From Akebia trifoliata (Eukaryota > Streptophyta > Magnoliopsida > Ranunculales > Lardizabalaceae), in assembly GCA_017979445.1 (NCBI GenBank), contig CM030717.1, forward strand, positions 14,990,086 to 15,054,085: DNA of 64,000 bases, written 5' to 3'. Both the position numbers and the translations under genes were made by a program. Shown here piece by piece: positions 1 through 64,000 of the stretch. Under the pieces are notes generated by a model. That model was not told the origin of the DNA. It saw only the letters and a list, made by a program, of their open reading frames with translations, and did not search any database. Each line of letters opens with the position of its first letter. Positions within the stretch are counted from its first letter, which is position 1.

Positions 1-120
1 ACTTGGGTAAGAGTGGTCAGATAAATTGCATTGCACGTAGTAAACTTATAGTTTAGAAGTCTTCCTATAGGTTACGACTTGAAATGACTATGGGTGTTCC
101 CGGATTGTTCTATTTAATCC
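1..120 (+). other. Leader fragment of element A
   Basis: About 105 bases are nearly the same as 15112-15215 in element C, including the words attgcattgcacgta and cctataggttacgac. In C this segment follows the conserved leader hairpin, so the window opens inside A's 5' leader. Confidence 0.6.
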
Positions 121-1359
121 AACCAACAGGTAAGTGGGTGGACTGATCCAGACTGTTCAAACTAACCCACTATATCGGCCCGACCCAATCTGTGAAATGT
201 ACCAATCAATTTGAACCAATTAAACCTGTTGGCCCAATTGAAAAATGGATCAAACTGATCAATACCAAATCAGTTGGACTAATTGATTTCACTTTTAAAG
301 ATCTCGACCACTTTATATAAAAAAGATTCGATCTTAGGATCAAATTAATTTCTCTGATCAAAGGTTCAATCCTAATCAAGGGTAGACCCGCGTCTAACAT
401 TTCTCACTTTTTGGTCACTATAGACTTATAGTGTATTTGGATTCGATATTTTCCACCAGACTTGGGCTAATTTCAAAATTTTAAGCATGTGATTAATAGT
501 CAAACCTTCAAAATCAATAGTTAATCTTGGTGTACTTCCACTCAAGTAAGAATTGCTCTTAGACGTTCTAAATCCCTGTCTATGCCACTTTGGACCAGTC
601 AAAAGAGTCATCTAGGCAAAGTACTAATGTCAAGTCCAAGAAGTCTACCCTTTCATCATAGTATTATGTCCATCCGCCGATAAGGATCTCCCCACTTTGT
701 AGATAAGTATCCTTGAGTTTTCTTTTAGTTTCAGTTCAATTTTCGTCAGTCTTTTCAGTTACTTAAGTCTCTCTTTAATTTTCGAATTTTAGTCGAGTTT
801 GTTAGTCAATGCTTTAAAAGAAGCTTCTAATTATCATGTATGTAATAATGATTTGAGCATAATATCAAACATGAGGAATGACTTAAAGTTCACTAATCGA
901 ACTTAATAAATAATAGAATTAAATAGTACACTCAAGAAGTGCAAATTGGTACTACATTATCCTCAGGGAACATGAGAAAATTATAAACTTACTTGAGAAA
1001 TTCAACAGCATTCCTGCTTGGTCTCATGATGATTGCACCAAAATAGATCAAGTCCTAAAGTTGAGGATAGACTTCAAAATCAAAGATTATCAGTCAAGAA
1101 TGATGTAGTTAAAACCATCGACAAAGGTGCTAAGACCCACAAGAAGGGATTCATCATATTTTCTCATTAGTAAAAGAATATGAGATTTTTTTCAAAGTTT
1201 GGAAATGATTGAACGAGTCAATGTCAAATACAAAGAACTCAATCACACTCAATTTCGTAGAAGAAGACTGAAGCTTACTCCTTCTCAAAAGAAGATCTTA
1301 TTCGACAGAGCAATCCAGATACCGAGTTCCTGAAACTTAGACTAAGTCAAGTAGCAATA
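121..1359. other. A internal region, no recognised coding
   Basis: AT-rich sequence with short degenerate repeats built on words such as gacccaat, gttggccca and gatcaaact at 130-370, resembling decayed leader repeats of the other elements. From 600 to 1359 I recognise nothing. Short open frames here carry no known motif. Confidence 0.4.
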
Positions 1360-1941
1360 CACCAAAGGAGGCCTTCTTTGGCCGAATCATTTTCCTGTCT
1401 AATCAATAAAAAGATAACTTTCTTTAGCCCCTCGCAATCTTTAAAAAAATCAATAGCCTCTTCCTTCTAAATCACACCGACCAACCTTGGGAGGGAAGTC
1501 TAGTATGAACTACGTTTTGACCTGATCCCAAAAGAAAAATAAATATTTGGGATACGTAGGCAACCTAAGAAGTTACTTTAGGCCTGGTCAAGCAAAAAAA
1601 TGTATTCTCTTAAGGAAAGTGTCATCCAAAAGGAAAATCCCCTATTGAAATGTTCAAAAAATGAGAATGCCAAATTAGAGGCATTAGAAAAAATTGACAG
1701 AAAAGAAAAGAATGCCAAACTAGGGGCATTAGAGAAAAAGAGTCAAAAGAATTTACGGAAAAGAATGACAAAAAAAGAGAATATTAGACTAGGGGCATTT
1801 TGGGGAGTCGAGCATTTTACCCTTTATTTCTAAATCATGTCTTCAACCCACCTATTAAGTCCTCTTGAATGTTAATTGACTCGGTTAAGGTGTAGGGAAC
1901 CAATGAGTTGTCGAGTTGAATATTCAAAATCATTGAGAAAA

Positions 1942-2140
1942 AAGATAAGCCTACTAAGTCGAAAACGCAAAAAGACGACTTAGGCAAAAATTAGGGCATA
2001 ACTATAAAAAAGAAAGCTTGCTAGGTTGAAAACCTAAAAAGACGACCTAGGAAAAAATCAAAGCATCTTTAGAAAAAGAAAAGTAAAACCCGCTAGGTTG
2101 AAAACCTGGAAAAACAACCTAAAAAAAAATTAAGGCATCA
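1942..2140 (+). repeat. Three tandem hairpin units in A 3' UTR
   Basis: Units of about 66-70 bp each hold arms with a roughly 14-base spacer: TAAGTCG with CGACTTA, TAGGTTG with CGACCTA (one G.U), and TAGGTTG with CAACCTA. The same unit occurs in H in the sense direction at 57060-57300, with further paired arms. Confidence 0.65.
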
Positions 2141-2779
2141 TCAAAGAGAGGAAAGGTCCCATCAAGAAGAAAAATTCAGAAGGAAGTTTGTGGAGAAACT
2201 AGGAAATGCATAACCATTCAAGTCACAACATTCGTTTTTCAGCCAAGCGCTCACATCCGACGAAGACAATGTTGAAGTAAAAAAAATCAAAAGTCATCTT
2301 GAACATTGTAAGATCTTCATGAGTATGTTTACTTGTTCAAGTGTTCGATAATGGAAGATGTAGAATCATCAACCACTTTGAAGAGAAAGATCTTCTATTC
2401 TAATATTTATCAAGATTTTTTAAGTCCAGCTCAAGTATTTTTCAAAAAAAATTCGAAAGAAAATGATTAATCTCTTATTGTACATATGATAATCTTAAGA
2501 GTCTTAAATTTAAGGGAATGTTAGTTCTTCTATCTGTCATACATCAGAGTTCATATTTTTCAAGCGTAATCCATTCAATCAGTTTCATAATCAACTTCCA
2601 ATTAAAGCCAATCTTGAAACTAGGGGCATTTTTAAAAGTCATTTAATTCCAAAATTTTGTTCTTAATCACATGATAAAAAGGAAAATCTAACTTAAAAGT
2701 TTGATAAAGTCCAATGATAATTATGAATCCAGATGCATGATAAGCCAATAAAGGCCCGATCTTTCAAACTTTGAGCTCG

Positions 2780-3150
2780 ATTTTGAATCATAGAATGAAT
2801 TAATAGGATTGTTTAAGTTCCTATATATCTAAGCTCGAGAAACGTGGCTTAGTAAATTTGAGTCCAAGAAACGAGACTCCAACTTTTTTTGAATCATAGA
2901 ATGAATTAATAGGATTGTTGAAGTTCCTGCAAACTTTAGTCCGAAAAACGAGACTCCAACTTTTTTTTAATCATAGAATGAATTAACAGGATTATTAAAG
3001 TTCTTGCAAATTTTAGTCTGAGAAACGAGACTCTAACTTTTTTGAATCATAAAATGAATTAACAGGATTGTTTAAGTTCCTTAGCCTGAGAAGCGTGACT
3101 ACAATAGGCTCGAGTCCGATAAACGAGACTCAAACTTTTTCGAACTCCAA
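2780..3150 (+). repeat. Tandem hairpin array in A 3' UTR
   Basis: About four degenerate copies (75-107 bp apart) of a unit beginning 'gaatcatagaatgaat' and holding a stem around a conserved CGAGAAACG core. Stems differ between copies but stay paired: CTAAGC/GCTTAG at 2829-2852 and GAGTC/GACTC at 2860-2879. Element C has the same array at 18545-19080. Confidence 0.65.
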
Positions 3151-3580
3151 AAAGGAATTTCAAATAAGATTTAACAAAGTTCTTACAATGTTATGACTTC
3201 AATTACCTCATTGTTCAACCTTGCCATGATTGCTTTTGTTGCATAAGCACATTTCAATTTTGAATCATTATTGTCAGTGAGAGAAGATCTCTAGGACCTG
3301 ACACATTTTTACTCAGTAAGCATCACACCATTGCACACACGTGCACTTTTGCATTAGTCAGGGAGAATTTTCTAAAATTCTAGGATATGACATCGTTAGT
3401 GAAAGTTCAAGCTTAAGGACCTGACAAACTTGTTCGAAGAGAGTTTTACCCTCAAGGATCTGAACGTCCCGACGAATTACTAAATCAGGCTGCAAAATGA
3501 ACTGTCACTAGCTTTGGCATTCGAATATCTCATTACCTACCGAAAAAAATTTGCTATCTAGTTTGCTTCAACTCTCTGTC

Positions 3581-3590
3581 AAAGAGGGGC
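3581..3590 (+). other. Polypurine tract of A
   Basis: aaagaggggc directly precedes the LTR start (after att). It lies in the 3' arm of a small stem CTCT...AGAG. It would prime plus-strand DNA synthesis. Confidence 0.7.
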
Positions 3591-3593
3591 ATT

Positions 3594-5107
3594 TGTAGAC
3601 ACCCTATTTTTGCACTCGCCTGATTAATCAACTCGTCAACCCGATTGCAACGGTTCCCAATGGTAGATGATTATTCCAATGCTCTATTTTGTTACTAGAT
3701 GTGTTTCAGAAATTCGGATGAGGTATTTTAAGTAAACAAAACTGTAGAAACTATGCTACGCTAGGAAAATGTACCCCAAAAACATAGAAATCATCATTTT
3801 TCAGACAAAAAGAAGCTTCACGGTAAAATTACTAAAAAATGATCAAATTACCAAAATAACCTAACGTCAAAACATCCCTAGAGCTTACATTACACTTAGG
3901 AAAACACTTTCAAACACATAAAACAACAAATTGAAATCAAATAAATCATTTCGCCAATTTTCACAAAATTTGACAAAATTATGAAAATGCCCCTTATAAA
4001 GTTTACGACCATTTCGCACAAAAAATTTCATAAATGATACAAACCGATATTTTCATTGAATTCCTTATAAAAAATCGATTCCAAAACATCTTGGACTATT
4101 GAAAAATAACTTAAAACGCAAAAAGTCCTCTCCGAGGGCAAAACGATAATTTTACAATTAAAAATTCTGAAATTAATAATTAAAACATTAATTAAAGTAA
4201 AGTAAAATCCTAATTAAAATTAAAGTCAATCAAGTAAGACTAAAGTTAAAATCTTAAAGACAATCAAGTAAGACTAAAGTCAAAATCTTAAAGTCAATCA
4301 AGAGAAACTAAAAGTCAAAATCCTAATAGAATTCTAATTAAACAGTAACTCTATTTAAAACAATTCTAATTAAACAATAACTCTATTTAAAACAATTCTA
4401 ATTAACTATAACTCTATTTAAAACAATTCTAATTAAACACTAATTCTACCTAAAACAATTCTAATTAAACACCAACTCTATCAAAACAAGCACTCAAAAA
4501 AATCTATAAATAGAGGTTTCTACAATCTATTTTCGTATCAAAAAATAAACCCTAAGAAAATTAGGTAAAAAAACTTCCCTAGCCTCTCTCATAAACCCTA
4601 ATTTTGGAGTCCTAACTCCTTACATAACATTTATACCCCGACTTTAGCTAAAAAAAATCTAGAAATCCTTCAAAAACACCAGAAATCTATAAATAAAATC
4701 AAAAAAATTTAGAATGAGGTACTTTTTCTTAGATATCTGAAGTAAATCTGATAACAGAACGAAACAAGGAGTGCTGTACGAGGAGCTGTTCTATCAAATT
4801 TGAGGTAACAAAACCATTGCACTCGTGAAAGAAAATTTCTTTTATTTTTTATTATTATTATCTAGGTCTTTTAGCAATGTTGTTTTATTTGGAAAAAGTA
4901 GAGATCGGCGTTTGCCGGACGGGGTTGGTGCCTAACACCTTCCAACCCCGTAATGTGATCCCCGGACCCGTATTTTCTTTCATAGATTAGTTGTCTTTAT
5001 TTTTTGAGTCAATGATCGGTTCCTAGATCGTAATAATTAGGTGGCGACTCCCAAACTTCAAAAGTCAAAAGTAGATCCGCACACCCCGCGGATCGAGGGC
5101 ACTTTCA
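3594..5107 (+). repeat. 3' LTR of element A (family 1)
   Basis: Starts TGTAGACACC and ends CTTTCA. Aligns end to end with the solo LTR 8223-9883 and with the LTRs of B, C and H. Contains a TATA box, the GGTGCCTAACACC hairpin at 4921-4949, a copy of the first ten PBS bases (tggcgactcc) at 5042-5051, and a terminal GATCCGC/GCGGATC stem. Unlike the solo LTR, the zone upstream of the TATA box holds repeats of 'caattctaattaaac' rather than a telo-box cluster. Confidence 0.88.
4505..4513 (+). promoter_or_regulatory. TATA box in LTR of A
   Basis: TATAAATAG, at the same place as in the other family 1 LTRs, about 25-30 bases before a conserved 'tattttcgtatcaaa' segment that is the likely start region of the transcript. 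Confidence 0.65.
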
Positions 5108-6250
5108 AAGTTTGATAGCTTTTCCCAGTAATATTTCTTTGATGATGAACGGACCTCCCTAATTTGGCTTGAACTTCCCTCTAGGGTCAAAGATAAGTGC
5201 CCGATTATCTTTGAATACTAAATCCCCTTCTTGTAAGTGACTAGCCTTGATCTTTTTGTCAAATGAACAGGCGATTCTTCTTTGATAAGCCTACACGTGG
5301 TACAAAGCTCTTAGTCATTTTTCTTCGATCAAATTTAATTCTTCATACCGTTGATGAACCCAATCTGCTTCTTATAATTGACTTTCCAACAAGACCCTAA
5401 GAGACGAGATTTTCATTTCAACTGGCAAGACTGCTTCCATGCCATACACTAAGGAGTAAGGAGTAGCTCTAGTAAAGGATCGAATTGAAGTTCGATATAC
5501 CCATAGTGCAAATGGCAATTTTTATGACCAATCTCGATGTGATTGACACGTTTTCCTGATGATTGTTTTCAGATTCTTATTGCCTGCTTCAACTGTTCTA
5601 TTGGTCTGAAAATAGTAAGGAGATGATTTATAATGCGTGAATTTGAACTTTAAACATAGTGTAATAATTTCAACTTTGAAGTAGGACCTGTTATCAGAGA
5701 TCAGTTCCGAACATACCCCATATCGACTGATGATATTCTCGAATAAACTTTACAACCTGGAAGGCAGTGAGGACAGCATAAGACGCGGTTTCAACCCATT
5801 TAGTAAAATAATCAATAGCAACTAGAATGTACTCGTGCCCGTTTGATACCTTAGGTGATATTTTACCAATGATGTCAATTCCCCAAACTGAAAATGGCCA
5901 CGGTGAAGTCAAACCAACTAATTTGGAAGGTGGCACATGTATGAGATTTGCATGTATTTGAAATTTGTGGTAGGTCTTGACCATGTGATGATAATCTATT
6001 TTCATCATGGGCTAGTAATACCCTTGTCTCATAATTCTCTTGGCTAATATTTTCCCACTCATGTGAGGATCATAATCTGCTGAATGTAGTTAAACCATTA
6101 TCTATTCAGTTTGATCTTCATCAAGACAAGACAAATGAATCCCATCATAAGACCTTTTGTATAAACTTCTTGCGCACATGATGAATTGAGATGTTAATCT
6201 TAGTAAGATTTGTCGTTCTTGCCTCGATGCTTTTTCTGGGAATTCATGTT
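5108..6250 (-). pseudogene. B integrase remnant
   Basis: Ty3/gypsy integrase, the DDE enzyme that inserts the cDNA. The best stretch (6008-5694) reads PPSKL...SPWPFSVWGIDIIGKI then ILVAIDYFTKWVE, which is the core around the first catalytic Asp. The zinc-finger end (6250-6010) is full of stops, and the two Cys of the usual C-x2-C are Tyr and Phe (TYHKF), so the HHCC finger is destroyed. The C-terminal part (5680-5110) is recognisable only by similarity to the same region of H (57850-58080). Not functional. Confidence 0.8.
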
Positions 6251-6251
6251 T

Positions 6252-7103
6252 TTACAATACTCTTTTGACATCTGTATACCATGGCTTTCCATCAGGTAAT
6301 TGAGTAGAAATGTTGATCTGATAGCAATATGTAGGTTTGTCATTGACTTCGACAGTAATAGGCCTCAACTCCATGCTAGGGGGCAGATGAATCATTGAAG
6401 AGAGAGTGGCTAAAGCGGTAGCAAATCTATTATCTTCCATTGACAAGTGTTGGAACATGATGGTTTTGAACTTTCTCACCAAGTTTAGCAGATACTCATG
6501 ATAAGGCTTCAACTTTTCATCCATAGTTCTCCATTTTTCCAATGATTGATATATGACCAAGGCTGAATCCCTGAATACTTCAATTTCTATAATGTCCACA
6601 TTCAAAGCAGCTTCAAGCCCAGCAATGCATGCCTCATATTTGACTGTATTATTGGTGTTAGAAAAGGCCAACTTAATAACGATCGGAATGTGGCATCCTT
6701 TGGGAGAAAATAGAATTGCCTCTATTCCATACCCATTCTGATTAGCTACTCCATCAAAGTATAGCTGGCATGTTTGATTCTGCGGCTCTTCTTCAACATG
6801 CAAGATATTTTCATCTGGGAACTGATCAACAGGCCTTATTCCTTCTACCACTGGATGATTTGCCAAGTATTCTGTCACAGCTCTCTCCTTGATAGATTTC
6901 TGCATAACATGCGTGATGTCAAATTCTGATAACAACAACAGCCATCGTGCGATCTTCCCTGTCAATATTGATTCTTGAAGAGATATTTGAGATGATCCAT
7001 CCGAGATAACAAGATAACTGAATGAGATAGCATATAGTACCGGAGTCTCTAAGTAGCTTATACCAATGCCAAGCAAGTTTTTTTGATGGCTGAATACTTT
7101 CAT
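6252..7103 (-). pseudogene. B RNase H tail and archaeal-type RNase H
   Basis: The longest open frame in B (283 codons). The first third (WLLLLSEFDITHVMQKSIK) is the end of the first RNase H and connection. From about 6765 to 6390 comes a second RNase H (QLYFDGVANQNGYGIEA, then VKYEACIAGLEAAL, then FRDSALVIYQSL), the archaeal-type domain that marks the Tat lineage. Usual acidic positions are damaged: NNTVKYEA where other copies have NNEAKYEA, and FATALATL where D has FVDALATL. RNase H removes the RNA template during reverse transcription. Confidence 0.8.
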
Positions 7104-7574
7104 TCATACTCTAACATCTTTTTGTTGATATAGTAGATAGCCCTTTCTTTGCGATTATCCTTGTCATACTGTGCAAGCATATATCCCATAGCTTATTCGG
7201 TGACTGATAGATAAAGAAGAAGTGGTTAGCTCGATGTAGGTGGAATCAAAATAGGTGGGTGGGTTCAAAAGGTATTCTTTGACTTGATCGAAGGCCTTTT
7301 GACATTGTTCATTCCAAACTGTTGGTTCATTCTTCTTGAAAAGCTTGAAAATAGGTTCGCAGACATTGGTAAGTTGTGCGATGAATCTGCTGACATGGAT
7401 TCTACCTAAAAAACCTCGAATCTACTTTTTAATCTCAGGCGGTGGCATTTCTTGGATAGCTTTAATCTTCATAGGGTTTACTTCGATCCCTCTTTGACTG
7501 ACCACAAATCCCAATAATTTACTAGAAGTTACTCCAAATACACATTTCTACGGGTTGAGTCGGAGTTGGTACTT
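7104..7574 (-). pseudogene. B RT thumb/connection and first RNase H, broken
   Basis: Frame-broken minus-strand coding sequence homologous to 28210-28740 in D. Recognisable pieces are the GFLGR...RFIAQLTN thumb segment and the PPILIPP and AIYYINKK segments of the RNase H. Several stops and frameshifts. It links the RT palm to the RNase H frame downstream. Confidence 0.65.
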
Positions 7575-8217
7575 TTAAATCCTTGTGAGAAACTTTTTTA
7601 GTGTTGCAACATGCCCCAGTCGCTCCTTAGAGTTGACTATCATATCATCTACATAGACTTCAACTTCCTTATGTATCATGTCGTGTAGTAAAGTCGTAGC
7701 TGTTCTTTCATAGGTGACTCCAGCGTTTTTCAAACCAAAAGGCATAACCTTGTAGCAAAAGGTTCCCCACTGTGTGATGAATAGCGTTTTTTGCATATCC
7801 GGAGGATCTATTTTTATTTGATTGTACCCTAGAAAACCATCCATAAATGGCAACAAAGCGTGCCTTGCCGTACTATCTATTAGAACATCTATGTGTGGTA
7901 AAGGAAAATTATCTTTTGGATTTGCGTTTAGGTCTCTAAAGTCCACACATATTCTGATTTTTTCATCCTTTTTAGGCACTGAAACGATATTAGTAATCCA
8001 CTCAGGGTATTCTACTACTTTCAAAAATCCAGCGTTAATCTGCTTTGTAACTTTTTATTTAAGATTTGGAGTCCATTCCGACTTCATACATCAAAATTTC
8101 TGTTTGATTGATCAAGCATCAGAATATAATGGAATCCGATGTTGAACAACATTTGTGCTTACTCGCGGCATGTCCTCATAAGACCACGCGAATACGTCTT
8201 TGAACTTTCTGAGCAAG
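7575..8217 (-). pseudogene. B reverse transcriptase
   Basis: RT palm and fingers on the minus strand. The 149-codon open part shows VPKKDEKIRICVDFRDLNA, then NFPLPHIDVLIDSTA, GFLGYNQIKI, MPFGLKNAGVTYERT and the intact catalytic motif VYVDDMIV. It enters from the linker on the far side of the solo LTR; upstream codons at 8025-8217 carry stops. Decayed, but the YVDD box is whole. Confidence 0.85.
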
Positions 8218-9064
8218 CCTACTGTAGACACCCCATTTTTGCATCCGCCTGATTAATCAAGTCGTCAACCCGATCGCAAAGGTTCCCAATGACGGATGTC
8301 TATTCCATTGCTTTATTTTGTTACCAGATATGTTTCAGAAATCTGGATGAGGTATCTCGAACTGACAAAACTTAGAAACCACGCTACGCTAGGAAAATAC
8401 GACCCCAGAAACATAGAAATCATCATCTTGCAAACCAAAAAGAAGCTTCACGATAAAAATCACTAAAAATGATTAAATTGCCAAAATACCCCTAACCTCA
8501 AAACAACCTTAGAGCCTACATTACGCTTAGGAAAATCCGTTCAAACACATAAAACAACAAATCGAAACCAAGTAAACCACTTCGCCAATTTTCACAAAAT
8601 TTGACAAAATTACGAAAATACCCCTCATAAAGTTCACGATCATTTCATACAAAAAACTTCATAAATGACAAAAACCAACATTCCCATTGAATTCTTTACG
8701 AAAAACTGATTCCAAAACATCCTGGAACATTGAAAAATGACTTAAAACGTAAAAAATCCTCTCCGAGGGCAAAACGATAATTTCACAATTTTCATAATTA
8801 AAAAATTCGAAATTAATAAATAAAACATTAAATAATTAAAGTGAAACATTAATGAAATTAATTTAAAAAGTTGAACCTAAAAAATCGATTAATTGGACTC
8901 TCAGGCAAAATTGTTGAGGGTTCGTGGGATATTTCTTTAAGGACCCCTCCATTTGGGGGTCCAAAGAATTAAAGATATAATAGAAGGGGGTTCTCCAAAA
9001 ATTAAAAGTAAATCAAGCAAGACTGAAGTCAAGGTACTAATCGAGTCAATCTCATAAGACCAAG

Positions 9065-9265
9065 GTCAAAACCCTAAATCAAAACCCTAATTTAAATTAA
9101 TCAAGTCAATCTCATAAGACTAAGGTCAAAACCCTAAATCCAAACCCTAATCTAAAACTAATCAAGTCAATCTCATAAGACTAAAGTCAAAACCCTAAAA
9201 CCCTAAAGACTAAGTCAAAACCCTAATTGAAACCCTAAAAGAAACCCTAATCAAACCCTAAATGC
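9065..9265 (+). promoter_or_regulatory. Telo-box cluster upstream of the LTR TATA box
   Basis: About ten copies of the word accctaa or accctaaa (mostly aaaccctaa) in about 200 bp, ending 13 bp before the TATA box. In plants AAACCCTAA is the telo-box, bound by telobox Myb-like proteins. Smaller clusters sit at the same place in C (20395-20430) and, reversed, in H (53870-54080, 60240-60450). Confidence 0.55.
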
Positions 9266-9277
9266 TTAAAAAAATTT

Positions 9278-9286
9278 TATAAATAG
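9278..9286 (+). promoter_or_regulatory. TATA box of solo LTR
   Basis: TATAAATAG followed after 12 bases by the conserved accctattttcgta. Confidence 0.65.
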
Positions 9287-9888
9287 GAGCCTCCACACCC
9301 TATTTTCGTATCAAAGAAAAAACCCTAGGAAAAGTAGGTAAAGAAGCCTCCATAGCCTCCCCAAAACCCTAATTTTGGAGCCCCAACTCCTTCCCTAACA
9401 CCCCTACTCCGATTTTAGCCTCAAAAACATCCAAAAACCTCTCAAAAACATCTCAAAAATCCACAACAAATTCGAAGCACCCAGATCCAAGAAGGAGATA
9501 CCTTACCTCGGAGATCAGGAATCAGATCCGGAGATAGAACGAAGTAAGGAATACGGTACAAGGAGCCATTCTCACCAGATCTGAGGGAATATCACTTTTG
9601 CAGATCGAAGGTAAGTTTTTTTATTATTTTTTTAATCTAGGTTTGTCATTAGCGATGTAACTTTATTTGGGATAAGTAGAGACCGGCAATGGCCGGGCGG
9701 GGTTGGTGCCTAACACCTTCCAACCCCGTAACATGATCCCCGGATTCGGATTTTCTGTAGTAGATTAGTTTTTATCCACTTTAGAGTCAGTTTGGTTCCT
9801 AGACCACAATAACTAGGTGGCGACTCCCAAACCTCAAGGGTCAAAAGCAGATCCGCGCACCCCGCGGATCGAGGGCGCTTTCACCTAC

Positions 9889-11092
9889 TATCCCTTTGCA
9901 TTCATTGGGAGATAAGGTGATCCCAATCCGAATCTCTTGAGGACTTTCTTTTGTTCTGAGGTTGATAACATCTACTTCCTCCATTGGAAGTTGAGCCCAA
10001 CGTTTATTTTCTTGTTCAAGTAATTTGATTATTTCAGGGGGAGATTTTTCATCAGAAGACTCTCCCTCCGAAGCTAGATTATTAGTTAAATTATCATTGC
10101 ACTCAGGATAATCAAAATTTCTTTCATTTCATTAAAAAGAGATGGGTAACATGACTCATTGCAGACTTCACGAACTCACTTGACTTAGTGGAAATAATAG
10201 ACTCACCTAACTTAGCAGAAATAACTAAATTACCTGACTCAACATAAATAAAAGACTAATCAATCATGTCGGACTAAATAGGACTAACAGAACCAGTTTC
10301 GACATGTAGCACAAGACTCATTACATGATAATTAGCTAGAAACCCCACCGCGGGCTTGATTACAGACTGAGGATTTGAGGTCACCTTCCCAACTGACAAC
10401 ACTAAGACACTATGATCTTCAATGAACAATTGATCAATGTTGAGTTGCCAGTCTTCAGCTTTTTTTTCTTCCATTCCTGTGCTTGCTTCCTTTTCAGGCC
10501 AATCCATACTGAAGAAGATTTCAAACCCTGGTAGACTAGTACCCGTGATGTGATCAATAAATGGCTCTGAGAACCCACAATATCGAAAGTCTTCTCCTTC
10601 TTTCACGAAATATCCATTAAAGGTCTTACGATAAGGCTTCATTTTAATCAAATCCGTGGTACGCCATTGCCTTTTTGTGATTGCTTTGTCCCGTTTTGTC
10701 TTCCAATATTGGGCCTAATCTTCCTTAGTAGGTTCATACCCTAACCCGAATGTGCCGACGGCTTCCTTAATCACTGATACCTCTTTGTTACCTTGTTGCT
10801 TGTGACCTAAGCCCATACCAGAAAAGAACCTCATGTTCTTGAACATATTAGCCATATAGAAATTGGAGGTATTTTCGATAGGAAAATATTCTTTTACCGA
10901 GTGATCCCATTGGACTGAGAATATCTTTTTGAATTCAAACCCACTAAGTTCTATCCCATGTTGTTTTGGCTGAATCTCAAGCAACGACTCACTCTTGACC
11001 TCTATACTGTTCACAATCCCTACAATTTCAGCATCACTGTAAAGGGTAATCACTAGTCCATCTTTAATAAATTTAACCTTCTGATGTAGCAT
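9889..11092 (-). pseudogene. B protease-RT linker with G-patch-like segment
   Basis: Two open stretches. 11092-10715 begins MLHQKVKFIKDG and carries NMRFFSGMGLGHKQQGNKE then FGLGYEPTKED. This glycine-rich stretch resembles the G-patch-like spacer found after the protease in Tat polyproteins; D has its counterpart at about 39700-40030. 10651-10274 (MKPYRKTFNGYFVKEGEDF...) is the low-conservation spacer before RT. Position and homology with D give the assignment; the function of the linker is not established. Confidence 0.6.
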
Positions 11093-11099
11093 GGAAGGT

Positions 11100-11831
11100 A
11101 TGGCTTTGATTTGGTGTTCCTAACAATAGATTAAAAGAAGACTGGATGTCTAAGACATGAAATTCTACAAAATATTCAGCTATGCCTGTGGACAATCGTA
11201 GGTACAAAATTCTGAGTACATCCTTCTTGGTGTTATCATATGTCCTAACACCCTGATTAGTGGGTTGAGATCTTCAGTTTTAAACCCGAGGCAAATGGCA
11301 GTCTTCAAAGGGTAAACATTCAGTGCACTACCGTTATCAATTAAAACTAGAGGTACCCTCATCTTGTTGTAGTCGACTGTAATGTGTAATGGCTTAGTGT
11401 GGCTTGCTCCTTCTTTTGGGAGATCTGAATCTGAGAAAGACGGTATGTTCCAGATAAGTTGTCCCTACTATACTGGCTAGCTGATCTGGAGAAGTGTCGA
11501 GGAAGACTTGGGTTGTACTTAGCACTTTGAAAATGACCTCTCTATGGGTAGAGGAAGTCATTAGCAAACCCCAAACTGAGATATTGGCCCGTGATCTTTT
11601 CAACTACTTGATCACGGTGCCATCTTCTTCGATATTCTCCTTAATGGGATCTATTTCTTTTCTCGTCAAGACTGTAGGATTGTCAACATAGAGTTCTAGT
11701 AGCTTAAAGAACCTTCCTCCTCGAGTCATATGTCTAACTTCATCATAGGAGAGAAAGAAAGACTCATTTTCTTCAATCAACAGGTATAGATCTTCATCTG
11801 TCAAAGGACTTTTTGGGTTCATTTGAGCCAA
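11100..11831 (-). pseudogene. B pre-protease and aspartic protease
   Basis: Minus strand. 11603-11394 reads ANISVWGLLMTSSTHREVIF, matching ISILGLMQKSEEHQEALLRVL in D. 11362-11180 holds the protease core VPLVLIDNGSALNVYPLKTA with the active-site motif D-N-G-S seen in Tat elements. The 75 codons at 11831-11604 are the preceding, less conserved part. The protease would cut the Gag-Pol polyprotein. Stops and a frame change between the pieces make it inactive. Confidence 0.75.
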
Positions 11832-13144
11832 TAGGTAACTAGTGAATACGGGACTACTGTAACGAGATGGGGATAGACAATATACATCGTCTGAGGCTAG
11901 ATCGAAAGGCTCGTAGCTGTGGTATCGATTTTTATTATTATTCTTGTTGGTCCGATCAATGAATTTTTTTCAACGAAACAGAAAAAAACAAAAATCGATT
12001 CACTCTTAATGAAAATCTTTTAATTCGAGTCGGTGTTTTTCTAAATAAAAAAATTCTATTTTGAATCAAAAGGAATTAGCGATTTTAATCGATATTAATA
12101 CTGATTGGGCTGAGGTTTCAGCCGACAAAACAAAGAGGTGAGTTCGTTTTCTGTTAAAAACGATGAACCCAAATGATTCAATCATCTTAAGAAGATGATG
12201 TTCGAAAATAGAATGATTATTTCACCTCTCAGACACAAAATTAACGCTGGTTCAGCCGATATAACAGAGAGATGGGTTCGTTCTCTGTTAAAAACGATGA
12301 ACTCAAGTTGATTCAATCATCTCAAGAAGATGATGTGGTAATAGAAAAACGATTTTAACGCCAAAGACCACATCGATTTTTGAGAGAGATTAACCCTTCG
12401 AGGTTTCAGCCGATCGGTTGGAACTTTTGTTGGAAAAATGTCACCAGTTGGGTCTTTTAAGAAGACGATGTGGGGAGGGTAAAAAATAGATTTTATTTTC
12501 CACACACCATCCACAAAAGCACTTCGTTGCTGTTAATGGGTGTGCAAAAAAAAATATAAAAAAATTACTCGGGGCACCCCACCCACTCCAGCACCTTGTG
12601 CTGTTGACAGAACCTAAATTTTTTTTTTTTTTTTTTGTTTTCTTCCTTGTTGTTTATAGGGCAACACGCCTAACCATAAAAAAAAACCACTTGTTTTGCC
12701 TTTTTTTTTTGAAAAATTAAAAATAAAAACTAAAAATTAAAAAAAATAAAAATAAAAATAAATAAATAAAAAATGTTGTTGAGGAATACATTGCACATCG
12801 GCCATCAAATAAAAAAACGTTGACGTTCCTAACAATCATGGTCCAAAAACCATTACCTCATCCTCAATAAGATTATTCCTTTGAAATCTCGCATTATTTA
12901 GGGTCATTTCGAATGACTTTCGATTGAACCATAAAAAAAAATGTTATACCGGATTAGGATATTCAAGATTGAATCACATGATCTATGATTAAGCCAAAAG
13001 AATAAAAAAAAACATAAATAAATAAAATACAATAAACAAATAATCAACAAACTAAAAATCAAATAAAAAGGTCCTATTAGCGACGTATCCCATACTTGGG
13101 GCTTTTCAAGTTTGATCCTCGAAGGTCCCCAACAGAGTCGCCAC
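11832..13144 (-). other. B leader (5' UTR), repeat-rich, no gag
   Basis: Between the protease remnant and the PBS. Includes tandem units of roughly 140 bp at 12080-12480, each with 'ttcagccga', 'gttcgttctctgttaaaaacgatga' spread over the unit, and a perfect stem CATCTT-AAG-AAGATG (variant GTCTT...AAGAC). Homopolymer tracts lie at 12618-12637 (T) and 12700-12775 (A-rich). The open frame 12514-12317 translates these repeats and is not gag-like. Confidence 0.5.
13126..13143 (-). other. Primer binding site of B, tRNA-Arg type
   Basis: On the minus strand TGGCGACTCTGTTGGGGA, one base from the LTR end. Matches the complement of a plant tRNA-Arg 3' end apart from the GT in the middle; H has the closer match at 59629-59646. 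Confidence 0.8.
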
Positions 13145-14900
13145 TGAAAGTGCCCTTAATCCGCGGGGTGCAAGGATCCGCTTTTGACCCTTGAGGTTTG
13201 GGAGTCGTCACCTAGTTATTATGGTCTAGGAATCAAACTGACTCTAAAATGGATAAAAAACTAATCTACTATAGAAAAAAACTGAATCCGGGGATCACAT
13301 TACGGGATTGGAAGGTGTTAGGCACCAACCCCGCTCGGCCAATGTCGGTCTCTACTTATCCCAAATATAACTACATCGCTAATGACAAAATCTAGATAAA
13401 AAAATAACAAAAACCTTACCTTCAATCTGCAAAGGTTCTATTCCCTCAAATCTGGTGAAAATGCTCCTTGTACCGTACTCCTTGTACCGTACTCCTTACT
13501 CCGTTCTATCTCCGGATCTGATTTCTAATCTCCGAGGTAAGGTATCTCCTTCTTGGATCTAGGTGCTTTGAATTTGTTGTGGATTTTGGGGTATTTTTGA
13601 AAGGCTTTTAGGTGTTTTTTAGGCTAAAATCAAAGTATGGGTGTTAGGTAAGGAGTTGGGACTTCAAAATTAGGGTTTTGGGGAGGTTGTGGAGGCTTCT
13701 TCACTTACTTTTTCTAGGGTTTTTTCTTTGATACGAAAATAGGGTGTGAGCACCTCTATTTATAGATGTTTTTAGGGGTTGATTTTGATAGAGTTAGTGT
13801 TTAATTAGAGTTATTTTAATTAGAGTTGTGTTTTAGTTAGAATTGTTTTAGGTAGAATTGTGTTTTAATTAGGATTGTTTTAGGTAGAATTATTTTTTAG
13901 TTAGAACTCTATTAGTTAGAGTTATTATTTAATTAGAACTCTATTATGATTTTGACTTTTGATCTTATTTGATTGACTTTTAATATTTTGACTTTAGTCT
14001 CACTTGATTGACTTTTAATATCTTGACTTCAGTCTTGCTTAATTGACTTTAATTTTAACTTCAGTCTTGCTTGATTGACTTTAATACCTTGACTTTAGTC
14101 TTGCTTGATTTACTTTTAATTTTTGGAGACCCCCCCTCTAAAATATCTTTAATTTTTTGGACCCCCAAGTGGAGGGGTCCTTAAAGAAATATCTCACGAA
14201 CCCTCAACAATTTTACTTGAAAGCCCGATTGATCGATTTTTTTAATTCAAAATTTTAAATTAATTTCATCAATGTTTCACTTTAATTATTTAATATTTTA
14301 TTTATTAATTTCGAAATTTTTAATTATGAAAATTGTGAAATTACCATTTTGCCCCTCGAGAGGACTTTTCACGTTTTAAATCGATTTTTAATGTTCTAGG
14401 ATGTTTTAGAATCGATTTTTCGTAAGGAATTCGATGGAAATATTGGTTTGTGTCATTTATGAAATTTTTTGTGTGAAATGTTCATAACCTTTATGAGGGG
14501 CATTTTCGTAATTTTGTCAAATTCTGTGAAAATTGGCGAAATGATTTATTTGATTTCAATTTGTTTTTTTATGTGTTCAAAAGGGTTTTCCTAATCGTAA
14601 CATAGGCTCTAGGGTTGTTTTGATATTAGGGGTATTTTGATAATTTGATCAATTTTTAGTGATTTTTATCGTAAAGCTTCTTTTTGGTCTGCAAGATGAT
14701 GATTTCTATATTTCTGGAGTCATATTTTCCTAGCGTAGCGTGATTTCTAAGGTTTTGTCAGTTCGAGATACCTCATCCGGATTTCTGAAACATATCTGGT
14801 AACAAAATAAAGCAATAGAAATAACATCCATCATTGGGAATCATTGCAATCGGGTTGACGAGTTGATTAATCAGGCGAGTGAAAAAATGAGGTGTCTACA
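13145..14900 (-). repeat. 5' LTR of B (family 1)
   Basis: TG...CA on the minus strand (plus strand tgaaagtgcc...gtgtctaca), 1756 bp, the longest family 1 copy. The TATA box is at 13756-13764 in reverse. The R-U5 hairpin at 13304-13332 stays paired in the sense RNA through a G.U. The PBS-like word is mutated (ggagtcgtca, 13201-13210). Confidence 0.9.
13756..13764 (-). promoter_or_regulatory. TATA box of B 5' LTR
   Basis: TATAAATAG on the minus strand, where expected in the LTR. Confidence 0.65.
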
Positions 14901-15720
14901 GTACCCTACTGTACAAGGAGGATAGACAATGTCTATTCTAAATGAGAGGTATTTAAGTGGACCCTTACTCAGCATCGTGCACCTCCTCTCAACTGGGAAT
15001 TAAACTGGCTACTTTTTGACTTTAGAGATTTAAGTTAGAGTCTTAAATTATCACATATAAGGTATATCAAACAAAGTTACCACGTATCGAGTTATATAGG
15101 TGCACTTGGGCAAGGGTGGCTAGATAAATTGCATTGCACGTACTAAACTAAAGTCTAGAAACCTCCCTATAGGTTACGACTCGAACTTATCGTGGGTGTT
15201 TCCGGATTGCTTGTTAGAAATGGACTTTACAAATGATGAAATCAGGAATGTACAGTTTTTTTCCTCAAGGAGTAATCTTTTTGTTTAAACCTGATTCGAC
15301 TTTACTATATTACTAGGTGCACCAACCCAATAAAGAGTCCATCTTAAAAACTTGGCAATGGTCATAATGACCCAGTCCATTTTGATCCAACAATCATGAT
15401 GGACCGAACCATATAAATCAAAATGAAATTCAAACTCTTTGCTAATTCGAGTTTCAACCCATTTTAAAAGAAGAAAAATGTTTTTCCGAAAAAGAATATT
15501 TTTCAGAAAAAATATTTTCCAAAAGAAAATGTTTTCTAAAAGAAAAGAAAATGAAGGAAAAATGATTTAGAAATGATTTACTCTTTCATGGAAAAATGAC
15601 TTACAAAAATATATTTTACATGGACCTTGGAAATGTACTAAAATACCCTTCTGTGTCGAACCAGGATGTTAGCCGTAGGCAATAACCCAATTGACCAATT
15701 GGTCAAACAACCATCATAGG
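14901..15720 (+). other. C leader with conserved hairpin
   Basis: Carries the hairpin GGATAGAC-AAT-GTCTATTC (14920-14938) and the following 'gaggtatttaag...gtgcacctcctc' block shared with D, E, F and G. 15112-15215 matches the start of the window. 15475-15610 is A-rich with short self-complementary runs (tttttcagaaaaa). No coding sequence recognised. Confidence 0.65.
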
Positions 15721-15721
15721 G

Positions 15722-16833
15722 ATGCACTCGGTAGAGAAAATCAACTTTGGGAAATTCATGTTGAGGTGTGCCGTGTATTTCCACGAGTTTGAGATAGATT
15801 TGAACCTTCTACGCACTATGGCAAAGCGTTGGAACCCTCATCTCCATATCTTCCATATTGGGCATATGCACTTGTGTCCTACTCATGAAGAATATTGTGG
15901 CATGATGGAGATATCTACTTCAGGACCTCTAGTCAGGACCTCATTGGAGACAAGATATGCTGGTAAACTCGCCACAGGGCTAGACATCTCAAAAGAAGAA
16001 GCCAAGGCCCTAGTTCATAATAGGAGATTGGATTTAGTACCTTTACTGGACCCATATCATTTCCGCAGTCATCCTGTCAATGTAAAATCAGAAGCCTGGT
16101 GAGTCACTAGAGACTATCGATTGTGCTTAGGAATCCTAGCCCAATAAATACTGACCTCCAAAGTGATGGTTAAACTGTCCCTAAGTCTTTCATAGACATA
16201 GCATCCCAACTCTTAGGTAAAGCCAACCCTATACCTCTCATTCTAGCTGAAATCTTCTCGGGTTTAGATGCAATGAAAAATGATGAGGAAAAAAGATTCA
16301 AAGGAAGTCCCCACCTACTTTATATGTGACTTTGTGACCGTCTCAAAATTGTGGACGTTCCTTTAACCCTCGAGTATGGGCTAGAACACTTTTCCAAAAG
16401 AAACCTTTTAGTGTATCACACCTCAATTAAGGCTTTGAGTAAATGGTTAGATCCTCGTTTTGCTTGTCATATTGGTTTGAGATGTCCTTGGTAGATGACT
16501 GACTACCCTGTTCTAGGTACCAAAGGATCCTACTATGTCCGTCTAATCGATTTGGAAGAGACATCTTTTTATAGACCTGACTTGATCCCAGAACAATACG
16601 AAGTGCCTATAGATTTCTCTTTGCCTCAACACAAAGATTTCATTCCTCCCGAGCCGTTGACTGGGAAGTTAGTACATCTCATTGAGAAGGCTTGGAACAA
16701 GCGCACCTTAGGGTATCTAGGTGGATCAACAGAATTCAAAGAACCAGTTGTTAAAGCCAAGATGATCAAGCCTGATAGTTCTAGCAATCATAAGGACCAT
16801 CAAGACAAGGCCAAGCGTTCATGTAAAAAATAG
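15722..16833 (+). pseudogene. C ORF1, retrotransposon protein of unknown function upstream of gag
   Basis: Two open parts in different frames, 15722-16102 (126 codons) and 16495-16833, with a stop-ridden middle. The N-terminal part reads NLLRTMAKRWNPHLHIFHIG then HLCPTHEEYCGMMEIS, the layout (W-x-P...F...PT-x-E-E-Y) of a domain I know as DUF7745-like, found in many plant retrotransposon ORFs. The second part holds DYPVLGTKGSYYVRLIDLEE. Ogre-type elements are known to have an extra ORF before gag, which fits the place. Biochemical role unknown. The start at 15722 is simply the first ATG of the open stretch. Confidence 0.55.
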
Positions 16834-17040
16834 TTTAAGTCAAAAAGATGTTATTCAATGAATTTTTCTTTGTCAACAATTTTTAATATGTCCAATAAAG
16901 CTATTTTTCTTTTGAATAAATATTTATTTGGAATGAACGTTGCATGAATGGATTATTTAATGGATTAGTGCACAACTTCAATAAAAAGACTCATTAAAAT
17001 GTTATCAATGGGGTAACACTGAAATTGATTAAATTTATCT

Positions 17041-18530
17041 TTGATGGGGTCGTATAGGATTATCATTGCGCCCAAACTCAAGCGTCCACCTCCTAGTTGG
17101 AGTCATAAGTCTAGTCAGTTAGAACGAATGACAGCACCATGTCAACAGGCAGAAATGGCTTCAGAGTCTGAGCTTACAGAGATCAATAAGATTTTGGCAG
17201 CCTTTGCCAATGATATTAATAGTATAAAAGGCAAAGTGGAACTTTTAGAACAGATTTCAGAATCAACGGGCTATCTCCTTGACGATCCAAAAGGAAAAAG
17301 GGTAGAAGAAAATACAACGAGACGTGCACATGAGGTCTTTGAACTTGATGGGAATGAAGAACATTTTGATAAAAATCCGGTGTTAGCCAACAAGATGTCT
17401 CAACTGGAGTTAGCCCTGAAGAGTATAAAGGGTATCGATGAAATTGCAGTAGGCATTGAAGCTCTGAATCGTATCCCTAGAATTCATTTGCTAGAAAAAT
17501 TTGTGATGCCTGAAATGGACAAGTTCAGTAGGATAGGTTGTGCAAAAACGCATCTTAAGGTGTATGTTACTAACATGCGCACTATGGGGCTCAGTGACGA
17601 ACAAATGACATTGTTATTTCAATGAACTCTATCAGGATCAACTCTACGATGGTTGATGTCTCAAAATCCAACTATAATAAGTACATGGGAAAATATGTCA
17701 AAGTTTTTCTAGCATCAGTATAAATACAGTATCGAGATTGAAACTTCAAGAAGGGATTTGGAGTCAACTAAACAGAAAAATAGGGAAACATTCACTGATT
17801 TCATTGGTCGTTGGAAGGCCAAGGCTGCCCAAATGTGAGATAGACCCTCAAATAGAGAATAATTAGCTATTATCCTAAAGAACTTCAGACAAGGATAAGC
17901 TTAATACCTAGTGGCCCAATATCTTCTTACTTTCGAGTCCCTATTGCAAGTCGGAAGTCAACTTGAGGATGTTTTTGCCTCTAGGATTCTTTCTAACTCC
18001 TCAGACAACAGGTCCAAGAAATCCTTTGTTTCCAAGCCCAGTACCGACCATGTCTACATAGCTAACACATCAGCTATCCCAGTTCAACCCCCAGTCCAGA
18101 CTAATAATCAGGTTCACCCTAGTCAATCTAGAACTTTGCGTCAATTTACCAACCTAGGGATGAGTCTCACTGTAGCCCTCCACAAATTGGTAAAAAAAGA
18201 GCTTCTTACCCCGATCCAACTCCGACCTTTATCAAATCCCCTACCAGCTGGACACAACTCTAACTTTTTCTGTGAGTTTCATCAAAACTCTGACCATCAC
18301 ACTTATCGATGTATCACTTTGTGCCATGCCATTCAAAATCTTATTGACAACAAAAAGATCACCATCCCTAGCCCAGCATCACCAAATGTCACCACTAACC
18401 CATTACCTGCCTATCAACCTCCACCAACCCTAAACATGATTTCCAACACCCAATTATCATTTGATCTTATATCTCTTATCCATCCCATCCAAGTAAAACT
18501 ACCCAGTTACTCCATCGCTAGAATAATTTT
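17041..18530 (+). pseudogene. gag: C gag
   Basis: Capsid polyprotein. 17041-17625 ends in the gag core (FVMPEMDKFSRIGCAKTHLK, then MTLLFQ) and continues in the same frame beyond stops as SGSTLRWLMSQ and TFTDFIGRWKAKAAQM, the retrotransposon gag domain. 17911-18618 carries the later part, with CEFHQNSDHHTYRC (C-x2-H-x4-H-x4-C) followed by ALKHKVQ-type sequence (CHAIQNLIDNKK), the zinc-knuckle-like motif of Tat gag. Stops near 17623, 17710 and 17836 break it; no frame change is needed between the main parts. The last 30 codons of the second open frame already translate the 3' UTR repeat. Confidence 0.8.
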
Positions 18531-18544
18531 CTTCGACGATAATC

Positions 18545-19080
18545 ATAGAATGAGTAGGCTTTTTGAAGTGCCTATAAACCTAAGTTCGAGTTCGAGAAAC
18601 GAGACTCTAACTTTTTGAATCATAGAATAAATAGGTTTTTTTAAAGTGCCTATAAACCTAAGTTCGAGTCCAGAAACGAGACTCCAACTTTTTGAATCAT
18701 AAAATGAATAGGCTTTTTGAAGTGCCTACAAACCTAAGTGCGAGTTTGAGAAACGAGATTCTAACTTTTTGAATCATAGAATGAGTAGGTTTTTTGAAGT
18801 GCCTACAAACCTAGGTTTAAGTCCGAGAAGCGAGACTCCAACTTTTTGAATCATAAAATGAATAAGTTTTTTGAAGTGCCTATAAATCGTAGTTCGAGTT
18901 CGAGAAATGAGACTCTAATTTTAATAGGATTGTTTAAGTTCCTATAAACCTTAGCCAAAGTCCGATAAATGAGACTCCAGCTTTGTTTGAATCATATTGA
19001 ATTAACAGGATTGTTTAAGTTCTTTAGCCCGAGAAGCGTGGCTACAATAGGTTCGAGTCCGATAAATGAGACTCATACTT
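18545..19080 (+). repeat. Tandem 77-bp hairpin array in C 3' UTR
   Basis: Five units of about 77 bp (starts near 18546, 18623, 18700, 18777 and 18854) plus two diverged ones. Each has 'gaatcataaaatgaata' and a stem over a CGAGAAACG core: GAGTC/GACTC types and, at 19025-19044, TAGCC/GGCTA. Confidence 0.75.
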
Positions 19081-19518
19081 TTTCGAACTCTAAAAAAGAA
19101 TTTCAAATAGGATTTAACGAAGTTCCTATATTGTTATGACTCCAATTACCTCATTGTTCAACTTTGCCATGATTGTTTTCGTGGCATAAGCACATTTCAA
19201 TTTTGAATCATTATTGTCAGTGGAAGATCTCTAGGACCTGACACATTTTTACTCAGTTTCACACAGTACACACTCACACTTGTACTTTTTAGTCTAGAAG
19301 AATTCTTTAAAATTCAAGGATCTAACACTGTCAATGAGAGTTCTCACTCAATGACCTGACAACCTTTAGGTCAGGGAGAGTTTGACGCTCAAGGATCTGA
19401 ACACCCTGACAAATTGCTAAATCAGACTACAAAATGAATTGTCACTAGCTTTGGCATTCATATATCGTACTATCTACCAAAATAGATTTGTTATCTAGTT
19501 TGCTATAACCCTCTGCCA

Positions 19519-19528
19519 AAGAGGGACA
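19519..19528 (+). other. Polypurine tract of C
   Basis: aagagggaca just before the LTR, in the 3' arm of a CCTCT...AGAGG stem. Confidence 0.65.
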
Positions 19529-19530
19529 TC

Positions 19531-21047
19531 TGTAGACACCCCATTTTTGTACTCGCCTGATTAATCAACTCGTCAACCCGATTGCAACGGTTCCCAATGA
19601 TAGATGTTTATTCCAATGCTTTATTTTGTTACCAAATATATTTCAGAAATCCGGATGAGGTATCTCGAATTGACAAAATTGTAAAAACCACGCTACGTTA
19701 GGAAAATATGACCCCAGAAATATAGAAATCATCATCTTGCAGATAAAAAGAAACTTTACAATAAAAATCACTAAAAAAAAGATCAAATTACCAAAATACC
19801 CTTAAACCTCAAAACATCCCTAGAGCCTACGTTACGCATAGGAAAACTCTTTCAAACACATAAAACAACAAATTGAAATCAAATAAATCATTTTACCAAT
19901 TTTCGTAAAATTTGACAAAATTATAAAAATACCCCTCATAAAGTTCGCAACCATTTCACACAAAAATTTCATAAATGATAAAAACCAATATTCTCATTTA
20001 ATTACTTACAAAAAATTGATTCCAAAACATCTTAGAACATTAAAAAATGACTTAAAATGCAAAAAGTCCTCTCTGAGGGCAAAACAGTAATTTCACAATT
20101 TTAATAATTAAAAATTTTGAAATTAATAAATAAAACATTAAATAATGTAAAGTGAAATATTAATAAATTTAATTTAAATTTTAAACAGAAAAATCGATCA
20201 ATCAGGTTTTCAGGCAAAATTATTGATGGTTGCCAGGATATTTATTCAAGGACCCCTCCATCTAGGGGCCCAAAGAATTAAAGATATAATAAAAGGGGGT
20301 TCTCTAAAAATTAAAGTCAATCAAGTAAGACTAAAAGTCAACCAAGAAAGACTAAATTCAAAGTATTAATGTCAATCTCATAAGACTAAAGTCAAAACCC
20401 TAAAAAAAACCCTAATCAAACCCTAATTCTTCTAAAAAACTTTATAAATAGGAGCCTCCTCACCCTATTTTCGTATCAAAGAAAAAACCCTAGAAAAAGT
20501 AGGTCAAGAAGCATCCACAACCTTCTCAAAACCTTAATTTTGAAGCCCCAACTCCTTACCTAACACCCATACTTCGATTTTAGCCTGAAAAACACCTAGA
20601 AGCCCTTCAAAAACACCCTAAAATTAATAAAAAAATTTGAAGAATCCAGATCTAAGGAAGAGATACCTTACCTCAGAGATTTGAAATCAGATCCGGAGAC
20701 AGAACGAAGTAAGGAGTACGGTACAAGGAGCAATTTTATCAAATCTGAGGGAATAAAATCGTTGCGTTCGAAGGTAAAATCTTTTTTATTTTTTCTATCT
20801 AGGTTTTTTTTAGCAATGTAGTCTTATTTAGGATAAGTAGAGACCGGCATTGGTCGGGAGGGGTTGGTGCCTAACACCTTCTAACCCCGTAATGTGATCC
20901 CCGGATTCAGTTTTTCTTTAGTAGATTAGTTTCTTTATCCGTTTAGAGTCAGTATTCAGTTTTTAGACCGTAATAACTAGGTGGCGACTCCCAAACCTCA
21001 AAAGTTAAAAGTGGATCAACGCACCCCGCGGATCGATAGTGCTTTCA
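19531..21047 (+). repeat. 3' LTR of C (family 1)
   Basis: TGTAGACACCCC...GCTTTCA, 1517 bp. TATA box at 20443-20451, R-U5 hairpin at 20860-20888 (one G.U), PBS-like word at 20982-20991. The terminal stem is decayed (gtggatcaacgcaccccgcg). Confidence 0.9.
20443..20451 (+). promoter_or_regulatory. TATA box of C 3' LTR
   Basis: TATAAATAG with the conserved 'caccctattttcgta' downstream. Confidence 0.65.
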
Positions 21048-22305
21048 TCAGTCAGATACCCAAGGAAAAGGTGGTGCACAATGCCTTAGTAAGGGCATTC
21101 TTAAGTCACCTCATTTCTTTGAATAAACGAAGTCTATTCTCCTTATATCAATAGGAAAATATCATTCTTAGGCACCGACTTTGATCAAGAATTACAATTG
21201 GTGCTTAAATTGTTTTTCAAATTTAATTTATTAGAAAATGATTGGATTCATTTGGATTAATCGATCGACTGTTGATTTTGATGGATCATGGTTTTGGTTG
21301 AAATTAGAGGATGGGCCCAGTTTGGGTTGAATAGGAATCATGGACCTAGTTTAGGTTGGATTAGATCGTTAACCTGATTGGGATTAGATACAGGTCGTGG
21401 ACCCAGTTCAAAATAGATATGGGTCGTAGACCAAATTCAGATTGGATACTAGTCGTGGACCTAGTTTGGATTGAATATTTTTTAAATGAACTAATGGTTC
21501 AACAAAAGTACTTTTGGGATGATAAATAGGGAAGTGACATGTGTAAAGCTAGAGTGATAAGTGAAAGTAGAACTTCGTTCATTTGTAAATAACTCATAAA
21601 GAAAGGGTATATGTATATTTTTAAAATGGACTAATGAGAGAACTCTATGTATGTACTTGAAGATTCTCACCTTTTAAGGGTATGATTGGAAGTTCTCCCA
21701 ACTTTATGAATTATTACCAAAGACCAAAGTACTTTTTTGGTTTGACTACTCTTTTTGGGAAGGGTGTTCTTGGACTTTCGTAAGGGGGAGTTAACTCTCC
21801 AATTAGATTAAGCATTGGGTATTGAAGGCTTATGGAAGATCAACTTGTGTCACCTTTTGAAGTAGTGTGAGAGAATGGGCTCAGAATGGACTTGGTATTG
21901 GGCTTACGTGATGGACTTGGACTATGGACTTAGTTTATGGATAACGGATTTGGAGATGGACTTGATTTATGAATAATGGATTATGGACTTTGAGTATTAA
22001 GGCTAGGTTTGAGAGTGGGTTTAATAGGACTTAGCTTATGGATTTAGGCTATAGATAATGGGTTGGTTAATGGAGAGTGGATACGAAATTGGGTTGGTTC
22101 ATGATTAGGAAGGTGGGTTACGTATAGATTTAGATTGGATTAGGGACAACGTTGAACATGCAAAGTATATGACATAATGCATGTATGTGTGAAAATGATG
22201 CCAAGTGGCAATGTGGGCCCGTTGAGAGGCTCAAGTTCTTAATTGAAATCAATTTGAGAAAATTTAAATTTTCCTAATGGGTTCTTGCAACTTGGGGTGT
22301 CTACA
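21048..22305 (-). mobile_element. G: leader/LTR chimera (family 2), minus orientation
   Basis: 21048-21475 matches the leader of F (61415-61880), including the hairpin at 21121-21139 and a decayed GACCCA repeat. From about 21476 the sequence matches the family 2 LTR (solo copy near 42355-43101) up to its end gtgtctaca at 22305. The U5 part and PBS expected between them are missing. It serves as the left (3') end of F. Confidence 0.6.
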
Positions 22306-22464
22306 GCTGCCTCTCTTGGCAGGAGTTGCTTGCAAAGAAATATAAAGAATAGATTAGACCTTATTTGTGCGAACCCAAAATGATTCATCGTAAGATGATT
22401 AAAAAAATTGAATGAATTAAAGATTTTTTGTAGAATATGGCTACCCAAGCACAAGGACTGACAG
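22306..22464 (-). mobile_element. F: 3' UTR piece left of D
   Basis: Begins with F's PPT in reverse (gctgcctctcttggcagg) next to the LTR end at 22305 and reads into 'ggctacccaagcacaaggactgacag', where D is inserted. It continues at 50222. Homologous to 23479-23640 of D. Confidence 0.7.
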
Positions 22465-23478
22465 TGTAGCTACGTGATTTTCGTCATTACGACGGCCACA
22501 TCCACAAAAGATTTGGAGTCGCCACCATTCATATTGTAAGTGGGTGTGAATGGTCACCCGAGGTACATTTTCGTAAAATTATTATTTTTGGCTCGTAGTG
22601 ACTCACGATGGATAAGGATAAGTTAAACCTTGAGATTCGGGGTAAGCGGCTCGGTTGGAGAAAAGGGAAGGTGTTAGGCACCCCTTTCTCCCCGCCACGT
22701 GGGGGTAACCTCAAATAACTCGGTCATTTTAATTTTTAAAAGAAAGTGAAAAGTGTGTCACGTGGGTGCATTTGTTCCCTAAGTAGGGATTTAATTTTGA
22801 ATTGATCATAGGGTCATTTCATTGATGGAAATGACCCTTATGAACCTTTAGTCTTGGGGACCAATCATTACAAAGGTAAAATAAAATAGAAGAGGAGGAT
22901 ATTAGAAGAGGAAAGAGGAGAAGGTTAGAGAGAGAGAGGGGAAGGGGAAGCCTAGAACCCACCTTGAAGCTTCTTTCCTCTTCTTCTAGATCTTCTTAGG
23001 TCCTTAGTGAAGTATGTGAATGAAGTTATTTTTAGAAGGTGGTATGAGAGAGTATTAAAGTAGAAGAAGGGTGAGTAAATTTTTTAAGGAGACTTGGTAA
23101 CCATTTTTGGGAGGAGGGGAGGGGTATTTATAGGTGTTGAGAGAGTATTTGGGGGTATAATGGGGTGAGAGGTTGAAAAGATGGATAATGGCATAGGTTT
23201 TAAAGGTGGGGGTATGAAATTTGGAGTTAGGAGAGGGGTAATTATGTAATGAAGGTAAATGGATTGTGTTTTGATCCAAATGGTTTGGATCTTACCCAAA
23301 CCATTTGGGTGGAGTGTTTAAGAGGGTGAGTTGATGGGTGTTTAAGATGGTGGTTGATTGATTAAGTGGTGTTTGATTTAAGAGAATGGAGGGTGTAAGA
23401 TGGTGGTTGGGAGGGTGAGGGAGATGGTGACATGTGGGCCCTTTCGAGTGAGGGCCCGTTGAAATTGGGGTGTCTACA
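22465..23478 (-). repeat. 3' LTR of D, internally deleted
   Basis: 1014 bp, against 2234 bp for the 5' LTR. The two agree at both ends; 48972-50180 of the 5' copy has no counterpart here (junction near 23437, shared tgg). TATA at 23125-23133 reversed, R-U5 hairpin at 22657-22691, PBS-like word at 22515-22524 reversed. Confidence 0.88.
23125..23133 (-). promoter_or_regulatory. TATA box of D 3' LTR
   Basis: CTATAAATA on the minus strand, matching 48658-48666 in the 5' LTR. Confidence 0.6.
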
Positions 23479-23879
23479 GCTGCTCTTCTTTGCAGGAATT
23501 GCGTGCAAAGAACTGCAAAGAATATACTAAACCCCTATTTGCACGGGCCAGAGAACTTTGTAAAACACGACTTCGAATTTTCGGCTAAATTGATGACTTT
23601 TGTAGAAAATGGCTACTCAAGCACGGGGTCTGACAGTGTCTTGCCTTATTAATTACTTGATCTCGATGGCGCAGAGCTCGTGTGAGATTTCAGATTTGGT
23701 GAAAGTTTGATGAGTTTGGAAATTTGAATATTTTTTTGTCGTGTTTTAACAAATCGAAATTAAGTGCAACTCGAAAGGATTTTTGATTTTTTTTTGATTT
23801 TTTGTTATTTTTTTTGTTGTTTTTATTTTTATTTTTTTATTATTATTTTATTTTTCTTTGTTTCTACTCTATTTCTAGC

Positions 23880-24122
23880 ATAAGTTAACCCTCTCAATTC
23901 ATGCATTGTCCCTTGTAATGACGCCTTTGATCCTTTCAACTGTGCAAGTGATAAGGTTGTTAACAGTTGCCACCGGTCCAAGAGAGTTTTGCTGCTGGGC
24001 CACAAGTTAGTTTTCTCAATTCATGCATTGTCCCTTGTAGTAGTGTCTTTGATCCTTTCAATGGTGTAAGCAATATGGTTGTTAACAGCTGTCACAAATC
24101 CAAGAGAGAGTTTTGCTGTTGG
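23880..24122 (-). repeat. Tandem duplication of the HD-ZIP IV C-terminal tail
   Basis: Two copies about 122 bp apart. Both contain 'ccaagagag...ttttgctg' and end (minus strand) in VNN...ERIK...TRDNA-stop: 24021-24100 ([20 protein letters not shown]) and 23899-23974 (VATVNNLITCTVERIKGVIT). They differ at many sites, so the duplication is not recent. Confidence 0.8.
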
Positions 24123-24760
24123 AGTCGAATCCACAAAGATCTGAAGGCAGGAAGGTTACATAGTCTAAGTCGCCTCCATTTAGAACACATTTATTGCGAC
24201 AAGATCAACAGGTGCATAAGTTGCGAATGAGTCTATTGCATCGGTACTACTCTCTTGCAATATCAACATACTCTTTCGCCCTTCTTGATTCATTATCACA
24301 CCAATATCTCTAGCTTGCATGTCACTAGCCATAACACTTGCAAGGCGTTCGCACTGTCGATCTAAGGTAGCAACCCATCGCTTTGTTCCAAATCCAAGGT
24401 CAGAGTTAACCAGTGTTCTGTGCATACTATGAACTACTTTGTTATCCACTTTTACATGTTCGACCCATATAACCTTGGAGTGACCATTTGGCATTTCTTG
24501 GATTACACAGCCTAATGGCCTTCTTCGACATCTCAATATCGGGCTGGGACGTCAATGATCAAAGGAAACATCGACCATCACCCAAATCTCTTCGTCATGT
24601 TGTTTACAATACCTACAAAGAAGCTTTCTCAAGTCGGAACCAGAGGTGAAGGGACTTGAAATTCTACTGTCATCACTTGAAAGGCTCCATTGTAGTTTCT
24701 TGCTACGCTTAGTGAGTCGTGATGCTTCGGACGTCAAGGTGGTAATGATGGTACCCTTTT
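23885..24760 (-). pseudogene. Captured HD-ZIP class IV (START-domain) transcription factor fragment
   Basis: Minus strand, sense to D. In order: TSEASR (near 24735); [12 protein letters not shown] and [11 protein letters not shown] in another frame (24700-24630); RYCKQHDEEIWVMVDVSFD, a stop, [48 protein letters not shown] (to about 24330); NQEGRKSML fused directly to [23 protein letters not shown]; then after a frameshift [15 protein letters not shown], and [15 protein letters not shown]...VNN...ERIK with a stop at 24021. These are hallmark START and C-terminal segments of PDF2/ATML1/ANL2-type epidermal regulators, in correct order. The homeobox and leucine zipper are absent; internal segments are missing, and stops and frameshifts abolish coding. 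It is a captured host fragment, not a TE domain. Confidence 0.88.
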
Positions 24761-26177
24761 TTTTTATTTTTTTGTAATGTGAAGCTTTTGAAATAAAAGG
24801 AAAATAGGTTTTTTTTACTTACCTGGCCTCAGGTGTATCTAATGATTTGAAAACTTGAAGTTTTAATAAGTCCTAGATTTTTCATCATCAGCCAAACTAG
24901 TAGTTTTTTTTTTTTTGAAATATTATGAAATGTGTTTGTCAAATGAGTACGATAAATTCAGGATTTGTAAAACCTTTGGTTGTGACGATCTTGGTGTTTT
25001 TGCCAACCACAGAGGATATAAACGTCAATTGCTCTTTTGATTCCTTTAGAGTCATTCCCAGTGCCCTAGTATTGGAAGACTATTATCTGTTTGGGTCCTG
25101 GGATTTTGAAAAGATTTCGCTGTTCACGGTTTATACTCTTGCGCGCTAGGAGTTTTTTTTTTTTTACCCTTATTGCCCCTGGTGCCAGTTACGGTTTTCA
25201 CCAGACCCGATTTCCACATTTTTGCTCATCGACGTCCTTTTTGGGATTTTCATCGTGCCGGTGGTTTTGATCTTGCTATAGTCGGATTCTTTTACTCATA
25301 GAGCCCTTTCAGGTTTTCACTATGCCCTTTCAGACTATGCTTGTATTTTTGGATTTTTTTTTTATTTTAACAATTCAGTTCGGAGTCTCTGTATCTCTAT
25401 GGCTTGGTGACTCAAGTTGAGCTGTGAGATCGGCGACTCTACTCTTGTAGTGACACTCTTTCTTGAGTAATCGATCTAGATTCCCCTCTCGAGTTTGTTG
25501 ACAACTATTCGTGGTTCGGCAACTCAAGTTGAGCTGCAAGATCGGCTACTCTACACTTCGAGTACTCTTTTTTTTCGAATATCTGACCTGGATTCCCCTC
25601 TCGAGTCCTCCAACGACTAATAAGACTTTGGAGGTCTGGACCAAGTTGCAAGATCATTGGTGCTGCCACTGTCATTATGTTGCCTTAGAGCATTTCCTGA
25701 TCAAAAAGGACTTTAAGTAGGACGAAACGTTGGCTTAGGCTTATGGTAGTGGAATGTTACAAAAAGGTTAAAGTCTGGGTCTTAGTTTATCTAAAGTGGA
25801 ATAAACATGGGGTTCGTCTATTTTTGTTTCAGAAAAGTGATCTATGTCTCCTCCCAGTGTCTCTCGAACTTGTTTAGGCTGGAGATTTGGGTCGAGCTCA
25901 GATCAATTGTCCGAATTTTTGACTTTTTTGATTGTTTTGTATTTTTAGCCGTTCACAGTTTATCCTCATGCGGGTCAGGAGTATTTTGACACTTTTGCTT
26001 TGATTTTTTCTTTTCTTTTTTGTCACCTTTTTTTTTCTTTTTTGTATCGTTTTGTAATTGTTGACTTACCCCAGTCTTAGGTTAAGAAATGAACGTGATG
26101 GCTCAAAAGGGTTGACTAAGGTTTGATTTGTTGGTTTAGAATAGCAAAGATGGCCTTTCGTCATCTCAGGGTCAGTT

Positions 26178-27459
26178 TTTAGGCATAGTTTTTTTTGACA
26201 GTATCAGCATTGATCGGTTGCGGGAAGACTTGTCCGTCCATCTCCATAAGGATCAAAGCTCCTCCTGTCATCACCTTCTTCACAATGAATGGTCCTTCAT
26301 AATTCGGTCGAAATTTTCCTCTAGCGTCTTCTTGGATCGACAGAATCCTCTTCAACACAAGGTCTCCTGGAGAGAAATCCCTAGGCTTGACTTTCTTATT
26401 GTAGGCACGGGCTATTCGTCGTTAGTAGATCTGTCCGTGGCAGATGGCTACAAGTCATTTCTCTTCAATTAGATTCAGTTGATCAAATCTAGCATGAATC
26501 CATTCAGTTTCATCTAACTCTGCTTCTTTTAAGATCCGGAGGGAGGGAATCTCAACCTCTACGGGTAGGACTGCTTCCATTCCGTAGACTAGTGAATACG
26601 GAGTTGCCCCTGTCGAAGTTCTGAATGAGGTTCGATAGGCATGGAGTGCAAAAGGCAACATGTCGTGCCAATCTTTGTACGTAACTGCCATCTTCTCGAT
26701 AATTTTCTTGATATTCTTGTTGACTGCCTCGACTGCTCCGTTCATCTTAGGTCTGTAAGGCACAAAGTTGTGATGAGTAATCTGGAAATCTTCGCACATC
26801 TTGATCATATCTCTATTCTTGAAGTTCTTGGCAATATCCGTTACTAGCCCGCTGGGAAGCCCATATCTGCAGACAATGTTGTTCTTGACAAACTTCAGGA
26901 CATTACTTTTAGTGACGTTGGCGTATGAAGCAGCTTCTACCCACTTGGTGAAGTAGTCGATGGCTACCAAGATGAAATGATGCCCATTTACAACTTTAGG
27001 TGAGATTGGCCCGATGACGTCCATTCCCCAGAGTGAAAAAGGCCAAGGCGTAGTCATGTTATGTAGCTCTGAAGGTGGAGCATTGATCTTGTTGGCATAG
27101 ATCTGGCACAGATGGCATTTGCGAATATGCTGATAGCAGTCACTTTCCATTGTCGACAAATAGTACCCCATCTGCATGATCTTCTTTGCTAGCATATGGC
27201 CATTCATGTGAGGTCCACAGACTCCCCCATGTACAGTCTCGATTAATCGTTTTGCTTCTGTTTCTGCCACACATCGAAGTAAGACCTCGTGGTGTGACTT
27301 CTTGTATAGAATGCCATTGCTGATGAAGAATTGTCCTGCCAGTTTCTGAATGGTTCTGCGATCATTTGATGTTGTATCTGAGGGAAGGGTTCGATCTTCA
27401 AGATATGCCCTGATGTCTGAGTACCAAGACTTTTCTTCGGATTCTTCAACTTCGACGGG
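26178..27459 (-). pseudogene. pol: D integrase
   Basis: Best preserved Tat integrase here. Zinc finger: VHGGVCGPHMNGH...HIRKCHLCQIYAN (HHCC intact). Catalytic core: LWGMDVIGPISPKV (Asp), LVTDIAKNF (Asp, in the place usually D-N-G-S), NGAVEAVNKN (Glu), so D, D and E are all present. After a stop at 26455 the same frame continues through VKPRDFSPGDLVLKR, DARGKFRPNYEGPF and a final VKKNYA-stop at 26178, the C-terminal domain; I see no chromodomain. In-frame stops at the LIEEK junction and at QIY-stop-RRIAR break it. Confidence 0.88.
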
Positions 27460-27915
27460 TAGACAATAGGCCAGCTCGTCCTGAATTTCAATCTCAATTG
27501 GGTCGATGACCAGATCTTCTGAAATACTAATCATGGAGGCAAGTGTAGCTAGTGCATCGACGAACTGGTTCTTAGCTCTTGGCATGTATGTGAATGAGAT
27601 TCTATCAAAGTGTGAGCTTAGTTCCTCTAGATACTCGTGGTAAGGGATCAGTCTCTGTTCCTGAGTCTTCCATTCTCCAGTCGTCTGATAAACGAGTAAG
27701 CTTGAATCTCCGAAAACATCGATCTCATCTACCTCGAGATCTAATGCTGCTTTCAGCCCTGTTATACATGCTTCGTATTTAGCTTCGTTGTTAGAGCATT
27801 GGAATTTCAATCTGATTGCGATCGGTATATGGGACCCATCTGACTTGATCAAAATTGCCCCTATTCCGTTTTCTTTCTAATTTGTTGCTCCATCGAAGTA
27901 CATTTTCCAGTCTGG
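27460..27915 (-). pseudogene. pol: D archaeal-type RNase H (second RNase H)
   Basis: WKMYFDGATN, then (after one in-frame stop near 27876) GIGAILIKSDGSHIPIAI, NNEAKYEACITGLKAAL, VFGDSSLLVYQ and KNQFVDALATLASM. The four acidic positions (FDG, EAKYEA, GDS, VDAL) are kept. A second RNase H of this kind downstream of the first is the diagnostic feature of the Tat clade. Confidence 0.88.
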
Positions 27916-28480
27916 TTCTTCGTCATTATCATCATTCTCAATCTCGGTAAGTAGTATGGATTCATCCAGGAAGTTCGTCTTCAATGGCTCGTAGTCAGGT
28001 AATGGGTGCTCGGCGAGGTGATCAGCGATGGCTTGCCCTTTGATAGCTTTTTGGGTGACATAGGTGATGTCGAATTCTGATAACAATAACTGCCATTTCG
28101 CTGTACGGACTGTTAGTGCTGGTTTTTCGAATAGGTATTTCAGGGGGTCCATCCTGGTGAAAAGCATAGTCGAGTAGCTGAGCAAATAATGACGCAGTCA
28201 TTGAGATGCCTAAACTAATGCACAGCATGTCTTTTCAAGTGTTGAGTATTTTACTTCGTAATCAATGAATTTCTTGTTGAGATAGTAGATGGCCTGTTCC
28301 TTCCGTCCTGATTCATCATGTTCCCTAGCACACACCCCATAGATGTTTCTTGCACTGAGATGTACATCAGCAGAGGTCGCCCTAGAGTAGGAGGGACTAA
28401 AACTGGTGGATTGAGCAAATATTGCTTGATTTTGTCGAATGCTTCCTGACAGTCTTTGTTCCACTTCTTCGGCGTATCTT
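27916..28480 (-). pseudogene. pol: D connection and first RNase H
   Basis: Pieces in two frames: PVLVPPTLGRPLLMYISVQE and SMGCVLGNMMNQDGRN in one; KEQAIYYLNKKFIDYEVKYS and TLEKTCCALV in the next; then WQLLLSEFDITYVTQKAIKG and AIADHLAEHPLPDYEP. This is the gypsy RNase H with a frameshift near 28250-28300. The acidic linker ('ENDDNDEEPDW') leads into the archaeal-type domain. Confidence 0.8.
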
Positions 28481-29095
28481 TCCTCATAGCTTGAATACTG
28501 GTTCACAGATAGGTGTGAGTTGAGCGATAAACCGACTGATATACTGTATTCTCCCCAGAAAGCCCCGAACATCATTTTCTGTAACGGGTGCTTTCATCTC
28601 GAGGATATACTTAGTTTTCGCAGGATCTATCTCGATACCTCTTCTACTGACGATGAACCCCAATAGCTTGCCTGATGTCGCCCCGAATACACATTTTTCC
28701 GGATTTAGCCTTAAGCTGTACTTTCTGAGTCTGTCGAATAACTTCTTCAGATTTACCAGATGATCTTCTTCTATGCCAGATTTAGCGATTATATCGTCTA
28801 CGTAGACCTCCATTTCCTTGTGGATCATATCGTGGAATAAGGCGGTCATTGCCCATTGATAAGTTGCCCCTGCGTTTTTTAGCCCGAATGGCATGACTTT
28901 GTAGTGGAAAGTATCCCATGGTGTGATGAACGCTGTCTTTTCTTGGTCTTTTTCTGTCAATTGTTATCTGGTTATAGCCTGAGAAGCCATCCTTGAACGA
29001 GAACATGCCATGCCCTGCTGTACTGTCGACCAGAGTGTCAATGTGCGGAAGTGGAAAATCATCCTTAGGACTGGCTTTGTTTAAGTCTCGATAAT
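28481..29095 (-). pseudogene. pol: D reverse transcriptase, main part
   Basis: From 29095: YRDLNKASPKDDFPLPHIDT, LVDSTAGHGMFSFKDGFSGYNQ, a frameshift, then KTAFITPWDTFHYKVMPFGL, KNAGATYQWAMT, MEVYVDDIIAKS (catalytic YVDD intact) and KLLGFIVSRRGIEIDPAKTK. The N-terminal third lies at 38312-38590, split off by element E, which interrupts the fingers motif just before YRDLN. Confidence 0.88.
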
Positions 29096-30290
29096 TGATG
29101 AGTGTCTCCAAACACTCAATTATACGCACATTTTCCGGATATTTATCTTGATTTTTGTACCTATTTCTCTATATTAAGATAATAATCATGATAAGCCTCA
29201 AACCACCACGTTGCATGTTAATTAGGCTTAATTATATATAAATAAATTCATTTACTAGATAAATCTAATTACGTGTGTTTCTTGTGCAGAAAATCAACAA
29301 TTTGGAATCAAAATCTCAAGGCAAAAGCATTTGGCCCACTTTAGAATGCCCTAATCCTTAACTCATATTCTCCTCTTTTGTCTTTTTGTGCAAAGAAAAG
29401 TGGAGGCTACTTTTAGACTCTTCTATACACATTTTTTTCTATAAATAGAGCCTTCATTTCTAGAGAAAACGTCCCATCTTGGTTCTCTTATCCAAGACTC
29501 CTTTAATCTAAGGCTCTTTGCCTATTCTCTTATTTTTTGTATTTTCATTTTCTAGTTATTTCCTTTTGACTAATTAGTCTTGTAAGAAGTAGAAGAAGAA
29601 GAAGTTGTAATTTTCTCCATGAAATGAAGAAAAGTTCTTTCATCTCTTATCTTCCCTCTCTTGCAATGACATTAGGCTAAGTTCCCCTCCATTGGAGAGT
29701 GGAAAAGCCTAGAGCAAGTTCTTGTGTTATTTTTAATTTCATGCCTTTCTTTTATTTAAAATGCTTATAAATTCTCTTTAAGTTTCTTGCACCTTTTATT
29801 CTTAATATAGATACTTTATGCTTAGATTAGATCAAGATAAAGTATGCTTAAACTAGATAATTGGTAGTAGGAAGTTTTCAAAGAATTCTACTTTGTTTAT
29901 GTTCTCTTATTTCATTTCATTTGCAAAACTTTCCGATCTAAGGAGCTAACACCAAGCCCTTACGATTGAGTTATAAAAAGGCTTGAAACTAAGAATTGCT
30001 CATCAACATGTTCTAGGTAGATCCACCTCTAATAGTGTTTTACTTTCATAAGTTTACTTTCTTTTAATTTCACTTACTTTAATTTCTTTTCTAGTAATTT
30101 TACATTTTCTTATAAGTTCAAAAATACAAAGAAAAACAGTTTTAATTCCTTTTAGTAAATTTAAATTTTATCTTCTTAGCTTAACTCTATTCCTCATTTT
30201 TCTTGGGTTCGATCCCCTACTTGCCCTACAAGTAAGGTAAATGTAAGATTATTATTAACTCCGGTGAGAAGAACAACGATAGTCTCATCA
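29096..30290 (+). repeat. 5' LTR of E
   Basis: TGATGAGTGTCTCC...TCTCATCA, 1195 bp. Near the start is a perfect stem TGAGTGT/ACACTCA with loop CTCCAA (29099-29118). TATA box at 29440-29448. The first 360 bp recur at 37944. Confidence 0.9.
29440..29448 (+). promoter_or_regulatory. TATA box of E LTR
   Basis: TATAAATAG in the LTR. The 3' LTR is truncated before this point. Confidence 0.65.
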
Positions 30291-30296
30291 GAATTT

Positions 30297-30314
30297 TGGT
30301 GTCGCTGCCGGGGA
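30297..30314 (+). other. Primer binding site of E, tRNA-Asp type
   Basis: TGGTGTCGCTGCCGGGGA, six bases after the LTR. Close to the Athila PBS complementary to tRNA-Asp, with a few C/T differences. Confidence 0.75.
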
Positions 30315-31063
30315 AAGGTAAAGGTAGTAGTGGTAAGTTTTGATTTAAAATTTATTTTTTTCATTTTTATTTTATTTTATTTTTTTCTTTTGGTTTCTTT
30401 CTATAGACTAAGGAAGGACGACGGGTGGACAATACCGTCATGGCTCCTTAGGTTCGCACATCAAAATTGGAGTTGGTGGCCTAAGTCGACTCAAACCGTC
30501 TTCACCCCGTCTAGCACGGGAGGTAATCCCGAAACACCCACGCCTCTCTTTGCTAGTGGGTTACTCCTTGCCTTTGTATGTTATTTTTCCAATTTGCACA
30601 CACTTGGAATAGTTAATTAGGTAGTAAAGAGCACCCCTCTCCTAGGGATGGAATGATAAGATAAGGATTGGAAGTCATTACCAATTCCTTGCTCTAATTA
30701 GGATAATCAATTCACTAGTCATCCAATCAAATTAATTAAAATCAATTAGACTTGACTATAGGGCCCACGAGCTCAATAGGAGAAATTCCGCTTCAAGTTG
30801 TGCCAATTGTGCTTCTTGGTCATTTTTGTATCTAGTAAGATCTTGCCCTTCGAGGGGATAGACTCAGTCTATTCAAGAAAGGAAGGTATTTAAGCGTGCT
30901 CTTGCTTATGCATTATGCACCTCCTCCGATCTGGAGATCCGAATGATTCAAACTTGACTTCATAGAACCGAGTTGGAAGGCTAGTTGTGCTATTTCTACC
31001 TAGTTAGGAGCTGTCTAGTTTTAGGCAACCTATCTAGGTCCAGTCTTTTCTTTTCGTGATTGT
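30315..31063 (+). other. E leader
   Basis: Contains a possible small intron (30333-30406: GTAAGT...TTTCTATAG, T-rich). Its conserved block at 30787-30985 resembles the leaders of D, F, G and C, with the hairpin GGATAGAC-TCA-GTCTATTC at 30856-30874. No protein recognised; the open frame 30264-30620 spans LTR, PBS and leader and is not credible. Confidence 0.6.
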
Positions 31064-32515
31064 TTGATCGACTGTGTGAGTTGTATGCTTGGTAGACGTT
31101 CACAAAATAACGTGTTAGAACCATTTGATCCTGAGATCGAACGTACCATCAGTAGGATACGTAAGACACCATCAGTAGTTATGATGGGTGATCGAGAGCG
31201 AACTCTCAATGAGCTCTTCGCTCCAGCTTCCGCATCTCCTCCCACATGCATTGTCTTACGGTTGAACAATGCATCTCAGTTTGAAATTAGGGCTGCCACC
31301 ATCAATATGCTCCCTAAGTTCCACGGTTTAGAGCGTGAACAACCTTACACCCATCTTAATCGATTCTTGACTATATGTCAAACTTTTAGAAATCAGAATC
31401 TAGATGAGGAGAGTATCAAGCTTATTCTGTTCCCGTTATCCTTGGAAGACCATGCAGCTGCGTGGTTGAACTCCCTAACACCCAATTCCATATCTACCTG
31501 GGATGTTCTATCAAAAAAATTTATGGCCAAATTCTACCCCGTGGCCAAAACTGAGAAAATGAAGGACTCTATTAGAAATTTTAGAGCCCGTCCTGATGAT
31601 GAATTTTCCCAAACTTGGGAAAGATTCAATGATTTATTGGTCAAGTGCCCACACCATGGCATTGACAAAGCACAGTTGGTGCAAAGTTTTTATAGAGGAT
31701 TAACAATGAATCAACGTACCTTAGTCGAGTCAATGCATAAGGGTCAGTTCATGAACCAGACTCCCAACCAACCGTACGATTTTCTCGTAGAGTTAGCTGA
31801 GAGTGCTCAAAACTGGAGTACTAACCAAGAAGAATTTGATAGAGATGATCCGGTTAGGAAGACAGGCATGTATGAGATGAAGGCAGACCCTGATCTCAAA
31901 AATGTCATGTGTAGTCTAGTGAGTGGGATGAATAATCTCACGAAGAAGTTAGATGCCTTTACCATCTCAGCATCCAAACCTCACCTAGACCCTCGTACAA
32001 TTTCGCAAGTGACTGTCTAACCGAGTTCTTTGTGTGTCATATGCGACGGCAATGACCATTTGGTTGAGTGTTGTCCCACCTTGCCTCAAATCAAAGCTGA
32101 ACATGCAAATGCGATTAATGACTATAGTACTTTTAAGAAGCCAACTCCAAACTCTTTTAGCCAAACGTATCACCCAGATAATAGGTTTCATCCTAATTTC
32201 TCATACAGACAGAACGAACCTATTCAATCTAATGGTCTGTCAGGTTACAATAGGAGTTTTCCTAGGCAATCTGGTTCTTCCACAAACCAAGCCATTGTTC
32301 CTCAAGTCCCTTATCAACCCCAATAATCTACCGATTGCAGAGCCATCATACCAGATCCCATGACCAATTACCAGCAGCTTGCCCAACAACAGTCATCTTT
32401 AGAATCTATGATTACCGAGTTGATGAGGTAGCAACAACAGTTCATCCAAACTCAACAGCAAACCCATCAAAATCAAACTCAGATTAACCAGGTCACTGCG
32501 CAATCCATAGCTAAG
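31064..32515 (+). pseudogene. gag: E gag
   Basis: Capsid and nucleocapsid. Core domain LPKFHGLEREQPYTHLNRFL, ESIKLILFPLSLEDHAAAWL, STWDVLSKKFMAKFYPVAK, DEFSQTWERFNDLLVKCPHH, then LVQSFYRGL, the usual Athila gag order. After an in-frame stop (32018-32020) the zinc knuckle CVICDGNDHLVECC (C-x2-C-x4-H-x4-C) follows, then a Q-rich segment with stops at 32324-32326 and 32429-32431. ATGs at 31064 and 31085 are both possible starts. Confidence 0.88.
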
Positions 32516-33500
32516 ATGGAAGTTCAGTTGGGGCAGTTAGCTCTTTCCTTGAGTGGAAGAGAGAAAGGTCAATTTCCTAGTCAGACTATCCCTAACCCTA
32601 GAGGTCAACCTTTGATTCCAAACAGATCAAAAGGTCAATACGAAGTAGGAAGCCATTCTGGAGCTTCACAAGACTCAATCCAGGCTATCCACACCTTGCG
32701 TTCGGGAAAGAAGGTGGACAACAAGGTCCAACCTATTGACACGGGAGAAAAGGTCTTAGAAAAGGACAAAGTTCAAAAAGAAGCCATAGAGTCTCCAACA
32801 GAGAAGAAGAAAGATTTGGAAAATCCTCCTATCATTTTGCCAATTCCAAAAGCTCCATTTCCCCATCGCCTTAGAGATTCTAAAAAAGGTAAGCAGTTTG
32901 AGGGTGTCTTAGAAGTCTTCCAAAATGTGCATATCAATATCCCATTCCTAGATGCCATTAAGCAGATACCTTCTTATGCGAAATTCTTAAAGGATTTGAC
33001 CACAACTAAAAGGAAAACACCATTTCCTCGAGAAGCTATTATGGCAGCCCAAGCTTCGTCACTCATCCAACAAACGATTGCACCAAAATTTAAGGATCCT
33101 GGATGTCCGACAATTTCTATTCATATTGGAAATCAAATGGTCGAAAAATGTCTCTTAGACTTAGGGGCTAGTGTGAACCTTTTACCATATTCGGTTTATA
33201 AACAATTAGGTTTGGGGGTTTTGAAACCCACAGATGTCACGTTGAGTCTAGCCGATAGGTCCATAAAAATTCCAAAGGGTATAGTTGAGGATGTGATAGT
33301 TAAAGTCAAAGATTTCTATTTTCCTGTTGACTTTGTTGTCTTAGATACAGAGCCAGTCATCAATTCGAACAGTCATATTCCTATCATCTTAGGACGTCCA
33401 TTCTTAGCCACGTCTGACGCAGTCATTCGTTGTAGAAACGAAATTATGACTTTAGCATTTGGGGATATGAAAGTGAAACTGAACGTCTTCCACAATTTCC
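32516..33500 (+). pseudogene. pol: E aspartic protease region
   Basis: Same frame as gag. A basic, proline-rich linker leads to the protease at about 33100-33420: TISIHIGNQMVEKCLLDLGA, SVNLLPYSVYKQLGL, with the active site D-L-G-A typical of Athila proteases, and PIILGRPFLATSDAVI as the flap and C-terminal part. Cuts Gag-Pol. Open throughout this stretch. Confidence 0.85.
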
Positions 33501-34900
33501 AAGGAATTGATGTAGATGATGGTATGGAGGAAGTGAACATGATAGATACGCTAGTCAATCAAACGTATCAAGAATTAGGGTACTCTGATCCCCTAACGAA
33601 ATGTTTGGCTCACTTTGGCCTTGACTTGGACGTAGAAGAGTCTATAAGCGAAGTCAATGCTTTGCTTGAATCCGTTCCACTCTTAGATTCTGTGCGGTGG
33701 CACGCAAAAGCTGAAAGTCTTCCTGTACGCACATCCAATCTTGTTCCTTCTCATGTCGAGCCTCCAAAATTGGAACTCAAGTCTCTTCCAAAGACCTTGA
33801 GATATGCATTTCTTGGCAAGAATCAAACCTTGCCTGTGATCATTTCTTCTCACCTCAATGAAGTCCAAGAGGGAAAGTTGTTAGGAGTATTAAGGGAACA
33901 TCAAGAAGCTATTGGTTGGAGCATAGCTGATATCAAGGGAATTAGTCCATCTGTGGTGATGCACCACATTCGTTTAGAGGATTTTGCTAAACCTTCCTTA
34001 GAACCTCAGAGACGACTAAATCCTGTCATGAAAGACGTGGTTCGGATGGAAGTGATGACATTGCTAGATGCGGGTATTATCTATCCTATCTCTGACAGTC
34101 GTTAGGTGAGTCCTATACAAGTAGTTCCTAAGAAATCTGGTATCACTGTGGTAGTGAACCAAGACGACGAATTAATCCCCACTCGAGTCCAAAATGGATG
34201 GAGAGTGTGTATCGATTATAGGAAACTTAACTCGATGACTCCTAAGGATCATTTTCCCTTACCTTTCATTGATCAAATGTTAGAGCGTCTAGCAGGACAT
34301 TCTTATTATTGCTTCTTAGATGGTTATTCCGGGTACAACCAGATACCTGTTGCTCCAATCGATCAAGAGAAAACAACGTTCACCTGTCCCTTTGGAACTT
34401 TCGCGTATCGTCGCATGCCTTTTGGATTATGCAATGCACCCGCTACTTTTCAACGGTGCATGATGAGTATATTTTCCGACATGCTAGAAAGATATCTCGA
34501 AGTGTTCATAGACGAATTTTCAATTTTTGGACCAAGTTTTGAGGAATGTCTCCATCACTTGACTTTGGTCCTTCAACGTTGCAAAGAGGTCAATCTAGTC
34601 CTCAATTGGGAAAAATGCCATTTCATGGTAACATCGGGGATTGTGCTAGGGCACATTGTTTCTGCTAAAGGGATTGAGGTAGATAAGGTAAAGGTAGGTC
34701 TAATTGAAAAATTACCACCTCCTAGAACGGTCAAAGAAATTAGGTCATTCCTAGGCCATGTGGGTTTTTATCGTAAATTCATTAAAGATTTCGAAAAAAT
34801 CTCGAAGCCTTTATGTGAGCTATTGGGAAAGGATGTTCCTTTCGACTTTTCAGAGTCATGTCTCTCTGCGTTCAACAAGCTCAAGTCCGAGTTAACCTCG
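33501..34900 (+). pseudogene. pol: E reverse transcriptase
   Basis: Linker, a stop at 34103-34105 just before [12 protein letters not shown], then [60 protein letters not shown] and [10 protein letters not shown]. The catalytic box, usually F-x-D-D, reads F-I-D-E here, so the second aspartate is replaced. Thumb: [20 protein letters not shown]. The frame is unbroken from 34106 to 35245. Confidence 0.9.
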
Positions 34901-35290
34901 ACACCCATTATTCAACCTCCAAACTGTAGCATTCCATTCGAAGTTATGTGCGACGCTTCAGATTATGCAATAGGCGCTGTTTTGGGTCAGCGAATTGAAA
35001 AACAACCTCATGTTATCCAATATGCTAGTAAAACCCTTAACGATGCTCAGCTTAACTACTCTACAACGGAGAAGGAAATGCTAGCAGTGGTCTATGCCGT
35101 TGAAAAATTCCGCCCCTACCTTATAGGATCTAAAGTTGTGATCTACACAGACCACACAGCATTGAAGTACCTTCTATCAAAGAAAGATGCTAAAGCAAGA
35201 TTAATCCATTGGATTCTACTTCTACAAGAGTTTGATCTCGAGATTTGAGACAAAAAAGGGGCAGAAAATGTCGTAGCTGATCACTTGTCT
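34901..35290 (+). pseudogene. pol: E RNase H
   Basis: [72 protein letters not shown], then a stop (35246-35248) and [12 protein letters not shown]. The catalytic residues of the gypsy RNase H (D in CDAS, E in TEKE, D in TDH, D in ADH) are in place. No second archaeal-type RNase H follows, in contrast to B and D. Confidence 0.88.
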
Positions 35291-36673
35291 AGGATAGTTA
35301 ATAAGCCATCCGAGGAATCCTTACCCATCTCTGAATCCTTTCTCGATGAGCAACTTATGCAAATCTCTCAAGCCAATGCTCCATGGTATGCGGACATTGT
35401 CAACTACCTAGTTGCAGGTCAATTCCCAGTCAAAATGACTAGTCAAGAGAAACTTCATCTTTTGTCAAAAACAAAATGGTATTTCTGGGATGAACCATAC
35501 TTATTTAAGTATTGTCCCGATCAAATCATTAGACGTTGTATTTCAACCTATGAGCAAGTCAGTATCCTAGAGTTTTGCCATAATCATGCCTGCGGAGTGC
35601 ACTTCAGTGGTAAGAAGACCGCCATGAAAATCTTAAAATGCGGTTTTTTCTGGCCTAGTATTTTTCGTGATGCCCACGAGTTTAGCAAATCTTGTGATAG
35701 ATGTCAGAGATTAGGAAAAATCTCTAAGAGAAATGAAATGCCTCAAAATCCTATCTTGATCATCGAAATTTTTGACATGTGGGGTATAGACTTCATGGGA
35801 CCCTTTCCTATCTCCCAGGGTTACCAATACATCCTACTTGCCGTTGACTATGTGTCAAAATGGGTCGAAGCTGTGGCATGTAGAACTAACGATCACAAAG
35901 TTGTGATAAAATTCATCAAGGAGACGATTTTTTCAAGATTTGGTACTCCACGAGCTATCATAAGTGATGGTGGCTCGCATTTTTGCAACAAGATATTTAC
36001 TGCCTTGATGAAGAAATACCTCATAACGCATAAGGTTGCCACACCTTACCACCTACAAACAAGTGGACAAGTAGAGATTTCTAACAAGGAAATAAAGACT
36101 ATCTTAGAAAAAATAGTCAATCCTTCAAGGAAAGATTGGTCTTTGAGATTGAGTGATTCACTCTGGGCCTATAGGACTGCATTCAAGACACCCATAGGGA
36201 TGTCTCCCTACCGGTTAATTTTTGGCAAGGCCTGCCATCTCCCTGTAGAACTAGAACATCGTGCATATTAGGCGATCAAACGCCTCAACTTTGATTTTGA
36301 TAAAGCCGGTGAGAAGCGAAAGTTACAACTAGACGAGTTAGAAGAGATTAGAAATGACTCGTATGATTGTGCCAAAAGGTACAAAGAGCGTACCAAATTC
36401 TTTCACGATAGGCACATTCTTAGGAGGAATTTCATTCCTAATCAAAAAGTTTTGTTGTATGATAATAGACTCCACCTTTTTCCTGAAAAACTTAAGTCTC
36501 GATGGACTGGCCCATATATTATCCAAACAGTTTACCCCCATGGTGCTGTTGAAGTCCTTAATCCTAAGGACGGATCCACTTTCAAAGTGAATGGCCAACG
36601 TCTCAAACCGTTTCTCGAGTATGTTTTGCAAGAGGAAGTTCTTTTTCTCGATGATCCCGTCTATCAAAATTAA
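35291..36673 (+). pseudogene. pol: E integrase
   Basis: HHCC finger ([13 protein letters not shown]...[10 protein letters not shown]), core with [11 protein letters not shown] (Asp), [13 protein letters not shown] (Asp) and [11 protein letters not shown] (Glu), [20 protein letters not shown], then a stop at 36269-36271 after HRAY and the C-terminal domain NFIPNQKVLLYDNRL, KLKSRWTGPYII, TFKVNGQRLKPFLE with the natural stop at 36671. DDE triad complete. Confidence 0.9.
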
Positions 36674-37943
36674 CTATGTTTTCGTCTAGCTAAAGACGTT
36701 AAACTTAGCGCTTCTGGGAGGCAATCCATGCACTTCAAGGGACATTGTGTTAAATATCAACAGGACTATAAGGTCTTTCTCAGGTGCTATCTAACCCACT
36801 TCATTTCATTTTGTCAATTTCAATTTTACCTTTGCATGTATATGTTGAAATATTGAGGACAATATAATGTTTAAGTTTGGGGGTGTATGGGTTGGATTTC
36901 CACTTATTATTTTCTTCTTTTATACAAAAAAAATTGAAAAATATTTGGTTGGCAACTTTGTTGTATTTTTCTCAAAGTCTTAGCTTGTATCTTTTAAGCA
37001 CTTAGTGAAAATATTTAATCAGTTTTTCATTGGAAGCTATGATCTGGAGTCCCCATTTATGTTTCTCTTAGGCAAAAATTAGAGCAAAGTTATCTTTTGG
37101 TTTATAGTCACTTCTAATAAGGTTACCAAGAGTCTAGATTGTATTAAAAGAGCTTGTTACCTTCTTTCTACCTAGAGTTTAAGGAAAAACTAGGTTTGAT
37201 GAACTTTGACTTCCTTGTTCAATTGGTTGGTTGAGTAGAAGAAAAACAGGACTGGATTGTATACACCTTGTACAGCAACCATTGAATTAGACTGGGTACC
37301 TTGAAAAGGGCTGCCTACTTTTCTTAGAAAAATAGTGAAAAAGTAATATATTAAAAAAAAAAAAAAGTCAAAGATCCAAAAGTTTATGTAAAGTTTTAGT
37401 ATGGTGAAAGCCATCAAGTGTAAAAATGTGAGTATACTGGAATATCACAGATAAAGCCCCTTAGAGGTATTAAAGTGAATATCCACACTTCTCACTACCC
37501 CAGACAGGATGCTAAGTTTAGAATTAAACCCTAAGTTACTCCAGTTATTCTTGAGTAGTTAGAAGGTTGAAACTCATTTTGAAAAATTGAATCTCTTAAA
37601 TTTCTGAGTTAGAATCACTATCGCTTAAAGGTCAATTTAAGTCTAAGTTTTGTCGTAGAGAAATAAAGGTTGGGACTCTATACCAAGCAGTACTTCTAAT
37701 TGATTGACAAAAAAAAAAAAGACTTGTGCTTTTCAATATAAGTTTTTATTTTGACTATTTTTACTTCAAAGTTGTTTTCAAATTTTGTGGGTATATTTTC
37801 TGTAAACCCTCACGAGTCAAACTCGTTCACTAGGGGTAATCTTGCGGTTCAAGGGCTTGCTGCATTCGCTAAATGCAGTCGAGGTGCCTGCGAAAGTGGC
37901 TGTTTTATTTTCTAGGGACTAGAAAAAGGTAAGTTTGGGGGTG
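36674..37943 (+). other. E 3' region with two polypurine-like tracts
   Basis: 36690-36735 has 'gacgttaaac...gcgcttctgggaggcaa', a block I know as conserved downstream of pol in Athila-type elements. The 15-mer taagtttgggggtgt occurs at 36872-36886 and again at 37930-37944 next to the LTR; only the latter is the functional PPT by position. 37808-37925 has two stems, CGAGT-CAA-ACTCG and CTGCATT-CGCTA-AATGCAG. I see no env-like ORF. Confidence 0.65.
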
Positions 37944-38314
37944 TGATGAGTGTCTCCAAACACTCAATTATACGCACATTTTCCGGATATTTATCTTGAT
38001 TTTTGTACCTATTTTTCTATATTAAGATAATAATCATGATAAGCCTCAAACCACCACGTTGCATGTTAATTAGGCTTAATTATATATAAATAAATTCATT
38101 TACTAGATAAATCTAATTACGTGTGTTTCTTGTGCAGAAAATCAACAATTTGGAATCAAAATCTCAAGGCAAAAGCATTTGGGCCCACTTTGGAATGCCC
38201 TAACACTTTGGAATGCCCTAATCCTTTGGAATGCCCTAATCCTCAACTCATATTCTCCTCTTTTGTCTTTTTGTGCAAAGAAAAGTGGAGGCTACTTTTA
38301 GACTCTTCTACACA
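37944..38314 (+). repeat. Truncated 3' LTR of E
   Basis: Matches the first 0.36 kb of the 5' LTR and then joins D's RT at acacat (38312-38317), a hexamer present in both. Holds a triplication of the 18-mer tttggaatgccctaatcc (about 38187-38243), single in the 5' LTR. Confidence 0.85.
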
Positions 38315-38590
38315 CATGCGTACTTTTCCGTCCTTCTTTGGTACTGGTATAATGTTAGCTAGCCATTCCGAGTACGTAGAAACTGCAAGAAATCCTGCTT
38401 CAAACTGCTTCATGACCTCATCTTTAACCTTGAGGGTCCATTTTGACTTCAGTCTTCTCAGTTTTTACTTGGTTGGCTTACTTTCGGAAGTAATGGGTAG
38501 TTTGTGGATGACCAGATCTGTATCTAAACCCGGCATATCCCTGTATGACCATGCGAAAATGTCTTGATATTTTTGTAGGAATTCGACCAT
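38312..38590 (-). pseudogene. pol: D reverse transcriptase, N-terminal part
   Basis: Minus strand: DIFAWSYRDMPGLDTDLVIH, KLPI, one in-frame stop, KLRRLKSKWTLKVKDEVMKQ, FEAGFLAVSTYSEWLANIIP and VPKKDGKVRM, ending at the junction with E. Continues at 29095 with YRDLNK. Confidence 0.88.
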
Positions 38591-39954
38591 ATCTTATTTC
38601 TACTGTGACGTCAACAAGGCACCAATCTTGACAATTCGTGGGTACTCTTCGGTACCAAGATTGATTGAGTCTGTATCCTCGATGTTTGGCTGAACACCTC
38701 TCTCATGACGTTCTACCAAATTTTTGATTTCTTTGGGTGGGTATTCCATTTCGTCCTCAGACTCTTCTTCTATCCCCATGAGGTCGAAGTCGAGTTCAAA
38801 ATCGAAATCATACTCGTCCCTTTCAAATTCTATTTTATCTGAGTACTCATTTGATGGAGACAGATCCTTTGAAAACTCTTTTTTTGGTTTTTGAAAAATA
38901 TCTATTTTTTTGCAATTTTGAAAGCTTTTTGATTTTTTTGATTTTTGAGAAATTTTTGATTTTTTTGCTCTTTGAGAAATATTTATTTTTTTGTGATTTT
39001 CTAGGTACCTGAAATAAGAAGAACAATCATGCAAACTTATTAATAAAGACAGGGAGCCCCCAAAACAGTCTTTACCCGAGAATGAGGGCTCGTTATGATC
39101 CTCGGGCAAATTGATGTAGCCTAAAGGCATTTTTTTTGGAGGCCTTGACAGCCTCAAAAGTTAATGGGAATTCTTCCCAGTTGTGCAATGTCTCCCCTTC
39201 TCTGAGGGGGCGGATGAGATAAGCAAGTGATTCGTTGGATGATTTGGTTGGTGGTTTGGAGATGACCATGATCTCCGATTGATTGTTGTCAGGTTAGGGC
39301 ATAGTCTTTCCCAAACTTGGTGGGATGATAACTGATGCCCAGTCGATACTCGATGAAAATGGCGAGTTGTTCTCTCGATTGGTAATGACCTCCACTTTAG
39401 TGGCTTTTGGAGCAGTCTCTGATGGACTTTCATCGGACTCCCCATTGAATAAAACATCAATGCCTTCTTCAAAGGATGATTGGGACTCTACCATTGGGTG
39501 TTCTTGAATGTGCACTGGTTTAGGGTTTACCATTTTTGGCTTCTTTGCTGATGGCGGTTCTAATAAGTCGTCAGGTCTGATATGGGACTTCGGGAAGCTA
39601 ACACTGATGTGAAGGACTCTGCCCAGATTCCAGATGTTCGGCTCACGGTTTTGCTTTCTTGCTAGCCGAAGCTCCTTTTTCTTGTCATTCATTTCTGCAA
39701 TATCCCTCTTTGTGGGTCTAAGTCCTAGACCAAAGTAAGGGGTATGCTTCCTTGCTTCGACCGGTGTAGCTCTTCCTCTTCCTCCCGGCCCCAACCCTTA
39801 CTTGGGTCGATATCCCAATCTTTTCATAACCCGACCAATCATCAGGTTTGTTCTTGATAGCTTTGCCCTCACCTTCTCTTTCCCTTTCTCTATGTGATTG
39901 ACGGCAGCGAATTGGTATGAATGGTAAAGTGCCTTTTCCTTTGTCATTTCGATA
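38591..39954 (-). pseudogene. D protease-RT linker with G-patch-like segment
   Basis: Minus strand: 40031-39798 (ISVLAENLIPAGRAPDVPFI, ending LGYRPK-stop), then GLGPGGRGRATPVEARKHTP and YFGLGLRPTKRDIAEM at 39794-39690, the G-patch-like spacer. Next come an acidic, low-complexity segment at 38900-38960 (repeated Lys/Ser 'KKSKISQKSKKS') and NLGTEEYPRIVKIGALL at 38650-38600, the typical lead-in to Tat RT. Confidence 0.7.
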
Positions 39955-41055
39955 TCAATGAATGGCACATCTGGAGCTCTCCCAGCTGGAATAAGGTTCT
40001 CTGCCAATACTGATATCATTGTCTGCCCCATGATGAATTTGACTCTCTGGTGTAGAGAAGAAGGTACGGCCCCTTGCTATATGAATCCATGGCCTGCCCA
40101 GTAACAAATTGAAGGTTGTCGGTATCTCCATAACTTTAAATGTTACCTCAAAGGTGCAAGGACCTATCGTGATAGGCAAATCTACCTCCCCCAGGGAATT
40201 CCTTCTCGAACTGTCGAAGCCTCGGACAACCTTGTTGTTGGGTTTCACATGCGACCAATCAGCGTTGAGTTTCCGGAAAGTTTCAAGTGGACAGACGTTA
40301 AGCGCTGAGCCATTATCAATCAATACTCTGGCGACCATCATGCCCTTGCATATGACCATGATGTTCAATGGTTCAACGTGCCCCATTTCCTCAGGCGTGA
40401 ATTCATTCTCTGTGAAAATAATAGGGTTGGGGGACCATGATTTGGTCCACCGTCTGTTCCAACTGCGTCGATGAGGTGGTTGCGGGTACATGTGATCTCC
40501 CCAAAACTCTCAGTAACGCCTCTTGGTGCTCTTCTGATTTTTGCATCAGTCCAAGAATACTGATTTGAGCTGGCTGCTTGTTCAATCTGTCTACTATATT
40601 ATGCTCACCTTGAGAATGAGCTTAATAAAGTCTGCAGCTTCCTTGTCTGTCACCTTCACTTTTTCTTCTGTCTTTTCATCTTTGTACAGCTTACCCTTTC
40701 CCTTTGCTCTCCTTTTTCTTCGTCGGTTACTTCTTTTGCAGTCTCTTCCGTTTCTTCCCTGATGTTTACCCCATTTTCTGGTAATTTTTGACATTTTTCT
40801 GCCTTTGTCATATGGTCAATATCCGTCACTATTGTTTCTTTCACTGTTTTGACCCCCGTGGTGGTGGTGATAGTGGTCTCATAGCTCCAGGGAACTACCT
40901 GTTTGGAGTTATAGGGGAATGATTTAGGTGAGCGTATGATTATGGGGAGTGGATCGGGTTTCATATTGAGGATGAGGGGTGGCACTGGCGATTTGTAAGT
41001 AGTGGTGGTGTATGGAATGACAAGTGGTGGACGTGGGGATGGAGCGTATGGTACG
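39955..41055 (-). pseudogene. pol: D pre-protease and protease
   Basis: Minus strand: PPLVIPYTTTTYKSP and IIIRSPKSFPYNSKQVVPWS (about 41020-40880), acidic linker, ISILGLMQKSEEHQEALLRVL (about 40560-40500), then the protease MVARVLIDNGSALNVCPLET (active site D-N-G-S) with FKVMEIPTTFNLLLGRPWIH as the C-terminal part (40491-39955). At least two frames are used, so it is broken. The solo LTR at 41056 cuts the stretch off from gag. Confidence 0.8.
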
Positions 41056-42051
41056 TGTAGACATGAGAAATGTTCACCTTTGAACCTCAATGCTACGTTG
41101 TTTGGAGTCGCCACCATTCTTTTTTGTAAATGGGTGTGAATGGGCACCCGAATCGATTCTTTCGAAAACCATTTTTTATGGCATTGTAGTGACTCTCAAT
41201 CATGGAAAAGGTATGGTCTACCTAAGATCTAAGTAAGGGGATTCGGTTAGAGAATGGGAAGGTGTTAAGCACCCCATTCTCTTCACCTAAGGTGGTTACC
41301 TTTAGATTTGGCCATTTTTGAAAATGATTAAAATAACAAGTAGAATGCATGAGATGCATGAAGTGGGTGGGTGCATATAGTGTGTATGTACCTCATTGGA
41401 AGAGGTTTTGATGTTAGTGTTGACATAAGAGATATCTTATGGAAAAAGACATTCTATGGAGTCAACACACTTTTGCATGAGTTGAAATGTTGGTTTATGA
41501 TTTTAGAGAAGTTCCATGAAAGGAGTTCTCTTAGATCTATAACCTTAATGCATGCATGTTTAGCTAGAAGCTTAGTGTTTTAACCCCATCAAGAGAGTTA
41601 CACATTTCTTCATCATAGCCAACATGTGTGATGTGTGTGCATAGTGTACATTATGGTGCATGATATGAGAATGGGTTTAAAAGGGCTTCAACCTCCATCC
41701 TTTCGACCAAACCGCCTCAAGCATTCCATGCCCAAGGTTGAGGTTCAATCTACTCGGGATGAAGGAGGGTTCTCCATTACATCCTAAGGGTTTCTAAAAA
41801 AGAAAAGAGAGGATTAGAAGAAGAAGATGCAAGATGAAAGAAAATAACTAAATAACTACTATCCCACCTTGTCCCCTTGGAGGTCTTGAATGAACTTGAG
41901 CTTGAAAAGTGAACTTGAGAGTTAAAGATGTAGTTGAGGGTGAGTTGAGAGAGTTGAAGGTTGAGAGATGAGAGATGAGTAGAGAATTGGGTAGAGTTTT
42001 AGGTTGAGAGATGGGGGCTTGAGAGCATGAGTTGTTCATGGAAATTGAGGG

Positions 42052-42060
42052 TATTTATAG
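42052..42060 (-). promoter_or_regulatory. TATA box of family 2 solo LTR
   Basis: CTATAAATA on the minus strand in the expected mid-LTR place. Confidence 0.6.
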
Positions 42061-42237
42061 AGTTTTTGGAAGACTTTTGGGGATAAAGTGGTCCAACCCT
42101 AAAAATGAAGAAAATGGACATGAGATTTAGGTTATTTCTTTTTGAATTTTTCATTTGTATGGGGGTAAAGATGACATTTGTGAAGAAACCCTAAAAGCAT
42201 GCTTTGATCCTTGGTTTTTTGGTAAATAGAGGTGAGA

Positions 42238-42517
42238 GAACAAAAGTACTTTTGGGAGGGTGAATGGGGGAGTGACATGTGTAAAGGTGGAGTGGTAGGT
42301 AAAAAGTAGATCTTGGTTTATTTGTAAATAACTCATAAAGCAAGGGTGGAAGTGTAGTTTTGAAATGGACCAATGGGAAAACAAAAGCACATTTGGGAGG
42401 GTGAATAGGAGGATGACATGTGTAAAGGTGAAGTGGTAGGTGAAAAGTAGACTTTGGTTCATTTGTAAATAACAAATAAAGTAAGGGTAGAAGTATAATT
42501 TTGAAATGGACCAATGG
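42238..42517 (-). repeat. Two-copy 140-bp direct repeat inside the solo LTR
   Basis: Two copies beginning 'acaaaagtacttttggga' and 'acaaaagcacatttggga', each ending 'gaaatggaccaatggga'. They lie in the U3 half, upstream of the TATA box. One such unit is also present at 21480-21610. Confidence 0.8.
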
Positions 42518-42744
42518 GAGAACTCCATGTATGTACTTGAAGATTCCCACCTTTTGAGGGTATAATGGGAAGTTCCCTCACCTTTATGGATTATTACCAA
42601 AGACCAAACAACCTTTTTGGTTTGACTAAACCTTTTGAGAAGGGCATTCTTGAGTTTTCACAAAGGGAAAGTTGACCCTCCAATTAGATGATGCATTGGG
42701 TATTGGGGGCTTATGAGGTATCAACATGTGTCATCATATAAGGG

Positions 42745-42915
42745 GTGAGAGAATGGACTTGGGTTTGGGTTTGGGATATGGACTTGGATTTGGGCTTAGG
42801 ATGGACTTGGTTTTGGGTTAGGGATGTGGACTTGGGTTTGGGCTTAGGATGGACTTGGTTTTGGGTTAGGACATGGACTTGGATTTGGATTTGGATTTGG
42901 GTTTGGGTTTGGGTG
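42745..42915 (-). repeat. Guanine-rich (plus strand) tract with GGGTTT runs
   Basis: Short repeats of 'gacttgg(g/a)tttggg' with two runs of three GGG blocks (near 42757-42772 and 42896-42912). Not the plant telomere repeat. Overlapping open frames on both strands are low-complexity. Confidence 0.6.
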
Positions 42916-43106
42916 ATGGACATAGGTTTAAGTGGATTAGGGACAAGGCATGGGCATGCAATGATATGAGATGATGCATGTATGCATGAAAATGATGCAA
43001 AATAACAATGTGGGTCCGTCGAAGAACTTGAGTTCTAAATCGAAATTAATTCGAGAAAATTTGGATTTTCATATGGGTTCGTGCAAATTGGGGTGTCTAC
43101 AGTACG

Positions 43107-43487
43107 TGAAGGGGGGGTCGAGTTGATCCTTGAGAATATGGTGGTATGCATGGTATAATAAGGGAAGGTTGGGTTGAACTTTGATGGTTGGATGATCTGC
43201 AAGGTATGACTAGAGGTGGTCGGGGTAGCAGCATTTTGATGAGTGGGATGGATGGTAAGGTCGGCCATTCTGAGAGGCAATTGTGGATTTGGATGTGGAT
43301 TGGTTGTGTAGTGGTTGACTGTATTAACTGATGATACCCTTGATTCCTGGGTTAAGTGGACCCTAATTTTTGCCCCTACCGGTGCTATCAAATCTGAAGG
43401 ATTGAAGTCGAGCTCTCCGTAGACGACATTTACCCTATGCCCACTCCCCTCTCCATTGTGAGTAGGTAGGGGGTTTTGATTGATATT
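43107..43487 (-). pseudogene. D gag-protease linker
   Basis: Minus strand, proline- and threonine-rich, open as 118 codons (43391-43035): IAPVGAKIRVHLTQESRVSS then NPQLPLRMADLTIHPTHQ. It runs into the solo LTR and resumes at 41055. Low conservation expected for this spacer. Confidence 0.55.
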
Positions 43488-45062
43488 TTATTGTTGGGGC
43501 GGGTTGGCAGGCCCATCTAGGATGAGAGCCTTTTTATCAATTAGGTTTTGTACTTGATGCTTGAGCTGCCAGCATTGGTCTGTAGAGTGCCCTAGTGCAC
43601 CCATATTGAATTCGTAGAATAAATTGGGGTTGTATCTTGGTCCTTTGGTAGCCTCCAGATTTGGCGGGCGTTTTGTAAGATACTCACCCCTGAGTAAGAT
43701 TGGCAGTAATTTCGATAGTGTCATGAGTAACCTGGTAAACACTCTGTTTACTCTGTTGGGTCATGCCTGTTGGTTCTGCCCGTATAGTGGTGCCTACTGT
43801 GCAACTGGTGGAGGATTTGCCCTGAATTGGTTTTGGGGTGGAGGGTTCCATGTTGGCGGTGCTGGTGCCCATGAATTGGATGGCGCTTGTGGTCTTGGTG
43901 CTGGTGAAGGGATGAAGAGGGGTCGATTCGGCTGTACGTTATTTACCTGAGTTTCTTCCCTCTTCTTCCCAGGAGGCACTGGCTTTCTCTGAGAAAGGAT
44001 TCCTGTTGTTGCCCCTAGACTCGTGAAATCGAAGATCAGATCGGTTCGGATCCCATCCTTGACCCGATCTGCTACTTGTACCAGGTTCGAGAATGTGCCT
44101 GTGGTGTGCCCCACTAGATGAGTATAGAAGGCGTGTCCTGGCGTTGAGATAAACGTAGTGTTCATCTCTTGTTCTGTCATTGCGGGCCTTACTTGTGAGG
44201 CGGACTCTCGCCATCTCTGTGCATACTCTTTCACCGTTTTCCTATGCTTCCTTGTTATTTTGGCCATGTCATTTCAATCTAGCCCCACATCAGTATTGAA
44301 TCGGTAATTTTGCCAGAACATCTCGGCTAAGTCTTGCCAGTTCTTAATAAGTGAGTGGTCTAGTCCAGAAAACCATTTGAGCGCCGGCCCCGTTAAGCTC
44401 CTTTGAAACAACTGCACCAACAACCTGTCGTCCTCGCCATATTGACACATGGATCCACAATATAACTTCAGATGCGACAGCGGACACCCTATTCCGTTAT
44501 ACTTTTCAAACTCGGAACATTTGAACTTAGCCGGCAATTGAGCATTGGGGTAGAAGCAAAGATCCTTGAATCGAGTTCCACTCATGGTGTTGAGGCATTT
44601 CATCTTCCTCATTTCTTCTTGCAAAGACTAGATTTGCTGATCCAACTTTTCGTCCGTTGAGCTCTTGGCTTCCATAGCCCTGTATTCACATTCATCATCG
44701 GGAATGACCACAGGGGGTAGTCGATTCTGTGGGATATAGAGTGGAGGCCCCTGGTATTCTGGCACTGCAGGTGGCATTATGGTTTGAGGTCCCTGTGGAA
44801 GTTGCTCGGGTAACTCTTGATTTGACCCGGATGCGTGCTGTTGTATCGTTTGAGCTTGCAGGATGCTGGCATTGGCTAACACGGTACTCACTATCTTTCC
44901 TTGCCTCTCAATTATCTTTAGTAGTGTTGTGATTTGTGGATCGATACAAAATGTTTCCGTTACTGGGGGTTGTGCTGGTTCAGAAGAACTCATGGTGACT
45001 GTAGATGATCTCAGAAAATAGGGAGGCACTTCTGGCTGCTTGTATTTCTTTCGCTTGGCCAC
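43488..45062 (-). pseudogene. gag: D gag
   Basis: Begins MAKRKKYKQPEVPPYFLRSS (45062). After a stop: RFKDLCFYPNAQLPAKFKCS, EFEKYNGIGCPLSHLKLYCG, RSLTGPALKWFSGLDHSLIK, a stop, then TVKEYAQRWRESASQVRPAM, the retrotransposon gag core. The last part, 43742-43488, has the Tat knuckle region with the first Cys and His lost (LFYEFNMGALGHSTDQC) and QLKHQVQNLIDKKALI. In-frame stops near 44625, 44271 and 43791 plus frame changes after 43790. Shares the FKCSDFEKYNGIGCPLSHLKL block with F gag. Confidence 0.88.
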
Positions 45063-45179
45063 CTATGGGTACAGAAGACCAAGCATTACTATCTTGTTTA
45101 CAAAAAGTAAAGATGTATGATGTTTTATTAGGTCGGGTAAAGTTGTTTATTATGAGTTCTAACGAAAAAGTAATTTCTC

Positions 45180-45690
45180 AGAGCGGAGCAGGTATCAACA
45201 CGAAGTTGGTAAAATGTTTTACAAAAGAATTACATCAACACGGAGCTGGCATCGACGCGGAGTCGGTAGCATTTTTTTTTTAACAGAATTAACTCAGCGT
45301 GGAGCTGGCATCGACACGGAGTCGGCATCAACACGAAGTTGGCATCATCATGGAGCTGGCATCGACACAAAGTCGGAAAAAACATTTTGAAAAATAATTT
45401 CATCAGTACGGAGCTGGCATTGACACGGAGTTGGGAAAATATTTTGAAAAGGTAATTTCATCAGCACGGAGTTGGCATCGACAAGGAGTCGGAAAAATAT
45501 TTTGAAAAGGTAATTTCCTCAACACGGAGCTGGCATCGACACGGAGTCGGGAAAACATTTTGAAAACGAAATTATCTCAGCACGGAGCTGGCATCGACAT
45601 GGAGTCGGGAAAATATTTTGAAAAAGTAATTTCATCAACACAGAGCTGGCATCGACACGGAGTCGAGAAACTATTTTGAAAAGTAATTTA
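45180..45690 (-). repeat. Tandem double mini-hairpin array in D leader
   Basis: Units of 55-65 bp, each with two adjacent stems around the same loop ACGGA: CAGC-ACGGA-GCTG and CGAC-ACGGA-GTCG (plus strand), then a spacer 'aaaatattttgaaaa'. About seven units; edges degenerate. A decayed version lies in F (52935-53239 and 61208-61330). Confidence 0.75.
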
Positions 45691-46049
45691 TGAGATTAAT
45701 CGAGTTGGAACAACCCATGTTTTTGGTAGCCTCCAATTCAGTTATCTGAAATCACCGCCGGCCAGGCAGATCTCCAAGGAAGAGGCGGCACATAATGACA
45801 CTCTTAAATCACCTTGTTCCTTGAATAGATGTAGTCTATCCCCCTCGTATCAGCAGGGTAAGATCTTTCTAGGCACCGGCTTTGATCAAGGACAGCAATT
45901 GGTGCTTTTTGAAATCTGATATTTTTTCTTTTTTTGAAAAAGATTGAATTCCCTTGGATTTGATTGATTGATTGTTATCTTTGCTAGATCATGGACTTGG
46001 TTCGAAATTGGATATGGATCCGATTTGTAGTGGATCTTGATCTTAGACC

Positions 46050-46520
46050 TAGTCAAAACGGATCTGGGTTGTGGTCCCAGTTGAAAAGGATTTGGATCTG
46101 GGTCGTGGACCCAGTTGGTATGGATATGGATCTGGGTTGTGAACCCAGTTGAACAGGATCTGGGTCGTGAACCCAATTGAATTGGATCTGGGTCGTGGAC
46201 CCAGTTAGATTGGATCTGGGTCTTGAGCCCAGTTGAAAGTGGATCTGGGTCGTGGACCCAGTTGGATTGGATCTAGGTCTTAAGCCCAGTTGAAAATAGA
46301 TCTGGGTCGTGGACCCGATTGGATTGGATCTAGGTCGTAAATCCAGTTGGAAATGGGTCTAGGTCGTGGACCCAGTTGAAAATGGATCTGGGTCGTGAAC
46401 CCAGTTGGATTGGATCTGGGTCGTAAGCCCAGTTGAAAATGGGTTTGGGTCGTGGACCCAGTTGGAAATGGATCTGGGTCGTGAACCCAGTTGAAATGAA
46501 TCTGGGTCCTGGACCCATTT
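46050..46520 (-). repeat. 28-30 bp hairpin array in D leader
   Basis: About 16 units, most holding the palindromic core CTGGGTC-GTG-GACCCAG or CTGGGT...ACCCAG. F has the counterpart with A/T outer pair (61770-62255). Confidence 0.8.
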
Positions 46521-47967
46521 TTTATTTTGGCGATGGACAATAATGCGTTTGATTGTAGGCGAGATTGATAGTGTACCACGTGAGGTGGGGTCAACTTTGA
46601 TCGATAGGATGCATGCGAGTTCGGTTTTGATCAAACAAAGAAAGGCAACGATGAGTAGGCCTTAAGTTTTTTTTAAAAAAATGATCCATTTAAGTATTTT
46701 CAAGCCTTAAACAACAAAATAAAAATAAATCCGAGAAAAAACGTTGTCAAGTCTGATGTTGGGAACAAAATGAGCAAAAAAAAAAATTATTTATTTATTT
46801 TTAAATCCGTATCTCCAACACGGATGGGCATAAAATACGCCGAACCGTACTTTAAATACGGACCAGTACGAATTTTTGGCTATATAAATTTTTTTTTTTT
46901 TTTTAAGTTTTGTTAATCCAAAATGAGGCACATTGCCTCTGATTTTTGGCTTGGGCAAAAAAAAAATTACATTTTTTATTTTTCATTTTTTATTTTTTTG
47001 TTTTTGATATTCGCGCTTGACCGATGGTAGGGGAACTCCAAGCCTAAGATTCGTATTGGTCCGTGTTCGAGGCACGGGTGGAGCAGTCATTGTCTTGTCC
47101 GTACTTCTAACACGGTTGAAACGTCCACTGTTTCATCCGTGCCTCTAAAACAGATAAGGCACTTACTATTTCATCCGTGTTTCTGGAATGGATGAGATAC
47201 ATTTATGTCTACCCGTATTATGGACACGGACCAGAAAGAAATCCAGTTTCTGTACATCACAGAAACTGGTTCCTTAGCCATGTCTTTCATGTTTCCCCTG
47301 TTTTAAATTTTTTTTTTTTGCTCACTGTTTTTTTTTTTCTTGTTGAACATGATGCAACATGAATCCCTCCCCTTTTACCTAAGGGGAGATAAAAGAGAAC
47401 AAAATAAGCCTACAATGTACTTGCCTCATTTTGGCTTACAACTTGGGCTCCAGGGCCTGAAACAACTTGTACAATTACAACCTTGCTTGGGGGTCGATGT
47501 AATGTTGGAAACTCGTGTCCTAGCATTGTCTAGTCGGGTACATGCATGCGGCTTAATAGGTGGCTTTACGGCTACCCGATCTTCAAACCTCGATGCATAC
47601 CGAAGCACAGATGTCGTTGGTTGGTGATCGGGTTTGATGTGTTCATCCCTGACAATTGAAATAACGATCTCAAGCCGTAGAACTACTAAGCATCGGGGCT
47701 AAGTATGTTGAGGGTGGGGTGGCTTGGAAGTGGAGCTATGCTCGTAAGTGCACACCTGCATTTTCATTCATCATTTTTCATCGACCCCCTTACATATATC
47801 CTCGAAGCAAAAGAAAGTAAATATTACAACATGTCACTTGGAACAAAAATGAAAGAACATGAACAACAAACACAAACTATGTTAGTAAACCAAATAAAAA
47901 TAAAAATAGAAAAATTTGTTTTGATTTTTTTGGAAGCGACCGAGTTGACACGAGGGTAGAACCTTGG

Positions 47968-47985
47968 TCTTCAGTGGAGCCGCCA
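47968..47985 (-). other. Primer binding site of D
   Basis: Minus strand TGGCGGCTCCACTGAAGA, two bases from the LTR. tRNA-Arg type with mismatches. Confidence 0.65.
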
Positions 47986-47987
47986 GC

Positions 47988-50221
47988 TGTAGGTACGTGA
48001 TTTTCGTCATTACGATGGCCACATTTACTAAAGATTTGGAGTCGCCACCATTCATATTGTAAGTAGGTGTGAATGGTCACCCGAGGTACATTTTTGCAAA
48101 ATTGTTATTTTTGGCTCGTAGTGACTCACGATGGATAAGGATAAGTCAAACCTTGAGATTTGGGGTAAGCGACTCGGTTGGAGAAAAGGGAAGGTGTTAG
48201 GCACCCCTTTCTCCCCGCCACGTGGAGGTAACCTCAAATAACTCGATCATTTTGATTTTTAAAAGAAAGTGAAAAGTGTGCCATGTGGGTGCATTTGTTC
48301 CCTAAGTAGGGATTTAATTTTGGCTTGATCATAGGGTCATTTCATTGATGAAAATGACCCTTATGAACCTTTAGCCTTGGGGTCCAATCATTACAAAGGT
48401 AAAATAAAATAGAAGAGGGGGATGTTAGAAGAGGGAAGAGGAGAAGGTTAGAGAGAGAGAGGGGAGGGGGAAGTCTAGAATCCACCTTGAAGCTTCTTTC
48501 CTCTTCTTTCTTCTTCTTCTAAATCTTCTTAGGTCCTTAGTGAATTATGTGAATGAAGTTACTTTTAGAAGGTGGTATGAGAGAGTAGTAGAGTAGAAGA
48601 GGGGTGAGTAGATTTTTTAAGGAGACTTGGTAACCATTTTTGGGAGGAGGGGAGGGGTATTTATAGGTGTTGGGAGAGTATTTGGGGATATAATGGGGTG
48701 AGAGGTTGAAAAGATGGATAATGGCATAGGTTTTAAAGGTGGGGGGTATGAAATTTGGAGTTAGGAGAGGGGTAATTATGTAATGAAGGTAAATGGGTTG
48801 TGTTTTGATCCAAATGGTTTGGATCTTACCCAAACCATTTGGGTGGAGTGTTTAAAAGGGTGAGTTGATGGGTGTTTAAGAGGGTGGTTGATTGATTAAG
48901 TGGTGTTTGATTTAAGAGAATGGAGGGTGTAAGATGGTGGTTGGGAGGGTGAGGGAGATGGTGACATGTGGCATGATGTGTGGATGTTAGAGATTTAGAT
49001 TTAATTGATAGGAGAGGTTGAGTGTTTGATTTGAGAGGATGGGTATAGGTTTAGGTTGTAGAGATAGGTTTATAAGAAATGATGATGGTAGATTAGGGAG
49101 AGGTATGATGATAGTAAGTTAGGGGGAGGTGTGGGTTGATGTGTTTGATTTGAGAGAATAGGGGTTAGGGAGTTATGAGGGTAGGTTAGGGGAGTATGGG
49201 TTAATGGTGTTTGATTTTAGAGAATGGAGGTTTATAGGGAGTAATGAGGGTAGGTTAGGGGAGGGTATGGGTTGATGTGATTTTGTAGAGAAAAGGTGAT
49301 GGGGGTAGTTAATTTTTTAGAGAAAAGTGATGGGTGGTTGGTTTGATGAGAGAGGTGAGAGAGGATGATGACATGTGTCACCTTTCGATGGTAAAAGAGT
49401 GATTGGTTGATGTGGGTTGTGGTTTATGGGTTAGGGTTGTGGGTTAGATATGACTTGGATGTGGACTTGGGCTTAGGGGCATTGGGCTTGAGTTTTAGGA
49501 AAGGTTAGGGGTTTTTTGGATTGGGTTGGGATCATTTTGGGTTGGATTTTGGAGGGTGGGTAGGTTTTAGGTTTTTAGATGGTGTGGGATTGGATTTAGG
49601 TTAGGGGATAAGGGGAGAAATTGATTTTTGGAGAATTGAGGGTTCATGAGCCATAAGTGGGCTTAGGTTTTTGGATTTTGAGATGGAGCGGTGAAGGGAT
49701 ATAGGAGGTGGTAGGCGTCCCAAGTCTCGTTTTTTAATTTTATTAATTTTTTTGTGATTTTTGAACTCATTGATTTGATTAGAAATGTCACGTGTTGGCA
49801 AATCGGACTTTTTGGGCCAGTTGAAGGATTTATCGATTTTTTTGGATGTCAGCGTGGAGCGGTGAAGGTTGGGTCATCATGGGATGGGTCCGATCCCTTT
49901 GGTGGGTCCCTTAGACCATTGGGTGGTCTTGGGGGCCTCGATTCGATCAAAATGTCACTTTTTAGTGATTCGTGCCTTTGAGGCCCGTTGGCCTATTTTG
50001 TTGGAAAATAGATATTTTTGAATGGAGCGGGGTAAATGGGAGCATGTCGAATCTTTTTGATAGACCTACTAACCCATTGAGAGGTGTTAGAGGCTTTGAT
50101 TCTGGCAAAAATGTCATGTTTCGATGATTCGGGCCATCAAGGCTCGTTGGCTCATTTTTGTGAAACATTGTTATTTTTGGGCCCTTTCGAGTGAGGGCCC
50201 GTTCAAATTGGGGTGTCTACA
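47988..50221 (-). repeat. 5' LTR of D
   Basis: TGTAGGTACG...TGTCTACA in plus orientation, 2234 bp. R-U5 hairpin at 48180-48214, PBS-like word at 48038-48047, TATA at 48658-48666 reversed. U3 holds a 70-75 bp minisatellite (48990-49320, word gatttgagagaatgg) and a larger repeat of about 165-175 bp (49680-50170, 'tggagcgg...aaatgtca'). Confidence 0.88.
48658..48666 (-). promoter_or_regulatory. TATA box of D 5' LTR
   Basis: CTATAAATA on the minus strand; the promoter that would drive D transcription through the leader and gag. Confidence 0.65.
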
Positions 50222-51875
50222 GACAAAATTAACCTTTTTGAAATCCTTGACTTCGTGGCATAGAGCTCGTTTGAAATCTTGGATAATTTTTTTTTACGTT
50301 TCAAACCATACAATGCAATCTTTGAATTTTTTTCTTTTCTCCTTGTTGATTCGGAATTTTGAACTTATTTTTCCCTCTTCATGTAAGTTACGTGGTTGTC
50401 TTGAGAGGGCTTAGTATAGCCGTTTTGAGAGAGACTTGCTTTGAAGATGCATAACGACCTAATATTTTAGTATTTGGTGAGTTCTCCTATTTCGGATGCG
50501 GGGAGAATCATTATTGACCAGACTGTTGAAATTAAAGCCTTAGAGGATAGACTTGATGCCTACTATGCTTCGCATGGAAATGTTTGAGTAGTTCTTAATC
50601 CGTTGTCCCCTTTTGTAATTTACTTTTAAGAAGAGCTGTGTAGTATTGTTTGAAATAAATGAAATGAAAAAATAAGTTTTTTTACATAGTGGCCTCAGAT
50701 ATATCTACTGCTTTTAAAAACTCTTGGTTTCGAGAAAGTCCTAGATTTTTCATCATAAGCCAAAAATAGTAATTTTGATGATGCATTTCTTTTTGTTTTA
50801 GATTTTGAAATATTGTCTTTGTTGAATAATATATGACAGACCAATGTTTTCCAACTCTGAACTTTGACGATCATGGTATTTTTTCCAAATATCAAGGATG
50901 CAAGTGTCCACAAATCCTTAGCATCTTTATAGTCATCCCCGAAACTATGAATTTTGACTGAGTTATTTTATTATTATTATTTTTTTGTTATTTTCCTTTT
51001 TGCCTTTGGCACCAGTTATGATTTTCACTAGACCCGATTTCCATGTTTTTGCTCATCGACATCCTTTTCGGATTTTCATTGTGCCGGTGGTTTTGATCTT
51101 ACTATAGATTGATTTTTTTTACTCACAATACCCTTACGGGTTTTCACCATGCCCTTTCATTTTATGCTCATTTTATAGATTTTCACTTTAAACCCCTTCT
51201 CAGTTTCTTTGTACCCCTCGTGGCTTGATGACTCAAGTTGAGCTGCGATATCGAACACTTTACTCTTATAGTGACGTTATTTCTTGAGTAACGGATCTGG
51301 ACTTCCCTCTTGACAATTTTCATAGTACGGTGACTCAAGTTGAGCTTCGAGATCAATGACTATATACTTCATGTCACTTTTTTTTCAAATATCCAATCTG
51401 ATCTCCCCTCTCGGGTCTTCCAATGACTATGGTGGCTCGAAATCTGAATTAAGTAGCAAGATCAATTATACCTTGACGATGTTTTTGATGATATACTTTC
51501 ACCATTACTAAGTTGTCTTAAACCATTCCCTAATCTAAAAGGACTTTAAATAGGACAAAACGTAGGCTTAGGCTAGGGTTGTGAAATGATAAGAAATGTT
51601 GAATCTGGATTCATTGAGGGATAGAATGGACATGGGATTTGTCTATTTTTGTTTCAAAAATATGATCTATGTCTCTTCCTAGTGTCTCACAAACTTGTTT
51701 AGGTAGGAGATTTAGGTCGAGCTTAAGATCAAATATTCAAGATTTTTGACTTTTTTTATTTTTTTGTACTTTTGCCGTTTATAGTTTATCCTCATGCGGG
51801 TCAGGAGTATACTTTGGCATTTTTTTTGACTTTAGATCTTTTTTTTTCTTCTTTTTATAAAGGTGACTTGTCCCG
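50222..51875 (-). other. F 3' UTR, right of D
   Basis: Continues 22464. 50222-50290 matches D 23645-23710. 50290-50620 has no match in D and contains a plus-strand open stretch at 50471-50587 (ends AYYASHGNV-stop; ALEDRLDA before it) of unknown origin. 50620-51870 is the shared Tat 3' UTR (as D 24775-26150). It joins directly to gag near 51875, so protease to integrase are deleted in F. Confidence 0.6.
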
Positions 51876-52740
51876 GTCTTGTTCAGTTATGTTCATCTTT
51901 TGTTCAGTCATTGGTGGCTTCACATTGGAGGCCGATTCCCGCCACCTCTAGGCATACTCTTTCATATTAGCTTCCGAGTCATCTTGGCCATGTCATTTCT
52001 ATCCAATCCCATGTCCATGTTAAATTTGTACTCTTCTGAAAAAATTGTAGCCAAGTCCTACCAACTCTTAATTCAAGAATGATCCAACTGAGAGAACCAT
52101 GAAAGGGTCGTTCTTGTTAGATTTCTCTAAAAAATCTGGACCAAAAACCTATCAACATCACCAAACTTGCACATAGATCCATATTAGAGTTTCAAGTGGG
52201 ACAGAGGGCACCCGATACCATTATACTTCTCGAAGTCAGAACACTTGAACTTTGGCGGTAACGGTGCATTAGAGTATAGGCATAGATCTCTGAACCTCAT
52301 TTCATTCACGGAGTCCTTGTCTTTCATCCCTATAATCTCTTCTTCGATTGCCTCAAGCTTGTTGGCAATTTTCTCCTCTATGATATCCCTCACTTCAACT
52401 ACTCTAAATTCACATTCTTCTTCTTGAATGACCTTTTCTCGTAGTTGATTGCAGTGAATGTGAATTGGTGATCCTTGATTGATAGGAGCCATGGCTGGTA
52501 AGACATTTTGCGCTGGTAGCTGTTGTTGTTGTTGTTGTTGTGATTGTTCTAGTGTAGCCTGATTTGTGCGGGTAGCTTAATGTTGAGCAGCCTGAATGAT
52601 CTAGGATTTACCATTAATAGATCCAGAATTTTTTTCATTTTTTCTAGTGCCTTCACCACTATATCTAGCTTCGAGGTGAGCTATGTTATTACTTCTGTCA
52701 CTGACTGTTGAGGTTGCTCTGAAGTGCTCATGGTTGGTTT
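51876..52740 (-). pseudogene. gag: F gag remnant
   Basis: Minus strand. Open at 52492-52184: DSVNEMRFRDLCLYSNAPLP, then PPKFKCSDFEKYNGIGCPLS, almost the same as D gag. Upstream begins MSTSEQPQQSVTEVI near 52732 with a (ttg)n run at 52523-52541 coding Asn/Gln. Downstream pieces with stops reach RWRESAS and MTEQKMN near 51890. No pol follows. Confidence 0.8.
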
Positions 52741-53234
52741 CGAGCATAAAAATATGGAGGATTGTCAGGTGGAAAGTACTTCTTTCTAGGTCGTTTGGCT
52801 ACCTATGGACAAGAGGTTAAGCGTTAATATATGATTTACATAATGAAGATGCATGATGCTTTATTAGGTCAAATTAAATTAATTGGTAAAGTTGGATTAA
52901 GAAAACCCTGGGTTGGGTTGGTCGGATTTCTATCAGCATGGAGCTGGGGTTCGTTTGCACAGAGGCAAATGTTGATCAGCACGGGACTGAAGGTTTATTA
53001 GCATAGAACTATAGGTTTGTCAATACGGAACTGGAGGTTTATCGACACGGATTCAGATATTTGTTAGCATGGAACTAAAGGGATATCGTCACTGAGCTAG
53101 AGGTTTGTAAGTACTGAGCTGGAGGTTTGTCAATATGGAGCTAGAGGTTTATAGGCACTGAGCCAGAGGTTTGTCAGCATAGAGATGGAAGTTTGTCAAC
53201 ATGGAGCTGAAGGGTTATCGACACAGAGCCAGAG
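52741..53234 (-). other. F leader, part between gag and H
   Basis: 52930-53234 is a decayed mini-hairpin array of about 30-bp units such as 'cagcatggagctg' and 'gaggtttgtc'. H is inserted in it; the array resumes at 61208. Confidence 0.6.
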
Positions 53235-53239
53235 GTTTG

Positions 53240-54785
53240 TGAAAGCGCCCTCGATCCGCGGGGTGCGCGGATCCGCTTTTGATCCTTGAGGTTTGGGAGT
53301 CGCCACCTAGTTATTACGGTCTAGGAACCAAACTGACTCTAAAATGGATAAAAAACTAATCTACTACAGAAAAACTGAATCCGGGGATTACATTACGGGG
53401 TTGGAAGGTGTTAGGCACCAATCCCACCCGGTCAATGCCGGTCTCTACTTATCCCAAATAAGACTACATTGCTAATGACAAAACCTAGATAAAAATATAA
53501 CAGAAATGTTACCTTCGATACGCAAAGATTCTATTCCCTTAGATCTGGTGAAACTGCTCCTTGTAGCGTACTCATTGCTTCATTCCGTCTCCGGATCTGA
53601 TTTCTAATCTCCTAAGCAAAGTATTTCCTTCTTGGATCTGGATTCTTCGAATTTGTTATGGATTTTGGGGTGTTTTTGAAACGCTTTTAAGTTTTTTTAG
53701 GCTAAAATCAAAGCATGGGTGTTAGGTAAGGAGTTGGGACTTCAAAATTAGGATTTTTGAGATGTTGTGGAGGCTTCTTCACCTACTTTTTCTAGGGTTT
53801 TTTCTTTGATACGAAAATAGGGTGTGGAGGCTCCTATTTATAAAGTTTTTTGAGAGAATTAGGGTTTGATTAGGGTTTCTTTTAGGGTTTCAATTAGGGT
53901 TTAGACTTTGGTCTCATGAGATTGACTTAGTCTTTAAGGTTTTAATTTAGGGTTTTGACTTTAGTCTTATGAGATTGACTTGATTAGTTTAGATTAGGGT
54001 TTTGATTTAGGGTTTGGACTTTAGTCTTATGATATTGACTTGATTAGTTTAGATTAGTGTTTTAATTTAGGGTTTGGACTTTAGTCTTGTGAGATTGACT
54101 TTAATACTTTGACTTTAGTCTTTCTTGTTTGGCTTTTAATATCTTGACTTTAGCCTTACTTGACTTTAGTCTTACTTGATTGACTTTAATGTTTCACTTT
54201 ACGTTATTTAATGATTTAAATTGTAAAATTATCGTTTTGCCCCCAGAGAGGATTTTTTACGTTTTAAGTCGTTTTTCAATGTTTCAAGATGTTTTGGAAT
54301 CAGTTTTTCGTAAGGAATTCAATGGGAATGTTGATTTTTTTCATTTATGAAATTTTGTGTGTGAAATGGTCGTGAATTTTATGAGGGGTATTTTCATAAT
54401 TTTGTCAAATTTTGTGAAAATTGGCGAAGTGGTTTATTTGGTTTCGATTTGTTGTTTTATGTGTTTGAATGGATTTTTCTAAGCGTAACGTAGGTTCTAG
54501 GGTTGTTTTGATGTTAGGGGTATTTTGGTAATTTGGTCATTTTTAGTGATTTATATCGGGAAGCTTCTTTTTCTTTGCAAGATAATGATTTCTATGTTTC
54601 TGGGGTCGTATTTTCCTAGCGTAGCGTGGTTTCTAAATTTTGTCAGATCGAGATACCTCATCCGAATTTCTGAAACACATCTGGTAACAAAATAAAGCAT
54701 TGGAATAAACCTCCATCATTGGGAACCGTAGCGATCGAGTTGACGAGTTGATTAATCAGGCGAGTGCAAAAATGGGGTATCTACA
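53240..54785 (-). repeat. 3' LTR of H (family 1)
   Basis: 1546 bp. R-U5 hairpin at 53397-53425, PBS-like word at 53296-53305, TATA at 53834-53842 reversed, telo-box copies (agggttt) at 53870-54080. First base pairs in sense TGTAGATACC, one change from the family consensus. Confidence 0.9.
53834..53842 (-). promoter_or_regulatory. TATA box of H 3' LTR
   Basis: TATAAATAG in reverse (ctatttata). Confidence 0.65.
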
Positions 54786-55198
54786 GATGCCCCTCTGCCA
54801 AGCAAACTAGATAGGAAATCTATTTTGATAGATAGTGCGATATCTGAATGCCAAAGCTAATGACAGTTCATTTTGCTGCCTGATTGAGCCATTCGTCGAG
54901 CTGTTCGGATCCTTGAGGGAAAAACTCTCCCCGAACTTTAAATAAAAAATGTGAGGTCCTTGAGCGCGCGAGCTCTCGCTGGCAGTGTCAGATCCTTGAA
55001 TTTTAGAAAATTCTCCTTGACTGATGTAACAATTGTGCAAGTGTGTGGACCCAAAATCTGAGATAGATTTCAAAGAGTTTGAGTTGAAAATGAGTCAAAT
55101 CTAAGCACAGAATAAAAATGAATTAAGCATAAACTGAGCATAATTGGAGCGTAAACTGAGCATAATCTGAGCATAGATTGAGCATAAACTGAGCATAA

Positions 55199-56352
55199 TT
55201 CCAAGAAAACCCTTAGCGGCATCTGAGCATAGTTTCGAGAAAACCCTCGGTGGCCTCTTAGCATAATTCCAAGAAAACCCTTGGCGGCATCTGAGCATAA
55301 TTCCGAGAAAACCCTAGGCGGTAACTAAGCATAGTTCCGAGAAAACCCTCGGCGGCATCTGAGCATAATTCTGATAAAGCCCTCGACGGCAACTGAGCAT
55401 AGTTCCAAGAAAACCCTTGGCGGCATCTGAGCATAATTCCAAGAAAACCCTTGGCGGCATCTTAGCATAATTCCGAGAAAACCCTCGGCGGTAACTGAGT
55501 ATAATTCCAAGAAAACCCTTGGCGGTATCTAAGTATAATTCCAAGAAAACCCTTGGCGGCGTCTAAGCATAATTCCAAGAAAACTCTTGGCGGCATCTGA
55601 GCATAATTCCGAGAAAACCCTCGGCGGCATCTGAGCATAATTCCAAGAAAACCCTTGGGGGCATCTGAGCATAATTCCGAGAAAACCCTCGACGGTAACT
55701 GAGCATAATTCCAAGAAAATCCTTGGCGGCATCTGAGCATAATTCCAAGAAAACCCTCGGTGGCATCTAAGCATAATTCCAAGAAAACCCTCGGCAGCAT
55801 CTTAGCATAATTCCGAGAAAACCATCGGCGGTAACTGAGCATAATTCCAAGAAAACCCTTGGCGGTATCTGAGAATAATTCCAAGAAAACCCTCGGCGGC
55901 GTCTGAGCATAATTCCAAGAAAACCCTTGGTGGCATCTAAGCATAATTCCAAGAAAACCCTCGGCGGCATTTGAGCATAATTCCAAGAAAACCCTTGGGG
56001 GCATCTGAGCATAATTCCGAGAAAACCCTCGACGGTAACTAAGCATAATTCCAAGAAAATCCTTGGTGGCATCTGAGCATAATTCCAAGAAAACCCTTGG
56101 CGGCATCTGAGCATAATTCTAAAAAAACCCTTGGCGGCATCTGAGCATAATTCCAAGAAAACTCTTGGCAGCATCTGAGCATAATTCCGATAAAGCCCTC
56201 GGCAGCAACTGAGCATGGTTCCAAGAAAACCCTTGGCGGCATCTGAGCATATTTCGAAGAAAATCCTTGGCGGCATCTGAGCATAATTCCAAGAAAACCC
56301 TTGGCGTTATCTGAGCATAATTCCAAGAAAAACCCTTGGCGGTATCTGGCTG
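55199..56352 (-). repeat. 34-bp tandem array, about 34 copies
   Basis: Unit, plus strand: CCAAG-aaaacc-CTTGG followed by cggcatctgagcataatt. Arms vary together (CCAAG/CTTGG or CCGAG/CTCGG). Degenerate starts at 55110-55198. Sits where A and C have their 3' UTR hairpin array. Confidence 0.92.
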
Positions 56353-57059
56353 AGTAAAACTTAGAATGAAGGAATAAATCTGGGAAAGAACGATTGAAAA
56401 TGAAATCTGGAAAAAGAGGCGTTGAATCTGGGAATAAATAGATTTGGGACAGAATGAATGCCCTATCTCCTATGTGAGATCCAAAATGCATTTGTTTGTA
56501 CCTCAAAGTTTTATCCAAAAGTTTTATGAATTTAAAACCTGAGTTTGAAGCTCACGAGTTTTTCGAAAAACTGTTATCAAGAAGGTAACCTTATGTTTGA
56601 GGTTCCCTTTTAGGATTAACATTGCTCAAACATAAAATGCCCCTAGTTTGATAACAAATATGGCACTGGAAATAATTGAATACATCATGTAAAAAATGCC
56701 CTTGGTATAAGGGGGGAAATTACATATTTAGAGGAAAAAGAAAAATGCCTCTTGTATGAAGGTTTAAAAAATTTGATTACCACAAGCGCAATAAAGATCA
56801 AACTTTTAATTTTGTTGAAGGTTTTGAGTCAGGCTTAAGAGAACAAAATTATTTCCCTTTTGAGACTCATCATAGAATTCATTCTTCTCTCCCTTGGTTC
56901 ACTTAGGGAAGTAAGAACTTTCAGATCAATCGTAGACAAGATACTTGTGGCTTTCGAGTCTATGCCTCGTTTAAGCTAAGTATTGACCTTGATTATTCGG
57001 ACTTCTGATGTTTCAGCTCGGACCGCTCTCAGTTTGAGATTTTCTTCTGTTTTTTTCTT

Positions 57060-57300
57060 TGTTTCTCTAACTTTTGCCTAGATTGCCTTTTCAGGTTTTC
57101 AATCTATCGAGCTTGCTCTAGCTTTTGCCTAGATCGCCTTTTCAGATTTTCGATCTACCGAGCTTTTTCCTTTTTTTTCTCAGCTCTGATTGTTGTCAAA
57201 GTTGTCCTTTCAGATTTTCAACCTTGCGAGCTTGCCTTAATTTTTGCTTAAGTCGCCCTTTTCGGATTTTTAGCTTAGCAGGCTTCATCAATTTTTTTTT
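57060..57300 (-). repeat. Tandem hairpin units in H 3' UTR
   Basis: About four units of roughly 58-60 bp with words 'ttttgcctagatcgcc' and 'ttcagattttcgatcta'. In sense: TAGATTG/CAATCTA, TAGATCG/CGATCTA, AAGGTTG/CAACTTT, and one unpaired copy. Counterpart of 1942-2140 in A. Confidence 0.65.
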
Positions 57301-57783
57301 CTTCTCTTGTGATCTTCTAGAATTACTGTCTGATCATGCTTTGTTATCTTCCTTGAGTTTTCGTACGGTACTTAGGAGGAATTTTATAGGTAGGCTTAGG
57401 ACTGGGTATAAAAAGAAAGGAATTTTGAGGCTCAAAAACCCAAATGCCCTTTGTGTGGCATTTCATTTAAAATTTTTTCTTGAATTTTCTTCCTCATTTT
57501 GGATAATATTTTTCTTTTGAATATTTACAAAAATAAAATTTCTAGGAATCTATTTTTTTTTTGACTTGGTCGGGCCTGAAGTAACTTCTCAGGTTGCCTA
57601 CGTACCCCAAAATTTTGGGATCAGACCAAGACGTAATTCAAATTTTTCCCTCCCCTAGGTCAAGTAATCAGGCTAAGAAGTAAAAGGCATATTTTTTCTT
57701 TTTTTGAACAGGCTGCAAAAAGGTTGAGAAAGGAGATAATGAACTGGCTAGTAGGAAAATTGATTCGGCCAAAAACGGCCTCC

Positions 57784-58440
57784 TTAAATGTAGTACCGTT
57801 TGATTTGATCAAGGTTGGTTGGTTTTGGTAACTCGATTCCATCATGATCTTGAAGCCTGACAACTTTTCTTGGTAATATCTCCTTGATGATGTACGGACC
57901 TCCCCAATTTGCTTTGAACTTTCCTCTAGGGTCAAAGATAGATGCCTTATTCTCTTTGAGTACTAAATCCCCGATTTGTAAGTGATGGGCCTTGATCTTT
58001 TTGTCAAATGCACGGACGACCCTTCTTTGATAAGTTTGCACGTGATATAAAGCTCTCAGTCGTTTTTCTTCGATCAAATTCAATTCTTCATACTACTGGA
58101 GAACCCAATCTGTTTCTGACAACTGACTTTCCAACAAGACCCTGGGTGATGGAATTTCCATTTCAACTGGCAAGACTGCTTCCATGCCATATACTAAGGA
58201 GTAGGGAGTAGCTCCAGTAGAAGACTGTATTGAAGTATGATGTGCCCCTAGTATGAATGGTAACTTCTCTAACTAATCCTGGTGTGATTGACACAATTCC
58301 TTGATGATTGTTTTGAGATATTTTATTGGTTGCTTCAACCTTTCCATTAATCTGAGGACGGTAGAGAGACAATGTGATGTCGAATCTCGAACTTTGAACA
58401 CAGAGTGATAACCTAAGCTTTGATGTATGACCCATTATCA
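57784..58440 (-). pseudogene. pol: H integrase, C-terminal half
   Basis: Starts abruptly (minus strand, 58440) at LISDNGSYIKA, the second catalytic Asp of the core, then in other frames YRPQINGKVEATNK (catalytic Glu), and from 58083 an open C-terminal domain: RRVVRAFDKKIKAHHLQIGD, LVLKENKASIFDPRGKFKAN, WGGPYIIKEILPRKVVRLQD. Everything upstream of the DNGS point is gone; the leader is joined right to it. Cannot make active integrase. Confidence 0.85.
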
Positions 58441-59628
58441 GAGATCAATATCGCTTCAACTGTTTCATTAATCTGATAATGGTAATATATTCTAAGAGCT
58501 CTACCATGTTTAGAAGTCTAGCACTGATACATTTTGTAAGATCTTCTTTGATCTCATTTTATCAATTCAACACATCAAAAATATATCTGTAGAGATCATG
58601 GCACATTATATGGGCATATAACACAAATAATAATTAATCTGATCCAACATTAAAAAGGCCCACAAATTTGTTGTCTATGGTCCAATCAAGGGTTACTTTT
58701 GGGTGATCCGAAATAAATCGAGATTCCAATAGATGTTACATTGATGATAGAATGACAATGGTTGAGATGAGCTCACTCTCAGGAACATTAATTGTGCTAA
58801 CATTAGATAAATTCGGATTTTCTGTGAATTAGGAAAATACAATCCGAACTTGCATCGATGATATCTAAGGCTCTCGATAACGAAATCGAGTGAACTCAAG
58901 TTCTAAATTAATCTACTCGATGATATCTACATTTTATTAATAGATGCCCAGACTTAGTTCTTACTAGAATGTTTTGTAAAAACGTTTTAACATTACTGTC
59001 CCAACCTTCATTCAGAAACAATTCCAGATTTACAGATTGAACTTGCATCGATGATATCTAAGGCTTCCGATAATGAAATTGAGTGAACTCATGTTGTAAA
59101 TTAATCTACTCGATGAGATCTACATTTGATTAAGAGATTCCTAGACTTAATTCTCACTAAAATATTCTGTAAAAACGTTTTAACATTGCTGTCCCAATCT
59201 TCATTTAGCAACAATTCTAGATTTACAGATTGAGCTTGCATCGATGATATCTAAGACTTCCGATAACGAAACTGAGTGAACTCATGTTCTAAATTAATCT
59301 ACTCGATGAGATCTACGTTTTATTAACAGGTTTCCAGACTCAATTCTCATTAGAATATTTTGTAAAAACGTTTTAACATTACTGTCCCAACCTTCATCAT
59401 TCTATCATTTTCATATGTCAATTTGAATTTTTCATTATTTAGGGGTCATCAAATAGTGATCCTTAATTGGAAAAAAAATGTAATACCCAAAATCATCTAC
59501 AATCAAGTCACAAAAATAAATAAACAGATAAAAATAAATAAAATAAATGGAACTAAATAATATAAAAAAACTAGGTCATCTTGGCAATGCTCCTATACTT
59601 GGGATTTTTCAAGTTTGATCCTCAATAG
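58441..59628 (-). other. H leader with three 193-bp tandem copies
   Basis: 58810-59396 holds three copies (period about 193 bp) of a unit with 'cttgcatcgatgatatctaagg', 'taaattaatctactcgatga' and 'gtaaaaacgttttaacatt' spread along it. 59400-59628 is AT-rich, ending in 'gggatttttcaagtttgatcctc' as in B. The conserved GGATAGAC hairpin is not seen here. Confidence 0.7.
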
Positions 59629-59646
59629 TCCCCAGTGGAGTCGCCA
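59629..59646 (-). other. Primer binding site of H, tRNA-Arg
   Basis: Minus strand TGGCGACTCCACTGGGGA, one base from the LTR; its complement tccccagtggagtcgcca is what I know as a plant tRNA-Arg 3' end plus CCA. Confidence 0.85.
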
Positions 59647-59647
59647 T

Positions 59648-61202
59648 TGAAAGTGCCCTAGTGGAGTCCACTTTTGACCCTTGAGATTTGGGAGTCGCCA
59701 CCTAGTTATTACGGTCTAGGAACCAAACTGACTCTAAAATGGATAAAAAACTAATCTACTACAGAAAAACTGAATCCGGGGATCACATTAAGGGGTTGGA
59801 AGGTGTTAGACACCAACCTCGCTCGGCCAATGCCGGTCTCTACTTATCCCAAATAAGACTAAATTGCTAATGACAAAATCTAAATAAAAAAATAACATAA
59901 ATGTTACCTTCAATACGCAAAGGTTCTATTCCCTCAGATCTGGTGAAACTGCTCCTTGTACCGTACTCATTGCTTCGTTCTGTCTCCGGATCTGATTTCT
60001 GATCTCCGAGGCAAGGTATCTCCTTCTTGGATCTGGATTCTCCAAATTTGTTATGGATTTTGAGGTGTTTTTGAAAGGCTTTTAAGTGTTTTTTAGGCTA
60101 AAATCAAAGCATTGGTGTTAGGTAAGGAGTTGGGACTTCAAAATTAGGGTTTTTGGGAGGTTGTGGAGGCTTCTTCACCTACTTTTTCTAGGGTTTTTTC
60201 TTTGATAGGTGTGGAGGCTCCTATTTATAAAGTTTTTTAGGAGAATTAGAGTTTGATTAAGGTTTCTTTTAGGGTTTCAATTAGGGTTTAGACTTTGGTC
60301 TCATGAGATTGACTTAGTCTTTAGGGTTTTAATTTAGGGTTTTGACTTTAGTCTTATGAGATTGACCTTATTAGTTTAGATTAGGGTTTTTATTTAGGGT
60401 TTGGACTTTAGTCTTATGATATTGACTTGATTAGTTTAGATTAGTGTTTTAATTTAGGGTTTTGACTTTAGTCTTGTGAGATTGACTTTAATATTTTGAC
60501 TTTAGTCTTTCTTGGTTGGCTTTTAATATCTTGACTTTAGCCTTAGTTGACTTTAGTCTTACTTGATTGACTTTAATGTTTCACTTTACGTCATTTAATG
60601 ATTTATTTATTAATTTCAAAATTTTTCATTATTAAAGTTGTAAAATTATCGTTTTGCCCTCGGAGAGGATTTTTTACGTTTTAAGTCGTTTTTCAATGTT
60701 CCAAGATGTTTTGGAATCAGTTTTTCGTAAGAAATTCAATGGGAATGTTGGTTTTTTTCATTTATGAAATTTTTTGTGTGAAATGGTCGTGAATTTTATG
60801 AGGGGTATTTTCGTAATTTTGTCAAATTTTGTGAAAATTGGCAAAGTGATTTATTTGATTTCGATTTGTTGTTTTATGTGTTTGAATGGATTTTCCTAAG
60901 CGTAATGTAGGTTTTAGGGTTGTTTTGATATTAGGGGTATTTTGGTAATTTGGTCATTTATACTGATTTTTATCGGGAAGCTTCTTTTTGTCTGTAAGAT
61001 AATGATTTCTATGTTTCTGGGGTCGTATTTTCCTAGCGTAGCGTGGTTTCTAAATTTTGTCAGTTCGAGATACCTCATCCGAATTTCTGAAACACATCTG
61101 GTAACAAAATAAAGCATTGGAATAAACCTCCATCATTGGGAATCGTTGCGATCGGGTTGATGAGTTGATTAATCAGGCGAGTGCAAAAATGGGGTGTCTA
61201 CA
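59648..61202 (-). repeat. 5' LTR of H (family 1)
   Basis: 1555 bp, same family and close to the 3' LTR. Differences: the terminal GATCCGC stem is replaced by 'cctagtggagtcca', about 9 bases of the start region (cgaaaatag) are missing after 'tttgata', and 60600-60635 retains a stretch the 3' copy lacks. TATA at 60221-60229 reversed; R-U5 hairpin at 59792-59820; PBS-like word at 59691-59700. Confidence 0.9.
60221..60229 (-). promoter_or_regulatory. TATA box of H 5' LTR
   Basis: TATAAATAG in reverse; would drive H transcription leftwards, though the start region is partly deleted. Confidence 0.6.
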
Positions 61203-61207
61203 GTTTG

Positions 61208-63257
61208 TTAATACAAAGCTGAAGGTTTGCCAGCATAGAGCTAGAGGTTTATCAGCACGAAACTGTAGATTTGTCGGTATGGAATCAGAGGTTTGTTAGC
61301 ACATAGCTGGGTATCAACATGGAGTTGGAAGAACAATTTTCAAAGACAGATTATTGTAAACGGATTGAGTTGAGAAAACCTTTTTGTTAGTCCCTAATTT
61401 AATTCTTTAAGACCAATATCGACTAGTCAAATCCCCAAGGAAAAGGTGGCGCATAATGCTTTAGCAAATGCATTCTTAAGTCACCTCATTTTCTTGAATA
61501 TACGTAATATATTCCCCTCGTAGCAACAGGAAAATATTGTTCTTAGGCACCGATTTTGATCAAGAATTGCAATTGGTGATTAAAATATTTTTTTTCAAAT
61601 CTAATTTGTTGGAAAATGATTGGCTTTATTTGGATTGATCGACTAACTATTGATCTTAATGGATCACATATGGATCGTGGTTCAGGTTAAAATTGGAGAA
61701 TGGGCCCGGTTTGGGTTGAATAGGGATCATGGACCTCGTTTAGGTCAGATTAGATTGTTGACCTAATTTGGATGGGACCCATGTCAGGGACCCAGTTCGA
61801 AATGGATATGAGTCGTATACCCAATTCGAATTTGATATGGGTCGTGGACCCGATTTGAATTGTTTATGGGCCCTGAACCCAATTTGAAATAGATACGACA
61901 ATGATATGGGTCATGGACCCAATTTATGTTGGATTTGGATGGTGGACCCAATTTGGATTGGATATGGGTTGTGGACCCAATTCGAAATGGATATGGGTCG
62001 TGGACCCGATCTGGAATGGATATGGTTCCTGGACCCATTTGAAGTGAATATGGATCGTGGACCCATTTGGAAGTGGGCATGGGTCATGGACAATTTGGAA
62101 GTGGATATGGGTCGTGGACCCATTTGAAGTGAATATGGGTCGTGGACCCATTTGGAATGAATATGAGTCGTGGACCCATTTGGAATGAATATGAGTCGTG
62201 GACCCATTTGTAAGTGGGTATGGGTCGTGGACCCATTTGTAAGTGGATATGAGTCGTGGATGATAATGGGTTTGATTGTGACAAAGGTTAGTAGTGTGTC
62301 ACTTTGGGTTGGGATCAATTTTGATTGGTAGAGAGTAGGCAAGCTCCGTTTTGATTAAATAAAAGGTGGCAAGGGGCGAGCCCTAAGCTTACTGATAAAA
62401 TTGGTCCTTTTTCTAATTTTTAAGCTTTAAAACTCAAAAGAAAAATAAAGTCCAAGAGAAAAGTTGTTAGGCTGATGTAAGGGACGAAATGAAAAAAAAA
62501 ATTTTATTTTATTTTAGGGTCTGATTTTAATGCGCGGACTATAGTGTTTTTGTACAGTTCGCGCTTTAAATGTGAACCAGAACGTATATTTTCGACCAAA
62601 AAAAATTTTAGTTTTATTTTATTTTTTTAAGATGATTTAAAACATAAAGAAAAGAGGGATTTCTCCATTTACAATGGGGAATATGTACAAAAATAAAAAG
62701 GAAAAAAAAACCTAAATCTTTACAACTTTGCTTTCAAGGGTTAAAAAAAAAGAGAAAACTACAAGATACCTAAGGGTTCCTACATCTTGAAATATTAGTG
62801 TCCTATGCCTCTAATTGTATTGATGAATACGACTATAGATGGTTTGAAGTTACTCAATCTTCAAACCTTCATGCATATTGAAATGTACACTTCTTAGGTT
62901 GGTGATTGAGTTAGATGTTTTCTTCCCTACCTCCCCAAATAAACGATCTAGGGGGTTTGAGAGTACCGGCATCTGGGGTTAGATTTTAAAATAGGAGAAG
63001 GTTGTTTCTGCAATAAGCTATGAAGTGAATGTGCACAAGTACATTTACAAGTATGTATCAACCCTTACAACTTTGAATCAAAACAAGTAAATAAATAAAT
63101 ATTACATCCACTCCCACAAAGAAAAGAATACAATAAAGACAATAGAGTCAATCAATAAACAAACATGTTAGAAACAAAAACAAGAAAAAGAAAAAAGTTA
63201 GATATTTTTGAAAGAAAAAAAATTGGCCAAGTAAACTAGGTTTGGACCCACTAGTAT
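61208..63257 (-). other. F leader, part right of H
   Basis: 61208-61330 continues the mini-hairpin array. 61415-61600 is the conserved block with hairpin GAATATA-CGTAA-TATATTC (61496-61514). 61770-62255 is the 28-30 bp hairpin array. 62480-62620 and 63150-63240 are A/T-rich. 62640-63250 aligns with the PBS-proximal leader of D. No coding sequence recognised. Confidence 0.65.
61770..62255 (-). repeat. 28-30 bp hairpin array in F leader
   Basis: About 16 units, core ATGGGTC-GTG-GACCCAT with variants. Counterpart of D 46050-46520, with the outer pair A-T in place of C-G. Confidence 0.8.
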
Positions 63258-63275
63258 TCCTTAGTGGAGTCGCCA
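63258..63275 (-). other. Primer binding site of F
   Basis: Minus strand TGGCGACTCCACTAAGGA, three bases from the LTR; tRNA-Arg type with two mismatches to H. Confidence 0.75.
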
Positions 63276-63278
63276 AGT

Positions 63279-64000
63279 TGTAGACATGAGAAGTTCGAAT
63301 TGGAACCTCTATGCTACATTGTTTGGAGTCATCATCATTTTTTTTAAAATTGGTGTGAATGGACACCCGAAATGTTTTTAAAATTAATTTTTGTGCCATT
63401 ATAATGATTTTTATTTATTGGAAAGGGCGAGGTCTACCTAAGATTTAGATAAAGAGGTCCGGTTAGAGGATACGAAAGGTGTTAGGCACTCTATCGTCTC
63501 CACCAAAAGTGGTTACCTTGCTTGGCCATTTTTTTTTTGTAAAAACTTAAGAAAATACAATGCATGAGAATGCATGTTAAGGGTAGTGTGTGCATTGCGT
63601 GAAATGTTCCCTTAGAAAAGGATTTTGATTTCGATGTGACATTAGGGACATCCTATGAATAAGGATGGCCCATAAAGCCACATTACTTTTATGGATATGG
63701 ATGTTGGTTTTAAGCTTTTGGAGAGACTCCATGAAGGAGTTCCCTTGGGGCCACAACCTTAATGTATGCATGTATGGCTATAAACTTAGTGTTTCACCCC
63801 ATGAAGAGGGTGACACATTTCTTCATCATTGCCATACATGTGTGAGTGTGTGCATTGTGTACAACATGATGCATGATATAACACGGGAAAACAAGGCTTC
63901 AACCCCCATCTTTTTTATTAAACCTTAGTCCAACCTACCGGAGATGAGGGAGGGTATGCATTACATTTTAAGGGTTTTCTAAAAGGAAAATAAAAGGGTT
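63279..64000 (-). repeat. 5' LTR of F (family 2), cut by window end
   Basis: Starts TGTAGACATGAGAAG and follows the solo LTR 41056-41780 closely (ggagtcat...gtgaatgg.cacccga; dropping 'tgagatgc'-type runs). R-U5 hairpin at 63468-63501, mostly paired. The U3 end and right flank are outside the window. Confidence 0.85.

Follow-up and report, generated by a model that had tools for sequence, protein, structure and literature searches.

A Tat-type retrotransposon with an HD-ZIP IV segment in its 3′ UTR

Within a 64,000-nucleotide stretch of Akebia trifoliata DNA (contig CM030717.1, positions 14,990,086 to 15,054,085; hereafter the window), pieces of an HD-ZIP IV transcription factor lie inside a long terminal repeat (LTR) retrotransposon, which raises the question of how host coding sequence came to be there, from which gene it was taken and what became of it. 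The element, termed D, has its sense strand on the minus strand of the window, to which all features of D given below belong. Its 3′ LTR (22465–23478; TG..CA ends) pairs with 47988–48971 in the 5′ LTR, which LTR pairing and a reading of the ends place at 47988–50221. The pair shows 94.8% identity over 984 bp (40 substitutions among 972 aligned sites; K2P=0.043), and the flanking 5-bp sequences, GACAG and GACAA, are alike at four of five bases. The match between the LTRs ends after 48971, the 5′ LTR being ~1.2 kb longer than the 3′ LTR, and the LTR end of D is followed in sense by GCTGGCGGCTCCACTG.

The gag and putative aspartic protease regions of D occupy 39955–45062, with gag at 44274–44627, where the Pfam Retrotrans_gag match (E=0.00056, 20.5 bits) falls below its cut-off of 24.1, and with the putative protease at 39955–40509, which was recognized by eye and has no Pfam match. 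The pol region (26179–28960; Pfam RVT_1, RVT_3 and rve) comprises reverse transcriptase, RNase H, a second, Tat-type RNase H and integrase, with one open reading frame (ORF) for reverse transcriptase at 28484–28960 and another for RNase H/integrase at 26455–27852; the C-terminal reading of integrase ends at 26179. RVT_3 was matched at the start of the integrase ORF (E=2.3 × 10−17) and RT_RNaseH at 27877–28197 (E=5.5 × 10−5; 23.7 bits, below the cut-off of 24.8). D is a Tat-type Ty3/Gypsy element by two features: the second (archaeal-type) RNase H between RNase H and integrase, and the long region between pol and the 3′ LTR, which measures ~2.7 kb (26178 to 23479) and is thus slightly shorter than the 2.9–6.6 kb described for recent Retand elements. 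A Retand-type antisense ORF of at least 600 bp is absent from this region of D, which is decayed; the plus strand there contains no ORF of at least 150 amino acids, the longest, read from stop to stop, being 110 amino acids (26140–26472).

The 3′ UTR of D consists of a distal part (24790–26178), which is continuous with the insert in sister copies, and a proximal part with the polypurine tract (23479–23880), where the sense sequence AAAGAAGAGCAGC stands immediately 5′ of TGTAGACACCCC. Between the integrase end and the polypurine tract, which lies beside 23479, the stretch 23885–24760 is where HD-ZIP IV motifs follow one another in order on the minus strand, split among three frames. A 123-amino-acid open frame within them (24183–24551) holds the end of a START domain and part of PDF2_C with Pfam scores of 1.1 × 10−15 and 1 × 10−7, respectively; both exceed the curated cut-offs, so the HD-ZIP IV match is not due to chance. 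Motifs, Pfam and alignment to host genes together identify the insert as a captured segment of the PDF2/HDG2 class in shrunken form, lying in sense to gag-pol. The original prediction, made from the sequence alone, had read START-domain and C-terminal pieces of the PDF2 family in their correct order, on the sense strand of D, after integrase and before the polypurine tract, and it holds on each of these points. An Rfam scan of the window gave no match.

The passenger in the window is damaged and rearranged. When the D copy was compared, allowing for frameshifts, with a ruler protein of 486 residues that was written from knowledge of the family and was used for finding places in the genome, four shifts were needed and two stops were met. 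The START and PDF2-like C-terminal domains are partial in D; one sister copy (L030) scores 9.6 × 10−39 for START and 2.2 × 10−54 for PDF2_C. At 23879–24122 a unit of ~122 bp, made of the host coding end, the stop codon and the first bases of the 3′ UTR, is duplicated in tandem (23879–23998 versus 24001–24122; 80.3%). At 24263–24270 lies a deletion junction, TATGTTGA, at which ~113 residues of the parent are gone: these 8 bases border the largest inner deletion of D on both sides in the host gene described below as A, and one copy of them remains in D.

Longer forms of the passenger are common in the genome

A whole-genome search with 23885–24760 scored 40 of 701 candidates and yielded at least 49 matches. 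Eight D-type places were read (L001–L008, the window copy being L001), and all eight have D UTR on both sides of the insert, including the first 500 bp of the distal 3′ UTR beside it. A second search, with the part that is missing from D, revealed at least 150 matching places (150 of 346 candidates scored). From these, 54 non-D loci were read (L009–L062; 20 of 3.3 kb, 14 of 9.2 kb and 20 of 2.7–2.8 kb); L031, L035, L038, L039, L040 and L046, each the same place as another locus, were dropped before counting, as was L019, which lies on a small contig and has the same numbers as L018. The read set therefore represents 47 distinct copies among the 150 scored places and, with the eight D-type copies, 55 in all; the near-identical pairs L047/L049 and L050/L051 were retained in the counts.

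The proximal 3′ UTR of D adjoins 46 of the 47 non-D copies and the distal 3′ UTR 41, so that 40 copies have both, the other seven have one and none has neither. All of the 14 long (9.2 kb) loci contain LTR sequence, in one case only a 44-bp LTR end, and 11 contain integrase. The longest sister copies cover ruler residues 1–479, with START and C-terminal parts colinear, without introns and at the same place as in D. The D-type copies, in all eight cases, are without the stretch before about residue 105 and without residues 260–373, and seven also lack ~29 residues near 416–445, judged by length. The D copy is thus a shrunken derivative of a longer passenger, in agreement with the earlier proposal that an ancestor of D had captured the sequence and then lost inner parts of it. 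The further expectations that the same insert would recur in other copies and be continuous with the 3′ UTR of D were likewise borne out, and the abundance of longer forms goes beyond what had been foreseen.

The 356-amino-acid frame of L030 matched 353 proteins in the protein database. The nearest entry among the 120 matches listed (80%) is a 505-amino-acid protein of Acorus calamus (P0001) with START and PDF2_C and with no homeodomain among its listed domains, which may be either a cut gene model or another capture. No retroelement-named protein appears among these 120 of 353 matches, whose names are those of plant proteins, some rows being unnamed.

Individual copies have further rearrangements. 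In L029 and L047 (C1:19928258 and C367:45860) the captured coding end is repeated as tandem units of ~60 bp, possibly the start of a satellite built from host exon sequence. In L041 (C7:10325700-10334900) captured exon 1 is split by ~3.6 kb of foreign sequence ending in GGGGTGTCTAC, which resembles an LTR border.

The insert derives from spliced host mRNA

The host genes nearest to the insert are gene A (C1, L063) and gene B (C13, L064), both of which bear introns and neither of which has D UTRs beside it. They are old paralogues, with dS=0.625 between them. The insert begins at A 549–550, between the zipper and START, in all eight copies that reach this point (12 compared), indicating that the homeodomain was never captured or was lost before the family spread. 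A query with the homeodomain and zipper gave 50 matches (68 of 68 candidates scored), the close ones being about a dozen single HD-ZIP IV loci, most of them split by introns; a multicopy set comparable to that of the START part was not found among these candidates.

One copy, L021, aligns with successive exons of gene A; its sequence runs on unbroken where that of the gene is interrupted, at eight junctions. Seven of these are removals of introns with GT..AG borders, six in the coding part and one in the 3′ UTR (A 3386–4080), and the eighth is a deletion in L021 itself (A 3149/3245). The introns of A are precisely absent, which genomic DNA as the source does not explain, and the source was therefore a spliced mRNA; the original prediction had asked whether introns of the parent would be missing, and they are. 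The B-like stretches of the main copies (L022, L027 and L029) also span exons 3–7 without introns.

Most copies read are mosaics of two paralogues

Genes A and B differ at 203 coding positions, by which several kinds of copies were distinguished. L021 and L014 are A-like throughout and represent pure A copies. The others switch, at places determined by eye: L043 is A-like in exons 1–4, B-like in exons 5–7 and A-like at the end; the main group is A-like at the very start and in exon 2, mixed in exon 1, B-like in exons 3–6 and much of exon 7, and A-like at the end; the D-type copies are A-like at the end of exon 2, B-like through exon 3 to the middle of exon 4, and A-like from there on. In codons 244–367 (exons 5 and 6) the ratio of A to B sites is 40:3 in L021 and 40:4 in L014, against 5:37 in L043, 6:39 in L022 and 4:42 in L027. 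Such opposite states in the same exons (40:3 versus 4:42) exclude a capture that preceded the split of A and B, which would give a uniform mixture.

The mosaic structure was evaluated by shuffling A/B labels within each of the 55 copies (1,000 shuffles, with a P limit of 0.001). Switches were fewer than in the shuffles at P≤0.001 in 33 copies and at P≤0.05 in 51; significant mosaicism was absent in the remaining four, L005, L014, L017 and L021. The mosaic of L043 gave a Fisher P value of 5.5 × 10−17, and the mosaic evidence is weaker for the D-type copies (shuffle P from 0.002 to 0.07). Taken together, most copies read are A/B mosaics with A-like ends and a B-like inside, the B part being intronless as well, and two host paralogues are the source rather than one, an outcome that the original prediction did not contain. 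Since the intronless B stretches lie inside an A segment, B was exchanged in from spliced B RNA. At the first diagnostic sites, every one of the 36 readable copies is A-like. Where B has changed since the exchange, lone A-like sites within a B segment are to be expected.

Synonymous distances differ among the kinds of copies. L021 lies at dS=0.16 from A, and the B part lies at 0.10–0.12 from B in four main copies, at 0.18–0.24 in L041, L048, L055 and L060, and at 0.26–0.33 in the D-type copies L001, L003, L007 and L008. These differing distances to B would be consistent with repeated exchange or with differences in age.

Proposed capture by template switching and alternative origins

The reading that we prefer, with a probability of roughly 75%, is that a Tat element took a piece of spliced A mRNA into its 3′ UTR, later exchanged inner parts with B and spread the passenger in a dead state. 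The donor would be gene A on C1, a PDF2/HDG2-class HD-ZIP IV gene, an internal piece of whose mRNA, from just before START through the stop codon to ~0.2 kb of the host 3′ UTR, would have entered the element 3′ UTR in sense. LTR elements package RNA in particles, where reverse transcriptase can switch to co-packaged cellular mRNA (PMC5408686); a template switch of this kind between co-packaged element RNA and host mRNA would be the most likely route. Once present in element RNA, ~1.7 kb of A sequence may have offered homology for switching to spliced B (C13) mRNA and back (copy-choice), and this inner exchange in element lineages would yield A-B-A mosaics. The ORF was presumably broken in source copies, from which the family would have multiplied with a dead passenger. 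In the D subfamily, further jumps, at least one of them at a short direct repeat, would have removed about half of the insert, and its end would have been duplicated in tandem.

The identity, orientation and position of the insert, its intron loss, the mosaicism, the shared lesions and one deletion at a direct repeat are established by the sequences; we infer that reverse transcription was the stage at which the exchanges occurred and that B mRNA, rather than another B-carrying retroelement, was the immediate source of B. The same pattern would result from an exchange at the DNA level with a B retrocopy that had been processed beforehand. D itself was inserted in the 3′ UTR of a related Tat element, E, which it splits into pieces at 22300–22464 and 50222–51854. 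The E pieces align to the 3′ UTR of D on both sides of the insert (72–78% in BLAST pieces), and the HD-ZIP IV segment is missing from the 3′ UTR of E. No closer relative of D without the insert, which would define the switch points between element and host and any micro-similarity there, was found.

A broader interpretation, which we put forward tentatively and a little short of favouring it, is that the element repeatedly sampled a gene family: A homology would have drawn copy-choice with B mRNA more than once, with differing switch points in L043, the D-type copies and the main group. The 3′ UTR might then be a fossil record of the host mRNAs present in particles, possibly those of epidermal or meristem L1 cells. 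PDF2-class genes are expressed in epidermal or meristem L1 cells.

Among the alternative origins, two separate captures, of A mRNA by one element and of B mRNA by another, might have been recombined within the shared gene when the two were co-packaged. Exchange between elements is likely anyway, and L048, judged by eye, has an exon 4 switch in common with the D-type copies and another in common with L043. Yet none of the 47 non-D copies is B-only in codons 0–118, and the common start of the insert at A 549–550 is as expected if B entered only by exchange within A; we therefore regard two captures as rather unlikely.

Distinctly less probable is a LINE-type processed pseudogene of gene A that dropped into the element 3′ UTR and was then carried along. 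The insert is indeed spliced, 5′-truncated, in sense and ends in 3′ UTR, and A-rich sequence follows it in D and L014, where it could be taken for a poly(A) tail. The longest copy, L021, continues past these points as host 3′ UTR and then reaches a T run, not poly(A), so the A-rich runs look secondary, and the B segments would be left unexplained.

The passenger spread mostly dead

Lesions are shared widely among the copies. A +1 frameshift near ruler codon 176 is common to 35 of the 47 non-D copies and a stop at codon 22 to 22 of them, while a shift near codon 108 is found in 18 and a stop at codon 46 in 13. Each of the 37 copies in which 430 or more codons can be read carries between two and nine lesions, and the sole lesion-free row, L009, spans 265 codons. 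These shared stops and frameshifts indicate that the passenger spread mostly dead; that most copies read descend from already broken versions is a second respect in which the results extend the original prediction.

Pairwise dN/dS, calculated for the 44 copies that were long enough, falls from 0.94 in close pairs to 0.27 at dS of 0.4–0.6 (0.33 in the last bin, which holds two pairs), and dN/dS on the element branch relative to A and B is 0.35–0.78 in the 16 copies tested, below the 0.94 of close pairs. When indels beside homopolymers were set aside, 4 of 11 pairs had significantly fewer indels per substitution in coding than in flanking sequence. Such values would be expected if selection maintains, or for long maintained, a functional START and C-terminal protein that helps the element, for example by acting on epidermal or lipid signalling. 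The fall of dN/dS, however, largely reflects the difference between paralogues A and B in mosaic copies, the remaining seven pairs show no significant indel difference when indels next to homopolymers are excluded, and the long copies are all broken, with many of their lesions in common. Purifying selection on the carried ORF is thus unproven, and a selected protein appears very unlikely to us. Finally, it is scarcely credible that the copies are not element cargo but normal HD-ZIP IV genes of the host or duplicated genomic segments, and this is refuted for the copies read, which are intronless and adjoin element UTRs, even though the genome has its dozen or so real HD-ZIP IV loci and 2 of the 150 places (C10:28848174 and C12:33203666), each no more than 3 kb from such a locus, are probably those host genes themselves.

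Relation to known captures and potential for small RNAs

LTR elements are known to capture host mRNA, and the well-described plant cases encountered are, in our judgement, few. The maize LTR retroelement Bs1 carries pieces of three cellular genes (PMC5408686). The Akebia family resembles Bs1 and other LTR-mediated retrocopies in its pieces of spliced host mRNA and in particle template switching as the route (PMC13317346, PMC5408686). Unlike in Bs1, the Akebia passenger lies in the 3′ UTR of a large Tat element, is present in many copies and stems from one class of transcription factor gene, and the second host contribution came by homologous exchange with a paralogue. Phalaenopsis elements with an AlkB (2-ODD) domain are likewise large, belong to the Tat clade and have an acquired host-type domain fixed in the lineage; that domain is active in vitro (PMC9289625), whereas the Akebia ORF is broken in every long copy read. 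The same study, a screen of 121 angiosperm genomes, describes 15 extra domains; neither START nor HD-ZIP is among those named in its section on them, and its main text never uses the words START, homeobox or leucine zipper. Retand, as described, shares with D a long region between pol and the 3′ LTR that holds tandem repeats, but its extra ORFs are mostly antisense and mainly of the TRP28 type, whereas the extra sequence of D is in sense and derived from the host. Among the matches listed in the open-licence literature, we found no description of an LTR retrotransposon that contains HD-ZIP IV or START sequence, nor of a plant element in which spliced sequence of a paralogue had overwritten the captured gene. 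A cucumber paper concerns a different situation, in which an HD-ZIP IV gene is itself the target of an element's insertion.

Captured sequence may also act on its parents. The copy in the window matches spliced A exactly over 54 nt and B over 27 nt; all 55 copies share at least 21 nt of exact sequence with A or B, and the longest exact match among them is 154 nt, to B. Small-RNA effects of the insert copies on the two parents are therefore possible, as far as sequence potential goes. The insert being in sense, its sense transcripts alone would not silence the parents, and antisense or double-stranded RNA would be needed. The idea, raised in the original prediction, is itself not new: in maize, host-gene pieces in Helitrons, Pack-MULEs and Sirevirus LTR elements can feed siRNAs against both element and donor, and siRNA data exist for such captured pieces (PMC13317346), whereas the Akebia insert offers sequence potential. 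Similarly, the Pxyfem retrocopies of a moth are partial cDNAs of a regulatory gene tied to LTR retrotransposon pieces, and their silencing of the parent by small RNAs has been shown (PMC9674220), in contrast to the potential effect in Akebia.

This one family contains, next to each other, copies of pure A type, A/B mosaics of several kinds and shrunken derivatives, and the order of capture, exchange, ORF loss and deletion can be read from the genome. It becomes testable how frequently particles take up host mRNA, which cells transcribe the element and whether its many sense copies, with exact matches of up to 154 nt, affect the two HD-ZIP IV genes through small RNAs.

Other repeats in the window

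A second LTR element (29096–38317) is nested in the pol of D, with LTRs at 29096–29432 and 37944–38317 that are 89% alike and with plus-strand ORFs at 31064–36271. Short tandem arrays with a spacing near 57 bp occur at 45164–45691, 46015–46520 and 61701–62260, in the gag-side leader of D and in that of a neighbour, and near 46000–46500 the minus strand reads repeats such as STTQIQSNWVHDPDP. Another tandem array, at 55187–56348, has a period near 68 bp and long open stretches on the minus strand. Furthermore, one long repeat is present five times (8222–9884, 13145–14902, 19530–21047, 53240–54786 and 59667–61203), its copies being ~75–93% alike and probably representing LTRs of another family.
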